DNA of 64,000 bases from Aquabacterium humicola (GTDB taxonomy: Bacteria > Pseudomonadota > Gammaproteobacteria > Burkholderiales > Burkholderiaceae_C): positions 930,001-994,000 of the forward strand of contig NZ_JARGNB010000001.1 of the NCBI RefSeq assembly GCF_030167915.1. The letters run 5' to 3'. A program made the translations under genes and the position numbers. Under the pieces are notes generated by a model that saw only the letters and a program-made list of their open reading frames with translations, ran no database searches and was not told the DNA's origin. How positions within the stretch are numbered: the first letter of the stretch is position 1; each line of letters begins with the position of its first letter. Shown one piece after another: positions 1-64,000 of the stretch.

Positions 1-961
1 CGTGCGTGACGAGGAAGGGCACGGTGATGCGGTCGAGGATGCCGTCGAGGTGCACCCGCTCGGCGATGGTCATGAACTCGTCCATGTCCTTCGCGCCCCA
101 GACCCAGCGCACGTGTTCCCAGTAGTGCGGCACCGGCAGGTTGCCTTCCTTCGCGAGGCGCTTCTTCTGCACGTCGCGCCAATCGTGGTTCGCGCCCCAG
201 ACGACGCCGCAGGCGAAACGCGGCTCGAAGGCCACCGCACGCGGGCAGTAGTACCCGCCGAGCGACACGCCTTCGCAGCCGATGCGCGACGCGTCGACAT
301 CGTCGCGCTGCACGAGCCAGTCGACGACGCGGCTGGCCCAGTGCTCGCTGTCGAAGCGCGCGGTCAGGCCGTGCAGGCGCAGCGCCTCGCCGGTGCCGGG
401 CTGGTCGACGATCAGCGACGAGATACCGCGGCGCGCCAGCAGCGCGGGCAGGCCGACCCGGTACTTCATCTCCTTGGTCGAATCCAGGCCGTTGAGCTGC
501 ACGAGCACCGGTGCCCTGCCCTGCACGCCGTCGGCACGCACGTAGAGCGCCGAGAGATGCCGGCCCTCGTAGGGGATCTCGACCCGCTCGCAGTTCTCGC
601 GCGCCAGCGCCAGCCCGCGTGCGAAGACCTCGAGGAATCGTGCATAGAGCGCCTCCCGGCCTTCCGCGCCATGCGCCTGCAGGCGCTCGGCCGTCAGGTA
701 GTAGGTGGCGGCGCGCCCGTATTTCTCGCCGGCCGACAGCAGGCGCTGGCCCGCTTCGTCTTCGGCCGCCAGGGTGCACAGCTTGTCGGCCATGCGCGAC
801 CAGGTCTCGCGGAAGGCGCGCGTGCCCGCGGCGTCCGGCGCTTTTGCCGCCTCCTGCAGCGGGGCGCACATCTCCTCGATCTCGCCGAGCTTGGCTCCCA
901 TCTCGATGGCCAGGTCGACGGACAGGTTCCAGACGTAGTTGGTAGGGAAGTAGCGGAACAT
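1..961 (-). CDS. alpha/beta hydrolase, C-terminus cut by window edge
   Basis: Minus-strand frame with its ATG at 961 and 320 codons visible; it runs off the left edge, so the C-terminus is missing. The N-terminal ~130 residues are mostly helical. An alpha/beta-hydrolase core follows: an oxyanion-loop-like segment near residue 157 (QLNGLDSTKE), a DQPGTGE strand-loop near 186, and the nucleophile elbow EGVSLGG with Ser233. The helical N-terminus plus the GVSLGG elbow resembles the FrsA / 2,6-dihydropseudooxynicotine hydrolase branch, which cleaves C-C or ester bonds in catabolic pathways. It is probably the last gene of the minus-strand unit starting at 8674, 43 bp after the RND gene. The acid and histidine of the triad lie outside the window. 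The substrate is unknown. Confidence 0.8.
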   Translation of the reverse strand, partial: MFRYFPTNYVWNLSVDLAIEMGAKLGEIEEMCAPLQEAAKAPDAAGTRAFRETWSRMADKLCTLAAEDEAGQRLLSAGEKYGRAATYYLTAERLQAHGAEGREALYARFLEVFARGLALARENCERVEIPYEGRHLSALYVRADGVQGRAPVLVQLNGLDSTKEMKYRVGLPALLARRGISSLIVDQPGTGEALRLHGLTARFDSEHWASRVVDWLVQRDDVDASRIGCEGVSLGGYYCPRAVAFEPRFACGVVWGANHDWRDVQKKRLAKEGNLPVPHYWEHVRWVWGAKDMDEFMTIAERVHLDGILDRITVPFLVTH

Positions 962-1004
962 GGAAGTCTTTCGGGTCAGGAAGTCAGCGTCGATCGCAAC
1001 GGTC

Positions 1005-3389
1005 TCAGGCCTGCAGCGAGCGCATGAAGGTCGCGGAGTCTTCGCTGGGGCGCGGATGCCGCACGAGGAGGAAGTGCGCCAATGCCGGCAGCAGGATCAG
1101 CGCGCCCAGCATGTTCCACAGGAACATGAAGGCCAGCAGCAGCCCCATGTCGGCCTGGAACTTGATGGGGCTGGCCACCCACGTGACGACACCGATGGCG
1201 AGCGTCACGCCGGTCAACATCACCACCTTGCCGGTGAAGAGCAAGGCGCGGTAGTAAGCCTGCGACAGGCTGCGCCCTTCACGCAGTTGCGCCAGCGTCA
1301 CCGACAGGATGTAGAGCGCGTAGTCGACGCCGATGCCCACGCCCAGCGCGATCACCGGCAGCGTTGCCACCTTGACGCCCATGCCCAGGCCCACCATCAG
1401 GGCTTCCGCGAGGAACGAGGTCAGGACGAGCGGCAGCACGGCCACGAGCACCGCGCGCCAGGACCGGAACGTGATGAAGCACAGCAGCACCACCGCGGCA
1501 TAGACGAGCACCAGCATCGTTCGCCACGCGTCCTTGACGACGATGTTGGTGGCGGCCTCGATGCCGGCCGAGCCGGCGGCCAGCAGGAACGTCGTGTCCG
1601 CGCTGTCGTTGACCCGGGCGAACTGCGCCACGTGGTCGACCACCCGGATGAGCGTGGCCGCCTTGTGGTCGCGCAGGTAGACGTAGATCGTCAGCAGGCC
1701 GCAGGCGTCGTTGTAGAGGCCGCGCGGCGCACCCGCCGTGACGGTGTTGAGCATGTCCTGGTTCGGCAGGAACTCGTACCAGCGTGGGTTGCCCTCGTTC
1801 AGGCCCGACAGCACGCGGCGGTTCAGCAGCGCCAGCGTGCTGGTGGACTCCACGCCGTCGAGCTGGCGCAGCTCCCATTCGAGCGCATCGACCTTGTTCA
1901 GGGTCTCGTAGCGCGAGCACTGCCCCTCCGGCGTCTTCACCATCACCGCCAGCACATCGCTGGACGCCCCGTAGGCGGTATTCATGAACGCGACGTCGCG
2001 GTTGTAGCGGCTGTCCGGCCGCAGCTCCGGCGCGCCCGGATCGAGGTCGCCGATCTGCAGCCGGGTGCTGGCCGCGAAGCCGCCCGCGCCCAGCACGGCG
2101 GCCGTGATCACGGCGATGCCCGCCCACCGGCGCTGCGTGAACCGATCCAGGAAGGCCCACAGCGGATGGCGCGCCGCGCCATTGGCATCGGCCTGCTCGT
2201 CGCGCAGGCTTCGCGCGGCGGCCGCCGGGCTGACGCCGACGTAGCTCAGCAGGATCGGCAGCAGGATCAGGTTGGTGAAGATCAGCGCCGCAACGCCGAT
2301 GGAGGCGGCCAGCGCCAGTTCGCGGATCACCTGGATGTCGATGACCAGCAGCACCGCAAAGCCCACGGCGTCGGCCAGCAGCGCGGTCAGCCCGGCCAGG
2401 AAGAGGCGACGGAACGTCAAGCGCGCGGCCACCAGCCGGTGCATGCCGCGGCCGACGTCCTGCATGATGCCGTTCATCTTCTGCGCCCCGTGGCTCATGC
2501 CGATGGCGAAGACGAGGAAGGGCACGAGGATGGAATACGGGTCGAGCGACTGGCCGAGCACCGGCAGCAGGCCCAGCTGCCAGACGACGGCCACCAGCGA
2601 TGCGAGCACCACCAGCGCGGTGGAGCGCACGCAGCGCGTGTACCAGAACACCATTGCCGTCGCGATCGCCACCGCGAGCGCGAAGAACAGCAGCACCGCG
2701 CGCACGCCGTCGATCAGGTCGCCGACGATCTTCGCGAAGCCGGTGACGTGGATGCGCACGCCTTCGGCTTCGTACCTGGCCCGCAGGGTGTCGAGCCGTT
2801 GCGACAGCGCGGCGTAGTCGAGCGGGCGGCCCTGCGCATCCGCGGCCAGCAGCGGCACGAAGATCACGGTGGACCGGGCATCGCGCGCAACGAGCTGGCC
2901 GACCTCGCCCGAACGCGCGATGTTGGCGCCGAGCTGCTGCAGGCTTTTCGCGGAGCCGTCGTAGCCATCGGGGATGACCGGCCCGCCCTCCAGTCCGTCC
3001 TCAGTGACGCCGACCCAGCGCGTCGTCGGCGTCCACAGGGACTTCATGCGCACGCGGTCGATGCCCGGCAGCAGGAAGACCTCGTCGGAGAGGCGGCGCA
3101 GCGTGTCGAGGTACTTGGCGTCGTAGACGGTGCCATCGGGACGGGCGACGGCGATGCGCACCGCATTGCCCAGGCCGCTCAGGTCCGCCTGGTGCTGCAG
3201 GAAGTTGCGGATGTACAGATGACTCGCCGGGATCGTCTTTTCGAAGCTGGCGTTCAGCTGCAGCTTCGAGGCCTGCCATCCCAGCCAGGCCGTGACGAGC
3301 GCGCACAACACGACCACCACCGCGCGGTGATTGAAGAGCAGCCGCTCGACGAACGAGCCCGAGCGGTGATCGAACCGGTCGACGTTCAT
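1005..3389 (-). CDS. RND/MMPL-family transporter
   Basis: 794 residues. The ATG at 3389 overlaps the stop of the upstream YCF48-like gene by 3 bases, implying translational coupling; the frame stays open upstream to 4283, but that stretch is antisense-like and out of register with the neighbour. The layout is one N-terminal TM helix (residues ~20-40), a periplasmic domain, about five TM helices at ~230-400 (including a sterol-sensing-like block), a second periplasmic domain, and five TM helices at ~610-770. This duplicated 1+5 pattern is typical of MMPL/HAE2-type RND permeases. No membrane-fusion partner is adjacent. Members next to DUF1302/DUF1329 proteins are thought to move hydrophobic molecules between membranes; direction and cargo here are inference. 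Confidence 0.88.
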   Translation of the reverse strand: MNVDRFDHRSGSFVERLLFNHRAVVVVLCALVTAWLGWQASKLQLNASFEKTIPASHLYIRNFLQHQADLSGLGNAVRIAVARPDGTVYDAKYLDTLRRLSDEVFLLPGIDRVRMKSLWTPTTRWVGVTEDGLEGGPVIPDGYDGSAKSLQQLGANIARSGEVGQLVARDARSTVIFVPLLAADAQGRPLDYAALSQRLDTLRARYEAEGVRIHVTGFAKIVGDLIDGVRAVLLFFALAVAIATAMVFWYTRCVRSTALVVLASLVAVVWQLGLLPVLGQSLDPYSILVPFLVFAIGMSHGAQKMNGIMQDVGRGMHRLVAARLTFRRLFLAGLTALLADAVGFAVLLVIDIQVIRELALAASIGVAALIFTNLILLPILLSYVGVSPAAAARSLRDEQADANGAARHPLWAFLDRFTQRRWAGIAVITAAVLGAGGFAASTRLQIGDLDPGAPELRPDSRYNRDVAFMNTAYGASSDVLAVMVKTPEGQCSRYETLNKVDALEWELRQLDGVESTSTLALLNRRVLSGLNEGNPRWYEFLPNQDMLNTVTAGAPRGLYNDACGLLTIYVYLRDHKAATLIRVVDHVAQFARVNDSADTTFLLAAGSAGIEAATNIVVKDAWRTMLVLVYAAVVLLCFITFRSWRAVLVAVLPLVLTSFLAEALMVGLGMGVKVATLPVIALGVGIGVDYALYILSVTLAQLREGRSLSQAYYRALLFTGKVVMLTGVTLAIGVVTWVASPIKFQADMGLLLAFMFLWNMLGALILLPALAHFLLVRHPRPSEDSATFMRSLQA

Positions 3390-4399
3390 GGACGGCCTCC
3401 CGTCATCGGCAGAGGGACCGCACCGGCGACACCGAGGGTCAGCACCGAGCCGTCGCGACGGGCCAGCAGCGCGGCGGGCATCGGCACCGGCGTGCTGCTC
3501 AGCGGCGCGATCGCGTCGTGCTGCAGCTTCATCACGATGCCTGCCTGGCTCGCCAGCAGCGTGCTGCCGTCGGCCGCACGCGCGGTCGCGGTGATGGTCG
3601 CCGGCACCGGCGACGGGATCGCGGCCCAGCTCGCGCCGCCGTCGCTCGATCGCCAGACGTTGCCGCGCAGCCCGGCGATCAGCATCCGGCCATCGGCGTC
3701 GATCTCGCCGGCGAACCAGCTGCCCTTGTAGGGCGAAGCGAGCGGCTTGAAGGTGGCGCCGCCATCGTCGGAGCGTGCCAGCAGGCCCTGCTCGCCGGCC
3801 AGCAGCAGCACGTCGCCCGCGCGCCGCGCCACGTACCAGTGCAGGCCCTTCGGGTTGGGCAGGTGCCCCATGCACGGCGTCCAGGTCGCGCCGGCGTCCG
3901 ACGTCTGCAAGGCGATGCCGTAGGCCCCCACCACCAGCATGCGCTGGGCGTCCCAGACGAGCACGTCGAGCAGCGGCTTGTCCGGACCATCGGCCTCGAG
4001 GCGCTCCGCGTCCTTGCGGGCTTCCGGTGTGTTGGCCGCGTCTTTCGCGAGTTTGGCGATCCGGCGTCCATCGAGCCGTCGCTGCCAGGTGGCGCCGGCG
4101 TCCGTGGTGATCAGCACGGTGCCGCCGTGCCCGACGGCGACGCCATTCTTCGCATCGGCGAAGCGCACCATGGTCAGCGTGACGCTGACCGGGCTCGGCG
4201 ACTGCCGCCACTGGCCGCCCGCGTCGTCGCTGACCACCACGATGCCGCGTTCGCCGACCGCCACGATGCGGTCGCCAGCCCATGCGGCGGCCAGCAGCAC
4301 GCTGCGTTCAGGCTGGCGCACCATCAGCGCCGGGCGCTGCCAGGCGTCGCCGACGGGCGCCGCGCCAACCGGCCACGCCAGCCAAAGGCTCAGTGCCAT
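3386..4399 (-). CDS. YCF48/BNR-repeat beta-propeller, exported
   Basis: About 337 residues from the ATG at 4399, which begins a clear signal peptide (MALSLWLAWPVGAAPVG). The frame is open to 4510, but that extension lies in a GC-rich palindromic repeat and was excluded. The body holds repeated blades with the pattern 'G..G.i..S.D.G.tW', for example SDDAGGQW, TTDAGATW, TSDAGATW, SDDGGATF and SSDGGASW. This is the signature of YCF48/photosystem II stability factor-like (sialidase BNR) propellers. In bacteria without photosystem II these sit in DUF1302/DUF1329/RND clusters, where they probably act as periplasmic assembly or scaffold proteins. It overlaps the RND start and follows the DUF1329 gene by about 107 bp. 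Confidence 0.85.
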   Translation of the reverse strand: MALSLWLAWPVGAAPVGDAWQRPALMVRQPERSVLLAAAWAGDRIVAVGERGIVVVSDDAGGQWRQSPSPVSVTLTMVRFADAKNGVAVGHGGTVLITTDAGATWQRRLDGRRIAKLAKDAANTPEARKDAERLEADGPDKPLLDVLVWDAQRMLVVGAYGIALQTSDAGATWTPCMGHLPNPKGLHWYVARRAGDVLLLAGEQGLLARSDDGGATFKPLASPYKGSWFAGEIDADGRMLIAGLRGNVWRSSDGGASWAAIPSPVPATITATARAADGSTLLASQAGIVMKLQHDAIAPLSSTPVPMPAALLARRDGSVLTLGVAGAVPLPMTGGRP

Positions 4400-4460
4400 C
4401 AAGCACACGCCACGGATCCGGCTCCGCCGGTCCGTCGGCGTGGCCCCCCTGGGGGGGAGA
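4400..4460. repeat. extragenic palindromic repeat, copy 1
   Basis: GC-rich element with two perfect hairpins: CCGGC-TCC-GCCGG (4418-4430) and CCCCCC-T-GGGGGG (4444-4456). Read on the minus strand it matches the element at 55309-55360 in order and sequence: a C-run/G-run hairpin, a linker, the CCGGC..GCCGG hairpin, then TCCG-GG. About 29 of 37 bases agree in the core. It separates the DUF1329 gene from the YCF48-like gene and could attenuate transcription between them. Confidence 0.6.
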
Positions 4461-4506
4461 GGGCCAAGCCCGAGGGGGCATCGCCGCAGGCGCTCCGGGG
4501 GGGGGC

Positions 4507-5853
4507 TCATCTGACACCTTCGCCGGCCATCGCTTCGCCGGTGAAGAAGCTGTCCGCGCGGCGCGGCACGGCCTTGTACTGGGTCGAGCGTTCATTGACG
4601 ACACCGCTCGCGTACCACGCGCCGGACAGCAGATCGTTGAAGCCCCATTGCTGCTGCGGCGTGGTCGCCGGCAGGTCGGGCATCACGACCGGATGCGCCC
4701 ACAGCGTCTTCCACAACTGGCCGTTGGCATCCCAGCGGTCGCCCAGCACGGCGACCCAGGTGTCCTCGTCGATGTAGTAGCGGCTCCTGGGGGCCTGGTG
4801 GCGCTGGCCCGGCTTCAGCGTCGACTCGACGATCCACACGCGATGCAGTTCCCAGCGCACGTGATCCGGATTCAGGTGGTTGGCCATCAGGACGTCGCTG
4901 TCCTTGGCCGGCACGTGCAGTCGATTGCTGTTGTACGGAATCAGCATCTCCTGCTTGCCGACGATCTTCCAGTCGAAACGATCGGTGCGGCCGGACAGCA
5001 CGTCGACCTCGTCGAAGCTCGCCACGCCGGCCGAGGCGGGCGTCGGCGTGTCGCAGCAGGCGTTCGGCAGCTTGCGCACGCGGCGCTGGCCGGTGAGGTA
5101 GACCCAGACCTGCGTCTTGTCCTGGTCGAGGTTCTGGCGGCCGGTGATCGCCTCGCCGGCGCGCACCGGCGGCCCGCTGTTGACGAGACGGATCAGCCAG
5201 TAGTCGCCGCCGAACTTGTCCTCCTGGCCCTGCGCGTAGTAAGGCATCTGCCACTCGCCCAGGCCTTCGACCGACAGCACGCGCTGGCCGCTGGCGGTAC
5301 CGAGGTAGCCGCGGAAGTCGTTCTGCCAGGCTTCGCCGCGCCAGTGCAGTTCGTTGTTGGCGACGATCTCCTTGCCGCTCTTCGGGATCGGGAACGGGAT
5401 GCCGCCGAAGGCGCCCTTGACGACTTCACCCTCGAGCTTCGCGTTCGTCGCGTTCTTGAGCGTCGCGTCATAGACCCACTGCGGCGCGGCCGCGGTGCGA
5501 TGCGTCTTGTAGACGTCGACGCGGAAGCTCTTCGGGTACTTCTTCAGCAGCGCCTGCGTGCCCTCGGTGAGCTTCGCGGCGTGCTGCGCCAGGTTGTCGG
5601 CGGTGATCGAGTACAGCGGCTTCTCGCCCGCGAAGGGGTCGCCGCGGCGGCCGCCGTTCCTGAAGCCGGGGATCGCGGTGGTATAGCCACCGGTCCAGGC
5701 CGGGATGCTGCCATCGGCGTTGCCGGCCTTCTCGGCGCCGAAGGGCGTCAGCGTGGACTTGAGCTTGGCCGCTTCATCGGCGGTGACCGCTGCATAGCCT
5801 GTGGCCGAGATGAGCGTCGAGCCGAGGATCAGTGCTCGCCAGGTGTGTCGCAT
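4507..5853 (-). CDS. DUF1329 envelope protein
   Basis: 448 residues with an N-terminal signal peptide (about residues 1-21, cleavage near ATGYA-AVT). The family-typical start follows (ADEAAKLKSTLTPFGAEKAG, IPAWTGG), and the body carries W/Y-rich beta segments throughout. DUF1329 proteins have an LolA/LolB-like fold and are found beside DUF1302 outer-membrane proteins in clusters for degradation or transport of hydrophobic compounds. Its start is 16 bp after the DUF1302 stop, so the two are almost certainly co-transcribed. A role as periplasmic or outer-membrane carrier for the cargo of the neighbouring RND pump is inference; the family assignment is solid. Confidence 0.88.
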   Translation of the reverse strand: MRHTWRALILGSTLISATGYAAVTADEAAKLKSTLTPFGAEKAGNADGSIPAWTGGYTTAIPGFRNGGRRGDPFAGEKPLYSITADNLAQHAAKLTEGTQALLKKYPKSFRVDVYKTHRTAAAPQWVYDATLKNATNAKLEGEVVKGAFGGIPFPIPKSGKEIVANNELHWRGEAWQNDFRGYLGTASGQRVLSVEGLGEWQMPYYAQGQEDKFGGDYWLIRLVNSGPPVRAGEAITGRQNLDQDKTQVWVYLTGQRRVRKLPNACCDTPTPASAGVASFDEVDVLSGRTDRFDWKIVGKQEMLIPYNSNRLHVPAKDSDVLMANHLNPDHVRWELHRVWIVESTLKPGQRHQAPRSRYYIDEDTWVAVLGDRWDANGQLWKTLWAHPVVMPDLPATTPQQQWGFNDLLSGAWYASGVVNERSTQYKAVPRRADSFFTGEAMAGEGVR

Positions 5854-5869
5854 GGGATGTCTCCGATGA

Positions 5870-7531
5870 TCAGAAGGTGGTGCGCAGCGAGAAGGTCACG
5901 AAGTGGCGGTCCTTCAAGGCCTGCTTGAACTGGGCGTTGCTGGCGTTGTCCAGCGTCGGGCCTTCAGGTCCGACGAAGCGCACGACGCTGAAGTTGGCGT
6001 ACCAGGTGCCGAGGTACACCGCGCCCAGGCCCAGGCTCACGTCGCCGCCCTTGTCGACGCCGAACGCGGGGCCGACTGCCGACGACTTGCCCCACGTGTA
6101 GCCGACGCCGAGGCTCGGCGTGAGGTCCAGGCCCGGCACCACCTGGCGGTAGGTCGGCGAGAACACCATGCGCAGGCCGGTGGCCGAGGTGTCGGCGTTC
6201 GGATTCAGCATGCGCTCGTTCTTCGTGACCTTGGCGCGCCGGTTCCAGGCGATCTCGCCGAGGAAGCTCGCTTCCTGCCAGAGCAGGCTCGGCCCCAGGC
6301 TCGCGAGCCAGGAGAACTGCGCGTGCGCGGTCTCGCCCACCGCATAGCCGGGGTTGTCGCGGTTGTCGAAATTGACGCCGACACCGATGGCGGGAATGAC
6401 CGATTGGCCCGAGCTCGCCAGCGGCGTGTTCTGGCGATACGACACCTCGCCTGCGAGGCTCCACTCGTTCACCGTCTTCGCGAAGCTCAGGCCGTAAGCG
6501 CGGATGCCCTCGTGGTAGGCCCAGCGAAAGCTGTGGGCCCGCAGCGCCGGCGGCGCGCCGTCGAGCCGCGTGTAGATGTTGCTCGGACCGGTCGCGTGGT
6601 AGCGAATGGCATAGGCGCCGAAGTCCGTGTCCAGCGCGTCGACGTGCCAGCGCAGCTGCACGCCGCCCTGCCCGCTGTCGCGCGCTTCGAGGTCCCCGGC
6701 GTTGGCGAAGGTGCCGGTGGGGCCGGCGTTGATGCGCTCGGCGCCGGGGCCGAGCGAATCGCTGGTCGACAGGTAGGCGCCGACCGGCATCAGCCGCGTC
6801 TTGTCCCACTCGTACGCGACATAGGCGCCCAGCGAGACGTCGGAGGACAGCTGCAGCTGGCCCGACACCTTGCCGGTCGGTCGCGCGATCTCCTTGAACT
6901 GGGCGTTCGGCACCGACAGCAGCTTGGGCAGGTCCAGCGGCGCCATGCCGCCGGCGATGCCGTTCGATCCGAAGAAGAGGCTCTCCCCCCACAGCAGCGT
7001 GTGGCGGCCCGCGCGCACCGTGGCCGAGCGCTCGCCGAGCTGGAACTTGCCGAAGACGAAGGCATCGAGCAGCTCGGCCTTGCGGCCCATGATCTCGCGC
7101 GTGTCGTCGGGAAACGCGTTGCGCGGCGCGTGGTTCGCGCTGGTCGTCGCATTGCGGTTGCCGCGGTTGTAGACCGCGTCGTACCAGGCGGCCCCGCTGA
7201 GGCGGCCGCCGAAGCTGCCGTAGACCGCATCGAGCTCGCTGAACAGATCGAGCCGGTTCGAGACCAGGCCACGATCGAAGTTGTTGTCGCCGTCGTCCTG
7301 GTTGAGGTTGTTGGGCCCGCTGATACCGGTCGGGCCGAACCGGGTGACCGACAGGCCGGGCGAACGCTCCTGGATGCGCGCCGCGGCGCTGTACTTGACG
7401 GTGGTGTCCCAGCGCAGCTTGAGGTCGGGCTGGCCGGTGTCGATCTCGAGCGCCTGCGCATCGAGCGCGAGGACCGCGGCGGCGGCCAGCAGCGCAGCGC
7501 GAGGGGCGGATCGCGGGGTCAGGGAATTCAT
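5870..7531 (-). CDS. DUF1302 outer-membrane protein
   Basis: 553 residues with an Ala-rich signal peptide ending near LDAQA-LEIDTG. The mature protein begins with the family hallmark LKLRWDTTVKYSAAARI and has alternating amphipathic strands plus a C-terminal FSLRTTF, an aromatic outer-membrane-barrel end. Other hallmarks are the NLNQDDGDNNF and GRHTLLWGESLFFGSNGIAGG blocks. DUF1302 proteins are porin-like barrels coupled to DUF1329 proteins. It lies between the FAD protein and the DUF1329 gene with short gaps (33 and 16 bp). It is probably the surface entry point for the compound this cluster handles. Confidence 0.9.
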   Translation of the reverse strand: MNSLTPRSAPRAALLAAAAVLALDAQALEIDTGQPDLKLRWDTTVKYSAAARIQERSPGLSVTRFGPTGISGPNNLNQDDGDNNFDRGLVSNRLDLFSELDAVYGSFGGRLSGAAWYDAVYNRGNRNATTSANHAPRNAFPDDTREIMGRKAELLDAFVFGKFQLGERSATVRAGRHTLLWGESLFFGSNGIAGGMAPLDLPKLLSVPNAQFKEIARPTGKVSGQLQLSSDVSLGAYVAYEWDKTRLMPVGAYLSTSDSLGPGAERINAGPTGTFANAGDLEARDSGQGGVQLRWHVDALDTDFGAYAIRYHATGPSNIYTRLDGAPPALRAHSFRWAYHEGIRAYGLSFAKTVNEWSLAGEVSYRQNTPLASSGQSVIPAIGVGVNFDNRDNPGYAVGETAHAQFSWLASLGPSLLWQEASFLGEIAWNRRAKVTKNERMLNPNADTSATGLRMVFSPTYRQVVPGLDLTPSLGVGYTWGKSSAVGPAFGVDKGGDVSLGLGAVYLGTWYANFSVVRFVGPEGPTLDNASNAQFKQALKDRHFVTFSLRTTF

Positions 7532-7564
7532 CGGGTCTCCTCCGGTGGGGTGTCAGGCAAGGGG

Positions 7565-8674
7565 TCAGGCGGGCTGCTCGACGAGCGGGCTGAGCTGCCG
7601 TGCCAGCGACGACAGGTCGGTGGCCGGCTCCGGCGTCAGGTCCCAGCGCGCGGCCTGCGTCGTCAGGGCGTGCACGCGGGCGGCGCGCCCGGCGCGGCGC
7701 GCCATGAAGCGCACGAAAAGCTCGTCGTGGCTGCCGGCGTCGCGCAGCAAGGCCCCCAGCACGACCGCGTCCTCCACCGACTGCGCGCCGGCCTGCCCGA
7801 AGTGCGGCGGCAGCAGGTGGGCGCTGCTGCCGATGCGCAGCACGAGGCCGTCGTGCCACGGGCCGCTCAACATGCCCGTCATGACGGGCCGTGCGATGAC
7901 CGGCGACTCGTCGTCCACCAGCGCCGCGAAGGTCCTCATCAGGCCCCTGGCGGCCATCAGCACGTCGCGCAGCGGTCGGCTGGCGTGCTCATGCGCCATC
8001 CGCTCGTCGCGCAGCAGCGCGAGGCCGGTCTGGTGAACGTCGACCGGCACCAGCAGCGCCTTGGCATCCGGCCCGATCACCCACGTGGCTCGATCGAGGC
8101 CCCGCGGGCGGCGCATCAGCACATGGTCCCAGCGCTGCGGCAGGCGGTCGGCTTCACGCTCGATCGCCATCGCGACACCCTGGACGCCCCTGCCGCCCGC
8201 CAGCACGGCGAGATCGACCGCGACTTCACGGCCATCGTCCAGCGCGATCCGGCTGCCCGACGGTGAGGCCTCGATGGCCCCCACCCGGGACCGCCAGTGC
8301 ATCGCGACGCCGCGATCGAGCGCGGCGTCCCGCACGATGCGCAACAGCTCGCCGTAGCGCATGCCGACCGACGACGGCAAGTGGGCGCCTGCCAGGGCCG
8401 GCGTCGGCAGCTCGAACAGCGAGCGTCCATCCGCATCGAGGAACGACACGCCGTGGTACGGGAACCCTGCGCGCACGCAGCGCTCGGCGAGGCCCAGGCC
8501 CGCCAGTTCGCGCATCAGGTTGGGCACCACGTTGATGGGCGCAGGCGGCGCGGCCAGGCCGTCGGCCGCATCGAAGACATCGACGTGCGCTCCCGCGGCG
8601 GCGCAGGCCACGGCGGCGGTCAGGCCCGCGAGCCCGGCACCGACGATCCCCACGCGATGGAAGCGGCGCGCCAT
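7565..8674 (-). CDS. FAD-dependent oxidoreductase, PHBH-like but divergent
   Basis: 369 residues. The N-terminal Rossmann motif GAGLAG (12-17) and a downstream acidic strand (VDVFDA) bind the ADP part of FAD. Overall shape and length match the p-hydroxybenzoate/salicylate hydroxylase superfamily. Two conserved blocks are altered. The expected GDAAH..P..GQG reads GSSAHLLPPHFGQAG (282-296), with Ser in place of the FAD-ribose-binding Asp. The usual 'ADG..S' dual-function motif reads AGGRGV (159-164). The fold is retained, so an FAD enzyme is likely, but classical NAD(P)H-dependent hydroxylation is uncertain. It is the promoter-proximal gene of the minus-strand unit and divergent from the LysR gene at 8884. 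Confidence 0.78.
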   Translation of the reverse strand: MARRFHRVGIVGAGLAGLTAAVACAAAGAHVDVFDAADGLAAPPAPINVVPNLMRELAGLGLAERCVRAGFPYHGVSFLDADGRSLFELPTPALAGAHLPSSVGMRYGELLRIVRDAALDRGVAMHWRSRVGAIEASPSGSRIALDDGREVAVDLAVLAGGRGVQGVAMAIEREADRLPQRWDHVLMRRPRGLDRATWVIGPDAKALLVPVDVHQTGLALLRDERMAHEHASRPLRDVLMAARGLMRTFAALVDDESPVIARPVMTGMLSGPWHDGLVLRIGSSAHLLPPHFGQAGAQSVEDAVVLGALLRDAGSHDELFVRFMARRAGRAARVHALTTQAARWDLTPEPATDLSSLARQLSPLVEQPA

Positions 8675-8883
8675 GCGTCAGCCCTGCCGCAAAGGCGGAA
8701 CAGGAAATTCGGGCGTGAGTTCGCCTGACGCTTGGCACGCGGCCATTCGTTGTCTCCGTTGTATGTGTGGGGGAAGCGGGTTAGCGAGAGATTACGCAGC
8801 CGCAACGTTCTTGAAAAATGACTTCGATGGAGGCGTCGATTCGATGCCGTCTAACGATCAAGGGATAACCCGAGCAGTCCACC
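8675..8883. promoter_or_regulatory. divergent control region, FAD gene / lysR
   Basis: 209 bp between the minus-strand catabolic unit and the LysR gene, richer in A/T than its surroundings at ~8760-8870. An imperfect inverted repeat TCGATG-N4-CGTCGA lies at 8824-8839. LysR regulators usually bind such divergent spacers, so control of both sides is likely; the exact operator is not certain from sequence. Confidence 0.4.
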
Positions 8884-9795
8884 ATGCGCTTCAACCGCCT
8901 CGACCTCAACCTGCTGGTGGCGCTGGATGCGCTGTTGACCGAGCGCAGCATCACGCGCGCGGCCGAGCGACTGAAGCTCACGCCGTCGGCCGTCAGCAGC
9001 GCGCTGGCGCGCCTGCGGGAGTACTTCGACGACGAGTTGCTCGTGCAGGTCGGCCGCAAGATGGAGTCGACGCCGCGCGCCGAGGGGCTGCACGAAGCCG
9101 TGCGGGACGTGCTGGTGCGCATCGACAGCACGATCGCCATGCAGCCGCAGTTCGACCCGGCCAACACCGACCGCACGTTCCGGATCTTCCTGTCGGACTA
9201 TTCGCAGCTCGTCTTCGCGCCGCACATGCTGGCGCTGGCGGCCGAGCAGCACTGTTCCGCGCGCTTCGAGTTCCTGCCCCAGGTGACGAACCCGCAGCGC
9301 AGCCTCGAGCGCGCCGAAGCCGATCTGCTGATCATCCCGCGCGGCTTCCTCTCACCGGACCATCCGGAGGAAGTGCTCTACGAGGAGGAGTTCGTCTGCG
9401 TGGTCTGGCGCGACGGCCCGCTGGCCGACGGCGAACTGAGCTTCGAGCGCTACCTCGCGGCAGGCCACGTGGTGATGCAACCGGCCGGCGCCGTCGGCGA
9501 GTCGTTCGAGGCCTGGTTCCTGAAGCGCTACGGCGTGTCGAGACGGGTCGCCGTGACGACGTACGGGTTCGCCGCGATGCCGGCGCTGGTCTGCGGAACG
9601 GCGTACGTCGCGACGGTGCACGCGCGTCTTGCGCGGGCCTTCGTCAAGGCCTGGCCCGTGGCCATCAAGGCGCCGCCGCTGCCGATCGAACGCATGCAGC
9701 AGGCCGTGCAGTGGCACAAGTACCGCACGCAGGATCCGGGTCTGGTGTGGCTCAGGAACCTGTTGCGTGCGGCCGTGCAGCGCATGGCCGATTGA
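8884..9795 (+). CDS. LysR-family regulator, NodD-like
   Basis: 303 residues. An N-terminal winged helix-turn-helix (about 9-66) carries the typical SITRAAERLKLTPSAVSSAL helix pair. The start MRFNRLDLNLLVALDALL is characteristic of the NodD/NahR/LinR branch of LysR proteins. An effector-binding domain follows (~95-300; PBP2_Nod-like, with RTFRIFLSDY). Members of this branch sense aromatic or hydrophobic inducers and activate catabolic operons. It is transcribed away from the FAD/DUF1302/DUF1329/RND unit, so it probably regulates that unit. The inducer is not known. Confidence 0.9.
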   Translation: MRFNRLDLNLLVALDALLTERSITRAAERLKLTPSAVSSALARLREYFDDELLVQVGRKMESTPRAEGLHEAVRDVLVRIDSTIAMQPQFDPANTDRTFRIFLSDYSQLVFAPHMLALAAEQHCSARFEFLPQVTNPQRSLERAEADLLIIPRGFLSPDHPEEVLYEEEFVCVVWRDGPLADGELSFERYLAAGHVVMQPAGAVGESFEAWFLKRYGVSRRVAVTTYGFAAMPALVCGTAYVATVHARLARAFVKAWPVAIKAPPLPIERMQQAVQWHKYRTQDPGLVWLRNLLRAAVQRMAD

Positions 9796-9822
9796 GGGGG
9801 CAGCCGTCTCCTGCCGCGGCGC

Positions 9823-9851
9823 TTGACGCCCATCAAAGGCCATCGCAGGAT
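9823..9851 (+). promoter_or_regulatory. candidate sigma-70 promoter for cus genes
   Basis: TTGACG (9823-9828), a 17-base spacer, then CAGGAT (9846-9851), 35 bp upstream of the ATG at 9886. The -35 is good and the -10 is weak. A poor -10 would suit an activator-dependent metal promoter, but no clear MerR- or CusR-type palindrome is visible. Confidence 0.3.
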
Positions 9852-9885
9852 CGCCTCTAAGCTTCGAGTCACTTGCCGTAGATCG

Positions 9886-10314
9886 ATGCCCCCTGCCGTG
9901 CGATTCACCCGCCACCGGATCCGCCACGTTTCAACCGCGATGCTGGTGGTGTGGGTGTTGCTGTTCGCCGCCGGCGTGGCACAGGCGTGCATCACCCGGG
10001 CCGCCGCGGCGCCGTCGCCGGCGGCGCACTGCGACTTCCACGCCGCAGACACCGCACCGGATCGCGGCACACCCGACGGCGCGACGGTGGCCTGCGAGAA
10101 GCTCTGCACCGAGGCGCCGGCGCCGGTGCCGAAGAGCCCCGCCGCGCCCGCCGATCTCTCGCCCGACCACGTGCCCCACGCGGCCTTGCCGGTGCTGCAC
10201 TGGCACTTCGATCCGGGCCAACACGCGAGGGACACCGCCCCGCCCGATGCCCTCGCCGACCCGCCGGTCGGCCCCTCCCCGCTGTCCATCGTCTTCCTGC
10301 GCCTGACGCTATAG
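9886..10314 (+). CDS. small exported protein at head of cus operon
   Basis: 142 residues. The ATG at 9886 precedes an Arg/His-rich n-region and one hydrophobic stretch (VSTAMLVVWVLLFAAGVAQA), i.e. a signal peptide ending at AQA. The mature part is Pro/Ala-rich with two Cys flanking a conserved-looking ACEKLCTEA segment and several His (HWHFDPGQH). No catalytic domain is recognised. Small secreted Cys/His proteins often precede cus/cop/czc efflux genes and may bind metal in the periplasm. That role is inference from the composition and the CusCBA genes 125 bp downstream. Confidence 0.65.
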   Translation: MPPAVRFTRHRIRHVSTAMLVVWVLLFAAGVAQACITRAAAAPSPAAHCDFHAADTAPDRGTPDGATVACEKLCTEAPAPVPKSPAAPADLSPDHVPHAALPVLHWHFDPGQHARDTAPPDALADPPVGPSPLSIVFLRLTL

Positions 10315-10338
10315 CCCGAGCGTTGCGGCCAGGCGTGC

Positions 10339-10357
10339 CGGCAGGGCGCACCTGCCG
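10339..10357 (+). promoter_or_regulatory. hairpin CGGCAGG-N5-CCTGCCG upstream of cusC
   Basis: A perfect 7-bp stem with a 5-base loop (10339-10357) in the 125-bp gap before cusC. No T-run follows, so it is not a standard terminator. It could be a processing signal, a translational control hairpin or an operator. Confidence 0.3.
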
Positions 10358-10439
10358 CCATTCCGGCAAGCGCGCGCCGCCTTGGCGCGCCTGATGGACC
10401 TGGCCGCTGCCCGGCGCAGCGGCCCACCCGGAGACGAGA

Positions 10440-11747
10440 ATGAACCGGAAGCCCGCGCGAGGCTCGCGTGCACGCTCGGCCAGCGGCATGGTGCAGGCCC
10501 TGCTGTGCATGATGTTGTCGGCCACGCCCCTGCTGTCGGCGGCGCAATCGCCGCCGCTGGGCGCCGACCTGCCCGGCCTGCTCGAGCAGGCCCGCCGCGC
10601 CAACCCCGAATTCGGCGCGATGCGCCTCGAGGCCGACGCCGCCGCGCAGCGCATCCAGCCCGCCGGCGCACTGCCCGACCCGGTGCTGCGCGTCGAGCTG
10701 GAGAACGTCAACAACTACGGCAACGACGCGCGCGCGAGCCTGCTGCCGTCGAAGGTCGGCGAGACCAAGTACACGCTGATGCAGTCGCTGCCGCTGTGGG
10801 GCAAGCGCGCGCTGCGCGAGCAGCTCGCCGGCGCCGACGCCGAGCAGGCCCGCACCCGCGCCGCCGCGACCTGGAACGAGCTGGCGATGCGCGTCAAGGC
10901 GGCCTACGCGCAGCTGTACCTGGCCGTCGAGCGCGAGCGGCTGGCGAAGGACGTGCTGGACCTGATGACGCGCCTGGAGCGCATCGCGCAGGCGCGTTAT
11001 GCCGGCGGCCTGGTGCCGCAGCAGGATGCGATCCGGGCGCAGGTGGAGCAGACCGCGATGCGCACCGAGCTGATCGCGCTGGACAACGAGAAACGCCAGC
11101 AGCGCGCGCGGCTGAACGCGCTGCTCGCGCGCGAGATGTCGGCGCCGCTGGCCGATCCGCAGGCGTTGCTGCCGCTGCCGCCGGCGCCGGCGCTGTCGGC
11201 CGAGGCGCTGCTGCAGCGCGCGCGCCGTGCCAATCCCGCGCTGCAGGGCGAGGCGCACCGCGTCGAGAGTGCGCAGGCGAACCGCGAGCTGACCTGGCGC
11301 AACCGCTATCCGGACATCAGCGTCGGGCTGTCGCCGACGCAGATGGGCTCGCGCATCACGACCTGGAGCGTGATGGTCGAGATGAGCATTCCGCTGCAGC
11401 AGGCGGCCCGGCGCGCGCAGGAGCGCGAGGCCGTGGCGATGGTCGACGCCGCGCAGGCCCGCGCCGCCGCCGCGGCGCACCAGCTCGCCGGCGAGCTGGC
11501 CGGGCAGCTGGCAGGCCTGGAGGCCGCGCGGCGCACCGAGGCGCTCGCGCGCACCGAGCTGCTGCCGCAATCGGAGCTCGGGTTCCGCTCGGCGCTGGCC
11601 GCCTACGAGAACGGCAAGGCCGACTTCGCGACGCTGCTGGAAGCGCAGCGCCAGATCCGCAGAGTCCGCCAGGACCTGCTCATGGCCCAGGCCGAGGCGC
11701 GCATGCGCCTGGCCGAGATCGAACGCACCGTCGGAGAAGACCTGTGA
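10440..11747 (+). CDS. cusC: CusC/CzcC-type outer-membrane efflux channel
   Basis: 435 residues. The N-terminal ~35 residues form a signal region (ALLCMMLSATPLLSAAQ). Two repeats of the TolC/OEP fold follow, with long Ala/Arg/Glu-rich coiled-coil helices (~100-210 and ~300-420). In this family the channel forms the outer-membrane exit duct of a tripartite RND metal pump. The 3' end overlaps the cusB start by 4 bases (GTGA), so translation is coupled. A CusC-like role rather than a drug-efflux channel is assigned from the CusA and CusF signatures downstream. No lipobox Cys was seen, unlike E. coli CusC. Confidence 0.85.
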   Translation: MNRKPARGSRARSASGMVQALLCMMLSATPLLSAAQSPPLGADLPGLLEQARRANPEFGAMRLEADAAAQRIQPAGALPDPVLRVELENVNNYGNDARASLLPSKVGETKYTLMQSLPLWGKRALREQLAGADAEQARTRAAATWNELAMRVKAAYAQLYLAVERERLAKDVLDLMTRLERIAQARYAGGLVPQQDAIRAQVEQTAMRTELIALDNEKRQQRARLNALLAREMSAPLADPQALLPLPPAPALSAEALLQRARRANPALQGEAHRVESAQANRELTWRNRYPDISVGLSPTQMGSRITTWSVMVEMSIPLQQAARRAQEREAVAMVDAAQARAAAAAHQLAGELAGQLAGLEAARRTEALARTELLPQSELGFRSALAAYENGKADFATLLEAQRQIRRVRQDLLMAQAEARMRLAEIERTVGEDL

Positions 11748-13396
11748 AGAACACGTCCGTCATCGTCACGATCGCCTCGGTCGCCGTGCTCGGCGTCGCG
11801 GGCGGCTACTGGTGGGGCACCCGCGCGCACGGCGACGCGCGCGCCGGCGCGACCACCGCCACGGCGGCCGCGGCAGCCGCGGCTCCGAAGGAACGCAAGC
11901 TGCTGTACTACCGCAACCCCATGGGCCTGCCGGACATCTCGCCGACGCCGAAGAAGGACCCGATGGGCATGGACTACATCGCGGTCTACGAAGGCGAGGC
12001 CACCGAGGCCGTCGCCGCGGGCCCGGGCAGCCTGCGCATCAGCGCCGACAAGGTGCAGAAGCTCGGCGTGCGCACCGAAGCTGCCGCGATGCGCCCGCTG
12101 GGCCGGCTGGTGCGCGCCAGCGGCCGCGTCGAGCCCGACGAACGCCGCATCGTCGCGATCACGCCGAAGTTCGAGGGCTATGTCGAGCGCCTGCACGTCA
12201 ATGTGAGCGGCCAGGTAGTGTCGCAGGGGCAGCCGCTGTTCGAGGTCTACAGCCCGGAGCTGGTCTCGGCACAGCGCGAATACGCCATCGCCGCGCAGGG
12301 CGCTGCGTCGCTCACCGGCGAGTCCGCGCGTGGCCTGCAGCAGCTGGCCGAAGCCAGCCTGCTTCGGCTGCGCAACTGGGACGTGCCCAGGGAGCAGATC
12401 GCCGCCCTGGCCGCCGGCGCCGAGCCGCGGCGCACCGTGACCTTCCGCTCGCCGGCCAGCGGCATCGTCACCGAGAAGAAGGCGCTGCAGGGCATGCGCT
12501 TCATGCCCGGCGAGACGCTCTACACCGTCACCGACCTGGGCGCGGTGTGGGTCATCGCCGACATCCCCGAACAGGACCTCGGCCAGGTGAAGACTGGCGC
12601 GACCGCCCGCCTGGTGATCACCGCCTATCCGGAGCGCACCTTCACCGGCCGGGTCACCTATGTCTACCCGACGCTGAACGGCAACACGCGCACGGTGCCG
12701 GTGCGCATCGAGATGCCCAACCCCGGCCAGTTGCTGAAGCCGGCGATGTTCGCGCAGGTCGAACTGAGCACCGGCGGCCGGGACCCCGTGCTGACCGTGC
12801 CCGAGTCCGCGGTCATCGACAGCGGCACGCGCCGCATCGTGCTGGTGCAGTTGGCCGAAGGCCGCTTCGAGCCGCGCGAGGTCAAGCTCGGTGCCCGCGG
12901 CGACGCCTACGTGCAGGTGCTCGACGGCGTGCGCGCGGGCGAAGCGGTGGTCACCTCGGCCAACTTCCTGATCGACGCCGAGAGCAACCTGCAGGCCGCC
13001 GTGCGCGGCTTCGGCAGCCCGGGCGGGACCGGCGATGCGCCGAAGGCCACGCCGGCCGAGCCGTCGAAGGCCGGGCCGGCCGTAGCGGCGAAGGCCGTGC
13101 CGGCCGAAGGGGCGAAGGCCGCGCCCGCCGAGCCGTCGAAGGCCGGGGTCGGCCACGTCGCGCAGGGCCGCATCGAGACGATCGATGCGAAGGCCGGCAG
13201 CCTGAGCATCGACCACGGCCCGGTGGCCTCGCTGAAGTGGCCGGCGATGACGATGGACTTCAAGGTCGCCAACAGCGCGCTGCTGGACGGCTTGAAGTCC
13301 GGCGCGAGCGTGCGCTTCGAGTTCGTCGAACGGCAGCCCGGCGAATGGGTGATCACCTCGATCGCCGCCGCCGGGCACGACCACGTCCGCCGCTGA
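11744..13396 (+). CDS. cusB: CusB membrane-fusion protein with C-terminal CusF domain
   Basis: 550 residues from a GTG start that overlaps the cusC stop by 4 bases; the frame upstream (to 10382) is antisense-like and excluded. An N-terminal membrane anchor (VIVTIASVAVLGVAGGYWWG) is followed by a heavy-metal-binding segment (YYRNPMGLPDISPTPKKDPM, ~53-72) with the Met/Pro pattern of CusB proteins. Lipoyl/barrel-sandwich, beta-barrel and membrane-proximal domains extend to ~425. A linker of ~35 residues rich in Ala/Lys/Pro shows an internal PAEPSKAG repeat. Residues ~470-550 are a CusF-type fold with the Trp/Met cluster KWPAMTMDF that binds Cu(I)/Ag(I). So the periplasmic chaperone is fused to the adaptor instead of being separate. 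Confidence 0.92.
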   Translation: MKNTSVIVTIASVAVLGVAGGYWWGTRAHGDARAGATTATAAAAAAAPKERKLLYYRNPMGLPDISPTPKKDPMGMDYIAVYEGEATEAVAAGPGSLRISADKVQKLGVRTEAAAMRPLGRLVRASGRVEPDERRIVAITPKFEGYVERLHVNVSGQVVSQGQPLFEVYSPELVSAQREYAIAAQGAASLTGESARGLQQLAEASLLRLRNWDVPREQIAALAAGAEPRRTVTFRSPASGIVTEKKALQGMRFMPGETLYTVTDLGAVWVIADIPEQDLGQVKTGATARLVITAYPERTFTGRVTYVYPTLNGNTRTVPVRIEMPNPGQLLKPAMFAQVELSTGGRDPVLTVPESAVIDSGTRRIVLVQLAEGRFEPREVKLGARGDAYVQVLDGVRAGEAVVTSANFLIDAESNLQAAVRGFGSPGGTGDAPKATPAEPSKAGPAVAAKAVPAEGAKAAPAEPSKAGVGHVAQGRIETIDAKAGSLSIDHGPVASLKWPAMTMDFKVANSALLDGLKSGASVRFEFVERQPGEWVITSIAAAGHDHVRR

Positions 13397-13409
13397 AAAG
13401 GAGCCCGCC

Positions 13410-16400
13410 ATGCTTTCGAGGCTCATCGAGTGGTCCGGCCGCAACCCCTTCCTCGTGCTGCTGGCGACGCTGTTCATCGTGATCGCCGGCATCTACGCGG
13501 TCATCCGCACGCCGCTGGACGCGCTGCCCGACCTGTCGGACGTGCAGGTCATCGTCTACACCGAGTACCCCGGCCAGGCGCCGCAGGTCGTCGAGGACCA
13601 GGTCACCTACCCGCTGACGGCGGCGATGCTCGCGGTGCCGAAGTCCAAGGTCGTGCGCGGCTTCTCGTTCTTCGGCGCGTCCTTCGTCTACGTGATCTTC
13701 GAGGACGGCACCGACATCTACTGGGCCCGCTCGCGCGTGCTCGAGTACCTGAACTTCGCCTCCGGCAGGCTGCCGCGCGGCGTGACGCCGTCGCTGGGTC
13801 CGGACGCCACCGGCGTCGGCTGGGTCTACCAGTACGCGCTGGTCGCGAAGAACCGCACGCTGGCCGAGTTGCGCAGCCTGCAGGACTGGTACCTGCGCTA
13901 CCAGTTGACGAAGGCGCATGGCGTGGCCGAGGTGGCGTCGATCGGCGGCTTCGTGCAGACCTACCAGGTGACCGTGGACCCGGTGAAGCTGCGCGCATAC
14001 GGCATCCCGCTGGCCAAGGTGTCGCAGGTGATTCGCGACTCCAACCGCGACGTCGGCGGCCGCGTCGTCGAGATGGCCGAGACCGAGTACATGGTGCGCG
14101 GCAAGGGCTACCTGCGCGGCACCGGCGACATCGAGGCGCTGGTCGTGCGCAGCGAGGCCGGCACGCCGGTGCTGATCCGCGACATCGCGCGCGTCGAACG
14201 TGTGCCCGACGAGCGCCGCGGCCTGACCGAGCTCGACGGCGAGGGCGAGGTCGTCTCCGGCATCGCGATGGCCCGCTATGGCCAGAACGCGCTCGAGGTC
14301 ATCCACAACCTGAAGGCCAAGATCGCCGAGCTTTCGTCCGGCCTGCCCGAGGGCGTGAGCCTGCGCACGGTCTACGACCGCTCCGACCTGATCCACCGCG
14401 CGATCGACACCTTGACGCGCACGCTGATCGAGGAAAGCCTGATCGTCGCCGCGGTGTGCATCGTGTTCCTGCTGCACGTGCGCTCCGCGCTGGTGGCGAT
14501 CCTGATGCTGCCGGTGGGCGTGCTGATCGCGTTCATCGCGATGCGGCTGCTCGGCATGAACTCCAACCTGATGAGCCTGGGCGGCATCGCCATCGCCATC
14601 GGCGCGATGGTCGACGCGGCGATCGTGATGATCGAGAACGCGCACAAGCACCTGGAGCGGCTGCCGGCGCAGCACACGACCAAGGAACGCGCCGACGCCA
14701 TGCTGGCCGCCTGCAAGGAGGTCGGTCCGGCGCTCTTCTTCTCGCTGCTGATCATCACCGTGTCCTTCCTGCCGGTGTTCACGCTGGAGGCGCAGGAGGG
14801 GCGGCTCTTCTCGCCGCTGGCCTGGACCAAGACCTTCTCGATGGCCGGCGCGGCGCTGCTGTCGGTGACGCTGGTGCCGGTGCTGATGCTGCTGTTCATC
14901 CGCGGCCGCATCCTGCCGGAGGCCAGGAACCCGGTGAACCGCTTCCTGATCTGGATCTACCGGCCGATCATTTCGGGCGTCATGCGCTGGAAGCTCGCCA
15001 CCATCGTGGCGGCGCTCGCGGTGCTGGCGGTCACGGCGCTGCCGGCGTCGCGCCTGGGCAGCGAGTTCATGCCGACGCTCAACGAAGGCACGCTGTTCTA
15101 CATGCCCTCCTCGCTGCCCGGCATGTCGATCACCAAGGCCGCCGAGCTGCTGCAGACGCAGGACAAGATCATCAAGAGCTTCCCCGAGGTCGCCTCGGTC
15201 TACGGCAAGGCCGGCCGCGCCAACACCGCCACTGATCCGGCGCCGCTGGAGATGTTCGAGACCATCATCAACCTGAAGCCCGAGTCCGAATGGCGTGCGG
15301 GCATGACGACGGACAAGCTGATCGCAGAGCTGGACAAGGCCCTGCAGTTCCCCGGCCTGTCGAATGCGTGGACCATGCCGATCAAGGCGCGCATCGACAT
15401 GCTGTCCACCGGCATCCGCACGCCGATCGGCATCAAGGTCTTCGGCCGCGACCTGGACGAGATGGAGAAGCTGGCGCGGCAGATCGAGTCGGTGGTCAAG
15501 ACCGTGCCCGGCACCAGCTCGGCCTTCGCCGAGCGCATCACCGGCGGCTCCTACCTCGAGATCGAACCGGACCGCGCACAGCTGGCGCGCTACGGCCTGG
15601 GGGTCGGCGAGCTGCAGGAGGTGATCGGCACGGCGCTCGGCGGCGAGATGGCAACCACCACCGTCGAGGGGCGCGAGCGCTACGGCGTCACCGTGCGGTA
15701 CCCGCGCGAGCTGCGCGGCAGCCCCGAGCAGATCGAGCGCAGCGTGCTGGTGCCGACGATGGACGGCGCGATGGTGCCGCTGGGGCAGGTGGCGCGCGTG
15801 CACGTCGTGCGCGGCACGCCGGGCATCCGCACCGAGAACGCGCTGCTGTCGGCCTACATCTACGTCGACATCCGCGAGCGCGACATCGGCTCCTACGTGG
15901 CCGACGCGCGCCGCGCGGTGGCCGAGCAGGTGAAGTTCCCGCCCGGCTACTACATCACCTGGAGCGGCCAGTTCGAGTACATGGAGCGCGCGATCGGGAA
16001 GATGAAGGTCGTGATCCCGGTGACGCTGCTGACGATCTTCCTGCTGCTGTACCTGAACTTCCGCCGCCTGACCGAGACGCTGATCGTGATGCTGTCGGTG
16101 CCCTTCGCGCTGGTCGGCGGCGTGTGGCTGATGTGGGCGCTGGGCTACAACCTGTCGGTCGCGGTGGCGGTGGGCTTCATCGCGCTGGCCGGCGTGGCGG
16201 CGGAAACCGGTGTCGTGATGCTGATCTACCTGGACCACGCGTGGACGGCGGCGCAGACACGCTGCGCGGCCGCGGGCACGTCGGCCGGGCCGGCGGAGCT
16301 CTACGCCGCGGTGATGGAAGGCGCGGTCGAGCGCGTGCGGCCGAAGATGATGACCGTGGTCGCGATCATGGCCGGCCTGCTGCCGATCATGTGGGGCACA

Positions 16401-16586
16401 GGCACCGGCTCGGAAGTGATGAGCCGCATCGCCGCGCCGATGGTGGGCGGCATGGTGTCGTCCACCGTGCTGACGCTGGTGGTGATTCCTGCGCTGTACG
16501 CGCTGGTGAAGACCTGGGAGATGAAGCGCCTGGCCCGCCGGGCGGCGGCAGCCGACCCGGCCGCAGGCGCGCCCGCAGGCGCATGA
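13410..16586 (+). CDS. cusA: CusA Cu(I)/Ag(I) efflux RND permease
   Basis: 1058 residues, the normal length for heavy-metal RND permeases. TM1 is near residues 13-33; two large periplasmic regions and two sets of TM helices (~340-560 and ~880-1040) follow. The TM4 signature GGIAIAIGAMVDAAIVMIENAHK is present. Periplasmic methionines in MPSSLPGM, PLEMFETI and RIDMLSTGIRTPIG match the positions of the three-Met Cu(I)/Ag(I) site of E. coli CusA, supporting monovalent-cation specificity over Co/Zn/Cd. It follows cusB by 13 bp with an AAGGAG ribosome site. No cusRS or cueR gene is nearby. Confidence 0.93.
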   Translation: MLSRLIEWSGRNPFLVLLATLFIVIAGIYAVIRTPLDALPDLSDVQVIVYTEYPGQAPQVVEDQVTYPLTAAMLAVPKSKVVRGFSFFGASFVYVIFEDGTDIYWARSRVLEYLNFASGRLPRGVTPSLGPDATGVGWVYQYALVAKNRTLAELRSLQDWYLRYQLTKAHGVAEVASIGGFVQTYQVTVDPVKLRAYGIPLAKVSQVIRDSNRDVGGRVVEMAETEYMVRGKGYLRGTGDIEALVVRSEAGTPVLIRDIARVERVPDERRGLTELDGEGEVVSGIAMARYGQNALEVIHNLKAKIAELSSGLPEGVSLRTVYDRSDLIHRAIDTLTRTLIEESLIVAAVCIVFLLHVRSALVAILMLPVGVLIAFIAMRLLGMNSNLMSLGGIAIAIGAMVDAAIVMIENAHKHLERLPAQHTTKERADAMLAACKEVGPALFFSLLIITVSFLPVFTLEAQEGRLFSPLAWTKTFSMAGAALLSVTLVPVLMLLFIRGRILPEARNPVNRFLIWIYRPIISGVMRWKLATIVAALAVLAVTALPASRLGSEFMPTLNEGTLFYMPSSLPGMSITKAAELLQTQDKIIKSFPEVASVYGKAGRANTATDPAPLEMFETIINLKPESEWRAGMTTDKLIAELDKALQFPGLSNAWTMPIKARIDMLSTGIRTPIGIKVFGRDLDEMEKLARQIESVVKTVPGTSSAFAERITGGSYLEIEPDRAQLARYGLGVGELQEVIGTALGGEMATTTVEGRERYGVTVRYPRELRGSPEQIERSVLVPTMDGAMVPLGQVARVHVVRGTPGIRTENALLSAYIYVDIRERDIGSYVADARRAVAEQVKFPPGYYITWSGQFEYMERAIGKMKVVIPVTLLTIFLLLYLNFRRLTETLIVMLSVPFALVGGVWLMWALGYNLSVAVAVGFIALAGVAAETGVVMLIYLDHAWTAAQTRCAAAGTSAGPAELYAAVMEGAVERVRPKMMTVVAIMAGLLPIMWGTGTGSEVMSRIAAPMVGGMVSSTVLTLVVIPALYALVKTWEMKRLARRAAAADPAAGAPAGA

Positions 16587-16632
16587 CCAGGCCTGGGAAG
16601 AATCCTCCCGCGGCTTCTCGGCTGGTCATGCG
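16580..16632. terminator. hairpin between convergent cusA and porin
   Basis: A perfect 11-bp inverted repeat (CGCATGACCAG / CTGGTCATGCG) flanks a 31-base loop that can itself pair (GGGA..TCCC). It overlaps the cusA stop codon and lies 16 bp beyond the porin stop on the other strand. Its symmetry suits a bidirectional terminator, although no long T-run follows on either side. Confidence 0.5.
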
Positions 16633-16647
16633 ATCGCTTTGCTCAGC

Positions 16648-17745
16648 TCAGAAGTCCAGCCGCAATCCCGTCTCGAACGCGGTCGAGGCCTTGCCGCCGA
16701 AGAAGTTGGCGGCCGTCGGTGACGCGCTGACCGCCGGCCCGCCCGGAACCGCGAAGACCGCTGCGCCGCGGTTGTGCACGCGGGCGGCGTGCGCATAGAC
16801 GGCGGTGCGCTTGGACAGGTTGTGCACGTAGCCCACACCGACCAGTCGGGCGTCATTGGCGCTCTGTGCAGCAGTCGCCCCGGTCTGGTCGGCCTGCACG
16901 ACGCTCAGCTTGATCTGGCCCAGGCCCACGACGAAGACCACGCCGAGCTGCGTATTGACGGTGCGGTCCGAGCCGAAGGTCCAGCGCCGCTGCGCGAGGC
17001 TGACGCGTCCGGCGCCGAAGTCGTACGACGCGCCATAGGCCTGGTCGCGGAAGTGCTGGCCGGCCGTCGCGTTGCGCGTGGTGAACTGGGCCGCGGCCAC
17101 ATGCACGCCGCTGCCCGTCCAGCCGGCGCGAAAGCCTTCGCCCTTGGTGAAGCCGCTCGCCGTCGTGCCGTTCTCGCCGAAGGTCTTGATCAGGCCGCCG
17201 TAGAACCCGCCCAGGTTCGGCGGCGCGAACACCTCGACCGCATTGGCCACCCGCAGCGTCGGGTTGGCGGCCTGCGATTCCGGCGCAGTGCCGAAGGCCT
17301 GACCCAGTGCACGCGATGCGGTGAACGACCGGAAAGTATTGGCGCTGGCAATGCCGAGCGTCGAGAACGGATCGAAGCCGCTCCACACCAGGTGCGTCGG
17401 CACCCAGTCGCGACCGAGGCGCAACTCGCCCAGCCTGGCGGACGCGACGCTCACGGTCGAGCGCCGGTCCCAGAAGACGAGCCCGCCCGCACCGCCGGTA
17501 TCGGCCAGGATCGTGCTGTCCAGGAAGAAGCCGGCGCTGAGTCCCCCGCCCAGGTCCTCCGTGCCTCGGACGATGAGCTTGCTCGTCGAGTTGGAGCCGC
17601 TCACTTCGGAGGTCAGCGACCCCAGCGAATCATTGCGCACGCGGCGGGCCGCGACGTCCACGGTGCCCGACACGGTCACCGACGACTGGGCCATCGCGCC
17701 GGCGCAGGCAACGGCCAGCCCCGCCGCGCAAAGCGACTTCTTCAT
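16648..17745 (-). CDS. general porin, Bordetella/Burkholderia type
   Basis: 365 residues with a classic signal peptide (MKKSLCAAGLAVACAGAMAQ). The mature start is SSVTVSGTVDVAARR, followed by SKLIVRGTEDLGGGLSAGF and an RRSTVSVAS.LGELRLGRDW block. These are hallmarks of 16-stranded trimeric porins of betaproteobacteria. The C-terminus AFETGLRLDF ends in an aromatic residue, the outer-membrane insertion signal. It lies 28 bp after the start-proximal Bug/DapA unit on the same strand and is transcribed after it... specifically, it is the porin-side partner of the Bug receptor at 17773, which ends just upstream of its start codon region. Co-expression with uptake of an organic acid is plausible. 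Specificity cannot be read from sequence. Confidence 0.9.
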   Translation of the reverse strand: MKKSLCAAGLAVACAGAMAQSSVTVSGTVDVAARRVRNDSLGSLTSEVSGSNSTSKLIVRGTEDLGGGLSAGFFLDSTILADTGGAGGLVFWDRRSTVSVASARLGELRLGRDWVPTHLVWSGFDPFSTLGIASANTFRSFTASRALGQAFGTAPESQAANPTLRVANAVEVFAPPNLGGFYGGLIKTFGENGTTASGFTKGEGFRAGWTGSGVHVAAAQFTTRNATAGQHFRDQAYGASYDFGAGRVSLAQRRWTFGSDRTVNTQLGVVFVVGLGQIKLSVVQADQTGATAAQSANDARLVGVGYVHNLSKRTAVYAHAARVHNRGAAVFAVPGGPAVSASPTAANFFGGKASTAFETGLRLDF

Positions 17746-17772
17746 GTCTGTCTCCTCGTCAGGGGTGGAACG

Positions 17773-18753
17773 TCACTCGGGCTTGAACCCGGCGTTCTTC
17801 AGCAGCTCGGCGCTCTGCGCGACGTCGTTGGCGATGAAGCGCCTGAACTGGTCCGGCGTCTCGCTGACCGGCTCGATGCCCAGCGCCGCAAACGCGCCGG
17901 ACTTCCCCAGTTCGCCCACCGCGGCGTTGATGGCCTGGTTCAGTGCCTTGACGCGCTCGTCCGGCGTGCCCTTGGGTGCCCAGACGCCATACCAGGACGC
18001 ATAGGTGAAGCCGGCGAGGCCGCTCTCATCGACGGTCGCGATGTCGGGCGCCAGCGCACTGCGCTTCTTCGACGTGATGGCGATGGGCCTGACCTTGCCC
18101 GCCTTGGCCAGCGGCAGCATCGACACCATCGAGTCCATCAGCATCTGGATGTGCCCGCCGGCAAGATCCGTCAGCGCCGGCTGCGTGCCCTTGTACGGCA
18201 CATAGGTCAGCTTGAGATTCGCCTGCCTGGCCAGCAGCAGCGTGGCGAGGTGGCTGGGGGCACCGGCGGCCGGGATGCCGGCCGTCCACTTGTCCGGTTG
18301 CGCGCGTACCGCGGCCAGCACGTCGGACAGCTTCTTCTGGTCCGCCTGCGGGGACACGGCCAGCAGCAGCGGCGCCTCGCCGACGCGGGCCACCGGAACG
18401 AAGTCCGCCTGCGGGTCGTAGGGCGGGCTGCCCAGCACCTGCTTCGCGAGCACGTGCGTGGCGGCCGAGAACAGCAGCGTGGTGCCATCCGCGGCGGCCG
18501 TCTGCACCGCCTTTCCGCCGATGCTGCCGCTGGCGCCGGCCTTGTTCTCGACGATCACCGTGACGCCGTGCGCCTTGCGCAGCTGTTCGCCGAGCAGGCG
18601 CGCGGCGTTGTCGACGCCGCCGCCGGCAGCGAACGGCACGACGATCTTCAGCGTCTGGCCCTTGTCCAGGAGCCTGGCGTCCGCGGCCAAGGTCGAGGCC
18701 ATGGCCCCAAGGGCGAGCGCGGCGGCCGTGGCCAACTTCAATAGCGTCGTCAT
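17773..18753 (-). CDS. Bug-family tripartite tricarboxylate receptor
   Basis: 326 residues from the ATG at 18753; the frame is open to 18930 but that extension is not protein-like. The signal peptide (MTTLLKLATAAALALGAMA) is followed by the Bug/TctC signature: LKIVVPFAAGGGVDNAARLL, VIVENKAGASGSIGG, and later TYVPYKGTQPALTDL. Bug receptors bind carboxylates (citrate, terephthalate, Asp/Glu, nicotinate) and may feed TctAB permeases or act as sensors. No permease gene is adjacent; the nearest TctAB pair is at 32495-34574. It follows the DapA-family gene by 118 bp, so its ligand could be the substrate of that lyase. Confidence 0.9.
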   Translation of the reverse strand: MTTLLKLATAAALALGAMASTLAADARLLDKGQTLKIVVPFAAGGGVDNAARLLGEQLRKAHGVTVIVENKAGASGSIGGKAVQTAAADGTTLLFSAATHVLAKQVLGSPPYDPQADFVPVARVGEAPLLLAVSPQADQKKLSDVLAAVRAQPDKWTAGIPAAGAPSHLATLLLARQANLKLTYVPYKGTQPALTDLAGGHIQMLMDSMVSMLPLAKAGKVRPIAITSKKRSALAPDIATVDESGLAGFTYASWYGVWAPKGTPDERVKALNQAINAAVGELGKSGAFAALGIEPVSETPDQFRRFIANDVAQSAELLKNAGFKPE

Positions 18754-18871
18754 GATTGTCTCCGTGAGCCGGTGAGACCGGCCGTGCGGTGGCACGCCGC
18801 GACAAGTCGGGCCGTGCCACCGTGATGACCGGAGCGCTGACGTGCGCCTCGGCTCGAATGGGCGTCGGGCT

Positions 18872-19807
18872 TCAGGCCACCCGGCCCAGGCCCGCGGCGC
18901 GCACGGCGTCGGCGATCTCCTTGTCCGCACCTTCGGCCAGCGGCAGCAGCGGCGAGCGCACCGTCGCGTGCTCGAGGATGCCGCGCGCCACCAGCGCCCA
19001 CTTCAGCGCGACGGAGCCTTCCATGTGCGAGCCGCGGTGGTACACGTTGGCGGTCACCGGCAGCAGGCGGTCGTGCAGCTCGCGCGCCTTCTTGTAGTCC
19101 TTGGCCTTGCCCGCGGCAATCATCTCGACCAGCAGCTCCGGTGCGATGCAGCCGTAGCCCACGAGCGCGCCGTCGACGTCGAACATCGTGTGCAGCAGGT
19201 ACTCGTCGTGGCAGGTGAGGATCTGCAGGTCCGGACGCTCCTTGCGGATCACCGGGATCTCGCGGTCCCAGCGCTTCATGTTGCGCACGCCGTTCTTCAT
19301 CGCGAACACGCCAGGCTGGGCGGCGATCTCCAGCTGCGTCTCCAGGTCGTACGTGCACTTGGTCGCGTCGGGGTACTGGAACAGGATCAGCGGCAGGCCG
19401 CTGGCTTCGTAGATGGCCTTGTACTTGTCCTGCGGCGCGCCCTTCTGGTAGCCGAAGCGCAGCCAGCCGTGGGAGGGATAGACGAGGCCCGCCTTGGCGC
19501 CGGCCTTCACCGCGCGCTTGGCTTCCTCGGCCGCGACCTGCGTGCCTTCCAGCGTGATGCCGGCGATGATGGGGATGCGGTCGCCGACCGACTCGCGGAA
19601 GGCCTCGATGACCTTGAACTGCTCGTCGCGCTCAAGGAAGGTGCCTTCGCCGGCGTGGCCGAGCACCGTCAGGCTCTTGACGCCGGGCACGCTGGCCAGC
19701 CAGCTGCCCAGGCGCTGGATGGCGGCGTAGTCGACCGAGCCATCACGGTTGAAGGGGGTGATCGGAGCGGGGTTCAGGCCGCGCATGTCGAAACCGGGCT
19801 TGCTCAT
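18872..19807 (-). CDS. DapA/dihydrodipicolinate-synthase-family lyase
   Basis: 311 residues forming one TIM barrel. Features of the N-acetylneuraminate lyase/DapA superfamily are visible: the PAPITPFNRDGSVDY start, a GHAGEG loop (50-55, in place of GTTGE), the catalytic Tyr145 in FQYP, and the Schiff-base Lys171 in GVFAMKNG. Such enzymes catalyse aldol cleavage or dehydration of 2-keto acids. No lysine-biosynthesis genes are nearby; the neighbours are a Bug receptor, a porin and a divergent LysR, so a catabolic role on an imported sugar acid or aromatic 2-keto acid is more likely than DapA proper. It starts 133 bp from the lysR start. Confidence 0.85.
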   Translation of the reverse strand: MSKPGFDMRGLNPAPITPFNRDGSVDYAAIQRLGSWLASVPGVKSLTVLGHAGEGTFLERDEQFKVIEAFRESVGDRIPIIAGITLEGTQVAAEEAKRAVKAGAKAGLVYPSHGWLRFGYQKGAPQDKYKAIYEASGLPLILFQYPDATKCTYDLETQLEIAAQPGVFAMKNGVRNMKRWDREIPVIRKERPDLQILTCHDEYLLHTMFDVDGALVGYGCIAPELLVEMIAAGKAKDYKKARELHDRLLPVTANVYHRGSHMEGSVALKWALVARGILEHATVRSPLLPLAEGADKEIADAVRAAGLGRVA

Positions 19808-19904
19808 GGTGCGTCTCCTTGGAGGGGGGTTGGGCGGTGGGTGAGTGGCTTCACTTTAGGCACCCCGCACCTTTGCCGCTAGATAGACTTCGCATAATTC
19901 AGAC

Positions 19905-19920
19905 TTGCCTGGCATGGCAA
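19905..19920. promoter_or_regulatory. TTGCC-N6-GGCAA operator candidate
   Basis: A perfect 5-bp dyad, TTGCC-tggcat-GGCAA, lies in the 133-bp divergent spacer, 20 bp upstream of the LysR start. Size and placement fit a LysR autoregulatory site that also controls the DapA/Bug/porin unit. The assignment is positional. Confidence 0.4.
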
Positions 19921-19940
19921 CTCTGTGCGCAGGAGCCCTG

Positions 19941-20855
19941 ATGAACATCTCCCTGGTCAAGCTGTTCCTCGAAGTGGCCGAAGCCGGCAGCCTGAGCAAG
20001 GTCGCGAATCGCCGGCAGATCGTGCAGTCGCACGTGAGCCGGCAGATCACCGAATTCGAGAGCCAGTGCGGGGGAAAGCTCTTCCGGCGCACCGGCCGCG
20101 GCGTCGAGCTGACCGAGCTGGGCACGCGCGCGGCGGCGCGGCTTCGCGCGTGGGTGCAGGCGACGGAGCAACTCGAGCAGGACCTGCGGTCCGAGTCCGG
20201 CCAGCTGATGGGGGAGGTCCGGCTGGGCATCATTCCGTCGGCGGCCCATCCGCTGGTCACCCACCTCTTCGCGGAACTTCAGGACAAGCATCCGGCGGTC
20301 CGCCTCAGCATCGCCGAGGCGCAGGGTGCCGAGCTCGATGCCATGCTCGACAGCGCGACGGTGGACCTGGCGGTGCTGTTCCGTTTCAGCAAGCCCAGCG
20401 GCAGCGACGAGCGCCAGCTGGGCGTGGCGAAGACCTACCTCGTCTCAGCGCCGGACGATCCGCTGACGCGCGCGCCGACGCTGAACTTCGCGCGCCTGAA
20501 AGGCCTGCGCCTCGTATTGCCGCGTCGGCCGAGTCACTGGCGCAATGCCCTGGACGACACCGCGCGCAGCCTCGGCTTTCGTCTGGAGGCGGTCGCCGAA
20601 GCCGACTCGTTGACGGTTCAGAAGGAGCTCGTCGCGCGCACGCCCGGGCTCTATTCGGTGCTCGGGCCGTATTCGATCGCGGCGGACCTGAAGAGCGGGC
20701 GCGTGCAGGCCAGCCAGCTGGTCCGTCCAGACCTCTGCCGCTACGTCAGCCTGTCCTTCCCGAAGCAGGGGAAGTTGTCGCCGGCCTGCCGGGTCGTGGC
20801 GCGGACCCTCGAGCAGTTGGTGGAATCCTGGGACCACCGGCTCACGGAGCCGTGA
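19941..20855 (+). CDS. LysR-family regulator
   Basis: 304 residues from the ATG at 19941, which has AGGAG five bases upstream; the longer start at 19905 lacks such a site. The HTH spans ~5-62 (FLEVAEAGSLSKVANRRQIV, then SHVSRQITEFESQCGGKLF). The effector domain starts near residue 90 (GEVRLGIIPSAAHPL). It resembles Cbl/CysB-like regulators of catabolic genes. Divergent from the DapA-family/Bug/porin genes, it is their probable regulator. The inducer is unknown. The stop codon lies within a TCACGG-AG-CCGTGA palindrome. Confidence 0.9.
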   Translation: MNISLVKLFLEVAEAGSLSKVANRRQIVQSHVSRQITEFESQCGGKLFRRTGRGVELTELGTRAAARLRAWVQATEQLEQDLRSESGQLMGEVRLGIIPSAAHPLVTHLFAELQDKHPAVRLSIAEAQGAELDAMLDSATVDLAVLFRFSKPSGSDERQLGVAKTYLVSAPDDPLTRAPTLNFARLKGLRLVLPRRPSHWRNALDDTARSLGFRLEAVAEADSLTVQKELVARTPGLYSVLGPYSIAADLKSGRVQASQLVRPDLCRYVSLSFPKQGKLSPACRVVARTLEQLVESWDHRLTEP

Positions 20856-20907
20856 TGGGCGCCGCGAAAGCGGCAGCCTGGCCAGCCAGCACGGATATCA
20901 GCCGTGC
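20842..20907 (+). promoter_or_regulatory. two CACGG..CCGTG hairpins
   Basis: TCACGG-AG-CCGTGA (20842-20855) overlaps the lysR stop. GCACGG-N7-CCGTGC (20889-20907) follows 33 bp later, in the spacer before the diguanylate cyclase gene. Both arms share the CACGG/CCGTG core. They could be a tandem operator or a weak terminator pair; no T-run follows either. Confidence 0.35.
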
Positions 20908-20969
20908 GGCCGCGAAGTCGAGCGCCTGCCCGGCAAGCGAGCTACGATGAGCAGCAGCGGGAGAAGAGC

Positions 20970-22859
20970 GTGCGTCGCCACGAACGGCGCACCGGTGAGA
21001 AGGCGCTGAGCAGCGCGGGAGCGCGGACCTTGCGAGCAGTACTGGTCAGGCCGCTTCTTGCCGTCGCCGCGACCGTCGCGGTCCATCTCGGGGTGGCGGC
21101 CAACCTGCACGGAACGCCCACGAACGCCGAGCCCCCTTCGGCGCGCGTCAACCTGCTGATGCTGTCCAGCTTCCACAAGGACCTGCCGGCGCAGCAGCAA
21201 CTGGAGGATGGACTGGACTCGGTGCTGCACTTCCGTTCCGGCAGGCATCGGGTCTTCGTCGAGTATCTGGACAGCGCACGTCTGAGCGCGCCGCCGCAGT
21301 CGCTCGGCCTCTATCTTTCGGACAAGTATCGCGATGCGAACCTGACCCTCATCGTGGCCTTCGCGCCCGCGGCGGGGCAGGCCCTCGCGGGCCTGCGTGC
21401 AACGCTGCCAGAGGTGCGGCGAGCCTACGTCGAACTGGAATCGCCCTCGTTCGAGCAGATCAGGGCGGCCGACCCGCGCGCCGTCATCGTCGCGGCGCAA
21501 CACGACTACTCACCATCGCTCGACGAGTCCTTGAGGGTGACCGGCGTGCGGCATCTTCTCGTCGTGGGCGAGACAGCCGATGTCAGCGCAGCCACACGGC
21601 TCACGCTGTTTCGACGGGCCCTCGAGTCGAGGCGGCGTGACTTGAAGGTCGAATACCTGCTGGACCGGCCGCTGCAGGAGGTGCTCGCACGGGCCGGCGA
21701 GCTGGGGCCCGGCAGCGCGGTCTACTACCTGCTGATGTTCAGCGACGGAACGCGGCCATCGAGGCCTTATGACATCGCCGCCCGGATTGCCGAGCGTTCT
21801 GCAGTGCCGGTGCTGTCGCCGTGGGAGTCGCTGCTGGGCAGCGGGGTGCTGGGGGGCTATGTCATCAGCCACCACGTGATCGGCGAGGAACTGGGCCGGC
21901 TGGCGCTGTCAATGGGCGAAGCCACGGCGGGCGACAACGCGGCGGCACCGACGCCTGTCGTGCGCGTCAGCGGCATGCGCCATGCCTATGACTGGCGTCA
22001 GCTGCAGAGGCTCGGGATCGACCGCTCCGCCACCGCCCCCGGCAGCTCGATGAAGTTCGAGGAACCGAGCGTGTTCGAACGCTACGGCGGGCGAATCCTC
22101 GCAGCGGCCGCCATTGCTTGCGGATTGCTCGCGCTGTCGTTGAGCCTGTGGAGGATCAACGTGGCGCGTCTGCGCGCGCTGGATGCGCTCGACCTCGAGC
22201 GCAGGCGCCTGAAGCAAGCCGTCGATGCCCGGACCGGGGAGCTGAACGACCGCCTGCAAGAGCTGGCGCGGCGCAACGAAGAGCTGAGGGCAGCGAAGGA
22301 CCGGCTGGACCGGCTGGCCAACACGGACGAACTCACCGGGCTGGCGAACCGGCGCCACTTCGATGCCGTCCTCCAGCGTGAACTGGCGCGACTGAGGCGC
22401 ATCGAGGGGGTGCTGTCGCTGGTGATGCTGGACGTGGACCACTTCAAGGCCTACAACGACCACTACGGGCACGCGCAAGGCGACGCCTGCCTGCAGGCGA
22501 TCGCCAGGCTGCTGGCGGACGCGGCGCGGCGCCCGGCGGATACCGCTGCACGATTCGGCGGGGAGGAGTTCATGCTGATCCTTCCCCACACCGCCCATGA
22601 CGGCGCCCTGGCCGTCGTCGCGCACGTTCGTGCCGGGCTTGCCGCATCGGCCATTGCGCACGCAGCCTCACCTTCCGGGTCCCACGTGACGGTGAGCGCC
22701 GGCGTGGTGACGGTCCCGTCGCGCACGGCGGGGTCGGAGGCGGATTCCGCCCTGCCCAGCGCGCGTCAGCTCGTCGAGATCGCAGACAAGCTTCTCTACC
22801 GGGCCAAGGCGGAAGGTCGCGATCGAGTCTCATCCGTCGATCTTGCGGGCCCTTCCTGA
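20970..22859 (+). CDS. membrane diguanylate cyclase with periplasmic sensor
   Basis: 629 residues from the GTG at 20970, preceded by GGGAGAAG; an in-frame ATG at 20904 has no comparable site. An N-terminal helix (~17-35) exports an ABC-type substrate-binding-like sensor domain (~45-345, beginning VNLLMLSSFHKDLPAQQQLE). A TM helix (~373-395, ILAAAAIACGLLALSLSLW) and a short coiled coil lead to the GGDEF domain. The signature is GGEEF at 530-534 (active type). The inhibitory RxxD site is RPAD at 521-524, exactly five residues upstream, so product feedback is expected. It makes cyclic-di-GMP in response to a periplasmic ligand. No phosphodiesterase is nearby. Confidence 0.9.
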   Translation: MRRHERRTGEKALSSAGARTLRAVLVRPLLAVAATVAVHLGVAANLHGTPTNAEPPSARVNLLMLSSFHKDLPAQQQLEDGLDSVLHFRSGRHRVFVEYLDSARLSAPPQSLGLYLSDKYRDANLTLIVAFAPAAGQALAGLRATLPEVRRAYVELESPSFEQIRAADPRAVIVAAQHDYSPSLDESLRVTGVRHLLVVGETADVSAATRLTLFRRALESRRRDLKVEYLLDRPLQEVLARAGELGPGSAVYYLLMFSDGTRPSRPYDIAARIAERSAVPVLSPWESLLGSGVLGGYVISHHVIGEELGRLALSMGEATAGDNAAAPTPVVRVSGMRHAYDWRQLQRLGIDRSATAPGSSMKFEEPSVFERYGGRILAAAAIACGLLALSLSLWRINVARLRALDALDLERRRLKQAVDARTGELNDRLQELARRNEELRAAKDRLDRLANTDELTGLANRRHFDAVLQRELARLRRIEGVLSLVMLDVDHFKAYNDHYGHAQGDACLQAIARLLADAARRPADTAARFGGEEFMLILPHTAHDGALAVVAHVRAGLAASAIAHAASPSGSHVTVSAGVVTVPSRTAGSEADSALPSARQLVEIADKLLYRAKAEGRDRVSSVDLAGPS

Positions 22860-22994
22860 GGCGGCCCTCGATCCGGGGTCCTCGCGCATGCGCTCGAGGG
22901 CCGTCCGCGGATCGCCGCCCCGACCCTGCAGCGCGGCCTCCGCCATGACGGCCTCGAAGGCACGTGCTCTCGCGCTGCTGGTCGTCGTGTGCAT
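22830..22994 (-). CDS. possible small hypothetical protein
   Basis: A 54-codon frame (ATG at 22994) starting 9 bp after the DUF4396 stop and ending 30 bp inside the 3' end of the cyclase gene on the other strand. G/C at third positions is high and the protein is Arg/Ala/Glu-rich (FEAVMAEAALQGRGGDPRTA), which could be a short amphipathic helix. No family is recognised and no convincing ribosome site is present, so it may be a chance frame. Confidence 0.3.
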   Translation of the reverse strand: MHTTTSSARARAFEAVMAEAALQGRGGDPRTALERMREDPGSRAASGRARKIDG

Positions 22995-23002
22995 GGGCCG
23001 GC

Positions 23003-23527
23003 TCAATGATGGTGGTGGTGGTGGGCGTGCACTGCGGCATGGCCTTGGCCACGCGCGATGAGCCACCGGTTCAGCGGGAATGCCGCGGCGGCGGCGACCA
23101 CGAGCGCGAATGCCAGCGCCGCCCAGAACAGCGGCGACGACAGCGGCGCGTCCATCGCACCCGGCACGGCGAGCATCACGAGGTTGTCGACGAGCTCCAT
23201 CACCGCGATCGACGCCGTGTCGGCCAGCAGCGCGAGCCGGGCGGCCTTTCGCAGCGGCAGGCCACTGCGCAGCAGCGGCAGCATCGTGAACGCATAGCCG
23301 AAGGAGAAGGCCAGCAGCACGGCGAGGCCGATGGTCGCGCCGTTCGACAAGTCGAGGGCCGTGCCGATGACCATCCCCAGCACCTCGCCCACCGCACAGC
23401 CGGACAGGCAGTGCAGCGTGGCCAGGAACGCGGTGCGGTTCAGGCCGGGGGCGGCCGGCCGAGCCGAACGGCCGGGCGTGGACGGGGCCGGGTGGTGATG
23501 CGACCCGTGGTGTGCGGCGTGATTCAT
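23003..23527 (-). CDS. DUF4396 membrane protein with His-rich ends
   Basis: 174 residues from the ATG at 23527, with AGGAG eight bases upstream. The N-terminus is His-rich (MNHAAHHGSHHH) and the extreme C-terminus is AHHHHHH. Between them are four hydrophobic helices containing LHCLSGCAVGEVLGM and DTASIAVMELVDN, the conserved DUF4396 blocks; the paired Cys in HCLSGC and the Glu/Asp in the helices are candidate metal ligands. The function of DUF4396 is not established. Terminal polyhistidine suggests metal binding at the membrane. It is upstream of the small frame at 22830 and 180 bp downstream of the DedA-rhodanese gene. Confidence 0.8.
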   Translation of the reverse strand: MNHAAHHGSHHHPAPSTPGRSARPAAPGLNRTAFLATLHCLSGCAVGEVLGMVIGTALDLSNGATIGLAVLLAFSFGYAFTMLPLLRSGLPLRKAARLALLADTASIAVMELVDNLVMLAVPGAMDAPLSSPLFWAALAFALVVAAAAAFPLNRWLIARGQGHAAVHAHHHHHH

Positions 23528-23684
23528 CGCAGTGGCTCCTGTGGCGAACGGGCAGGGACGCCCGATGCAGCGCACTGTCAACCTTGCCGCGATGGCAACG
23601 TCAAGTGCCGGCGTGGATACGTGAGGCTCGCCGCACGGATGACGGCGGCACGCCCTTCGGACGCAGGCGGCTTCGGCGCAGGCG

Positions 23685-23737
23685 CGCCAGGAATCCCGCC
23701 AGGCGCATCACCGGGTTGCCGCGACCCAAGCCTCGTA
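23685..23737. repeat. 53-bp repeat, copy A
   Basis: Matches 29122-29173 in the same orientation at about 46 of 53 positions with one gap; shared blocks include CGACCCAAGCCTCGTA and ATCACCG-GTTGC. This copy overlaps the last ten codons and stop of the DedA-rhodanese gene and extends 23 bp past it. Confidence 0.7.
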
Positions 23738-24625
23738 GCCCCCGCGCAGAGGCTTGACCGACAAGTAGCCGTCGCGGAGCAGTTCGCGCGCCACCAGAAC
23801 GGCGCCGGCGTCCTCGGGGCACGCGCACAGCGTCACGATGGGTCGATCCTTGGGCCAGTCAGCGACGGCTTCACGCACCTGCTCATGCTCGACGGCCCTG
23901 GTCCCCGGAATGGGACCGGTGACCGAGATCATCGTCGGGCCGCGCAGATCGAGCACCAGCGGCGGATGTTCGGATTGCATGGCCGCGATGAGGTCCGCCG
24001 TCGTGATCTGCGGGATGGCGCGCAGCTTCCTGAACCAGACCATTCGCCACAGCTTCCAGGCCAGCCAGAGGCCCGCTGCCGCCAGCGCCAGAGCCAGTGC
24101 CGTGGCGATGTGCCGGTCGAGCACGACGATCACGTCCCGCACCGTGTCCTTGAGCACCCAGCCGGCCGCGATCGCCAGGCCCGCCCACAGGGCGCCGCCG
24201 ACGCCGGCAGCCAGCAGGAAGCCCCACTGGTTCATGCGCATCGCCCCTGCGATCGGCGGCGCAACCGTCGAGAATCCGGGCACGAACTTGGCCACCACGA
24301 GCGACGGCAGGCCCCAACGCACGAAGCGCGACTCGGTCTGCGAGACACAGGACGTCGGGTTGATCGACAGCTTGCACAGGCCCGTCAGCACCCGGTAGCC
24401 GAACAGCCGGCCCGCGTGGTACCAGACCCAATCCGCCACCACGGAAGCGAGCACGGCGGCCGCCGCGATCTTGCCGGCATGACCCGGGGTAACCGCCAGA
24501 CTGCCTGCGAGCAGCAAGGTGGGCACGGCGGGCACCGGAAGACCCAGTTGCTGCAGCAGGACGTTGACGAAGACGACCGCGACGACATCCCGCTGCAGCG
24601 TGTGGCTCAGGTCGATCAGATCCAT
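23708..24625 (-). CDS. DedA-family membrane protein fused to rhodanese domain
   Basis: 305 residues. Residues ~1-190 are a DedA/SNARE-associated (VTT) domain: amphipathic re-entrant segments (FVNVLLQQLGLPVPAVPTLL), a glycine-rich LVVAKFVPGFSTVAPPIAG motif with the conserved Arg/Asp-type charges, and four hydrophobic helices. After the last TM helix (~175-193) a cytoplasmic rhodanese-like domain spans ~210-303: LVLDLRGP, then the active-site loop with Cys in IVTLCACPEDAGA, then GGYEAWVAATR. DedA proteins act in lipid carrier flipping and membrane homeostasis, and the rhodanese Cys may carry sulfur or serve as a redox sensor. The fusion occurs elsewhere in proteobacteria; its substrate is unknown. 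Confidence 0.87.
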   Translation of the reverse strand: MDLIDLSHTLQRDVVAVVFVNVLLQQLGLPVPAVPTLLLAGSLAVTPGHAGKIAAAAVLASVVADWVWYHAGRLFGYRVLTGLCKLSINPTSCVSQTESRFVRWGLPSLVVAKFVPGFSTVAPPIAGAMRMNQWGFLLAAGVGGALWAGLAIAAGWVLKDTVRDVIVVLDRHIATALALALAAAGLWLAWKLWRMVWFRKLRAIPQITTADLIAAMQSEHPPLVLDLRGPTMISVTGPIPGTRAVEHEQVREAVADWPKDRPIVTLCACPEDAGAVLVARELLRDGYLSVKPLRGGYEAWVAATR

Positions 24626-24706
24626 GTCGCCAGATTAACCGTTCGCTCGCTGAACTCGATGCGCAGCGGGCCGTCGGCACCGGCGGCCAAACGATCCGCT
24701 CCTGGT

Positions 24707-27700
24707 TCACTTCGACGACGCCCGCGTCGCACGGGCCACGAACACCACCGCGGTGCGCGCCGGCAGGTTGAAGGCACCGGTGGCGCTGTCGAAGCCCGCC
24801 TGGCGCGCGCGCAGGTCGGCGGCGTCGGCAGCGGTGTGCACGGGGTGCAGCTCGAGCGCACGCCCGGCCAGCGCCGGCAGCGTCAGCTGCCTGGCCGACT
24901 TGTCCACGTTGATCAGGTAGACCAACTCGTCGAAGTTCGCGCCGGGGTAGCCCACGCCGTTGAGCCGCCCGACCAGCACCGTGGGCTCCTGCGCCGAGCC
25001 GGTGTTGAGGAAGCTCAGGCGCTGCTTGATGTCCTCGGCCGTGCGCAGGCGCAGCAGCGTGCTGCTCCTGCGGATCTTGAACAGGTCGCGGAAGGCATCG
25101 CGGGTCCAGGCGACCTCGGCGGCGGTCGGCTTGATCAGCGGGTTGCCCAGCAGCGGCCGCGCCAGATTCCAGTTATCGCCGTTGTCGCGAGAAGGCGGCA
25201 GGCCCACGCCGAAGTTGTTGTCGGCGAAACTCCAGTCGAGCCGGTTGAACCAGTCGCCGCTGTCGTAGCTGTTGCGGTCCAGGCTCTTGCTGCGCAGCGT
25301 CTCCGTGCCGGCGTGGAAATAGGCCACGCCCTGGCTGAAGGCGTTGATGGCGTTGGCCAGGATCTGCACGCGCGCCCGGTCCTCGCGCGAGGTGGCGGTG
25401 GGCAGACGGAATACGTTGTTGTCGAACAGCGTGAGGTTGTCGTGGTTCTCGACGTAGTTCACCACCTCGCCCGGCTCGAGCACCCAGCCCGCCGGGATGC
25501 CGCCGACGTCGATCTGGTCCAGCCGCAGCGTGGCGTCCCAGCTCGTCTGCATCGTGAAGCTGCGAATCGAGCCCGCCAGCGACGCCTTGAGGCGATCGGC
25601 GAACCACATCAGCTCGCCCCGGCTCTGGTTGCCGTTGTGGCCGTTCGGGTCGTAGTGGAAACCGTTGACGTAGCCCTGATTGGCGATCAGCGCGTTGCCC
25701 GAATCGCAGCAGCCGCCGCCGCGCACCGCGTCGCGGATCAGCGGGTTGAAGCTGCCGATGCCCGAGCCGTTCAGGCTCAGCATCTCGGCCTGCTTGAAGC
25801 GCGCGCCATTGGCCACCTCGCCGAAGTTCCAGCCCTCGCCGACGATCTGCACCGGCCGGCCTGCCGCCGCCTCGACGCGGGCTTTCAGCTGCTCCATCAC
25901 CGAACGCGGGTGGTGGCCCATGATGTCGAAGCGCAGCGAGCTGATGCGGTAGTCGCGCACCCAGGTCACGGCCGAGTCGATCATCAGCCTGGCCATCATC
26001 CGGTTCTCGGACGCGGTGTTCTCGCAGCAGGTCGAGCGCTCGATGCCGCCGCTGGCGTTGTAGCGGTGGTAGTACCCCGGCACGACCTTGTCCAGCACCG
26101 ACGTCGCGGCCTGGCCCGACGAGGTGGTGTGGTTGTAGACCATGTCCATGCCCACGCGCAGGCCGGCGGCGTTGAGCGCGCGCACCATGCTGCGGAACTC
26201 GCGCACGCGCGCCACCGGGTCGGCCGCGCTGCTGGCGTAGCTGCCGTCGGGCGTGGTGAAGTGGTGCGGGTCGTAGCCCCAGTTGAAGCAGTCGCTGCCC
26301 GCCGTGGCGGCGATGGTCGCCTGCTGCGTTTCGCCGTCCGGCGGGCCGCTCACATTGGGCGTCACGCAGCTCTTCTCGTTGACGCTGGCGATGTCGAACA
26401 CCGGCAGCAGGTGCACGTCCGTCAGCCCGGCGGCGGCCAGCCCGGCCAGGTGGCGCATGCCGTTGCTGTGGGTCTCGGTGAACGCCAGGTACTTGCCGCG
26501 CCGGGCCGCCGGCACCGTGGCGTCGTTGATCGAGAAGTCGCGCACGTGCAGCTCGTAGATGCTCAGGTCCGAGGGCGCGGCCACGGTGGGCGGCGGCGCG
26601 CCGGCATCCCAGCCCGGCGGCTTGGTGACGGCGGCGTCGAGGTCCATCACCACGCTCTGCTGGCCGCCCATCGTGAGGCCCAGCGAATACGGGTCGGTGA
26701 CGAGGTTGCGCACCACACCCGTGCCGCGCACGAACACCTGCACCTGGTAGCGGTAGGTGACGCCGTGCAGGTTGCCCGGCTTCACCAGACGCCACACGCC
26801 GGTGGCGGCGTCGCGGGTCATCGGTTCGGTGGTGGTGCGCACCACGCTCTCCGAGCCGGGCACCCGCCTGCCGAGCTGCAGCGACACCGCCTGCGCCGTC
26901 GGCGCCCACAGCTTGAAGCTGGTGTGGCCATGGGAAACCACGGCGCCGAGGTCCGGCTCGTCGCCGGCCGCGGCATACAGGTCATCCAGCGCGCCGGCGA
27001 TCTGCGTCGCCGTCGCGTTCTGCACCCGGCCCTGGGCGTCTTCCTGTACCAGCAGCAGTTGCTGCCGGTGCAGCGCGGGCAGCCGCGCGAGGTCGGCGCC
27101 GCGCACGGCGAAGACGGCCCCGCTGGCCACGTACTTGAAGCGCTCGGCATCGGCCGGCGGCACGGTGCCGGTGAACGGGTCCAGCGTGATGAAGCCGTCC
27201 GCGCCCTGCACCGGCGCATCGCGGGCCACGGCGAGCTGCCCGGTCGCCGAGTGGTACAGCCGCACCGGCCCGGCGGCGGCCACGCGCGGCCACTTCACCA
27301 GCGCCTTGTTCAGCCAGACGGCGCGGGCGTCGGTGCTCGACACCTCGCGCAGATCGGGCGGCGCCAGGTGGACGGTGGCGTCGCGCTCGACCAGCCACAC
27401 GTGGCCCACCTGGTTGGCGATGGTCAGCGCGGCGTACTCGACGCGGATGTTGTCGTTGCGGCCGTCCTTGTCGTTCTGGTTCGGCGGCATGCCATGGATG
27501 ATGAATTCCAGTCCCCGCCGCTGGTTGTCCCCCTGCGGGTTGAGCACGGGGATGTCGAACACCACCTCGCCGTCGCCCACGGCGTAGCCCGGCATGCTCG
27601 CCAGCGGCACCGGCTGGTTCCAGTTGTCGATGGCCATGCCGCCGGGCAGGCGCGAGACGTCGAGCCCGCTGCCGTTCCACAGGTGCAGGCCCCAGGCGCT

Positions 27701-28318
27701 GTAGGCGCCGTCGAAGCGCTTGTAGTGCACGCGCACCGTCTTGATGTCGGGCACCGGAAGCGCCAGCGGGTTGGCGGGATAGTTGGTGCTGTCGCCTTGC
27801 AGGCGCCAGAAGACGTTGGCGCCGCCTTGCAGCACGTAGCTCTGGTCTGCGCCCCCGTTGTCCTTGTCGTCGCCCTTGTGGAACAGGAAGCCCACGGTGC
27901 CGCTGGTGGCGGCCAGCGGCACGTCGAAATAGACACCGTAGTCGTCGCTGCCGGAGGGGTTGAAGCCGGCGTTCCAGTTCGGGCTTTGCGCCGCGCCCCA
28001 CGTGTGGATCTGCCAGCCGGCGTGGTTGCCGTCGGCGCGGCGGTAGTGCACACGCAGCGAGGTCGCGGGCTCGCCGGGCGTGGCCGCGGCCGCGATGCGG
28101 GCGCGTGCAGCGGGCGGCGTGGTGGGCACGCTGCTCAGCACCTCGCTGTCGCCCCCACCCACCGCCGCGCGGCCGTCCAGCGCCAGCGCCTGGGCCTGCG
28201 GCGACACCGCCTCGCCCCCGGCACCGCCACAGGCGGCCAGCAAGCCGCTCAGTCCGAGCGCCATCGCGCCGATCCACCGCCGCGCCTGTCTCGCGAGCCC
28301 GCCAGCCGATGCCGTCAT
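24707..28318 (-). CDS. pulA: type I pullulanase, exported lipoprotein
   Basis: 1203 residues from the ATG at 28318, chosen because AGGGG lies six bases upstream; an in-frame ATG at 28324 abuts the site. A lipoprotein signal ends in LSGLLAAC (lipid Cys ~30). Two starch-binding PUD/CBM41 domains follow (~75-180 and ~185-300, starting [10 protein letters not shown] and [10 protein letters not shown]), then a linker, a CBM48 domain (~455-545) and the GH13 barrel. The pullulanase motif reads [10 protein letters not shown]. Catalytic residues are Asp798 (LRFDIMGHH), Glu828 (VGEGWNFG) and Asp960 (ENHDNL). It cleaves alpha-1,6 branches of pullulan, starch or glycogen at the cell surface. No other maltodextrin genes are nearby. 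Confidence 0.93.
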
Positions 28319-28574
28319 CGCCATCCCCTGTTTGGAATCGGCGCGATGCTAACGAAGTAAAACTACATCGCGAGTCGGGGGAATCCCGATGCGAATCTAG
28401 GGATTACAGCAGCCAATCACCTAGCAATGCATCTCAGCGATATCGACAGTTAGTAGTTTTGTTTCATGTTCACAGAGCCCGATCACAACGATCCAACGTT
28501 GTTCGGCTGCGCGGTCAGTTCATCAGCGTGACGTACGTTCAGCACGTTCGTCGACTTCGTCTGAGGCGCGGTGT
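28319..28574. other. AT-richer intergenic region upstream of pulA
   Basis: About 250 bp between cupin and pullulanase, clearly less GC-rich than the flanks (especially 28340-28500). Apart from the two related 13-mers described separately, no gene or RNA was recognised. Confidence 0.5.
28354..28366. promoter_or_regulatory. operator candidate upstream of pulA
   Basis: A quasi-palindrome GAAGT-AAA-ACTAC lies 30 bp upstream of the pullulanase start, where it would overlap a minus-strand promoter. A related 13-mer GTAGTTTTGTTTC (28453-28465) is 86 bp further out in the opposite orientation. Spacing and symmetry suit a LacI/MalR-type repressor, but no such regulator is encoded in the window. Confidence 0.4.
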
Positions 28575-28985
28575 CTACGCGCCTCGGCCTTCCGGCGCGA
28601 GCGCAGTTCGAGCCCCGGCTTCGTCGATGCGTTCGTAGCCTGCCCCCGCAGGCGACACGACCGAGATGAACACCAGGGGTTCGTGTCCCGCGTTGTAGAC
28701 GCCATGCACGTCGCCGGTGCGCGCGATCGCGATGTCGCCTGCACCCAGCATGCGCACTGCACCTCCATGGCCGGTCGCATAGTCACCGCCACCGCGCAGC
28801 ACGATCCACGTGTCCTGTCCTTGCGGGTGGACATGGGACGCGATGCGCTGCCCCGGCAGAACGATCCACGCCACGACAGCCGCCTGCTCCGTCTCGATGA
28901 CGACCGATCGCAACGGCTCATCCGTTTCGTCCGTCGGGCGCAGATGATCGTCGATTCGGTAGATTCGCTCGTGGTCCATGCCCAT
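28575..28985 (-). CDS. cupin-domain protein
   Basis: 136 residues from the ATG at 28985 (a second in-frame ATG is two codons on; the frame is open upstream but crosses a repeat). One small beta-barrel of the cupin_2 type: motif 1 is around HVHPQGQDTWIVLRGGGDY, with two His and a later Glu/Gln in the metal-ligand positions, and motif 2 is GDIAIARTGDVHGVYNAG with a His. Such proteins bind a divalent metal and act as small oxygenases, isomerases or ligand sensors. There is no operon partner: pulA is 257 bp downstream and the HK gene is 230 bp upstream on the same strand. The specific function is unknown. Confidence 0.75.
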   Translation of the reverse strand: MGMDHERIYRIDDHLRPTDETDEPLRSVVIETEQAAVVAWIVLPGQRIASHVHPQGQDTWIVLRGGGDYATGHGGAVRMLGAGDIAIARTGDVHGVYNAGHEPLVFISVVSPAGAGYERIDEAGARTALAPEGRGA

Positions 28986-29121
28986 TGCCAACTTGGTGCC
29001 TCTGGCTGCAGACATCGCAAGAACTGCGCCCGGCCAGTCAGAAGGATGGGGTTGGTCGCGAGCGGGGCACGAGCACGCGTTGTCGCCCGGCACCAGGCCG
29101 CGCAGCGACACGCGGCAGTGC

Positions 29122-29173
29122 CGCCAGAAACCCGCAAGGCGTATCACCGAGTTGCAACGACCCAAGCCTCGTA
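29122..29173. repeat. 53-bp repeat, copy B
   Basis: Second copy of the element at 23685-23737, located about 140 bp upstream of the cupin start. Read on the minus strand it still spells YEAW-VATR followed by a stop, the C-terminus of the DedA-rhodanese protein, but no gene body precedes it. Confidence 0.65.
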
Positions 29174-29214
29174 CACCAGAACAATGATCGACGCAGCGCC
29201 AGCGGTGATAGGCG

Positions 29215-30573
29215 TTAGCACGCTGCCGCCACCACGACCCGCAGGCCGCCGCCCGGCGCGTCGTCCAGCTGCAGCGCCAGGCCGTGCCGCGCGCAGATTT
29301 CCTTGACGATCGCCAGGCCCAGGCCGCTGCCCTCGGCCTGATCCGAGGGCAGCCGGTAGAAGCGCTCGAGCACCCGTTCGCGCTCGGCGGCCGGGATGCC
29401 GGGGCCGTTGTCGACCACGACGAGCCGCGGGCCGGGCTCCACGGCGACCGTCACCGTGCCGCCTTCCGGGGTGTAGCTGATCGCGTTGTGCACGAGGTTG
29501 GTCACCAGCTCGCGCAGCAGCACCGGCTCGCCCTGCAGCACGACCGGCGGCGACCCCTCGAAGCCCAGATCGATGCGCTTGCGGCGCGCCTGCGACAGCA
29601 GGTCGAAGGTGGCCTGCTGCGCCAGCGCGACCAGCTCCACGGCCTCCGCCGCCAGCGGGCGCCCCGGCTCGCTGCGCGCCAGCGCGAGCAGCTGCGCCAC
29701 CAGGCGCCCGGTCAGCTCGGTGGTCTCGCCGATGCGCTCGACGACGCCGCGCATCGCCGGCAGGTCGGCCTGCATCAGCGCGTGGTCCAGCTGCGCGCGC
29801 AGCAGCGTCAGCGGCGTCTTCAGCTGGTGCGAGGCGTTGGCGACGAAGCGCACCTGCGCCTCGGTGAGCTGGCGCTGGCGGCCGGTGTGGGCATTGATCG
29901 CCTCGATCAGCGGCGCCACCTCGCGCGGCACCGCGGCGGCGTCCATCGGCGTCGGGTCGTCGATGCCGCGGCGGCGCACCTCGTCGCGCAGCCGCTTCAA
30001 CGGCGCCAGCCCGCGGCGCACGCCATAGGCGATGAAGGCCGCGGCCAGGCCGATCAGCGCCAGCTGCAGCGCGGCCGCCTCGAGGGTGATGCGGCGCGTG
30101 AGCTGGTGGCGCGCCTCCAAGGTCTCGGCCACCTGCACGACGAGCTGGCGCTGGCGTGCGCCGTCGGGCAGCGCATGACGCAGCGCGGCGATGCGCACGC
30201 GCTCGCCCTTGTAGTCGGCATCGTAGAAGGTGGCCTGCTCGGCCGGCGGCCGCGCCGGCGCGGGCAGGTCGGGATAACCGCCGACCTCGTCGCCGTCATC
30301 GAGGTCGGCGACGCGGTAGAAGATGCGGTCCTGCGCATCGGTGCGCAGCATCTCCAGCGCCGCGAACGGCAGGTCGGCCACGACCTCGCCGTCCTGCAGC
30401 CGCAGGTGCGCCGCGATCACCTGCGCCGAGCCGAGCAGCGTGCGGTCATAGGCCGCATGGGCCTGCGCGAGGCTGCGCCAGTAGCTGAAGCCGAAGCCCG
30501 CGGCCCACAGCGTCAGCGTGGGCAGCAGCAGCCAGGCCAGCAACTGGCTACGCAGGCGGGTCGTCGACCGCAT
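29215..30573 (-). CDS. tctE: TctE-like sensor histidine kinase
   Basis: 452 residues from the ATG at 30573; the frame is open to 30669 but that part overlaps the response regulator. TM1 (~7-30), a periplasmic domain of about 130 residues, TM2 (~170-190) and a HAMP-like linker precede the kinase. The H-box is FVANASHQLKTPL, typical of the TctE/QseC group. The N-box is ELVTNLVHNAISYTPEGG, G1 is VVDNGPGIP and G2 is GSGLGLAIV. The gene overlaps the regulator gene by 26 bp. In Salmonella TctDE controls tricarboxylate transport, and here TctA/TctB and a citrate-lyase pair lie just beyond, so citrate or a related acid is the probable signal. Signal identity is inference. Confidence 0.87.
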   Translation of the reverse strand: MRSTTRLRSQLLAWLLLPTLTLWAAGFGFSYWRSLAQAHAAYDRTLLGSAQVIAAHLRLQDGEVVADLPFAALEMLRTDAQDRIFYRVADLDDGDEVGGYPDLPAPARPPAEQATFYDADYKGERVRIAALRHALPDGARQRQLVVQVAETLEARHQLTRRITLEAAALQLALIGLAAAFIAYGVRRGLAPLKRLRDEVRRRGIDDPTPMDAAAVPREVAPLIEAINAHTGRQRQLTEAQVRFVANASHQLKTPLTLLRAQLDHALMQADLPAMRGVVERIGETTELTGRLVAQLLALARSEPGRPLAAEAVELVALAQQATFDLLSQARRKRIDLGFEGSPPVVLQGEPVLLRELVTNLVHNAISYTPEGGTVTVAVEPGPRLVVVDNGPGIPAAERERVLERFYRLPSDQAEGSGLGLAIVKEICARHGLALQLDDAPGGGLRVVVAAAC

Positions 30574-31228
30574 CGAGCACGTAGCCCAGACCGCGCAGCG
30601 TGTGGATCGCCGCGCCGCTGCCCTGCAGACGCCGCCGCAGCCGGTGCACGTAGACCTCGAGCGCGTCATGGCTCAGCACCTCGTCGCTGCTGCACAGCCG
30701 CTGCACCAGCGCCTGCTTGCTGACGGGCTTGCCCGGGTGCGCGATCAGCGCCTCGAGCAGGTCGTGCTCGCGCGGCGGCAGCTCCAGTGCCCTTCCGCCC
30801 TGCGCAAAGCGCCGCGTCACCGTGTCGAACGCCAGCGTGCCGACCTGCTGCACCGCGTGCGTCGCGCCCAGGCTGCGCCGGTGCAGCGCGCGCAGCCGCG
30901 CCTCCAGCTCGGCCAGTGCGAAGGGCTTGGGCAGGTAGTCGTCGGCGCCGGCGTTCAGGCCTTCGACACGGTCGCCGATCTCGCCGCTGGCGGTGAGCAC
31001 CAGCACCGGCACCGCGTCGCGGCGCTGGCGCAGGCGGCGCAACAGGTCCAGCCCGTGCAGCCGCGGCAGCGCGAGATCGAGCACCACCGCGTCGAAGGCG
31101 TGGTCGTGCAGTGCGCTGTCGCCGGCCAGCCCGTCGGTGCAGACGTCGGCCTGGATGCCGAGCGCCGCCAGCGACTGCTGCAGGGTGCGCGCGAGCTCGG
31201 CCTGGTCTTCGATCAGCAGGATGCGCAT
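30548..31228 (-). CDS. tctD: TctD-like OmpR-family response regulator
   Basis: 226 residues from the ATG at 31228. The receiver domain (1-~115) has the acidic pair in IEDQAE, the phosphoacceptor Asp51 (VVLDLALP), a Thr/Ser switch (LTASGE) and the invariant Lys in YLPKPF. The C-terminal winged helix (~130-222) ends in VHRLRRRL and HTLRGLGYVL, the OmpR/PhoB signature. Its 3' end overlaps the kinase gene. It is divergent from the solute-binding protein gene at 31336, 107 bp away. Likely targets are that promoter and the tctB/citrate-lyase spacer, both unproven. Confidence 0.9.
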   Translation of the reverse strand: MRILLIEDQAELARTLQQSLAALGIQADVCTDGLAGDSALHDHAFDAVVLDLALPRLHGLDLLRRLRQRRDAVPVLVLTASGEIGDRVEGLNAGADDYLPKPFALAELEARLRALHRRSLGATHAVQQVGTLAFDTVTRRFAQGGRALELPPREHDLLEALIAHPGKPVSKQALVQRLCSSDEVLSHDALEVYVHRLRRRLQGSGAAIHTLRGLGYVLDAVDDPPA

Positions 31229-31335
31229 GGGATGTGGCGGCGATTGTGATCGGGCGCGCGGCGGCACGCGAGCGCCTGCCGGCCGGCGCCGATAATCCAG
31301 CCAGCCCCCGCAGCGGGGACGACGGAGACAAGGGC

Positions 31336-32412
31336 ATGCCCAACCGACGCAGCGCCGGCCTGGCCATCGCGAGCGCGCTCGCCGGCGCAGCCGCGGGCAC
31401 GCCGTCGGGCGCAGCGGCGCGCGCCGCGGCGGCACCGCGCAAGGTGCGCGTCTGGGCCACCACCGACCGCCCGCTGGTGCAACCGCTGATCGATGACTTC
31501 GAGCAGCGGCACGCGCCGTGGCAGGTCGACTACGAGGCGCTGGGCAGCCAGACGCTGCACGAGCGCTTCCTGGCCGCCGACGGCGCCGGCGCCGATGTGC
31601 TGTGGAGCTCGGCGATGGACCTGCAGATCAAGCTGGTCAACGACGGCCATGCGCAGCGCCACGCGAGCGAGCATGCCGGCGGGCTGCCGCACGGGGCGGT
31701 CTGGAAGCACGAGGCCTTCGCGACCACCTGGGAGCCGGTGGCCCTGGTGCACCACCGCGCGCTGCTGGACAGCGCGAGCGCGCCCGACAGCCATGCGGCG
31801 CTGCGCGTGCTGCTGCAGCAGCAGCGCGCGCGCTTCCACCAGCGCGTGGCCACCTACGACATCGAACGCGCGGGCCTGGGCTTCCTGCTGGCGGCGCAGG
31901 ACCTGCAGGCCTCGTCCGATGCGTGGCCGCTGCTGGAGGCGCTGCGCCATTGCGGCGCCGAGCTGCACGCGGACACCCAGGCGCTGCTCGACGGCGTGGC
32001 CGCCGGCCGCACGCTGCTGGCCTACAACGTGCTCGGCCCGTACGCCGAGGCCTTCGCGCAGCGCCATCCGGACCTGGTGGTGGTCTACCCGCGCGACTAC
32101 ACGCTGATCGCCTCGCGCGTCGCGCTGATTCCGCGCCGCGCGCCGCAGCCCGAGGGAGCACGGCTGTGGCTGGACCACCTGCTGTCGCCGGCCGGGCAGC
32201 ACGTGCTGGCCGAGCGCTGCGGCCTCTACAGCGTGCGCGCCGACTCCTCGCTGCCGCGCTCGGCCGCCGGCCTGCAGCAGCGCCTGGGTCGAGCGGCACG
32301 GCCGATTCCGCTGGGGCCGGGGCTGATCGCGCACCTCGACCGCAGCAAGCGTCAGGCAATCCTGCGGCGCTGGCAGCGGGCGGGGGATGTGGCCGTCCAA
32401 CACCTGAAGTGA
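31336..32412 (+). CDS. periplasmic ABC-type solute-binding protein, AfuA-like
   Basis: 358 residues. The Ala-rich signal peptide (MPNRRSAGLAIASALAGAAA) is preceded by a weak ribosome site. The body is a two-lobed binding protein of the iron/phosphosugar (SBP_bac) type: VRVWATTDRPLVQPLIDDFE at the start, ADVLWSSAMDLQIKLVNDG, then YDIERAGLGFLLAAQ and LLAYNVLGPYAEAF. No ABC permease or ATPase gene follows; it sits divergently beside tctDE and convergent with tctA. This placement suggests it presents a ligand to the TctE sensor, or supplies a permease elsewhere. It is not a TctC/Bug protein by sequence. Confidence 0.8.
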   Translation: MPNRRSAGLAIASALAGAAAGTPSGAAARAAAAPRKVRVWATTDRPLVQPLIDDFEQRHAPWQVDYEALGSQTLHERFLAADGAGADVLWSSAMDLQIKLVNDGHAQRHASEHAGGLPHGAVWKHEAFATTWEPVALVHHRALLDSASAPDSHAALRVLLQQQRARFHQRVATYDIERAGLGFLLAAQDLQASSDAWPLLEALRHCGAELHADTQALLDGVAAGRTLLAYNVLGPYAEAFAQRHPDLVVVYPRDYTLIASRVALIPRRAPQPEGARLWLDHLLSPAGQHVLAERCGLYSVRADSSLPRSAAGLQQRLGRAARPIPLGPGLIAHLDRSKRQAILRRWQRAGDVAVQHLK

Positions 32413-32494
32413 GCGGATGCCGGGTGACGCCGCCACCACGACGGCGCCACCGCAACGCCACCCCTTCAGCGCCGCCACCTCGCGCGCCACCGCC

Positions 32495-34024
32495 TCACGC
32501 GGCGCTCGCCTGACCGGCCGCCGCGGCCGCGATCATGCGCCGCCGCCGGCGCGCCGCGGCCACGCGCGGCGCCACCAGCACCGCGATCACGATCACCAGC
32601 AGCGCCAGCGAGACCGGCCGCTGCACGAACACGCTCCAGCGCCCTTCGCCGATGGCCATCGCGTTGCGCAGCTGCGCCTCGGCCATCGGCCCGAGGATCA
32701 TGCCGACGATGACCGGCGCGGCGGGGAAGTCGTAGCGCCGCATCAGCACGCCGAACAGGCCGATCGCGTACATCAGGAAGAGGTCGAACGCGCTCTGCCG
32801 CATGCCGTAAACGCCGACGGTCGCGAACACCAGGATGCCCGCGTAGAGCGGCGCGCGCGGAATGCGCAGCAGCTTGACCCACAGCCCCACCAGCGGCAGG
32901 TTCAGCACCAGCAGCATCACGTTGCCGATGTACAGCGACGCGATCAGCGCCCACACCATCGACGCATTGGTGTCGAACAGCTGCGGCCCGGGCTGGATGC
33001 CGTAGTTCTGGAACGCCGACAGGATGATCGCGGCGGTGGTGGAGGTCGGGATGCCGAGCGTCAGCATCGGCACCAGCGTCGCGGTGATCGCGGCGTTGTT
33101 GGCGGCCTCGGGCCCGGCCACGCCCTCGATCGCGCCGGTGGTGCCGAACTCCTCCGGGTGCTTCGACAGCTTCTTCTCGGTGGCGTAGCTGAGGAAGGTC
33201 GGGATCTCGCTGCCGCCGGCGGGCACCGCGCCGAACGGAAAGCCCAGGAAGGTGCCGCGCAGCCATGCCGGCCACGAGCGGCGCCACTGGCTGCGCGTCA
33301 TGTGCACCCGGTTCATCTCGTTCAGCGACGACTTCACGCGGCCTTCGTAAAGCGCGGTGTAGAGCGTCTCGCCGACGGCGAACAGCCCCACCGCGACCAG
33401 CACCACCTCGAGGCCGTCGAGGAACTCGGGAATGCCGCCGGTGTAGCGCACCTGGCCGGTGATCTGGTCCAGGCCGACCAGGCCCATCGCCAGGCCGACC
33501 ACCAGCGCGGTCAGCCCGCGCAGCGTGCTGCTGCCGAGCACCGCCGTCACCGTCGTGAAGGCCAGCATCATCAGCATGAAGTACTCGGGCGGGCCCAACT
33601 GCACCGCGTATTCGGCGACCACCGGCGCGAACAGCGTCACCAGCACCGTCGCGATCGTGCCGGCGACGAACGAGCCGATCGCCGCGGTCGCCAGCGCGGC
33701 GCCGGCGCGGCCGTTCTTGGCCATCTTGAAGCCCTCGAGCGCGGTGACCATCGAGCCGGTCTCGCCCGGCGTGTTCAGCAGGATCGAGGTCGTCGAACCG
33801 CCGTACATCGCACCGTAGTAGATGCCGGCGAAGAAGATCATCGACGCGGTCGGCTCGACCTGCGCGGTGATCGGCAGCAGCATCGCGATGGTCACCGCCG
33901 GGCCGAGCCCTGGCAGCACGCCGATGGCGGTGCCCAGCGCGCAGCCGACGAAGGCCCACAGCAGGTTGATCGGCGTGGCGGCCGTCGCGAAGCCGGCCAG
34001 AAGGTGCGACCACAGGTCGATCAT
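32495..34024 (-). CDS. tctA: TctA large permease of tripartite tricarboxylate transporter
   Basis: 509 residues with 11-12 hydrophobic segments. Family hallmarks are [20 protein letters not shown], a [22 protein letters not shown] block near residue 70, a second GxxPGxx-type turn in [15 protein letters not shown], and [20 protein letters not shown]. TctA forms the Na+ or H+-driven channel for citrate or other carboxylates with TctB and a periplasmic receptor. The tctB gene precedes it by about 22 bp. No TctC is adjacent; the nearest Bug-type receptor is 15 kb away. Confidence 0.94.
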
Positions 34025-34046
34025 CGGTTTCCCCTCGTGTGCGGGC

Positions 34047-34574
34047 CTACAGCCAGCCGGTGCGCGTGAGCCCCGGCAGGTTGATCGCGAGCAGCTTCGT
34101 GAACAGCCAGTACGCGGGCGCCGCGATCAGCATGCCGGTCAGCAGGTCGGCCACCGCGCCGCGCAGGCCGCGGCCGGCCCGGCCCTCCGAGCGGCGCAGG
34201 CCGTGCACCGCGAAGGCAAAACAGCAGGCGCAGCTCAGGATGAAGCCGATGCGCTCGATCGCCGCGGCGTTCAGCAGCACGCCGGCCGAGATCCAGGCCA
34301 GCGCGTCCCAGTCGCCGCGCTCGACGCTGCCTTCGGCCACGCCGCGAAAGCCCCCGTGCTGCGCCTCCCAGGCCAGCCAGCCGCCGCAGCCCACCAGCGC
34401 CACCGCGACCAGCCAGGGCAGGAAGTTCGGGCCGACGCCGCCGTAGCCGGCCTCGCCCGGGATCGCCACCGCGCCGATGCCGTAGGCGATGCCCAGCAGC
34501 ACCGCGCCCAGGCCCACCAGCGTCTGGTGGACCGAGCCGCGGGCAGTGGCGGGCTCCATCGTGTCTGGCCGCAT
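34047..34574 (-). CDS. tctB: TctB small permease subunit
   Basis: 175 residues from the ATG at 34574 (GAGGAGA upstream); the frame is open to 34814 but that part runs through the promoter palindromes. Four hydrophobic helices match TctB: ~16-38 ([19 protein letters not shown]), ~48-68, ~90-112 and ~140-165, with the conserved [13 protein letters not shown] motif. It forms the TctAB membrane complex with the next gene. It is divergent from the citrate-lyase genes, with 260 bp of shared control region. Confidence 0.88.
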
Positions 34575-34691
34575 CGCAGGTCTCCTCGTCGCCTTGTTGG
34601 TGTTGCGGGGCTGTGGGCAGCGATGTTGCGGCGGTGGCGGCGCCCGAAGCTGTCGGCCACCTTTCATCGGGCGACCCCGCTCGCCGGGGTT

Positions 34692-34815
34692 TTCCCGCAT
34701 CGGGAATCCCGCAGGGGCCGATGACAGGCTTTCGAAAGCCCGCGCGGCCCGTGCCTTCCTAGCATGCCCTCGACACGTCCTGTCGACACATCGGTCGGCA
34801 GGTTCCGTCGACACG
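34692..34815. promoter_or_regulatory. divergent tctB / citrate-lyase control region
   Basis: Dyads and repeats lie between the two start codons. TTCCCG-CAT-CGGGAA (34692-34706) and GGCTTTC-GAAAGCC (34727-34740) are perfect. The octamer TCGACACG occurs at 34770 and 34808, with TCGACACA at 34783 inside the palindrome TGTCGACA (34781-34788). The perfect palindromes are likely regulator binding sites, possibly for TctD or a LysR/GntR-type regulator elsewhere. Promoter elements themselves are not obvious. Confidence 0.5.
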
Positions 34816-34834
34816 CCCCGAAGCGGAGGATCCG

Positions 34835-36166
34835 ATGAACATCACCGGCATGCTGCACGGCCAGCGCCTGCTGAAGCTGGCGGGCTTCCCAACCCCCGAA
34901 GTGCTCGGCCCCGACGCCAGCGAATCCGAGATCAAGGCGCTAATCGCCCGCCACGGCATGGTCTTCGTCAAGCCGGTCTTCAAGGGCGGCGTCGGCAAGA
35001 AGGGCAAGGCGGGCCTCGTCGGCCGCGCGAAGGACCTGAAGACCGCGCTGGCCGAGAAGGAACGGTTGTACTTCTGCGAGCACCGCCACGGCCACCAGGT
35101 GGCCAAGGCCAACGGCGTGACCTTCGAGGCCGCGGTGCCGTCGGACCACGAGGTGTACTTCTCGCTCACCGACAACACGCACTTCCGCGCGCCGACGATG
35201 ACGCTCACGCACCACGGCGGCGTCGACATCGAGGAGCTCGACCGGAGCCAGATCGCGGTGGTGCCGTTCAACCCCTTGACGGGACTGAAGGCCTTCGTCG
35301 TGGCCAACGCACTGTCGGAGATCAACGCGCCGCAGGCGCTGATCTCGCCGCTGGTGCAGCACCTGCCGAACCTGTGGGACCTGTTCCACGACTACGGCAT
35401 GACGACGCTGGAGCTGAACCCGATCCGCCTGCGGCCCGATGCCAAGGGCCGGCTGACACCGGTGGCATGCGACTTCAAGTGCGGCTTCGACCGCGACGAT
35501 CCGCGCTGGTCGCGCCTGGAGCTGCCGTCCGAGCTGTTCGCCGCCGACTACTCGGACTTCGAGTCCGAGATCAACCAGCTGCGCACCTACCAGGGCCAGA
35601 GCGACGTCTACGTGATCAACCCGCGCGGCACGATCCTCGCGCCCACCTTCGGCGGCGGCGCGAACTCGCTGGTGACCGAGATGCTCGGCGACGACGCGAT
35701 CATCAGCTCCGACTTCGGCGGCAACCCGCCGTACGCCAAGATGAAGTCGGTGGCCCGCGTGTGCTTCAAGCACTGGCTGGCGCAGAGCAACGTGCTGTTC
35801 ATCATCGGCGGCAAGAGCAACAACACCGACATCTTCGAGACCTTCCGCGCGATGGCCGACGCGCTGCGCGAGCACGTCGGCGCGCACGGGCCGCAGCCGC
35901 TGTACGTCGTCGCCGGGCGCGGCGGACCGAACCTGGTGCGCGGCATGGCGGTGCTGCGCGACACCTGCGAGTCGCTGGGGCTGCCGTACCGGCTGTTCGG
36001 CTTCGACTCGGCGATGAGCGAGGTCGTCGACTACGCGCGCCGCATCGACGCCTGGATGAAGTCCGGCGGCCGGGCGCAGATCGCGGCCCGGCTCGGGCTG
36101 TCCGGCGCCGCGGCCGAGCCGGTCGACGCAGTGGATGCGGCCCCTGCGGCCGGCGCGGCCGTCTGA
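34835..36166 (+). CDS. ATP-citrate-lyase-like subunit, ATP-grasp/citrate-binding
   Basis: 443 residues; GGAGGA precedes the ATG. The N-terminal half (~1-235) is an ATP-grasp fold like succinyl-CoA synthetase beta and ACL: FVKPVFKGGVGKKGKAGLV is the nucleotide-binding lysine/glycine loop, and TTLELNPIRL is the metal-binding Glu/Asn segment. The C-terminal part (~255-420) is a CoA-ligase/citrate-binding domain with RGTILAPTFGGGANSLVTEM, SDFGGNPPYAKM and IGGKSNNTDIFETFRAM. It pairs with the 899-residue protein 32 bp downstream. With ATP and CoA the complex would cleave citrate to acetyl-CoA and oxaloacetate. A role on a citrate analogue, such as 2-methylcitrate, is possible. Confidence 0.82.
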   Translation: MNITGMLHGQRLLKLAGFPTPEVLGPDASESEIKALIARHGMVFVKPVFKGGVGKKGKAGLVGRAKDLKTALAEKERLYFCEHRHGHQVAKANGVTFEAAVPSDHEVYFSLTDNTHFRAPTMTLTHHGGVDIEELDRSQIAVVPFNPLTGLKAFVVANALSEINAPQALISPLVQHLPNLWDLFHDYGMTTLELNPIRLRPDAKGRLTPVACDFKCGFDRDDPRWSRLELPSELFAADYSDFESEINQLRTYQGQSDVYVINPRGTILAPTFGGGANSLVTEMLGDDAIISSDFGGNPPYAKMKSVARVCFKHWLAQSNVLFIIGGKSNNTDIFETFRAMADALREHVGAHGPQPLYVVAGRGGPNLVRGMAVLRDTCESLGLPYRLFGFDSAMSEVVDYARRIDAWMKSGGRAQIAARLGLSGAAAEPVDAVDAAPAAGAAV

Positions 36167-36198
36167 CCTCCGAAGTACGCGTCATCAAGGAGATTCGC

Positions 36199-38898
36199 AT
36201 GTTTCGACAAGGCGTCGGCCCGTTCAAGTACTACACCGGCATCCAGTCGCTCGCGCAGATCGCCACCCGCGACGACCGCGTCTGCGTGCTGAACATCCTG
36301 GGCGGCGAATCGAGCGAGGTCACGCCGGTGGGCCATTCCTGGAGCGGCGGCAACGTCGTCTTCGGCACCTCGCCCGGGCGGCGCGGCCAGGTGCTGGAGA
36401 CGCCGGCCGGCCCGATCCCGGTCTACAACAACGTGCGCGAGGGGCTGGAGGACGGCCACCGCTTCAACTGCGGCGTGGTCTACCTGCCGCCGAGCGCGGC
36501 CGACGACGGCGTGGTCGAGCTGATCCGCGTGAACCCGGAGCTGACGAAGATCTTCATCCCCACCGAGAAGATGAGCGTGCACGACGCGCGCGAGATCCGC
36601 GCGCTGGCGCAGTCGCGCGGGATCGACATCTTCGGCGGCAACAGCCTCGGCGTGGCCGACAGCTGGCACCAGGTGCGCATCGGCGGCGCCCTGGGCGGCG
36701 ACCGGCCCGGCGACACGCTGCGCCGGGGCTCGATCGCCATCCTGTCCAACTCCGGCGGCTTCACGACGACGATTGCGCAGTACCTGCGCATGGGCGGCTG
36801 GGGCACGACGACGCTGGTCAGCTCCGGCAAGGACGTCTACATCCACTACGCGGCGCCCGAGTTCGCCTTCGCGCTCGGCCAGGACGACCGCAGCAAGGCC
36901 GCGGTGCTGTACTGCGAGCCCGGCGGCTACTACGAGCTCGACGCGCAGTTCACCAAGCCGGTCGTCGCCTGCGTCGTCGGCCGCTGGAAGAGCCGCCTGA
37001 CGCGCGCGGTCGGCCATGCCGGCGCGATGGCCGGCGGCGGCGACGACGCGGCGTCGAAGGAACGCTGGTTCATGGAGAAGTTCGGCGTCGACGCGCTGTT
37101 CACGCCGGAGCGGCCGGTGTGCTCGGCACGCGGCGCCGTGGTGACCAACATCGCGCACATCCCGGCCGCGCTGACCGCGGTGATGGCCGCCAACGGCCAC
37201 GCGCCCGACTTCGCGCCCGAAGGCACGATGGCGCTGAAGCCCTGGTTCGCCTCCGACCGCGGGCTGACGCTGCCGCCCGAGCTGGCGCTGCCGGTGGTGC
37301 GCGCGCTGCCGCCGTACGACGCGCAGATCGATGCGCTGTCGCGCCAGATCGGCGCGGTGTTCGCGCGCGAGACGATGAAGGACGCGTCCGGCGCGTCGCA
37401 GATGGACCCGCGCACGCAGATCACGCGGCTGCACGGCGTCTCGATGCTCGAGGCCGCGCAGCATCCGCTGGAGGCCAACGTGGGCCTGGCGCTGCTGAAG
37501 GAGCCGGGCGGCGACAACGACTGCAAGCTGGTCAACGTGGCGCTCGCCGCGCACCTGAACCTGCACGGCACGCCGATGCTCGCGGCGGCCGAAGCCGCGC
37601 GCGCCGGCGGCAACGCACCGAACGCCGTGGTTGCCGCCGCGCTGGCGATCGTCGGCCCCCGCTACAGCGAACGCGCACGCGCGCTGGTGCGCGAGCTGGT
37701 CGATCGCTTCAGCGCCGCCGGGCTCAAGGATGCGCTGGACGAGCGCTTCGAGCTTGGGACCCTGCTCGATGGCGGCGGCCCCGCGCTGCTGGCGCCGGCG
37801 CCCGATGCGCGCGCGCAGGCGCTGCTCGAAGGCCTGCGACAGCGCGGCGCGCGCTCGGTCTTCGTGCGCTTCATCGAGGCGCTCGGCGGCCATCCCAGCG
37901 CGGACGGCGTGCTGGCCGCGATCTGCGCCACGCTGGCCTGGGGCCCGCTGCAGCGCAAGCGCGTCACGCGGCTGACGGCCGAGTGCCTGCCGGCCTGGCT
38001 GCAGCTCTTCGGCACGCTGATCGGCGCCTCGGTGCCGGCCGCGCGGCACGAGCCGACGCGCTTCTGCGGCATCGACGAGGCCGAGCTGCTGGGCCGCCGC
38101 TCGATCGGCGAGGTGGCGTTCGTCGCGCTGCTGAAGTCGACGCCGAATGCCGGCGACCTGTTCGCGTTCCAGACGCTGCTGGGCCTGCTGCTGTCCAACG
38201 GCCCCGGCACCATCTCGGCCCAGGGCGCGAAGGGCGCGGTGTCCTCCGACGGGCCCGAGCAGCCCGACCGCGTGCAGCTCAACAAGGCGCTGCTCGGCTT
38301 CCTGAGCCACTGCGGCTATGCACACGGCGGCAACGGCTACGAGGGCGTGGCCTTCCTGCTGCAGCAGTTCGAGGGCAGCGGGCTGAAGGACCCCTCCGAC
38401 CCGCAGCACGGTGTCGACGTCGCCGCGCTGGTCGCGCGCTGCGTCGAGCGCTATGCGCGGTACAAGGCCGAGAAGAAGCACGCCGGCAGCCTCGAGATCC
38501 AGAAGATCCCGGGCGTCAACCATCCGGTGTTCAAGGACAAGCCGGTGAACCAGGACCCGCGCGAGGTCTTCGTCGCCCGGCTGATGCGCGAACGCGGCGA
38601 GCACAACGTCTTCCACGACTTCTACCGCGCGCTGGTGCAGCAGCTGTTCGACGCCGGCGTCGCGCGCACGGTGTACTGCGTGAACATCGACGCGGTGATC
38701 GCCGCGTTGCTGCTGAAGATGGTGTGGCCCGGCTACCGCAGCGGCGAGATCGACGCGCCGGCGCTCGAAGCGGCCGCCTTCACGATCTTCCTGTACGCCC
38801 GCATGCTCGGCTGCGCGGCCGAGGCGGACGACCACCTCAGCCGCGGCCGCGATATGGACACGCGCGCGCCCGCCTCGGCCTGCCGCTACGTCGCCTAG
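36199..38898 (+). CDS. ATP-citrate-lyase-like subunit: CoA ligase + citryl-CoA lyase
   Basis: 899 residues from the ATG at 36199, which has AAGGAG six bases upstream; the open frame before it belongs to no gene. Residues ~1-150 form a CoA-binding Rossmann domain. At ~150-345 is a succinyl-CoA-synthetase-alpha-like domain with the phosphohistidine motif VGHAGAMAGG (His273). A citrate-synthase-like domain follows to the C-terminus, with NGPGTISAQGAKG, a glycine loop HGGNGYEG, IPGVNHPVFKDKPVN (His775 aligns with the His of GHRVKS in eukaryotic ACL), VNIDAVIAAL and GCAAEADDHL. It would transfer phosphate to citrate, form citryl-CoA and cleave it. The lyase part is clearly divergent from classical AclA. 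Confidence 0.82.
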   Translation: MFRQGVGPFKYYTGIQSLAQIATRDDRVCVLNILGGESSEVTPVGHSWSGGNVVFGTSPGRRGQVLETPAGPIPVYNNVREGLEDGHRFNCGVVYLPPSAADDGVVELIRVNPELTKIFIPTEKMSVHDAREIRALAQSRGIDIFGGNSLGVADSWHQVRIGGALGGDRPGDTLRRGSIAILSNSGGFTTTIAQYLRMGGWGTTTLVSSGKDVYIHYAAPEFAFALGQDDRSKAAVLYCEPGGYYELDAQFTKPVVACVVGRWKSRLTRAVGHAGAMAGGGDDAASKERWFMEKFGVDALFTPERPVCSARGAVVTNIAHIPAALTAVMAANGHAPDFAPEGTMALKPWFASDRGLTLPPELALPVVRALPPYDAQIDALSRQIGAVFARETMKDASGASQMDPRTQITRLHGVSMLEAAQHPLEANVGLALLKEPGGDNDCKLVNVALAAHLNLHGTPMLAAAEAARAGGNAPNAVVAAALAIVGPRYSERARALVRELVDRFSAAGLKDALDERFELGTLLDGGGPALLAPAPDARAQALLEGLRQRGARSVFVRFIEALGGHPSADGVLAAICATLAWGPLQRKRVTRLTAECLPAWLQLFGTLIGASVPAARHEPTRFCGIDEAELLGRRSIGEVAFVALLKSTPNAGDLFAFQTLLGLLLSNGPGTISAQGAKGAVSSDGPEQPDRVQLNKALLGFLSHCGYAHGGNGYEGVAFLLQQFEGSGLKDPSDPQHGVDVAALVARCVERYARYKAEKKHAGSLEIQKIPGVNHPVFKDKPVNQDPREVFVARLMRERGEHNVFHDFYRALVQQLFDAGVARTVYCVNIDAVIAALLLKMVWPGYRSGEIDAPALEAAAFTIFLYARMLGCAAEADDHLSRGRDMDTRAPASACRYVA

Positions 38899-39004
38899 GC
38901 CCCGGCGACGAACGGCGTTCGCAGCGGCGCCCGCCACACGCGGGGGCTCGAAGGGCGCGGGCCGCCCCGCCCGCCCCTGCCCGCCCCTCCGCCCGCCCTG
39001 ATCG

Positions 39005-39023
39005 AAGCCCCTCGGGGTTTGTT
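39005..39023 (+). terminator. weak terminator after citrate-lyase genes
   Basis: AAGCCCC-TC-GGGGTTT (39005-39020), a seven-pair stem including one G-T wobble, then TT after one G. It is about 105 bp past the citrate-lyase stop and upstream of the aceE control elements, so it probably ends that transcript. Confidence 0.45.
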
Positions 39024-39074
39024 CGTAGAAGCCGGCCCGGCACGCCGGACAAGCCATCGGCCCGAAATCCGGAT

Positions 39075-39095
39075 CGGCGGACGACCGCTCCGCCG
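39075..39095. promoter_or_regulatory. CGGCGGA-N7-TCCGCCG dyad upstream of aceE promoter
   Basis: A perfect 7-bp inverted repeat with a 7-base spacer, about 60 bp upstream of the -24/-12 element. Distance and symmetry suit an enhancer site for a sigma-54 activator such as DctD. It is not followed by a T-run. Confidence 0.4.
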
Positions 39096-39116
39096 GACAT
39101 CGGCGAAGGTCTTTTA

Positions 39117-39129
39117 AATCAATCACTTG
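39117..39129 (+). promoter_or_regulatory. IHF-binding site, consensus match
   Basis: AATCAA-TCAC-TTG matches the IHF consensus WATCAANNNNTTR at every defined position, within the only A/T-rich patch of this spacer. It lies 27 bp upstream of the -24 element, the classic place for IHF to bend DNA between activator and sigma-54 polymerase. Confidence 0.65.
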
Positions 39130-39155
39130 GCGCGCATCCCGTTCCCGATGTCACG

Positions 39156-39170
39156 TGGCACGGGGGTTGC
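39156..39170 (+). promoter_or_regulatory. sigma-54 (-24/-12) promoter of the aceE operon
   Basis: TGGCACG-GGGG-TTGC matches the -24/-12 consensus TGGCACG-N4-TTGC exactly, with the GG and GC doublets separated by the invariant 10 bases. Transcription would begin near 39182, giving a leader of about 50 bases before the aceE ATG at 39232. With the IHF-like site and the upstream dyad it forms a complete sigma-54 promoter layout. Confidence 0.75.
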
Positions 39171-39231
39171 GAATCGTCTAACAAGCCGCATCGCCCGGTG
39201 CGCGACAAGACCACGACTGAAGGAGACAGGC

Positions 39232-41895
39232 ATGGGCGACCTCGACCCCACCGAAACCGTCGAATGGATGGACGCGCTGAGCGCGGTCCGGCAACACCGC
39301 GGCAGCGAGCGCAGCAACTACCTCCTCAACCGCCTGGTCGACCAGGGCCGGCGCGAGGGTGTCTACGTGCCGCGCTCGCTGACCACCGCGTACTGCAACA
39401 CCATCCCGCCGGAGCGCGAGGAGAAGAGCACCGGCGACCGCGCGATCGAGCACCGGCTGCGCTCGATCATCCGATGGAACGCGATGGCGATCATCCTGCG
39501 CGCCAACAAGGATTCGTCGGAGCTCGGCGGCCACATCGCCAGCTTCCAGTCGGCAGCGACGCTCTATGACATCGGCTTCGGCCACTTCTGGCACGCGCCC
39601 ACCGACACGCACGGCGGCGACCTGCTGTTCATCCAGGGCCACAGCGCGCCGGGCATCTATGCGCGCGCCTTCCTCGAAGGCCGGCTCAGCGAATCGCAGC
39701 TGCTGAACTACCGCCAGGAGACCGAGGGCAAGGGCCTCTCGTCCTACCCGCACCCGTGGCTGATGCCGGACTTCTGGCAGTTCCCCACGGTGTCGATGGG
39801 CCTGGGGCCGCTGATGGCGATCTACCAGGCGCGCTTCCTGAAGTACCTGCAGGGCCGCGGCCTGGCCGACACCAGCCAGCGCAAGGTCTGGGCCTTCATG
39901 GGCGACGGCGAGATGGACGAGCCCGAATCGCTGGGCGCGATCTCGCTGGCCGGCCGCGAGAACCTGGACAACCTGGTCTTCGTCATCAACTGCAACCTGC
40001 AGCGCCTGGACGGCCCCGTGCGCGGCAACGGCAAGATCGTGCAGGAGCTCGAGAGCGTCTTCCGCGGCGCCGGCTGGAACGTCATCAAGGTCTTGTGGGG
40101 CAGCGGCTGGGACGAGCTGCTGGCGCGCGACAAGAGCGGCAAGCTGCTGCAGCGCATGGAAGAGTGCGTCGACGGCGAGTACCAGGACTTCAAGAGCAAG
40201 AGTGGCGCCTACGTGCGCGAGCATTTCTTCGGCAAGTACGAAGAAACCAAGGCCCTGGTCGCCGGCATGAGCGACGACGAGATCTGGGGCCTGACGCGCG
40301 GCGGGCACGACCCTGTCAAGGTCTTTGCGGCTTATGCCGCCGCGGTGAAGCACACCGGCCAGCCGACGCTGATCCTGCCGAAGACGGTCAAGGGCTACGG
40401 CATGGGCGAATCGGGCGAAGGCCAGATGATCGCCCACCAGGCCAAGAAGATGACGCAGGACGCGCTGCGCGGCTTCCGCGACCGCTTCCAGATCCCCGTC
40501 TCGGACGAAGACCTTGCTTCGGTCCCCTTCGTCAAGCTGCCCGAAGACAGCCCGGAGATGAAGTACCTGCGCGAGCGGCGCGCGGCATTGGGCGGCTACC
40601 TGCCGCAGCGCCGCCGCAAGTCGGCTGCGCTGGAGATCCCGCCGCTGGCGAGCTTCGAGCGGCTGCTGAAGGACACCGGCGAGCGCGAGATCTCCACCAC
40701 GATGGCCTTCGTGCAGATGCTGGGCAGCCTCGTGCGCGACAAGGCCATCGGCAAGCACGTGGTGCCCATCGTGCCGGACGAGTCGCGCACCTTCGGCATG
40801 GAGGGCATGTTCCGGCAGCTGGGCATCTGGTCGTCGCTGGGGCAGCTGTACAAGCCGCAGGACGCCGACCAGCTGATGTATTACCGCGAGTCGAAAGACG
40901 GGCAGGTGCTGCAGGAGGGCATCAACGAAGGCGGCGCGATGTCGAGCTGGATCGTCGCGGCCACGTCGTACAGCACGAACAACGTGCCGATGATCCCGTT
41001 CTACATCTACTACTCGATGTTCGGGCTGCAGCGCGTTGGCGACCTGGCCTGGCTGGCCGGCGACATCCGCGCCCGCGGCTTCCTGCTCGGCGGCACCGCC
41101 GGCCGCACGACGCTGAACGGCGAAGGCCTGCAGCACGAGGACGGCCACAGCCACATCCTGGCCGGCACGATCCCCAACTGCATCAGCTACGACCCGACCT
41201 TCGCGTACGAGGTGGTGACGATCATCCGCGACGGCATGCGGCGCATGTATGCCGAGCAGGAGGACGTGTACTACTACGTCACGCTGATGAACGAGAACTA
41301 CCCGCACCCCGGCATGCCCGAGGGCAGCGAGGCGGGCATTCTCAAGGGCCTGTACCAGCTGAGCGACGGCGGCAAAACCCCGAAGAAGGGCCACCGCGTG
41401 CAGCTGATGGGCAGCGGCACCATCCTGCGCGAAGTGATGGCCGCGGCCGAGCTGCTGAAGGCCGACTTCGGCATCGCCGCCGACGTGTGGAGCGCCACCA
41501 GCTACAACGAGCTGCGTCGCGACGGCATGGCCGCCGAGCGCTGGAACCGGCTGCACCCGGCCGAGCCGCCGCGCAAGAGCCATGTCGAGGCCTGCCTCGA
41601 AGGCCACGACGGCCCGGTGATCGCCGCCACCGACTACATGCGCAACTATGCCGACCAGGTGCGCGAGTACGTGCAGGCCGCGGGCCGGCGCTACACCGTG
41701 CTCGGCACCGACGGCTTCGGCCGCAGCGACTACCGGCGCAAGCTGCGCCGCTTCTTCGAGGTCGACCGCTGGCACGTGGCCGTGGCCGCGCTGAAGGCGC
41801 TGGCCGACGACGGCGTCATCAAGCCGGCGATCGTGGCCGAGGCGATCACGCGTTATGGGCTCGATACCGAGCGTGCAGCCCCCTGGACGGTCTGA
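39232..41895 (+). CDS. aceE: pyruvate dehydrogenase E1, homodimeric
   Basis: 887 residues from the ATG at 39232 with AGGAGA five bases upstream; an earlier in-frame ATG (39127) lies inside the promoter region. It matches alphaAceE length. Features are SELGGHIASFQSAATLYDIG, GHSAPGIYARAFLEGRL, the thiamine-diphosphate motif GDGEMDEPES..INCNLQRLDGPV (about 224-262), and the transketolase-like C-terminal domain (TLNGEGLQHEDGHSHI). It decarboxylates pyruvate and passes the acetyl group to E2 lipoyl arms. It is the first gene of a co-directional set whose sigma-54-type promoter lies directly upstream; aceF starts 7 bp after its stop. Confidence 0.97.
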   Translation: MGDLDPTETVEWMDALSAVRQHRGSERSNYLLNRLVDQGRREGVYVPRSLTTAYCNTIPPEREEKSTGDRAIEHRLRSIIRWNAMAIILRANKDSSELGGHIASFQSAATLYDIGFGHFWHAPTDTHGGDLLFIQGHSAPGIYARAFLEGRLSESQLLNYRQETEGKGLSSYPHPWLMPDFWQFPTVSMGLGPLMAIYQARFLKYLQGRGLADTSQRKVWAFMGDGEMDEPESLGAISLAGRENLDNLVFVINCNLQRLDGPVRGNGKIVQELESVFRGAGWNVIKVLWGSGWDELLARDKSGKLLQRMEECVDGEYQDFKSKSGAYVREHFFGKYEETKALVAGMSDDEIWGLTRGGHDPVKVFAAYAAAVKHTGQPTLILPKTVKGYGMGESGEGQMIAHQAKKMTQDALRGFRDRFQIPVSDEDLASVPFVKLPEDSPEMKYLRERRAALGGYLPQRRRKSAALEIPPLASFERLLKDTGEREISTTMAFVQMLGSLVRDKAIGKHVVPIVPDESRTFGMEGMFRQLGIWSSLGQLYKPQDADQLMYYRESKDGQVLQEGINEGGAMSSWIVAATSYSTNNVPMIPFYIYYSMFGLQRVGDLAWLAGDIRARGFLLGGTAGRTTLNGEGLQHEDGHSHILAGTIPNCISYDPTFAYEVVTIIRDGMRRMYAEQEDVYYYVTLMNENYPHPGMPEGSEAGILKGLYQLSDGGKTPKKGHRVQLMGSGTILREVMAAAELLKADFGIAADVWSATSYNELRRDGMAAERWNRLHPAEPPRKSHVEACLEGHDGPVIAATDYMRNYADQVREYVQAAGRRYTVLGTDGFGRSDYRRKLRRFFEVDRWHVAVAALKALADDGVIKPAIVAEAITRYGLDTERAAPWTV

Positions 41896-41902
41896 GGCAC
41901 CC

Positions 41903-43495
41903 ATGAGCAACATCGACATCCAAGTGCCCGACATCGGCGACTTCAACGACGTGCCGGTGATCGAGATCTTCGTCAAGGTCGGCGACGTGGTGAAGGCCGA
42001 GGACCCGCTGGTCTCGCTGGAATCGGACAAGGCAACGATGGACGTGCCGGCACCGCGCGGCGGCACGGTGCGCTCCATCGCGGTGAAGGTCGGCGACAAG
42101 GTCAGCCAGGGCACGGTGATCATGGCCTTCGACAACGGCGTCGCCGCACCTGCCGCGGCACCGGCCGCGGCCGCCAAGCCCAGCGTCAGCGCCCCGCCCT
42201 CGCCGGTCAACGCGCCCACCGGCCTCGCCGAGGTGCGCGTGCCCGACATCGGCGACTTCAAGGACGTGCCGGTGATCGAGGTCTTCGTCAAGGTCGGCGA
42301 TGCGGTGAAGGCCGAGGATCCGCTGGTCTCGCTGGAGTCCGACAAGGCGACGATGGACGTGCCCGCGCCGCTGTCGGGCGTGGTGCAGGCGATCCAGATC
42401 CAGGTCGGCGACAAGGTCAGCGAAGGCTCGGTGATCCTGACGCTGGCCACCGGGGATGCACCGGCGGCTGCCGTGGCTGCGCCAGCCGCAGCCGCTGCCA
42501 CGCCGGCACCCGCAGCGGCCGCTGCCGGCAGCCGCATCGACGAAGCGGCCTTCTCGCTGGCGTATGCCGGCCCCGCGGTGCGCAAGCTGGCGCGTGAAAT
42601 GAGCGTCGACCTCGGCCTCGTGAAGGGCAGCGGCGCGCACGGCCGCATCGTGCGCGAGGACGTGCTGGCCTTCGCCAAGGGGGGTGCGCCAGCGGCGGCC
42701 CCCGCGGCAGCCAAGGCGGCCGCCGCACCGGCCGGCGGTGGCGCCGGCCTCGACCTGCTGCCGTGGCCGAAGGTCGACTTCGCGAAGTTCGGCCCGGTCG
42801 AGCGCAAGGAGCTGTCGCGCATCAAGAAGATCTCGGCCGCCAACCTGCACCGCAACTGGGTGGTGATTCCGCACGTCACCACGCACGACGAGGCCGACAT
42901 CACCGAGCTCGAGGCCTTCCGCGTGCAGATGAACAAGGAGCTCGAGAAGTCGGGCGTCAAGCTCAGCATGCTGCCTTTCATGATGAAGGCGGCGGTGGCG
43001 GCCTTGAAGAAGTTCCCGGAGTTCAACGCCAGCCTTGAATCCACAAACTCGGGCGACGCCCTGGTGCTGAAGAACTACTGGCACATCGGCTTCGCCGCCG
43101 ACACGCCCAACGGCCTGGTGGTGCCGGTGATCCGCGACGTCGACAGGAAGACCGTGCCCGACATCGCGAAGGAGATGGGCGAGCTGGCCAAGCTGGCGCG
43201 CGACGGCAAGCTGAAGCCCGACCAGATGCAGGGCGGCACCTTCACGATCAGCTCGCTGGGCGGCATCGGCGGCATCTACTTCACGCCGATCATCAATGCG
43301 CCCGAGGTCTCGATCATGGGCGTATGCAAGAGCTACTGGAAGCAGGTGTCCAGCGACGGCAAGCAGTACCAGTCGCGCCTGATCCTGCCGCTGTCGCTGT
43401 CCTGGGACCACCGCGTGATCGACGGCGCCGCGGCCGCTCGCTTCAACGTCTACTTCGCCAGCGTGCTCGCCGACCTCCGGCGCGTGCTGTTCTGA
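41903..43495 (+). CDS. aceF: dihydrolipoamide acetyltransferase (PDH E2), two lipoyl domains
   Basis: 530 residues from the ATG at 41903. Two N-terminal lipoyl domains (about 4-75 and 108-180) each carry the lipoylated Lys in ESDKATMDVP; they are near duplicates, each starting VPDIGDF. Ala/Pro-rich linkers separate them from the E1/E3-binding domain (~220-256, AGPAVRKLAREMSVDLGLVK) and the catalytic domain (~290-530), which ends in the active-site SWDHRVIDGAAAARF (His and Asp). It takes acetyl from E1 and gives it to CoA. It is one of the lipoate-dependent enzymes served by LipA in the same operon. Confidence 0.97.
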   Translation: MSNIDIQVPDIGDFNDVPVIEIFVKVGDVVKAEDPLVSLESDKATMDVPAPRGGTVRSIAVKVGDKVSQGTVIMAFDNGVAAPAAAPAAAAKPSVSAPPSPVNAPTGLAEVRVPDIGDFKDVPVIEVFVKVGDAVKAEDPLVSLESDKATMDVPAPLSGVVQAIQIQVGDKVSEGSVILTLATGDAPAAAVAAPAAAAATPAPAAAAAGSRIDEAAFSLAYAGPAVRKLAREMSVDLGLVKGSGAHGRIVREDVLAFAKGGAPAAAPAAAKAAAAPAGGGAGLDLLPWPKVDFAKFGPVERKELSRIKKISAANLHRNWVVIPHVTTHDEADITELEAFRVQMNKELEKSGVKLSMLPFMMKAAVAALKKFPEFNASLESTNSGDALVLKNYWHIGFAADTPNGLVVPVIRDVDRKTVPDIAKEMGELAKLARDGKLKPDQMQGGTFTISSLGGIGGIYFTPIINAPEVSIMGVCKSYWKQVSSDGKQYQSRLILPLSLSWDHRVIDGAAAARFNVYFASVLADLRRVLF

Positions 43496-43513
43496 ACCCC
43501 GGGGGCGCACGAC

Positions 43514-45274
43514 ATGACGCAATTGATCGAAGTGAAGGTCCCGGACATCGGTGACTTCAAGGATGTGGCGATCATCGAACTGATGGTCAAGCCGGGCGAG
43601 GTGATCGCCGTCGAGACCGGACTGATCATGGTCGAGTCCGACAAGGCCTCGATGGAGATCCCGTCGACGCATGCCGGCACCGTGAAGGCGCTGAAGGTCA
43701 AGCTGGGCGACAAGGTCAGCGAAGGCTCGGTGATCCTGGTGCTGGAAGCGGCGGGCGCTGCGGCTGCCGCGCCGAGCCCGGCCCCGGCGCCCGCGGCCTC
43801 CGCGCCGGCACCGGCCGCAACCCGGCCCGCGCCCAGCGCCGGCAGCTACGCCGGCAAGGCCGACGTCGAGTGCGAGATGCTGGTGCTCGGCGCGGGCCCC
43901 GGCGGGTATTCGGCCGCCTTCCGCAGTGCCGACCTCGGCATGAAGACCGTGCTGGTTGAACGTTATGCCACGCTCGGCGGCGTCTGCCTGAACGTCGGCT
44001 GCATCCCGTCGAAGGCGCTGCTGCACACGGCAGCGGTGATGGACGAGGTCAAGTCGCTCGGCCACCACGGCATCAAATACGCGGCGCCCGAGGTCGACAT
44101 CGACGCGCTGCGCGGCTTCAAGGACGGCGTGGTCAAGAAGCTCACCGGCGGCCTGGCCGGCATGGCCAAGGCACGCAAGGTGGAGGTGCTCACGGGCGTC
44201 GGCAGCTTCGTCGATCCGCACCACCTCGAGGTGCTGGCGGCCGACGGCAGCAGGCGCATCGTGAAGTTCGCCAAGGCCATCATCGCCGCCGGTTCGCAGG
44301 CGGTGAAGCTGCCCTTCATGCCCGACGACGAACGCGTCGTCGACTCCACCGGCGCGCTGCTGCTCAAGGGCATCCCGAAGCGTTTGCTGGTGGTCGGCGG
44401 CGGCATCATCGGCCTGGAGATGGCCACCGTCTACTCGACGCTGGGCACGCGCGTCGACGTGGTCGAGATGCTCGACGGCCTGATGCAAGGCGCCGACCGC
44501 GACCTGGTGAAGGTGTGGGAGAAGCTGAACGCGCCGCGCTTCGACAAGGTGATGTTGAAGACGAAGACGGTCGGCGCGAAGGCGACGAAGTTCGGCATCG
44601 AGGTCAGCTTCGAGGGTGAGCAGGCGCCGAAGGAGCCGCAGTTCTACGACCTGGTGCTGGTGGCCGTCGGCCGCAGCCCCAACGGCAGGAAGATCGCCGC
44701 CGACAAGGCGGGCGTGCTCGTCACCGAGCGCGGCTTCATCGAGGTCGACCGGCAGATGCGCACCAACGTGCCGCACATCTTCGCCATCGGCGACATCGTC
44801 GGCCAGCCGATGCTGGCGCACAAGGCGGTGCACGAGGCGCACGTGGCGGCTGAAGCGGCGCATGGTGAGGCGGCCTTCTTCGACGCACGACAGATCCCCT
44901 CGGTGGCCTACACCGACCCCGAGGTGGCCTGGGCCGGCAAGACCGAGGAGCAGTGCAAGGCCGAAGGCCTGAAGGTCGGCAAGGCGGTGTTCCCATGGGC
45001 TGCGTCGGGGCGCGCCATCGCCAACGGCCGCGACGAAGGCTTCACCAAGCTGCTGTTCGACGAGGCCACGCAGCGCATCGTCGGCGGCGGCATCGTCGGC
45101 ACGCACGCCGGCGACCTGATCGGCGAGGTCTGCCTGGCCATCGAGATGGGTTGCGAGCCGGCCGACATCGGCAAGACCATCCACCCGCATCCGACGCTGG
45201 GTGAATCGATCGGCATGGCCGCCGAGGTCTTCGCCGGCCACTGCACCGACCTGCCGCCGCAGAAGAAGAAGTGA
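43514..45274 (+). CDS. lpdA: dihydrolipoamide dehydrogenase (PDH E3) with N-terminal lipoyl domain
   Basis: 586 residues. A lipoyl domain (residues ~4-77, Lys in ESDKASMEIP) and an Ala/Pro linker precede the E3 core, an arrangement common in betaproteobacterial PDH E3. The FAD motif GAGPGGYSAAFRSADLG, redox disulfide GGVCLNVGCIPSK, NAD motif VVGGGIIGLEMATVY and the C-terminal active-site HPHPTLGES (His and Glu) are all present. It re-oxidises dihydrolipoamide with NAD+. It is 18 bp after aceF in the same operon, and the hydrolase gene starts 11 bp after its stop. Confidence 0.97.
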   Translation: MTQLIEVKVPDIGDFKDVAIIELMVKPGEVIAVETGLIMVESDKASMEIPSTHAGTVKALKVKLGDKVSEGSVILVLEAAGAAAAAPSPAPAPAASAPAPAATRPAPSAGSYAGKADVECEMLVLGAGPGGYSAAFRSADLGMKTVLVERYATLGGVCLNVGCIPSKALLHTAAVMDEVKSLGHHGIKYAAPEVDIDALRGFKDGVVKKLTGGLAGMAKARKVEVLTGVGSFVDPHHLEVLAADGSRRIVKFAKAIIAAGSQAVKLPFMPDDERVVDSTGALLLKGIPKRLLVVGGGIIGLEMATVYSTLGTRVDVVEMLDGLMQGADRDLVKVWEKLNAPRFDKVMLKTKTVGAKATKFGIEVSFEGEQAPKEPQFYDLVLVAVGRSPNGRKIAADKAGVLVTERGFIEVDRQMRTNVPHIFAIGDIVGQPMLAHKAVHEAHVAAEAAHGEAAFFDARQIPSVAYTDPEVAWAGKTEEQCKAEGLKVGKAVFPWAASGRAIANGRDEGFTKLLFDEATQRIVGGGIVGTHAGDLIGEVCLAIEMGCEPADIGKTIHPHPTLGESIGMAAEVFAGHCTDLPPQKKK

Positions 45275-45285
45275 GGCGCCGCAGC

Positions 45286-46101
45286 ATGGCACTCAACCTG
45301 GCCTTCGAGACGGTGGGCAGCGGCCCGCCGGTGCTGGTGCTGCACGGCCTGTTCGGCTCCGGCGCCAACTGGCGCAGCGTCGCGCGGCACCTGGCGATCA
45401 CGCACACGGTGCACAGCGTGGACCTGCGCAACCATGGCTCGTCGCCGTGGGCCGACACGATGGGCTACGGCGAGATGGCCGACGACGTGCTGCAGCTGAT
45501 GGATCGCCTGGACCTGCGGGCGCCGACGGTGATCGGCCACAGCATGGGCGGCAAGGTGGCGATGGCGCTGGCGCTGCGGCAGCCGCAGCGCATCGGCGGC
45601 CTGGTGGTCGTCGACATCGCGCCGGTGTCGTATGCCGACACGCTGACGCCGTTCGCGCAGGCGATGAGCGCGGCCGACGTGATGGCCACAGCCAGCCTCG
45701 CCGAAGTGCAGCGGCGGCTGCAGCAGGCCGTGCCCGATCCCGGCGTCGTGCCCTTCCTGATGCAGAACCTGGTGCGCCACAACGACCACTTCGACTGGCG
45801 CATCAACCTGGTCGGCATCTGCGCCGCGATGCCGCAGCTGTGCGGCTTCCCGGCGGAGCTGCTGGGCGCCCGTTTCGAGCGGCCGGTGACGGTGATCGCC
45901 GGCGAGCGCTCCGACTACGTGCAAGCGCGCGACGGCGCGGCCTTCGCGCCGACGATGTTCCCGCGGGCGCAGCTCGACGTGGTCGCCGGCGCCGGCCACT
46001 GGGTGCACGCCGACCAGCCCGCGGCATTCGTGGTCAGCGTGAAACAGGCCCTCAAGCGATCGGCGTCGGTGCGGCGCGCGCCGGCGGCCAGCACCACCTG
46101 A
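45286..46101 (+). CDS. alpha/beta hydrolase, YbfF-like
   Basis: 271 residues from the ATG at 45286. Compact fold: LVLHGLFGSGANWRSVA, VDLRNHGSS, nucleophile elbow GHSMGGKVAMALAL (Ser ~83), and a C-terminal AGAGHWVHAD with the catalytic His. This is the YbfF/acyl-CoA thioesterase-like esterase group. Its presence inside a PDH operon could indicate removal of stalled acyl-CoA or esters, but this is speculative. It is translated between lpdA and maeB (gaps 11 and 31 bp). Confidence 0.85.
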   Translation: MALNLAFETVGSGPPVLVLHGLFGSGANWRSVARHLAITHTVHSVDLRNHGSSPWADTMGYGEMADDVLQLMDRLDLRAPTVIGHSMGGKVAMALALRQPQRIGGLVVVDIAPVSYADTLTPFAQAMSAADVMATASLAEVQRRLQQAVPDPGVVPFLMQNLVRHNDHFDWRINLVGICAAMPQLCGFPAELLGARFERPVTVIAGERSDYVQARDGAAFAPTMFPRAQLDVVAGAGHWVHADQPAAFVVSVKQALKRSASVRRAPAASTT

Positions 46102-46132
46102 ACACACCAGCGCACAAGACAAGGAGACCGAC

Positions 46133-48430
<2,298 letters not shown>

Positions 48431-48439
48431 AGGCCCGTG

Positions 48440-49381
48440 ATGAGCGACCTCACCAACGCCACCGCGCAACGCGGTGCGGCGAAGACTGCGCGCATCCCGA
48501 TCAAGGTCGAGGTGGCGCCCGCCTTGCCCAAGCCCGGCTGGATCCGCGTGCCGCTGCCGCAGGCCGAGCGCTTCCGCGCCGTCAAGCAGCTGCTGCGCGA
48601 GGGCGGCCTGCACACGGTGTGCGAAGAAGCCTCGTGCCCGAACATCGGCGAGTGCTTCGGCAAGGGCACGGCGACCTTCATGATCCTGGGCGACCTGTGC
48701 ACGCGGCGCTGCCCGTTCTGCGACGTGGCGCACGGCCGGCCGCAGCCGCCTGATCCGCTGGAGCCGCAGCACCTGGCCGACACGGTGGCGCGCCTGAGCC
48801 TGAAGTACGTCGTCATCACCAGTGTCGACCGCGACGACCTGCGCGACGGCGGCGCGGCGCATTTCGCGGCCTGCATCCGCGCGCTGCGGCAGCAGTCGCC
48901 GGGCACGCGCATCGAGGTGCTGACGCCGGACTTCCGCGGCCGCGCGACGATCGCGCTGGACATCCTGGCGGCCGATCCGCCGGACGTGATGAACCACAAC
49001 CTCGAGACCGTGCCGCGGCTGTACGCACAGGCGCGGCCGGGTGCGCTGTACGGCCATTCGCTGCAACTGCTGCAGTCCTTCAAGCAGCGTTGCCCTCACG
49101 TGCCGACCAAGTCCGGGCTGATGCTGGGCCTGGGCGAGACCGACGACGAGGTGATCGAGGTGCTGCAGGACCTGCGCCTGCACGACGTCGACATGCTGAC
49201 CGTCGGCCAGTACCTGCAGCCGCGGCCGGGCAACCTGAGCGTGCAGCGCTACGTCGCGCCGCCGGTGTTCGAAGCCCTCGCCGAGAAGGCGCGGGCCATG
49301 GGATTCGCGCATGCGGCCTGCGGGCCGCTGGTGCGCTCGAGCTACCACGCCGACAGCCAGGCCCACGCGGCCGGCCTCTGA
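48440..49381 (+). CDS. lipA: lipoyl synthase
   Basis: 313 residues from the ATG at 48440 (a GTG lies one codon earlier). Two iron-sulfur motifs are visible: the auxiliary cluster [12 protein letters not shown] (CX4CX5C) and the radical-SAM CTRRCPFC (CX3CX2C), plus the C-terminal RSSYHAD serine-ligand motif. It inserts two sulfurs into octanoyl groups to make lipoyl arms on E2 and the lipoyl domain of LpdA. No lipB is adjacent. Placement inside the PDH operon, 9 bp after maeB, couples cofactor supply to demand. Confidence 0.96.
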
Positions 49382-49420
49382 ACCCTGACATCACTGCCCA
49401 CATCGGAAGGAGAACCCGCG

Positions 49421-50764
49421 ATGGACCACGATCCGCGACCCAAGCCCTTTTACCAGTCCCTGTATTTCCAGGTGATCACGGCGATCGTCATCGGCATCCT
49501 GCTGGGCCATTTCTGGCCGCAGACCGGCGCGGCGATGAAGCCGCTGGGCGACGGCTTCATCAAGCTGATCAAGATGATCATCGCGCCGATCATCTTCTGC
49601 ACCGTGGTGGTCGGCATCGCCGGCATGGAGGACATGAAGAAGGTCGGCAAGACCGGCGGTCTTGCCCTGCTGTACTTCGAGATCGTCAGCACCGTCGCGC
49701 TGGTGGTGGGCCTGCTGATCATCAACATCGTCAAGCCCGGCGTCGGCATGAACATCGATGCCAGCTCGCTCGACACCAAGGGCATCGCCGCCTACACCGC
49801 CCCCGGCAAGATGGCCAGCACCACGGACTTCCTGCTCAACGTGATCCCGAGCACGGTGGTCGATGCCTTCGCCAAGGGCGAGATCCTGCAGGTGCTGCTG
49901 TTCGCGGTGATGTTCGGCTTCGCGCTGCACAAGTTCGGCGGCCGCGGCACGCTGGTGTTCGACTTCATCGAGAAGTTCTCGCACGTGCTGTTCGTGATCG
50001 TCGGCTACATCATGAAGGTGGCCCCGATCGGCGCGTTCGGCGCGATGGCCTTCACGATCGGCAAGTACGGCGTGGCCTCGCTGCTGCAGCTGGGCCAGCT
50101 GATGGCGACCTTCTACATCACCTGCCTGCTGTTCATCTTCGTGATCCTCGGCGGCATTGCGCGGGCGCACGGCTTCTCGATCTGGAAGTTCATCAAGTAC
50201 ATCAAGGAAGAGCTGCTGATCGTGCTGGGCACCTCGTCCAGCGAATCGGTACTGCCGCGCATGATGGCCAAGCTCGAGAACCTGGGCGCCAAGAAGTCGG
50301 TAGTCGGCCTGGTGGTGCCGACGGGGTATTCGTTCAACCTCGACGGCACCTCGATCTACCTGACGATGGCCGCCGTCTTCATCGCCCAGGCCACCAACAC
50401 GCCGATGTCGCTGACGCAGCAGCTGACGCTTCTGCTGGTGCTGCTGCTGACCTCCAAGGGCGCGGCCGGCGTGACGGGCAGCGGCTTCATCGTGCTGGCG
50501 GCCACGCTGTCGGCGGTGGGCAACGTGCCGGTGGCGGGCCTGGCGCTGATCCTCGGCATCGACCGCTTCATGTCGGAAGCGCGCGCGCTGACCAACCTGA
50601 TCGGCAACGGCGTGGCGACCGTGGTCGTCGCGAAGTGGACCAAGGACCTGGACACCAGCCGCATGCAACGGATGCTGGACCAGGAGTCCGACGCGATCGC
50701 CGAGGAGCCCGAGCAGGTGCTCGACGCGACCGAGGTCCAGATGCCCGCCCGCGCCGCGCAGTGA
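49421..50764 (+). CDS. dctA: C4-dicarboxylate:cation symporter DctA
   Basis: 447 residues; AAGGAG precedes the ATG. Eight helices plus re-entrant loops of the DAACS (glutamate-transporter-like) fold: the serine-rich [14 protein letters not shown] loop, [22 protein letters not shown] with the conserved Asn/Asp, [13 protein letters not shown], and [16 protein letters not shown]. It imports succinate, fumarate and malate with protons or Na+. No promoter or terminator is visible in the 39-bp gap after lipA, so it appears to be transcribed with the aceE operon. That is unusual, because dctA is normally monocistronic under DctD/sigma-54. Confidence 0.96.
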
Positions 50765-50810
50765 TGCGGCTGCCGATGCCGACGCTGCCTTCGTTGACAG
50801 GAGCCGCCGC

Positions 50811-52145
50811 ATGAACAGCAGCGCCACCAAGCACCGCATCGTCGTCGTCGGCGGCGGTGCCGGCGGCCTCGAGCTGGCCACCCGCCTGGGCGACACGCTG
50901 GGCCGGCGCGGCCGCGCCGAGGTCACGCTGATCGACAAGAACCGCACCCATGTCTGGAAGCCCAAGCTGCACGAGATCGCCGCCGGCAGCATGGACTTGA
51001 GCGCGCACGAGGTGGACTACCTGGCGCAGGCGCACTGGCATCACTTCCGCTTCCGCATCGGCGAAATGATTGCGCTGGACCGGCAGCGGCGCGAGGTGCG
51101 CGTGGCTCCCTACCGGGATGCCGAGGGGCGCGAGGTCACGCCCGATCGTGTGTTCGGTTATGACACGCTGGTGCTGGCGCTGGGCAGCCAGAGCAACGAC
51201 TTCGGCACGCCGGGCGTCGGCGAGCACGCGCTGAAGCTCGAATCGAAGGCCGATGCGCAGCGCTTCCATGCCCGCATGGTCAATGCCTGCATCCGCGCGC
51301 ATGCCCAGGGCACGCCGCTGCGGCCCGAGCAGCTGCACGTGGCCATCATCGGCGCCGGCGCCACCGGCGTGGAGCTGGCCGCCGAACTGCACCGCACGAC
51401 GCGCGAGGTGGTGGCCTACGGGCTGGACCGCGTCGATGCCGACAAGGACATCCAGGTCAACCTGATCGAAGCGGCCGACCGGGTGCTGCCGGCACTGCCG
51501 CCGCGTCTGTCGCAGGCCACCGAGGACCTGCTGCGCAAGCTGGGCGTGCAGGTGCACACGAACGCCAAGGTGGCCGCGGTGCGCTCCGATGGCGTGCAGC
51601 TGTCGGATGGGCGCGTGCTGCCGGCCGAACTGGTGGTGTGGGCCGCGGGCGTCAAGGCCGCCGACTTCCTGAAGGACATCGCCGGGCTGGAGACCAACCG
51701 CAGCAACCAGCTGCTCGTCAAGCCGAGCCTGCAGACCACGCGCGACGACGACATCTTCGTCATCGGCGACTGCGCGGCCTGCGCCTGGCCGCAGGCCAAC
51801 GGCGGCAAGGGTGGTTTCGTGCCCCCGCGCGCGCAGGCGGCGCACCAGCAGGCCACGCACGTGGCCGCGCAAATCAAGCGTCGCCTGGCCAACAAGCCCA
51901 TGAAGCCGTACCGATACCGCGACTTCGGCTCGCTGGTCTCGCTGGGCGAATTCAGCACCGTGGGCAACATGATGGGCGGGCTGATCGGTGGCAGCCTGAT
52001 GATCGAGGGCGCCTTCGCGCGGCTGATGTACGTGTCGCTCTACAAGATGCACGAGCTCGCGCTGCACGGCTTTCCGAAGATGGCGCTGGACACGCTGGCG
52101 CGCCTGATCACGCGGCGCACCGAGCCGCACGTCAAGCTGCATTGA
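50811..52145 (+). CDS. ndh: type II NADH dehydrogenase (NDH-2)
   Basis: 444 residues. An N-terminal FAD motif VVVGGGAGGLELA and a central NAD motif IIGAGATGVELAAEL mark the two-dinucleotide-binding fold; VVWAAGVKA and FVIGDCAAC close the FAD site. A C-terminal amphipathic, Met/Gly-rich segment (VGNMMGGLIGGSLMIEGAFA) serves as membrane anchor. It oxidises NADH with quinone without pumping protons. It follows dctA by 46 bp and would discharge the NADH made by PDH and downstream metabolism. It is probably the last gene of the operon, since a structured 366-bp region follows. Confidence 0.92.
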   Translation: MNSSATKHRIVVVGGGAGGLELATRLGDTLGRRGRAEVTLIDKNRTHVWKPKLHEIAAGSMDLSAHEVDYLAQAHWHHFRFRIGEMIALDRQRREVRVAPYRDAEGREVTPDRVFGYDTLVLALGSQSNDFGTPGVGEHALKLESKADAQRFHARMVNACIRAHAQGTPLRPEQLHVAIIGAGATGVELAAELHRTTREVVAYGLDRVDADKDIQVNLIEAADRVLPALPPRLSQATEDLLRKLGVQVHTNAKVAAVRSDGVQLSDGRVLPAELVVWAAGVKAADFLKDIAGLETNRSNQLLVKPSLQTTRDDDIFVIGDCAACAWPQANGGKGGFVPPRAQAAHQQATHVAAQIKRRLANKPMKPYRYRDFGSLVSLGEFSTVGNMMGGLIGGSLMIEGAFARLMYVSLYKMHELALHGFPKMALDTLARLITRRTEPHVKLH

Positions 52146-52511
52146 AGGGGGCGCCGAGATGCGACATCAGCCGCTTGAAGGATCAGGCCAGCAGGGAGCG
52201 CGTGCTGGGGTTGGGAATGCCGGCACCGAGCGCGCCAAGGCCACTGGGTGCCCGGCTCCGCTCATGTCCCCCGGGCCGTACGGCGCTGATATGCCCAGGC
52301 TGGATCCCGGCCGGCCCTCCTCCTTGACTTCGCTACGCCGGGCACCCAGCGCCCTTGGCTCTAGAGACACCGTGGCATGCGACGGCCCGGGGGACATGAG
52401 CGGAACAGAGCGCCCCGTCGGCCTGATCTTGCGCGGTGGCACGCATGCGACGGCGAACGCCCACGCTCGTTTCATGCGTCAAGTCACGCGAAGCGCAGTG
52501 GAGTAACCGAC
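52146..52511. other. structured intergenic region before phaC
   Basis: 366 bp without a convincing gene; short frames on both strands read through repeats and lack protein character. It holds a nested inverted-repeat element (52234-52404) and otherwise ordinary GC-rich sequence. The phaC promoter must lie here, yet no good -35/-10 pair was found. TTGACT at 52324 lacks a matching -10. Confidence 0.5.
52234..52404. repeat. nested inverted repeats B-A-B'-A'
   Basis: Segment A (52257-52279) and A' (52382-52404) are a perfect 23-bp inverted repeat centred on CCCCCGGGCC. Segment B (52234-52256) and B' (52337-52359) are a 21-of-23 inverted repeat containing TGGGTGCCCGGC. Order along the strand is B, A, spacer, B', A', so the B stem encloses A and the two pairings interlock (pseudoknot-like). 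It looks like a miniature mobile or REP/BIME-type element, or an RNA switch, between ndh and phaC. Confidence 0.75.
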
Positions 52512-54059
52512 ATGACCGCCCCGCCGAATCCCTTCGATCCGAGCACCTGGCTGAGTCTGTGGACCAGCGCGCTGAACCCTGCAGCGCACGCGCCCACGGA
52601 CCGCCGCTTCGCCGCCGATGCGTGGCAGAAGGACCCGCGTTTCGCACCGCTGGCCCAGGGCTACCTGCAATTGAGCAGCTGGATGAACCAGGCGCTGGCC
52701 GCCGCGCCGCTGGACGAGCGCAGCAAGGCGCAATGGGCGTTTGCGATGCGCCAGGTGGTCGATGCGATGAGCCCGGCCAATGCCCTGGCCACCAACCCCG
52801 AGGCGCTGCAGACGGCGTTGGACAGCAGCGGCGCGAGCCTGGTCGAAGGCGCGCGGCTGTTCCTGGCAGACATGAGCCGCGGCCGCATCGCGATGTCGGA
52901 CGACCAGGCCTTCGAGGTCGGCCGCAACCTGGCCACCACGCCGGGCAGCGTGGTGTTCGAGAACGCGCTGATGCAGTTGATCCAGTACGCACCGGCGACC
53001 GCGCAGGTGCATGAACGTCCGCTGCTGATCGTGCCGCCGTGCATCAACAAGTTCTACATCCTCGACCTGCAGCCCGAGAACTCCTTCGTCGCCCATGCCG
53101 TGGCGCAGGGCCACACCGTGTTCCTGGTGTCGTGGCGCAATGTCGGGCCCGAACAGGGCCAGCTGGGCTGGGACGACTACCTCGAGCAGGGCGTTCTGCA
53201 GGCCTTGACGGTAGCGGCCCGCATCAGTCGCGCAGACCGCATCAACACGCTCGGCTTCTGCATCGGCGGCACCTTGCTGGCCAGCGCGCTGGCGGTGGCC
53301 GCCGCGCGCGGCGAGCAGCCCGCGGCCAGCCTGACCTTGCTGACGACGATGCTCGACTTCTCGGACACCGGCGAGCTCGGCCTGATGGTCGACGAGGGGC
53401 TGGTGGCCGCGCGTGAAGCCAGCATCGGCCAGGGCGGGCTGTTGCGCGGGCGTGAGCTGGCGCAGGTCTTCGCCGCGCTGCGTGCCAACGACCTGATCTG
53501 GCCCTACGTCGTCAACGGCTACCTGAAGGGCCAGGCGCCGGCGGCTTTCGACCTGCTGTTCTGGAACGGCGACGACACCAACCTGCCGGGCCCGATGTAC
53601 TGCTGGTACCTGCGCCAGACCTACCTCGAGAACAAGCTGCGCGAATCCGGCGGCACGGTGCAGTGCGGCGTGCCGGTGGACTTGTCGCTGATCGACGTAC
53701 CGGCTTTCGTCTATGCCTCGCGCGAGGACCACATCGTGCCCTGGCAGACGGCCTATGCCAGCACGCAACTGCTCGGCGGCGACACGTGCTTCGTGCTCGG
53801 CGCCAGCGGCCACATCGCCGGCGTGATCAACCCGCCGGCCAAGCGCAAGCGCCACCACTGGACCGGCGCGCTGCAGCCCGAGGCATCGGACTGGCTGGAT
53901 GGCGCGCAACAGGTCGACGGCAGCTGGTGGCCGGCCTGGATCGACTGGCTGCGCGCGCACGCCGGCGCTTTGGTCGCCGCGCCGCGCCAGGCCGGCCACC
54001 GCGATTTCCCCGTCATCGAAGCTGCCCCCGGGCGCTACGTCAAGACCGCGGCCGCCTGA
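52512..54059 (+). CDS. phaC: poly(3-hydroxyalkanoate) synthase, class I
   Basis: 515 residues from the ATG at 52512 with GGAG upstream; upstream in-frame codons lie in the repeat region. It is somewhat shorter at the N-terminus than typical class I synthases (~560-590). The alpha/beta-hydrolase core has the catalytic Cys in GFCIGGT (replacing Ser of lipases), the Asp in SREDHIVPW and the His in ASGHIAGVINPP. Earlier conserved parts are IVPPCINKFYILDLQPENS and FLVSWRNVGPEQG. It polymerises 3-hydroxyacyl-CoA, mainly 3HB-CoA, into cytoplasmic granules. It heads phaC-phaA-phaB-DUF6781. Confidence 0.95.
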   Translation: MTAPPNPFDPSTWLSLWTSALNPAAHAPTDRRFAADAWQKDPRFAPLAQGYLQLSSWMNQALAAAPLDERSKAQWAFAMRQVVDAMSPANALATNPEALQTALDSSGASLVEGARLFLADMSRGRIAMSDDQAFEVGRNLATTPGSVVFENALMQLIQYAPATAQVHERPLLIVPPCINKFYILDLQPENSFVAHAVAQGHTVFLVSWRNVGPEQGQLGWDDYLEQGVLQALTVAARISRADRINTLGFCIGGTLLASALAVAAARGEQPAASLTLLTTMLDFSDTGELGLMVDEGLVAAREASIGQGGLLRGRELAQVFAALRANDLIWPYVVNGYLKGQAPAAFDLLFWNGDDTNLPGPMYCWYLRQTYLENKLRESGGTVQCGVPVDLSLIDVPAFVYASREDHIVPWQTAYASTQLLGGDTCFVLGASGHIAGVINPPAKRKRHHWTGALQPEASDWLDGAQQVDGSWWPAWIDWLRAHAGALVAAPRQAGHRDFPVIEAAPGRYVKTAAA

Positions 54060-54097
54060 ACGCCGCTTCCAAGTTCCCAACCCCGAAGGAGAATGAC

Positions 54098-55279
54098 ATG
54101 ACCGACATCGTGATCGTCGCCGCGCAACGCACCGCGGTGGGCAAGTTCGGCGGCACGCTGGCCCGCACCGCCGCGCCGGAGCTCGGCGCGCACGTCGTCA
54201 AGGGGCTGCTCGCCAAGGCCGGCGTGCCCGCCGACGCCGTCTCCGAAGTGATCATGGGCCAGGTGCTGGCCGCGGGCTCGGGCCAGAACCCGGCGCGCCA
54301 GACGGTGATCAAAGCCGGGCTGCCGCAATCGGTGCCCGCGCTGACGATCAACAAGGTCTGCGGCTCGGGCCTGAAGGCGGTGATGCTGGCCGCGCAGGCG
54401 GTGAAGTGCGGCGACGCCGAGATCGTGGTCGCGGGCGGCCAGGAGAACATGAGCGCGTCGCCGCACGTGCTGCTGAACTCGCGCGAAGGCAACCGCATGG
54501 GCGAGTGGAAGCTGATCGATTCGATGATCACCGACGGCCTGTGGGACGTCTACAACCAGATCCACATGGGCACCACGGCCGAGAACGTGGCGAAGAAGTA
54601 CGGCATCGGCCGCGAGGCGCAGGACGCGTTGGCGCTGGCCTCACAGCAGAAGGCCGCGGCGGCACAGGACGCCGGCCGCTTCAATGACGAGATATTGCCG
54701 CTCAGCATCGCGCAGAAGAAGGGCGACCCGATCGTCTTCGCGGCCGACGAGTTCATCAACCGCAAGACCGGCGCCGACGCCCTCGCCGGCCTCCGGCCGG
54801 CCTTCGACAAGAGCGGCAGCGTGACGGCCGGCAATGCCTCGGGCCTCAACGACGGCGCGGCGGCGGTGCTGGTGATGTCGGCGCAACGCGCCGCGGCGCT
54901 GGGCCTGAAGCCGCTGGCGGTGATCCGCGGTTATGCCAGCGCCGGGCTGGACCCGTCGATCATGGGCATGGGCCCGGTGCCGGCCTCGCGCCTGTGCCTG
55001 CAGAAGGCCGGCTGGACGGCGCAGGACCTGGACCTCATGGAGATCAACGAGGCCTTCGCGGCGCAGGCCTGCGCGGTGAACCAGGAGATGGGCTGGGACA
55101 CCAGCAAGATCAACGTCAACGGCGGCGCCATCGCCATCGGCCACCCGATCGGCGCATCGGGCTGCCGCGTGCTCGTCACGCTGCTGCACGAGATGCGCCG
55201 CCGCAAGGCGAACAAGGGCCTGGCCTCGCTGTGCATCGGCGGCGGCATGGGCGTGGCGCTCGCGGTCGAGCGCGCGTGA
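54098..55279 (+). CDS. phaA: acetyl-CoA acetyltransferase (beta-ketothiolase)
   Basis: 393 residues from the ATG at 54098, preceded by GAAGGAGA. Standard thiolase: nucleophile Cys in NKVCGSGLKAV, GGQENMS, MEINEAFAAQ, the His in GGAIAIGHPIGASG and the second Cys in LCIGGGMGVAL. It condenses two acetyl-CoA to acetoacetyl-CoA, the first step of PHB synthesis. It lies 38 bp after phaC. The acetyl-CoA could be supplied by the PDH/malic-enzyme operon upstream. Confidence 0.96.
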   Translation: MTDIVIVAAQRTAVGKFGGTLARTAAPELGAHVVKGLLAKAGVPADAVSEVIMGQVLAAGSGQNPARQTVIKAGLPQSVPALTINKVCGSGLKAVMLAAQAVKCGDAEIVVAGGQENMSASPHVLLNSREGNRMGEWKLIDSMITDGLWDVYNQIHMGTTAENVAKKYGIGREAQDALALASQQKAAAAQDAGRFNDEILPLSIAQKKGDPIVFAADEFINRKTGADALAGLRPAFDKSGSVTAGNASGLNDGAAAVLVMSAQRAAALGLKPLAVIRGYASAGLDPSIMGMGPVPASRLCLQKAGWTAQDLDLMEINEAFAAQACAVNQEMGWDTSKINVNGGAIAIGHPIGASGCRVLVTLLHEMRRRKANKGLASLCIGGGMGVALAVERA

Positions 55280-55295
55280 TCACCCACCCCCGTAA

Positions 55296-55360
55296 CGGCC
55301 TTCGGCCGCCCCCCCTCAAGGGGGCAACACCAGCGGCCCGGCAGAGCCGGTTCCGCGGTG
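55296..55360. repeat. extragenic palindromic repeat, copy 2
   Basis: Three hairpins in a row: CGGCC-TTC-GGCCG (55296-55308), CCCCC-TCAA-GGGGG (55311-55324) and CCGGC-AGA-GCCGG (55338-55350). The last two match the minus-strand sequence at 4418-4456. The element fills most of the 129-bp gap between phaA and phaB and could reduce or stabilise the downstream transcript. Confidence 0.65.
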
Positions 55361-55408
55361 TTCACTTGGTTCAAGGCATCCAACTTTTCACTCGAACGGA
55401 GTAGAGCA

Positions 55409-56155
55409 ATGAGCAAACAACGTGTGGTGCTGGTCACCGGTGGCATGGGCGGCCTGGGCGAGACCATCTCGACCAAGATGGTCGATGCCGGCTACAAGCT
55501 GGCGGTGACGTATTCGCCCGGCAACAAGACCCATGGTGAGTGGCTGCAGCAGATGAAGGCCCGCGGCTACGACATCCTGGCCGTGCCCTGCGACGTGGCG
55601 GACTTCGATTCCTGCGCCGAGGCGGTGGCCGTGGTGCAGCAGAAGCTGGGCGCCATCGACGTGCTGGTCAACAACGCAGGCATCACGCGTGACATGACCT
55701 TCAAGAAGATGGACAAGGTCAACTGGGACGCGGTGCTGCGCACCAACCTCGACAGCCTGTTCAACATGAGCAAGCAGGTCGCCGACGCGATGGCCGAGCG
55801 CGGCTGGGGCCGCATCATCAACGTCTCGTCGGTCAACGGCTCCAAGGGCGCCTTCGGCCAGACCAACTACTCGGCGGCCAAGGCCGGCGTGCACGGCTTC
55901 ACGAAGGCGCTGGCGCTGGAAGTGGCCAGGAAGGGCGTCACCGTCAACACGATCTCGCCGGGCTACATCGGCACCAAGATGGTCACGGCGATCCCGAAGG
56001 ACGTGCTGGACAGCAAGATCCTGCCGCACATCCCGGTCGGCCGCCTGGGCAAGCCCGAGGAAGTGGCCGGCCTGATCATCTACCTGGCTTCGGAAGAAGC
56101 CGCCTTCGTGACGGGCGCCAACATCGCCATCAACGGCGGCCAGCACATGCAATGA
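55409..56155 (+). CDS. phaB: acetoacetyl-CoA reductase
   Basis: 248 residues from the ATG at 55409; CGGAGTAGAG precedes it. Short-chain dehydrogenase: NADP(H) motif TGGMGGLGETI, NNAG (residues ~90), INVSSVNG, the catalytic Tyr-Lys pair in NYSAAKAG, and the PhaB-type C-terminus GANIAINGGQHMQ. It reduces acetoacetyl-CoA to (R)-3-hydroxybutyryl-CoA, the PhaC substrate. NADPH for this step could come from MaeB. It ends 10 bp before the DUF6781 gene. Confidence 0.96.
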   Translation: MSKQRVVLVTGGMGGLGETISTKMVDAGYKLAVTYSPGNKTHGEWLQQMKARGYDILAVPCDVADFDSCAEAVAVVQQKLGAIDVLVNNAGITRDMTFKKMDKVNWDAVLRTNLDSLFNMSKQVADAMAERGWGRIINVSSVNGSKGAFGQTNYSAAKAGVHGFTKALALEVARKGVTVNTISPGYIGTKMVTAIPKDVLDSKILPHIPVGRLGKPEEVAGLIIYLASEEAAFVTGANIAINGGQHMQ

Positions 56156-56165
56156 GGCCGCAGCC

Positions 56166-56852
56166 ATGATCAAACACGGCATCGATCAGGACGCGCTGAT
56201 CACCCGCTTCTCGCAGGCCGGCGCCCGGCAGGGCGAAGCCTTGCGCAAGGCCGTCAACGAGGCCACGCTGAAGGCCTTGCAGGGCCGCGAGCTGACGCTG
56301 GCCAACATCAGGCAGGTGCTGGGCACGGTGGCCAAGGCGGCCTCGGCCGGTGCCGCCGGCAGCACGCTGCCGCAGGCCGACATCGAGGGCCTGCTGGCCA
56401 AGGCCTTCGCCGGCATGGATGCAGCGCTGGCGCAGGCGGTGCAGGCGCATCGCAAGGCCTTGCAGCAGCTGGTCGACCAGGGCGCGAGCCTGCGCGAGAC
56501 CCAGCTGAAGAAGGCGGTGGCCGACATCGAGAAGATGGAGGACAGCCTGTTCGCCGCGGTGCGCAAGGCCGCGGCCGGCGCCGGGCCATCGCTCGAAGGG
56601 CCATGGGCCGGTGTGCTGCAGTCGATGCAGGGCAAGGGCACCGGCACCGGCGCGTTGGCCAGCGCCACCGTCGAGCAGCTGATGGACGGTGCGCAGCAGA
56701 GCCTGAAGGACGGGCGCGCGCTGGGCCTGCGGGCCTCGCAGGCCATGCTCGACGGCTACAGCGCGCTCGTCAGCGGTGTGCTGATCGGCTTGTCCGACGC
56801 GCTGCAGCCCGCCGGCGCTGCAGCAGCCCCGGGCCGTTCGCGCAAGGCCTGA
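56166..56852 (+). CDS. DUF6781 helical protein in the pha cluster
   Basis: 228 residues, almost entirely predicted amphipathic helix, rich in Ala, Gln, Lys and Glu and without Cys or Trp clusters. Repeated heptad-like stretches (for example KAFAGMDAALAQAVQAHRKA) suggest a coiled coil. A fairly hydrophobic segment near the C-terminus (AMLDGYSALVSGVLIGLSDA) could contact a granule surface. It is assigned to DUF6781 from recollection of the family pattern. Location directly after phaB and its composition resemble phasins, but no classical phasin motif was seen. A granule-associated role is inference. Confidence 0.65.
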   Translation: MIKHGIDQDALITRFSQAGARQGEALRKAVNEATLKALQGRELTLANIRQVLGTVAKAASAGAAGSTLPQADIEGLLAKAFAGMDAALAQAVQAHRKALQQLVDQGASLRETQLKKAVADIEKMEDSLFAAVRKAAAGAGPSLEGPWAGVLQSMQGKGTGTGALASATVEQLMDGAQQSLKDGRALGLRASQAMLDGYSALVSGVLIGLSDALQPAGAAAAPGRSRKA

Positions 56853-56897
56853 CATCGCAGCCGCGCGGCCGGCAGCGGCCGCGCAGAGAGCCCATCG

Positions 56898-58307
56898 ATG
56901 GACGCCCTGATCCTGGCACGCGTGCAGTTCGCGGCCAACATCACCTTCCACATCCTGTTCCCGACGATCAGCATCGGCCTGGGCTGGGTGCTGCTGTTCT
57001 TCCGCTGGCGCTGGCTGCGCACGCGGCGCGGCGGCGATGCATTGCAGGCCCAGGGCTGGCTCGATGCCTACCGCTTCTGGACCAAGGTGTTCGCGCTGAC
57101 CTTCGCGCTCGGCGTGGTCAGCGGCATCACGATGAGCTTCCAGTTCGGCACCAACTGGCCGGGCTTCATGGAGCGCGTGGGCAACATCGCCGGCCCGCTG
57201 CTGGGCTACGAGGTGCTGACGGCGTTCTTCCTCGAGGCCGGGTTCCTCGGCGTGATGCTGTTCGGCCACGGCAAGGTCAGCGAACGGGTGCACCTGCTGT
57301 CGACCTTCTTCGTCGCCTTCGGCACGACGCTGAGCGCGTTCTGGATCCTGGCGTTGAACTCGTGGATGCAGACGCCCGCCGGCCACGAGGTCATCGACGG
57401 CGTCTACCACGTGAAGAGCTGGTTCGACGTGATCTTCAATCCGTCGTTTCCGTACCGCTTCAGCCACATGGTGCTGGCCTCGGCGCTGACCTGCGCCTTC
57501 CTGCTGGCGGGCTTGTCGGCGTGGCAGGTGCTCTCGGGCGTCGGCCAGCGCTCGGCGCCCCGCGTGATGCGCGCCGGCCTGACGCTGGCGGCCGTGCTGG
57601 TGCCGCTGCAGATCGTCGTCGGCGACCTGCATGGGCTGAACACGCTGAAGCACCAGCCGGCCAAGATCGCCGCGATGGAAGGCGTGTGGCAGACCGAGCG
57701 CGGCGCACCGCTGCTGCTGTTCGCGATCCCCGATGCGGCGCAGCGCCGCAACCACTTCGAGATCGCGGTGCCGAACGGCGCGAGCCTGATCCTCACGCAC
57801 CGCGCCGATGGCGAGATCCGCGGCATGAACGACTTCCCCGGCGCGCACCCGCCGCCGCTGCCGGTGTTCTTCGCCTTCCGCATCATGGTCGGCACCGGGC
57901 TGGCGATGCTCGGAACCAGCTGGCTGGGCTGGTGGCTGTACCGGCGCGCCGCGTGGCAGCCGGCGCGTCTGCCCCGGGCGCTGCTGTGGCTCTTCGCCGG
58001 CATGGCGTTCTCGGGCTGGGTTGCCACGGTGGCGGGCTGGTACGTCACCGAGATCGGCCGCCAGCCCTACATCGTGCACGGCCTGGTGCTCACGGCCGAC
58101 GTGGTCTCGACCGTGCCGCCGTCGATGATCGGGCTGAGCCTGGCGCTGTATGTCGCGCTGTACCTGGGCCTGATCGTCGCCTACCTGTCGGTGCTGAAGT
58201 ACATGGCCGAGAAACCCGAGGAGGTGCTGCAGCGCGAGGCGGTGGAACGGGCCGTGACGCCCGCCGGCGCGATCACCGCGCCGCTGGTCGAGGAGCGGGT
58301 GGGATGA
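56898..58307 (+). CDS. cioA: cytochrome bd oxidase subunit I, CioA type
   Basis: 469 residues, nine-helix subunit. Heme ligands are visible: His in AANITFHILFPT (heme b595 or d) and in the helix LHGLNTLKHQPAK region, with the Met in helix 8 (MEGVWQTERGAP). The GWVATVAGWYVTEIGRQP motif and the short Q-loop place it in the cyanide-insensitive (Cio) group. It oxidises quinol and reduces oxygen to water. Its stop overlaps the subunit II start by 4 bases (ATGA). It lies 45 bp after the DUF6781 gene. Confidence 0.93.
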   Translation: MDALILARVQFAANITFHILFPTISIGLGWVLLFFRWRWLRTRRGGDALQAQGWLDAYRFWTKVFALTFALGVVSGITMSFQFGTNWPGFMERVGNIAGPLLGYEVLTAFFLEAGFLGVMLFGHGKVSERVHLLSTFFVAFGTTLSAFWILALNSWMQTPAGHEVIDGVYHVKSWFDVIFNPSFPYRFSHMVLASALTCAFLLAGLSAWQVLSGVGQRSAPRVMRAGLTLAAVLVPLQIVVGDLHGLNTLKHQPAKIAAMEGVWQTERGAPLLLFAIPDAAQRRNHFEIAVPNGASLILTHRADGEIRGMNDFPGAHPPPLPVFFAFRIMVGTGLAMLGTSWLGWWLYRRAAWQPARLPRALLWLFAGMAFSGWVATVAGWYVTEIGRQPYIVHGLVLTADVVSTVPPSMIGLSLALYVALYLGLIVAYLSVLKYMAEKPEEVLQREAVERAVTPAGAITAPLVEERVG

Positions 58308-59308
58308 GCGCCATGAGCTTCGACGACGCGCTGCCGGTGATCTTCATGGCGCTGATGGGCGCCTCGATGCTGATCTACGTGGTCAGCGACGGCTACGACC
58401 TGGGCGTGGGCATGCTGATGCACCGCGCCACCGATGCCGAGAAGGACATCCTGGTCGCCTCCATCGGCCCGTTCTGGGACGCCAACGAGACCTGGCTGGT
58501 GCTGGGCATCGGCATCCTGCTGGTGGCCTTCCCGAAGGCGCATGGCCTGGTGCTGGGGGAGCTGTACCTGCCGGTCGTATTGATGTTGATCGGGCTGACC
58601 CTGCGCGGCGCGGCGTTCGACTTCCGCGTCAAGGCCAAGGACACGCACAAGCGCACCTGGGACCGGCTGTTCTTCGCCGGCTCGACGCTGGCCTCGGTGG
58701 CGCAGGGCTGGATGCTCGGGCGCTACGTCAGCGGCTTCGGCACCGGCTGGAACTACCCGCTGTTCGCTGCGGCGATCGCGCTGGCGCTGCCGATGGCCTA
58801 CGTGCTGATGGGCGCCACCTGGCTGGTCATGAAGACCGACGGCGAGCTGCAGCAGAAGGCGGTGCACTGGGCGCGCATCGCCTGGGCGCCGATGGTCGGC
58901 GGGCTGGTGCTGATCTCGATGGCCACGCCCTGGGTCAGCGCGACCGTGCGCGAGCGCTGGTTCACGCTGCCCGAGATCATCGCGTTGATGGCGATCCCGC
59001 TGACGGCGCTGCTCGCGCTGCTGGCGGTGCGCGGCCTGCTGCACACGCGCTTCGTGCGCGGGCCGCTGTGCTGGATGCCGTTCGTGCTGCTGGTGGTGGT
59101 GTTCCTGCTCGGCTTCCTGGGCCTGGCCTACAGCCTCTACCCCTTCGTGGTGATCGATCGCATGACGATCTGGCAGGCGGCCAGCAGCCCGGCGGCGCTG
59201 AAGGTGATCCTGGTCGGCGTGCTGATCGCGGTGCCGGCGATCGCCGGCTACACGATCTTTTCGTACCGGGTGTTCCGCGGCAAGACGAGCGAGCTGAAGT
59301 ACGCCTGA
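58304..59308 (+). CDS. cioB: cytochrome bd oxidase subunit II, CioB type
   Basis: 334 residues from the ATG at 58304 overlapping the subunit I stop; the frame before it is the antisense-like reading of cioA. Eight to nine hydrophobic helices. The N-terminal block with SDGYDLGVGMLMH, GPFWDANETWLVLG and FDFRVKAKDTHKRTWDR is conserved in CydB/CioB. It pairs with CioA and helps bind the quinol site and hemes. No CydX-like small protein follows within the 47 bp before the next gene. Confidence 0.93.
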   Translation: MSAMSFDDALPVIFMALMGASMLIYVVSDGYDLGVGMLMHRATDAEKDILVASIGPFWDANETWLVLGIGILLVAFPKAHGLVLGELYLPVVLMLIGLTLRGAAFDFRVKAKDTHKRTWDRLFFAGSTLASVAQGWMLGRYVSGFGTGWNYPLFAAAIALALPMAYVLMGATWLVMKTDGELQQKAVHWARIAWAPMVGGLVLISMATPWVSATVRERWFTLPEIIALMAIPLTALLALLAVRGLLHTRFVRGPLCWMPFVLLVVVFLLGFLGLAYSLYPFVVIDRMTIWQAASSPAALKVILVGVLIAVPAIAGYTIFSYRVFRGKTSELKYA

Positions 59309-59355
59309 CCCTTCATCCACCCACGCGCCGCCGTGTCCGGCGCACGGAGACAACG

Positions 59356-60285
59356 ATGGACTTTCGCGCCTGTGTTCGTCATTGGCCCCTGGTCGGGCCC
59401 CTGGTGGTCGGTTTGCTGGTGATGGGCTCGGCCGTGGCCCAGCCCCGGGCGGCCCCGGCCGTCGCACCCTTCACCGGGACGCTGCAGAAGATCCACGAAA
59501 CCGGCGTCATCCGCCTCGGGCACCGCGAGAACTCTCCGCCGTTCGCGTTCCTCGATGCCCAGCGCCGACCCATCGGCTACTCGCTCGACCTGTGCGACGT
59601 CGTCGTCGAACAGGTGGGCGAACTGCTTCGCCAGGTGCCGCGCGTCGAATACGTGCCGGTGAGCCCGAGCAATCGCTTCGAGCTCGTCAAGTCGGGTGCC
59701 GTGGACCTGGAATGCGGCTCGACGACGGCCAGCGCGGAGCGGCGCACGGCCTTCGACTTCTCGCCCGCCATCTTCATCACCGGCACCAAGCTGCTGGTCA
59801 AGCGCGGCAGCGGCATCCGTTCGCTGCGCGACCTGCAGGGCAGGACCGTCGTGCTCACCAGCGGCACCGTGCACGCCGACACCGTGCCGCGGCTGGCGCA
59901 GCGCCAGAAGGTGGCCATCCAGTTCGTGTTCGCGCCGGACCACGACGCGTCCTTCAAGATGCTGGCCGAAGGCAAGGCGGACGCCTTCGCGAACGACGAC
60001 ATCCAGCTCTACGGCGCGATCGCGCTGCGCAATGCCGCCAGCGACTACCGCGTGGTGGGGGACTTCCTCACGTACGCGGACTACGCGCTGATGTTCCGCC
60101 GCGGCGATGCCGAGTTCGCCGAGGTGATCAACCAGGCCTTCGAGCGCATGGCACGCACCGGCGAGACCCGCGCGATCTATCGCCGCTGGTTCCAGCAGCG
60201 CCTGCCCGACGGTGGGAATCTCAACCTGCCGATGAGCCCGCATCTGGAACACGTGTTCAAGCTGCAGCCGCTCTCGAGCGACTGA
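59356..60285 (+). CDS. periplasmic amino-acid-type solute-binding protein
   Basis: 309 residues from the ATG at 59356 with GGAGA upstream. Signal peptide (VGPLVVGLLVMGSAVAQ) then a PBP2 (SBP_bac_3) fold: VIRLGHRENSPPFAFLD, GYSLDLCDVV, VPVSPSNRFELVKSGAVDLE, and GSTTASAERRTAFDFS. The family binds polar amino acids or dicarboxylates. No permease follows; the next genes are dctB and dctD, so it may present dicarboxylates to DctB, as binding proteins do with some sensors. It lies 47 bp after cioB but is functionally unrelated to it. The ligand is unknown. Confidence 0.85.
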   Translation: MDFRACVRHWPLVGPLVVGLLVMGSAVAQPRAAPAVAPFTGTLQKIHETGVIRLGHRENSPPFAFLDAQRRPIGYSLDLCDVVVEQVGELLRQVPRVEYVPVSPSNRFELVKSGAVDLECGSTTASAERRTAFDFSPAIFITGTKLLVKRGSGIRSLRDLQGRTVVLTSGTVHADTVPRLAQRQKVAIQFVFAPDHDASFKMLAEGKADAFANDDIQLYGAIALRNAASDYRVVGDFLTYADYALMFRRGDAEFAEVINQAFERMARTGETRAIYRRWFQQRLPDGGNLNLPMSPHLEHVFKLQPLSSD

Positions 60286-60340
60286 GCGCATAGTGCTCTT
60301 ACGGATGCCAGCGGCCCCCGCCCTGTGCGATACCCGTCCG

Positions 60341-62131
60341 ATGACCTCAACGGCACGGGATGCCCGGGCAATATCAAAGCGCCGCTGGCGCGGGCTGCCG
60401 CGCTGGTGCGCCGCGCTCGGCGCGGTGCTGCTGGCCGCCTGGATCGGCCACCAGGTGGCGCTGCAGTCGGGCTTGTCGCGCCTGCGCGAAGCAGCAGCGC
60501 ACCGGCTCGACATGCTGGCCACCGGGTTGGAAGCCGACCTGTCGCGCTTCGACTACCTGCCGGCGCTGCTGGAGATAACGCCGATCATCCCCGCATTGCT
60601 GGACGCCCCGGCCGACCCCGCGCTGCGCGAAGCCGCCAACCGCACGCTGAACAGCGTCGGCGCCACTGTCGGCGCCGAGATGCTGTACGTGCTGGATGCA
60701 GGTGGCACCTCGCTGGCCGCATCCGACTGGCAGGACAGCGGCACCACGATCGGCCAGGACCTCTCGTTCCGGCCCTACGTGGTCGATGCCATCCGCCAAG
60801 GGCGCGGCCGCTTCTACGGCGTGGGCATCACCAGCCGCCGGCCCGGCTACTACCTGTCGTATGCGCTGCGGCGCGGCGAGCGGCTGCGCGGCGTGGCGGC
60901 CGTCAAGGTCAACATCGAGGACGCCGAGCGCGCGTGGCGCAACCTGCCCGGCGACGTGATGCTGATCGATGAGCGCGGCGTGGTGATCCTGTCGACGCGC
61001 GAGGACCTGAAGTACCGGCCGGTGGCGCCGCTGGAAGCCGGCCAGCGCGCCGAAGTGCAGCGTTCGCGGCCCTACGGCGAAGCCAGCCTGACGCCGCTGG
61101 ACTGGACCGCGCTCGAAGCGCCGGCCGCGAACGTGCAACAGGTGGCGCTGGACCGACGGCCGCACCTCGCCTCGACGCGCGCGTTGCAGCGCACGCCGTG
61201 GCGCGTGGTGGCGCTGGACGATCTGGCGCCGGTGCATGCGATGGCGCGCTACGCCGCCGTCACCGCCAGCCTGGCGATGGCCGTGCTGGTGCTGGCCGGC
61301 GTCACGCTGTGGCAGCGCCAGCGCGCCGTGCGCCAGAAGCTGGCCAGCCAGGCCGCGCTGCAGGCGGCGCACGACAGCCTGGAAGCCACCGTCGTCGCGC
61401 GCACGGCCGAGCTGCGCGCGACGCAGGCCGACCTGGTCCACGCCGGCAAGCTGGCCGCGCTGGGGCAGATGTCGGCCGGCATGGTGCACGAGCTGAACCA
61501 GCCGCTGACGGCGATGCGCACGCTGTCCGAGAACGCGGGCATCCTGCTCGACCAGGACCGTCGCGACGACGTGCACGGCAACCTGCGCCGCATCGCCGGT
61601 CTGGTGGACCGCCTGGCCCGGCTGACGTCGCAGCTGCGGACCTTCGCGCACAAGAGCGAAGCGCCGCCGGCGGCCGTTCCGCTGGCGCGCTGCATCGCCG
61701 ACGCGCAGGCCCTCGTCGGCGCGGAGCTGAAGGCGCGTGACATCGCCTTCGACAGCGACGTGCAACCGACCGCGCTTCAGGTGCTGGCGGACGAGGCCAC
61801 GATGAGCAGCCTGCTCGTCAACCTCTTCCGCAATGCCATCGATGCGATGCAGGACGCGCCGAAGCGCCGGCTCGAGGTGTTCGCGCGCGGCGCCGGCGAC
61901 CGCGTGGTGCTGACCGTCAGCGACAGCGGCCCCGGCATCCGCGCCGACATCCTGGCACGACTCTTCGAGCCCTTCGTCACCAGCAAACCGGCCGGGGCGG
62001 GGCTGGGTCTGGGGCTCGTGATCTCGGCCCAGCTGGTGCGTGCTGCAGGCGGCACGCTGCGCGCGGCCAATCGTCCCGACGGTGGGGCCTGTTTCACCGT
62101 CGAGCTGCCCGGTGGCGTCCCCGAGGAGTGA
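60341..62131 (+). CDS. dctB: C4-dicarboxylate sensor histidine kinase DctB
   Basis: 596 residues from the ATG at 60341; alternative starts are ATG 60305 and GTG 60293, and none has a strong ribosome site. TM1 (~17-37), a PDC/dCACHE periplasmic sensor (~45-270) with RPYVVDAIRQGRGRFYG and YYLSYALRRGERLRG, then TM2 (~290-312) and a coiled coil. The kinase has GQMSAGMVHELNQPLTAMR (His), a FRNAIDAMQDAP N-box, VSDSGPGIRADIL and GAGLGLGLVIS. The HELNQPL box is typical of DctB. It senses succinate, malate or fumarate and phosphorylates DctD. The dctD GTG lies 7 bp after its stop. Confidence 0.9.
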   Translation: MTSTARDARAISKRRWRGLPRWCAALGAVLLAAWIGHQVALQSGLSRLREAAAHRLDMLATGLEADLSRFDYLPALLEITPIIPALLDAPADPALREAANRTLNSVGATVGAEMLYVLDAGGTSLAASDWQDSGTTIGQDLSFRPYVVDAIRQGRGRFYGVGITSRRPGYYLSYALRRGERLRGVAAVKVNIEDAERAWRNLPGDVMLIDERGVVILSTREDLKYRPVAPLEAGQRAEVQRSRPYGEASLTPLDWTALEAPAANVQQVALDRRPHLASTRALQRTPWRVVALDDLAPVHAMARYAAVTASLAMAVLVLAGVTLWQRQRAVRQKLASQAALQAAHDSLEATVVARTAELRATQADLVHAGKLAALGQMSAGMVHELNQPLTAMRTLSENAGILLDQDRRDDVHGNLRRIAGLVDRLARLTSQLRTFAHKSEAPPAAVPLARCIADAQALVGAELKARDIAFDSDVQPTALQVLADEATMSSLLVNLFRNAIDAMQDAPKRRLEVFARGAGDRVVLTVSDSGPGIRADILARLFEPFVTSKPAGAGLGLGLVISAQLVRAAGGTLRAANRPDGGACFTVELPGGVPEE

Positions 62132-62138
62132 ATCGAAC

Positions 62139-63503
<1,365 letters not shown>

Positions 63504-63540
63504 TCCGGTCGCTTCGGGAGGCCATTCGCTCCGGTGCGGC

Positions 63541-64000
63541 TCAGCGGGCACTGGCGCCCGGCGCTTCGCGTTGCAGGGCCCGGCGGTGATGCTCGGCCAA
63601 CAGGGTGCGCAGTTCCTCGGCGTACTCCGGCCGCGCGAAATAGGCTCCGACCTCCTGGATGCGTCCGGCCAGCGGCGAACGCTTGGATACGGAGAGCCAC
63701 AAGTCACCGACGAGCGCAGGGTGCTCCAGCGGCAGCACCCGGCCGGCCAAGCCCGCGCGTTCGATCTCGATCAGCCCAGCTTCCCAGCCGAAGGGCACGA
63801 TGTCCAGGCGGCCGAGCGTCAACATGCGCAGCGCCTGTTGCACGACACTGACGCGGCTGACTTGCGTCTCGCGTTCCAGGAACGCGTCGAAGTCCGGCCC
63901 CATGCTGACCCCCAGGACCAGGCCGGTGCGGGAACCGGCCAGCGCTTGCCAGGGCTGCGCCCGCAGGCTGGAGACCTTGTCGGCAGGCACGAACACGGCG
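63541..64000 (-). CDS. solute-binding protein, N-terminus beyond window
   Basis: A minus-strand frame that runs off the right edge; 153 codons visible and ending at 63541. The visible part is the second lobe of a PBP2-type (SBP_bac_3-like) binding protein: VLGVSMGPDFDAFLER, RMLTLGRLDIVPFGWEAGL and PLEHPALVGDLWLSVSKRSP, followed by helical C-terminal residues. It is convergent with dctD (37 bp apart). Ligand unknown; the N-terminal lobe and signal peptide are not in the window. Confidence 0.75.
   Translation of the reverse strand, partial: AVFVPADKVSSLRAQPWQALAGSRTGLVLGVSMGPDFDAFLERETQVSRVSVVQQALRMLTLGRLDIVPFGWEAGLIEIERAGLAGRVLPLEHPALVGDLWLSVSKRSPLAGRIQEVGAYFARPEYAEELRTLLAEHHRRALQREAPGASAR

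Follow-up and report, generated by a model that had tools for sequence, protein, structure and literature searches.

The window analysed here is a 64,000-nt stretch of contig 1 of the 7.39-Mb genome of Aquabacterium humicola (NZ_JARGNB010000001.1, positions 930,001–994,000). It contains an aceE-aceF-lpd-esterase-maeB-lipA-dctA-ndh gene run on the plus strand, in which the intergenic gaps do not exceed 46 nt. The first three genes encode a pyruvate dehydrogenase (PDH) E1 of the homodimeric type (aceE, 39232–41895; TIGR00759, 1475 bits against a cut-off of 860), an E2 with two lipoyl domains (aceF, 41903–43495; TIGR01348, 651 bits against 552), and an E3 with an N-terminal lipoyl domain (lpd, 43514–45274; TIGR01350, 459.5 bits against 408.8). 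They are followed by a gene for an alpha/beta hydrolase (45271–46101), which we call an esterase from its matches to esterase models, although all 25 matches listed were below the cut-off. The maeB product (46133–48430) is a malic enzyme fused to a phosphotransacetylase domain (PF00390, PF03949, and PF01515), and its score against the NADP-dependent malic enzyme model NF009501 was 1161.5 bits, slightly below the cut-off of 1178. A lipA-type lipoyl synthase gene (48437–49381; TIGR00510, 425 bits against 310) and dctA, encoding a C4-dicarboxylate symporter (49421–50764; NF002461, 730.7 bits against 513), come next. The run closes with a gene for an NDH-2-like pyridine nucleotide oxidoreductase (50811–52145; PF07992), whose name ndh is inferred; no NCBIfam model reached its cut-off among the 25 matches listed for this product.

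The polyhydroxybutyrate synthesis genes phaC-phaA-phaB (52512–56155, plus strand; PF07167, thiolase and short-chain dehydrogenase families, with TIGR01838 over its cut-off) begin 366 nt beyond ndh. No terminator-like site was found in this gap. It holds a long inverted repeat (52236–52425) with 44-nt arms that are 82% complementary, which is possibly a mobile repeat or a processing site. Farther along the plus strand are a DUF6781 gene and the cytochrome bd genes cydA and cydB (56166–59308; PF20572 and PF01654), of which cydB was named by its place after cydA, and then a gene for a family-3 periplasmic solute-binding protein of the glutamate/aspartate type (59356–60285; PF00497). In the related genome G015, the run ends after ndh, and the part from pha to dctBD lies on a separate contig; because the run stops there, aceE to ndh may form one transcription unit, as this arrangement suggests.

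A gene pair resembling dctB and dctD (60293–63503) lies downstream of the aceE run and on the same strand. The sensor region of the kinase (60293–62131) matched solved DctB sensor domains, with 3e4o as the best match (E 1.6e-24), and the kinase part was most similar to FixL-type kinases. The second protein (62040–63503) is a sigma-54 activator with a receiver, an AAA+ domain, and a Fis-type helix-turn-helix domain (PF00072, PF00158, and PF02954). Its receiver matched that of DctD (1qkk) with an E value of 1.8e-30, the best among the receiver-only chains, and longer NtrC-family chains outscored 1qkk overall. Since no NCBIfam model names the kinase or the activator as DctB or DctD, the two names rest on the structure matches and on the neighbouring genes. 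The genome possesses another DctBD-like pair on contig 2 (L193, 12739, plus strand), facing a -24/-12 match that is preceded by TGTGCGG-N4-CCACACA, a kind of site different from the CCGG-N4-CCGG repeats described below. The gene next to this second pair reads like an Lrp/AsnC regulator.

On the other side of the run, an ATP-citrate lyase-related gene pair (34835–38898, plus strand) is situated directly upstream of the aceE promoter. It encodes citrate-binding and succinyl-CoA ligase-like domains with a weak match to citryl-CoA lyase, and a related pair is found upstream, in the opposite orientation, in the relative G286. Beyond it, a TctA transporter gene (PF01970) and a 2CSK_N-type sensor kinase gene (29218–34814, minus strand) face away from the PDH operon. 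The open reading frame beside the TctA gene had no NCBIfam match and is TctB by place only. This segment is possibly a tricarboxylate-uptake set beside the dicarboxylate set.

The first-pass annotation had placed a sigma-54 promoter and an IHF site before aceE, and both are present exactly where it put them. The -24/-12 element (39156–39170, plus strand) reads TGGCACG-N4-TTGC, TGGCACGGGGGTTGC, with the GG-N10-GC arrangement in good consensus, and it is the highest-scoring site of this kind in the 64-kb window. The base following TTGC in the sigma-54 consensus is A or T, and the window site has G there. A transcript start is predicted near 39182. The IHF site (39117–39129, plus strand), AATCAATCACTTG, matches WATCAANNNNTTR exactly, and 26 bp separate it from the -24 element. 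We scored sigma-54 elements with a home-made weighted match (maximum 15.1) and a threshold of 13.7, the score of the weakest member of the group A loci defined below, which was chosen after that group had been seen. Dinucleotide shuffling of the 300 bp upstream of this aceE (3000 replicates) reached the threshold in 0.1% of cases and produced an exact IHF site in 0.03%. The strict -24/-12 pattern matched 9 times in the 7.39-Mb genome and its reversed counterpart 5 times, and taken alone it is weak to modest evidence; therefore, we examined its conservation. A pattern joining the two elements (ATCAAN4TTR-N10-36-TGGYN7YTGC) matched once in the genome, at this promoter, and the reversed control also matched once.

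The genome carries two matches to PF04552 (rpoN) and a gene for IHF alpha over the respective cut-offs. The two rpoN copies prompted a search for a nitrogen-fixation link, which was discarded: in none of 12 genomes did a nifH match pass the curated cut-off. Matches of 193–234 bits, below the cut-off, in G427, G041, G217, and G286 are probably bchL/chlL/bchX-type relatives, as we infer.

The search for relatives covered a sample of 399 genomes of the family, with two AceE candidates scored per genome. It gave 12 AceE loci at 87% identity or more, and the next match was only 66%; over the full length, the AceE proteins of G231 and G427 were 85% identical. The 12 loci fall into group A (the window locus, G015, G125, G065, G276, G286, G407, and G231) and group B (G041, G133, G217, and G427).

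All eight group A loci possess the -24/-12 element, 74 to 99 bp before the start codon or the beginning of the gene match. The IHF site is exact in seven of them and has one mismatch in G407. Measured from the T of the -24 element, it lies at -38 to -40 in seven loci; in G231 the position is -29, nearer by about one helical turn. In the group A alignment, these blocks are largely invariant amid poorly conserved sequence (mean column identity 57%). The gene content behind the promoter is also shared. maeB lies behind the PDH genes in 8/8 loci (cut by a contig end in G125), and dctA follows in all seven whose contig extends that far. Those seven genomes encode a DctD 68–100% identical to that of the window. 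Its gene is on the same stretch in five, whereas G015 and G286 have it on a different contig. Within the stretches read, lipA was not seen in G407 and G286, phaC in G276 and G231, or cydAB in G407.

The first-pass annotation had also proposed a perfect 7+7 dyad upstream as the third element of the promoter. The dyad CGGCGGA/TCCGCCG is present and perfect at 39075–39095. Scanning of the same region revealed perfect 7+7 dyads in three group A loci (the window locus, G015, and G125), with differing sequences and places, and none in the other five. With neither sequence nor place kept among the eight loci, the dyad was rejected as an enhancer and is probably incidental. Of the three proposed elements, then, the -24/-12 and IHF sites are conserved and the dyad is not.

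The conserved candidate enhancer is instead a pair of CCGG-N4-CCGG repeats, for which we propose DctD as the binding protein. Repeat 1 (CCGG-CACG-CCGG, 39037–39048) lies at -118 to -120 from the -24 T in seven of the eight group A loci, five of them exact and two with one mismatch. Repeat 2 (CCGG-ATCG-GCGG, 39069–39080) lies 32 bp after it, at -86 to -88 in 7/8 loci with 0 to 2 mismatches. The spacing of the pair is exactly 32 bp in seven loci, and the repeats are degraded in G231 (two mismatches). A single CCGG-N4-CCGG says little because 9.2% of the 3000 dinucleotide shuffles of the same 300 bp contain an exact one. Just upstream of repeat 1 is a GGGGTTT element (39014–39020, plus strand); its GGGTT lies 140 to 142 bp before the -24 T in seven group A promoters, and the distance is 132 bp in G231.

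The group B loci differ in both promoter and gene content. None of the four has a -24/-12 match at the threshold or an exact IHF site, and no maeB, dctA, or dctBD accompanies their PDH genes in the stretches read. Three of the four carry the operator TTGGTNNNACCA, which we take to be PdhR-like from the E. coli PdhR consensus and which occurs in no other of the 150 AceE regions scored in the survey below. The window operon lacks such a PdhR-type operator, and TTGGTNNNACCA is found in 0/8 group A loci. In G217, a GntR/FCD regulator gene is divergent from aceE. A relative of the window DctD at E 1e-100 was found in one of the four group B genomes, G217 (68% identity, unlinked). Among the group B loci, only G427, whose contig breaks off inside phaB, keeps lipoyl synthase between the esterase and ndh; in G133 and G217, a lipoyl synthase relative lies upstream on the opposite strand. 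The GG-N10-GC spacing, whose loss in close relatives the first-pass annotation had named as a refutation, is thus kept in the seven relatives of group A and lost in the four slightly more distant loci of group B, which have a different gene content. These results support the proposal of an IHF-assisted sigma-54 promoter before aceE, in contrast to control of the PdhR type.

In the AceE tree, seven group A members form one clade (100/99), and G231 groups with Bradyrhizobium (94/98). Three group B members group together (84/81), and G427 is loosely placed. Because they are related, the eight group A loci do not represent eight independent events; G231, however, stands apart on the tree. Bradyrhizobium sp. 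Ec3.3 has an AceE 82% identical to that of the window, together with aceF and lpd (L048, 10001–16015), and is the organism with which G231 groups; horizontal transfer between classes is possible. A promoter of the window type was not found before its aceE. In G231 (L172/L173) and at another locus (L050, 7319–10943), a relative of the family-3 solute-binding protein directly precedes aceE, hinting at a tie between such a binding protein and the PDH system.

The window aceE is one of three in the genome; the two further gene products share 65% and 57% identity with the window AceE. The 300 bp upstream of these two genes scored 10.1 and 12.4 of 15.1, below the promoter threshold. An AceE match was obtained in 20 of 21 genomes of the genus, and the window type (over 90% identity) in 2/21, the window genome and G015. 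Because two other AceE genes exist and the window type is rare in the genus, the operon, judged from these comparisons, is a secondary PDH and not the housekeeping PDH of the genus. The first-pass annotation had suggested that entry of carbon into acetyl-CoA would be conditional on an external signal. Since the two other aceE genes lack the promoter, the general supply of acetyl-CoA need not depend on the signal; as for the signal itself, C4-dicarboxylates sensed by the DctB-DctD-like pair at 60293–63503 are the most likely.

We surveyed 153 AceE loci, consisting of the best 30 per genome search and the best 80 of at least 594 stretches in one search. Scores could be assigned to 150; L035 and L044 had no start, and L021 had no upstream sequence. 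Eleven regions reached 13.7, comprising nine group A rows (L049, from Pelomonas sp. Root1237, duplicates L129) and two of the 141 others, L006 at -248 and L051 at -87. L051, with maeB nearby, lacks an exact IHF site, and the 21.9 kb examined there contained no match to dctB or dctD. Exact IHF sites occurred in 3/141 of the other upstream regions, none of which reached the sigma-54 score. With 2/141 other regions at the threshold, the idea that aceE is generally under sigma-54 control was rejected.

The same promoter architecture was found at dctA itself. In the unlinked dctB-dctD-dctA set of G217, the promoter of dctA comprises two exact repeats (-117 and -85), an IHF-like site with one mismatch (-38), and the element TGGTCCCCGGCTTGC, so that the geometry is nearly that of the aceE promoters. 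G407 has, as a second and separate set, a dctA-DUF6781-dctB-dctD module in which a repeat at -68 and the IHF site at -28 are both exact; the -24 T of its element, TGGCACGCGCATTGC, is 50 bp before the dctA start. We combined the first repeat, the IHF site, and the -24/-12 element into a composite motif with loose spacing and ran it over 399 genomes of the family; because promoters of group A and G217 had served as the model for the pattern, the search was not fully blind. It gave 14 matches in 14 genomes, and the reversed control gave none. Every match precedes dctA (8) or aceE (6), and the gene match begins 36 to 80 bp downstream. Seven matches (the six before aceE and that at the dctA of G217) were expected because the pattern was derived from them. 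The other seven (G113, G279, G202, G087, G209, G104, and G211) are new, and all precede a dctA whose product is 80–88% identical to the window DctA. G286 and G231 were missed by the strict pattern because their first repeat departs from it.

Repeat 2 was outside the composite pattern, and it was found at +32 with two mismatches or fewer in 13 of the 14 matches, including six of the seven new ones. At other offsets, the counts were 6/14 (+24), 5/14 (+40), and two or fewer for all the rest tested. The second repeat is weak or missing at full match in the dctA module of G407 and in the new match L209. GGGTT starts exactly 22 bp before repeat 1 in nine of the 14 matches (6/6 before aceE and 3/8 before dctA). 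These results indicate that the window promoter has the same elements and spacing as the dctA promoters beside this DctBD subfamily.

On this evidence, we consider it very likely that 39014–39170 is a dctA-type promoter that depends on sigma-54 and DctD, is assisted by IHF, and heads the PDH-malic enzyme-dctA run. An unlikely alternative accepts the sigma-54/IHF promoter as real and assigns it to another enhancer-binding protein, responding, for example, to acetoin, acidic amino acids, or nitrogen, with DctBD as a mere neighbour. Candidates are available, as PF00158 gave 17 matches over the cut-off genome-wide, of which 12 are strong and one lies inside the window. The binding protein gene that precedes dctB, being of the glutamate/aspartate type, also fits this alternative, as does G125, which has the promoter and in whose assembly of 430 contigs a whole-genome search at E 1e-100 detected no DctD. 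However, 8 of the 14 composite matches precede dctA, seven of them new, and promoters of the composite type stand beside the unlinked dctBD pairs of G217 and G407. Furthermore, the recognition-helix stretch is (R/K)QTL in all 10 DctDs from group A and the dctA modules, whereas the six others compared have KKTL, RKTL, or RRTL.

It is quite improbable that the upstream and leader repeats are operators of another repressor and not an enhancer. At the start of the leader, the inverted repeat CGCATC-GCCC-GGTGCG (39187–39202, plus strand) could serve such a function. Among seven aligned loci (six distinct sequences), two of its six pairs show two-sided changes, but this covariation is borderline (33 of 500 shuffles were as high). 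The PdhR-like operators in 3/4 group B relatives point in the same direction, although TTGGTNNNACCA is absent from all eight group A loci. Another form of control could also be suggested by a terminator-like stem-loop with a T-rich tail (39091–39105, plus strand) between the enhancer repeats and the IHF site, but the single such site in 38500–39700 is at chance level (0.8 expected). The 32-bp spacing and upstream position of the CCGG-N4-CCGG repeats fit an enhancer. The leader repeat was likewise rejected as an RNA element and is considered a minor part only: the leader of the window operon folded no better than its shuffles, and only G276 among the eight leaders folded distinctly (z -2.6). 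Least probable of all is that the -24/-12 and IHF sites are decoys before a constitutive or sigma-70 operon whose conserved block serves something else; the roughly twofold excess of the strict pattern over its reversed control would allow this, but the joint conservation with near-fixed geometry, the 14 composite matches against none, all before two functionally linked genes, and the lack of any sigma-70-type promoter found in 38500–39700 argue against it.

The DctD-dependent promoter would function as follows. DctB would bind periplasmic malate, succinate, or fumarate and phosphorylate DctD, which would then bind the two CCGG-N4-CCGG repeats, three helical turns apart. With the DNA bent by IHF at 39117–39129, DctD would open the sigma-54 polymerase complex at 39156–39170, and transcription would start near 39182. 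From a single predicted transcript, the cell would make DctA for uptake, malic enzyme for conversion of malate to pyruvate, and a dedicated PDH for conversion of pyruvate to acetyl-CoA. An NADH dehydrogenase and a lipoyl synthase to serve the additional lipoyl domains would be made as well. This would feed the TCA cycle as well as polyhydroxybutyrate synthesis by the neighbouring genes. Regarding its origin, we lean towards promoter capture, in which a dctA-type promoter came to head an operon leading from uptake to acetyl-CoA; the orthologous operons without dctA appear to be under PdhR-like control, which would amount to a natural switch of one enzyme complex between being activated and being repressed. 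If this is true, C4 acids are directed into acetyl-CoA and storage polymer by a dedicated, signal-gated PDH.

In this case, an external nutrient signal appears to induce a PDH operon along with the transporter and malic enzyme needed to produce its substrate. With two promoter types on the same operon, the 12 clade members offer a natural comparison for regulator change in central metabolism. The analysis also provides a predicted enhancer, CCGG-N4-CCGG repeated 32 bp apart, for a DctD subfamily, and it may be relevant to bioplastic yield from organic acids.

PDH is usually discussed as repressed by pyruvate-sensing regulators, and the products of the Bacillus aco and bkd operons are both lipoyl-dependent complexes. 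The DctD site of S. meliloti differs from CCGG-N4-CCGG, which counts against the proposed DctD reading. As described in excerpts of the respective reports, the S. meliloti dctA promoter is driven by truncated DctD (PMC3844500), IHF stimulates dctA in R. leguminosarum and not in S. meliloti in vitro (PMC9827912), and the acetoin (aco, AcoR) and branched-chain (bkd) operons of Bacillus are under sigma-54 (PMC4428206). Among the titles and abstract openings listed for the open-licence literature, none reports a sigma-54- or DctD-controlled aceE operon, an absence that carries little weight. The parts are of known kinds, such as IHF at dctA and sigma-54 on aco and bkd; therefore, the novelty lies in their combination on PDH. 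The window system resembles rhizobial DctB-DctD/sigma-54/dctA in its dicarboxylate sensor kinase, NtrC-type activator, -24/-12 promoter, and DctA as a target. Unlike rhizobial dctA, the window promoter heads a PDH-malic enzyme-lipoyl synthase-dctA run, its candidate enhancer consists of two CCGG-N4-CCGG repeats 32 bp apart, and dctBD lies downstream on the same strand. With Bacillus aco and bkd it shares a dehydrogenase-complex operon behind a sigma-54 promoter, which is predicted in the window; those operons serve acetoin and branched-chain acids, whereas the window combines a PDH of the homodimeric AceE type with a transporter and a dicarboxylate sensor. Finally, it is a regulated AceE-type PDH operon like pdhR-aceEF-lpd with its PdhR-type (GntR/FCD) regulator, an arrangement that group B approaches with TTGGTNNNACCA in 3/4 loci; unlike PdhR-type repression, group A lacks the operator and carries sigma-54 elements of the activator type.
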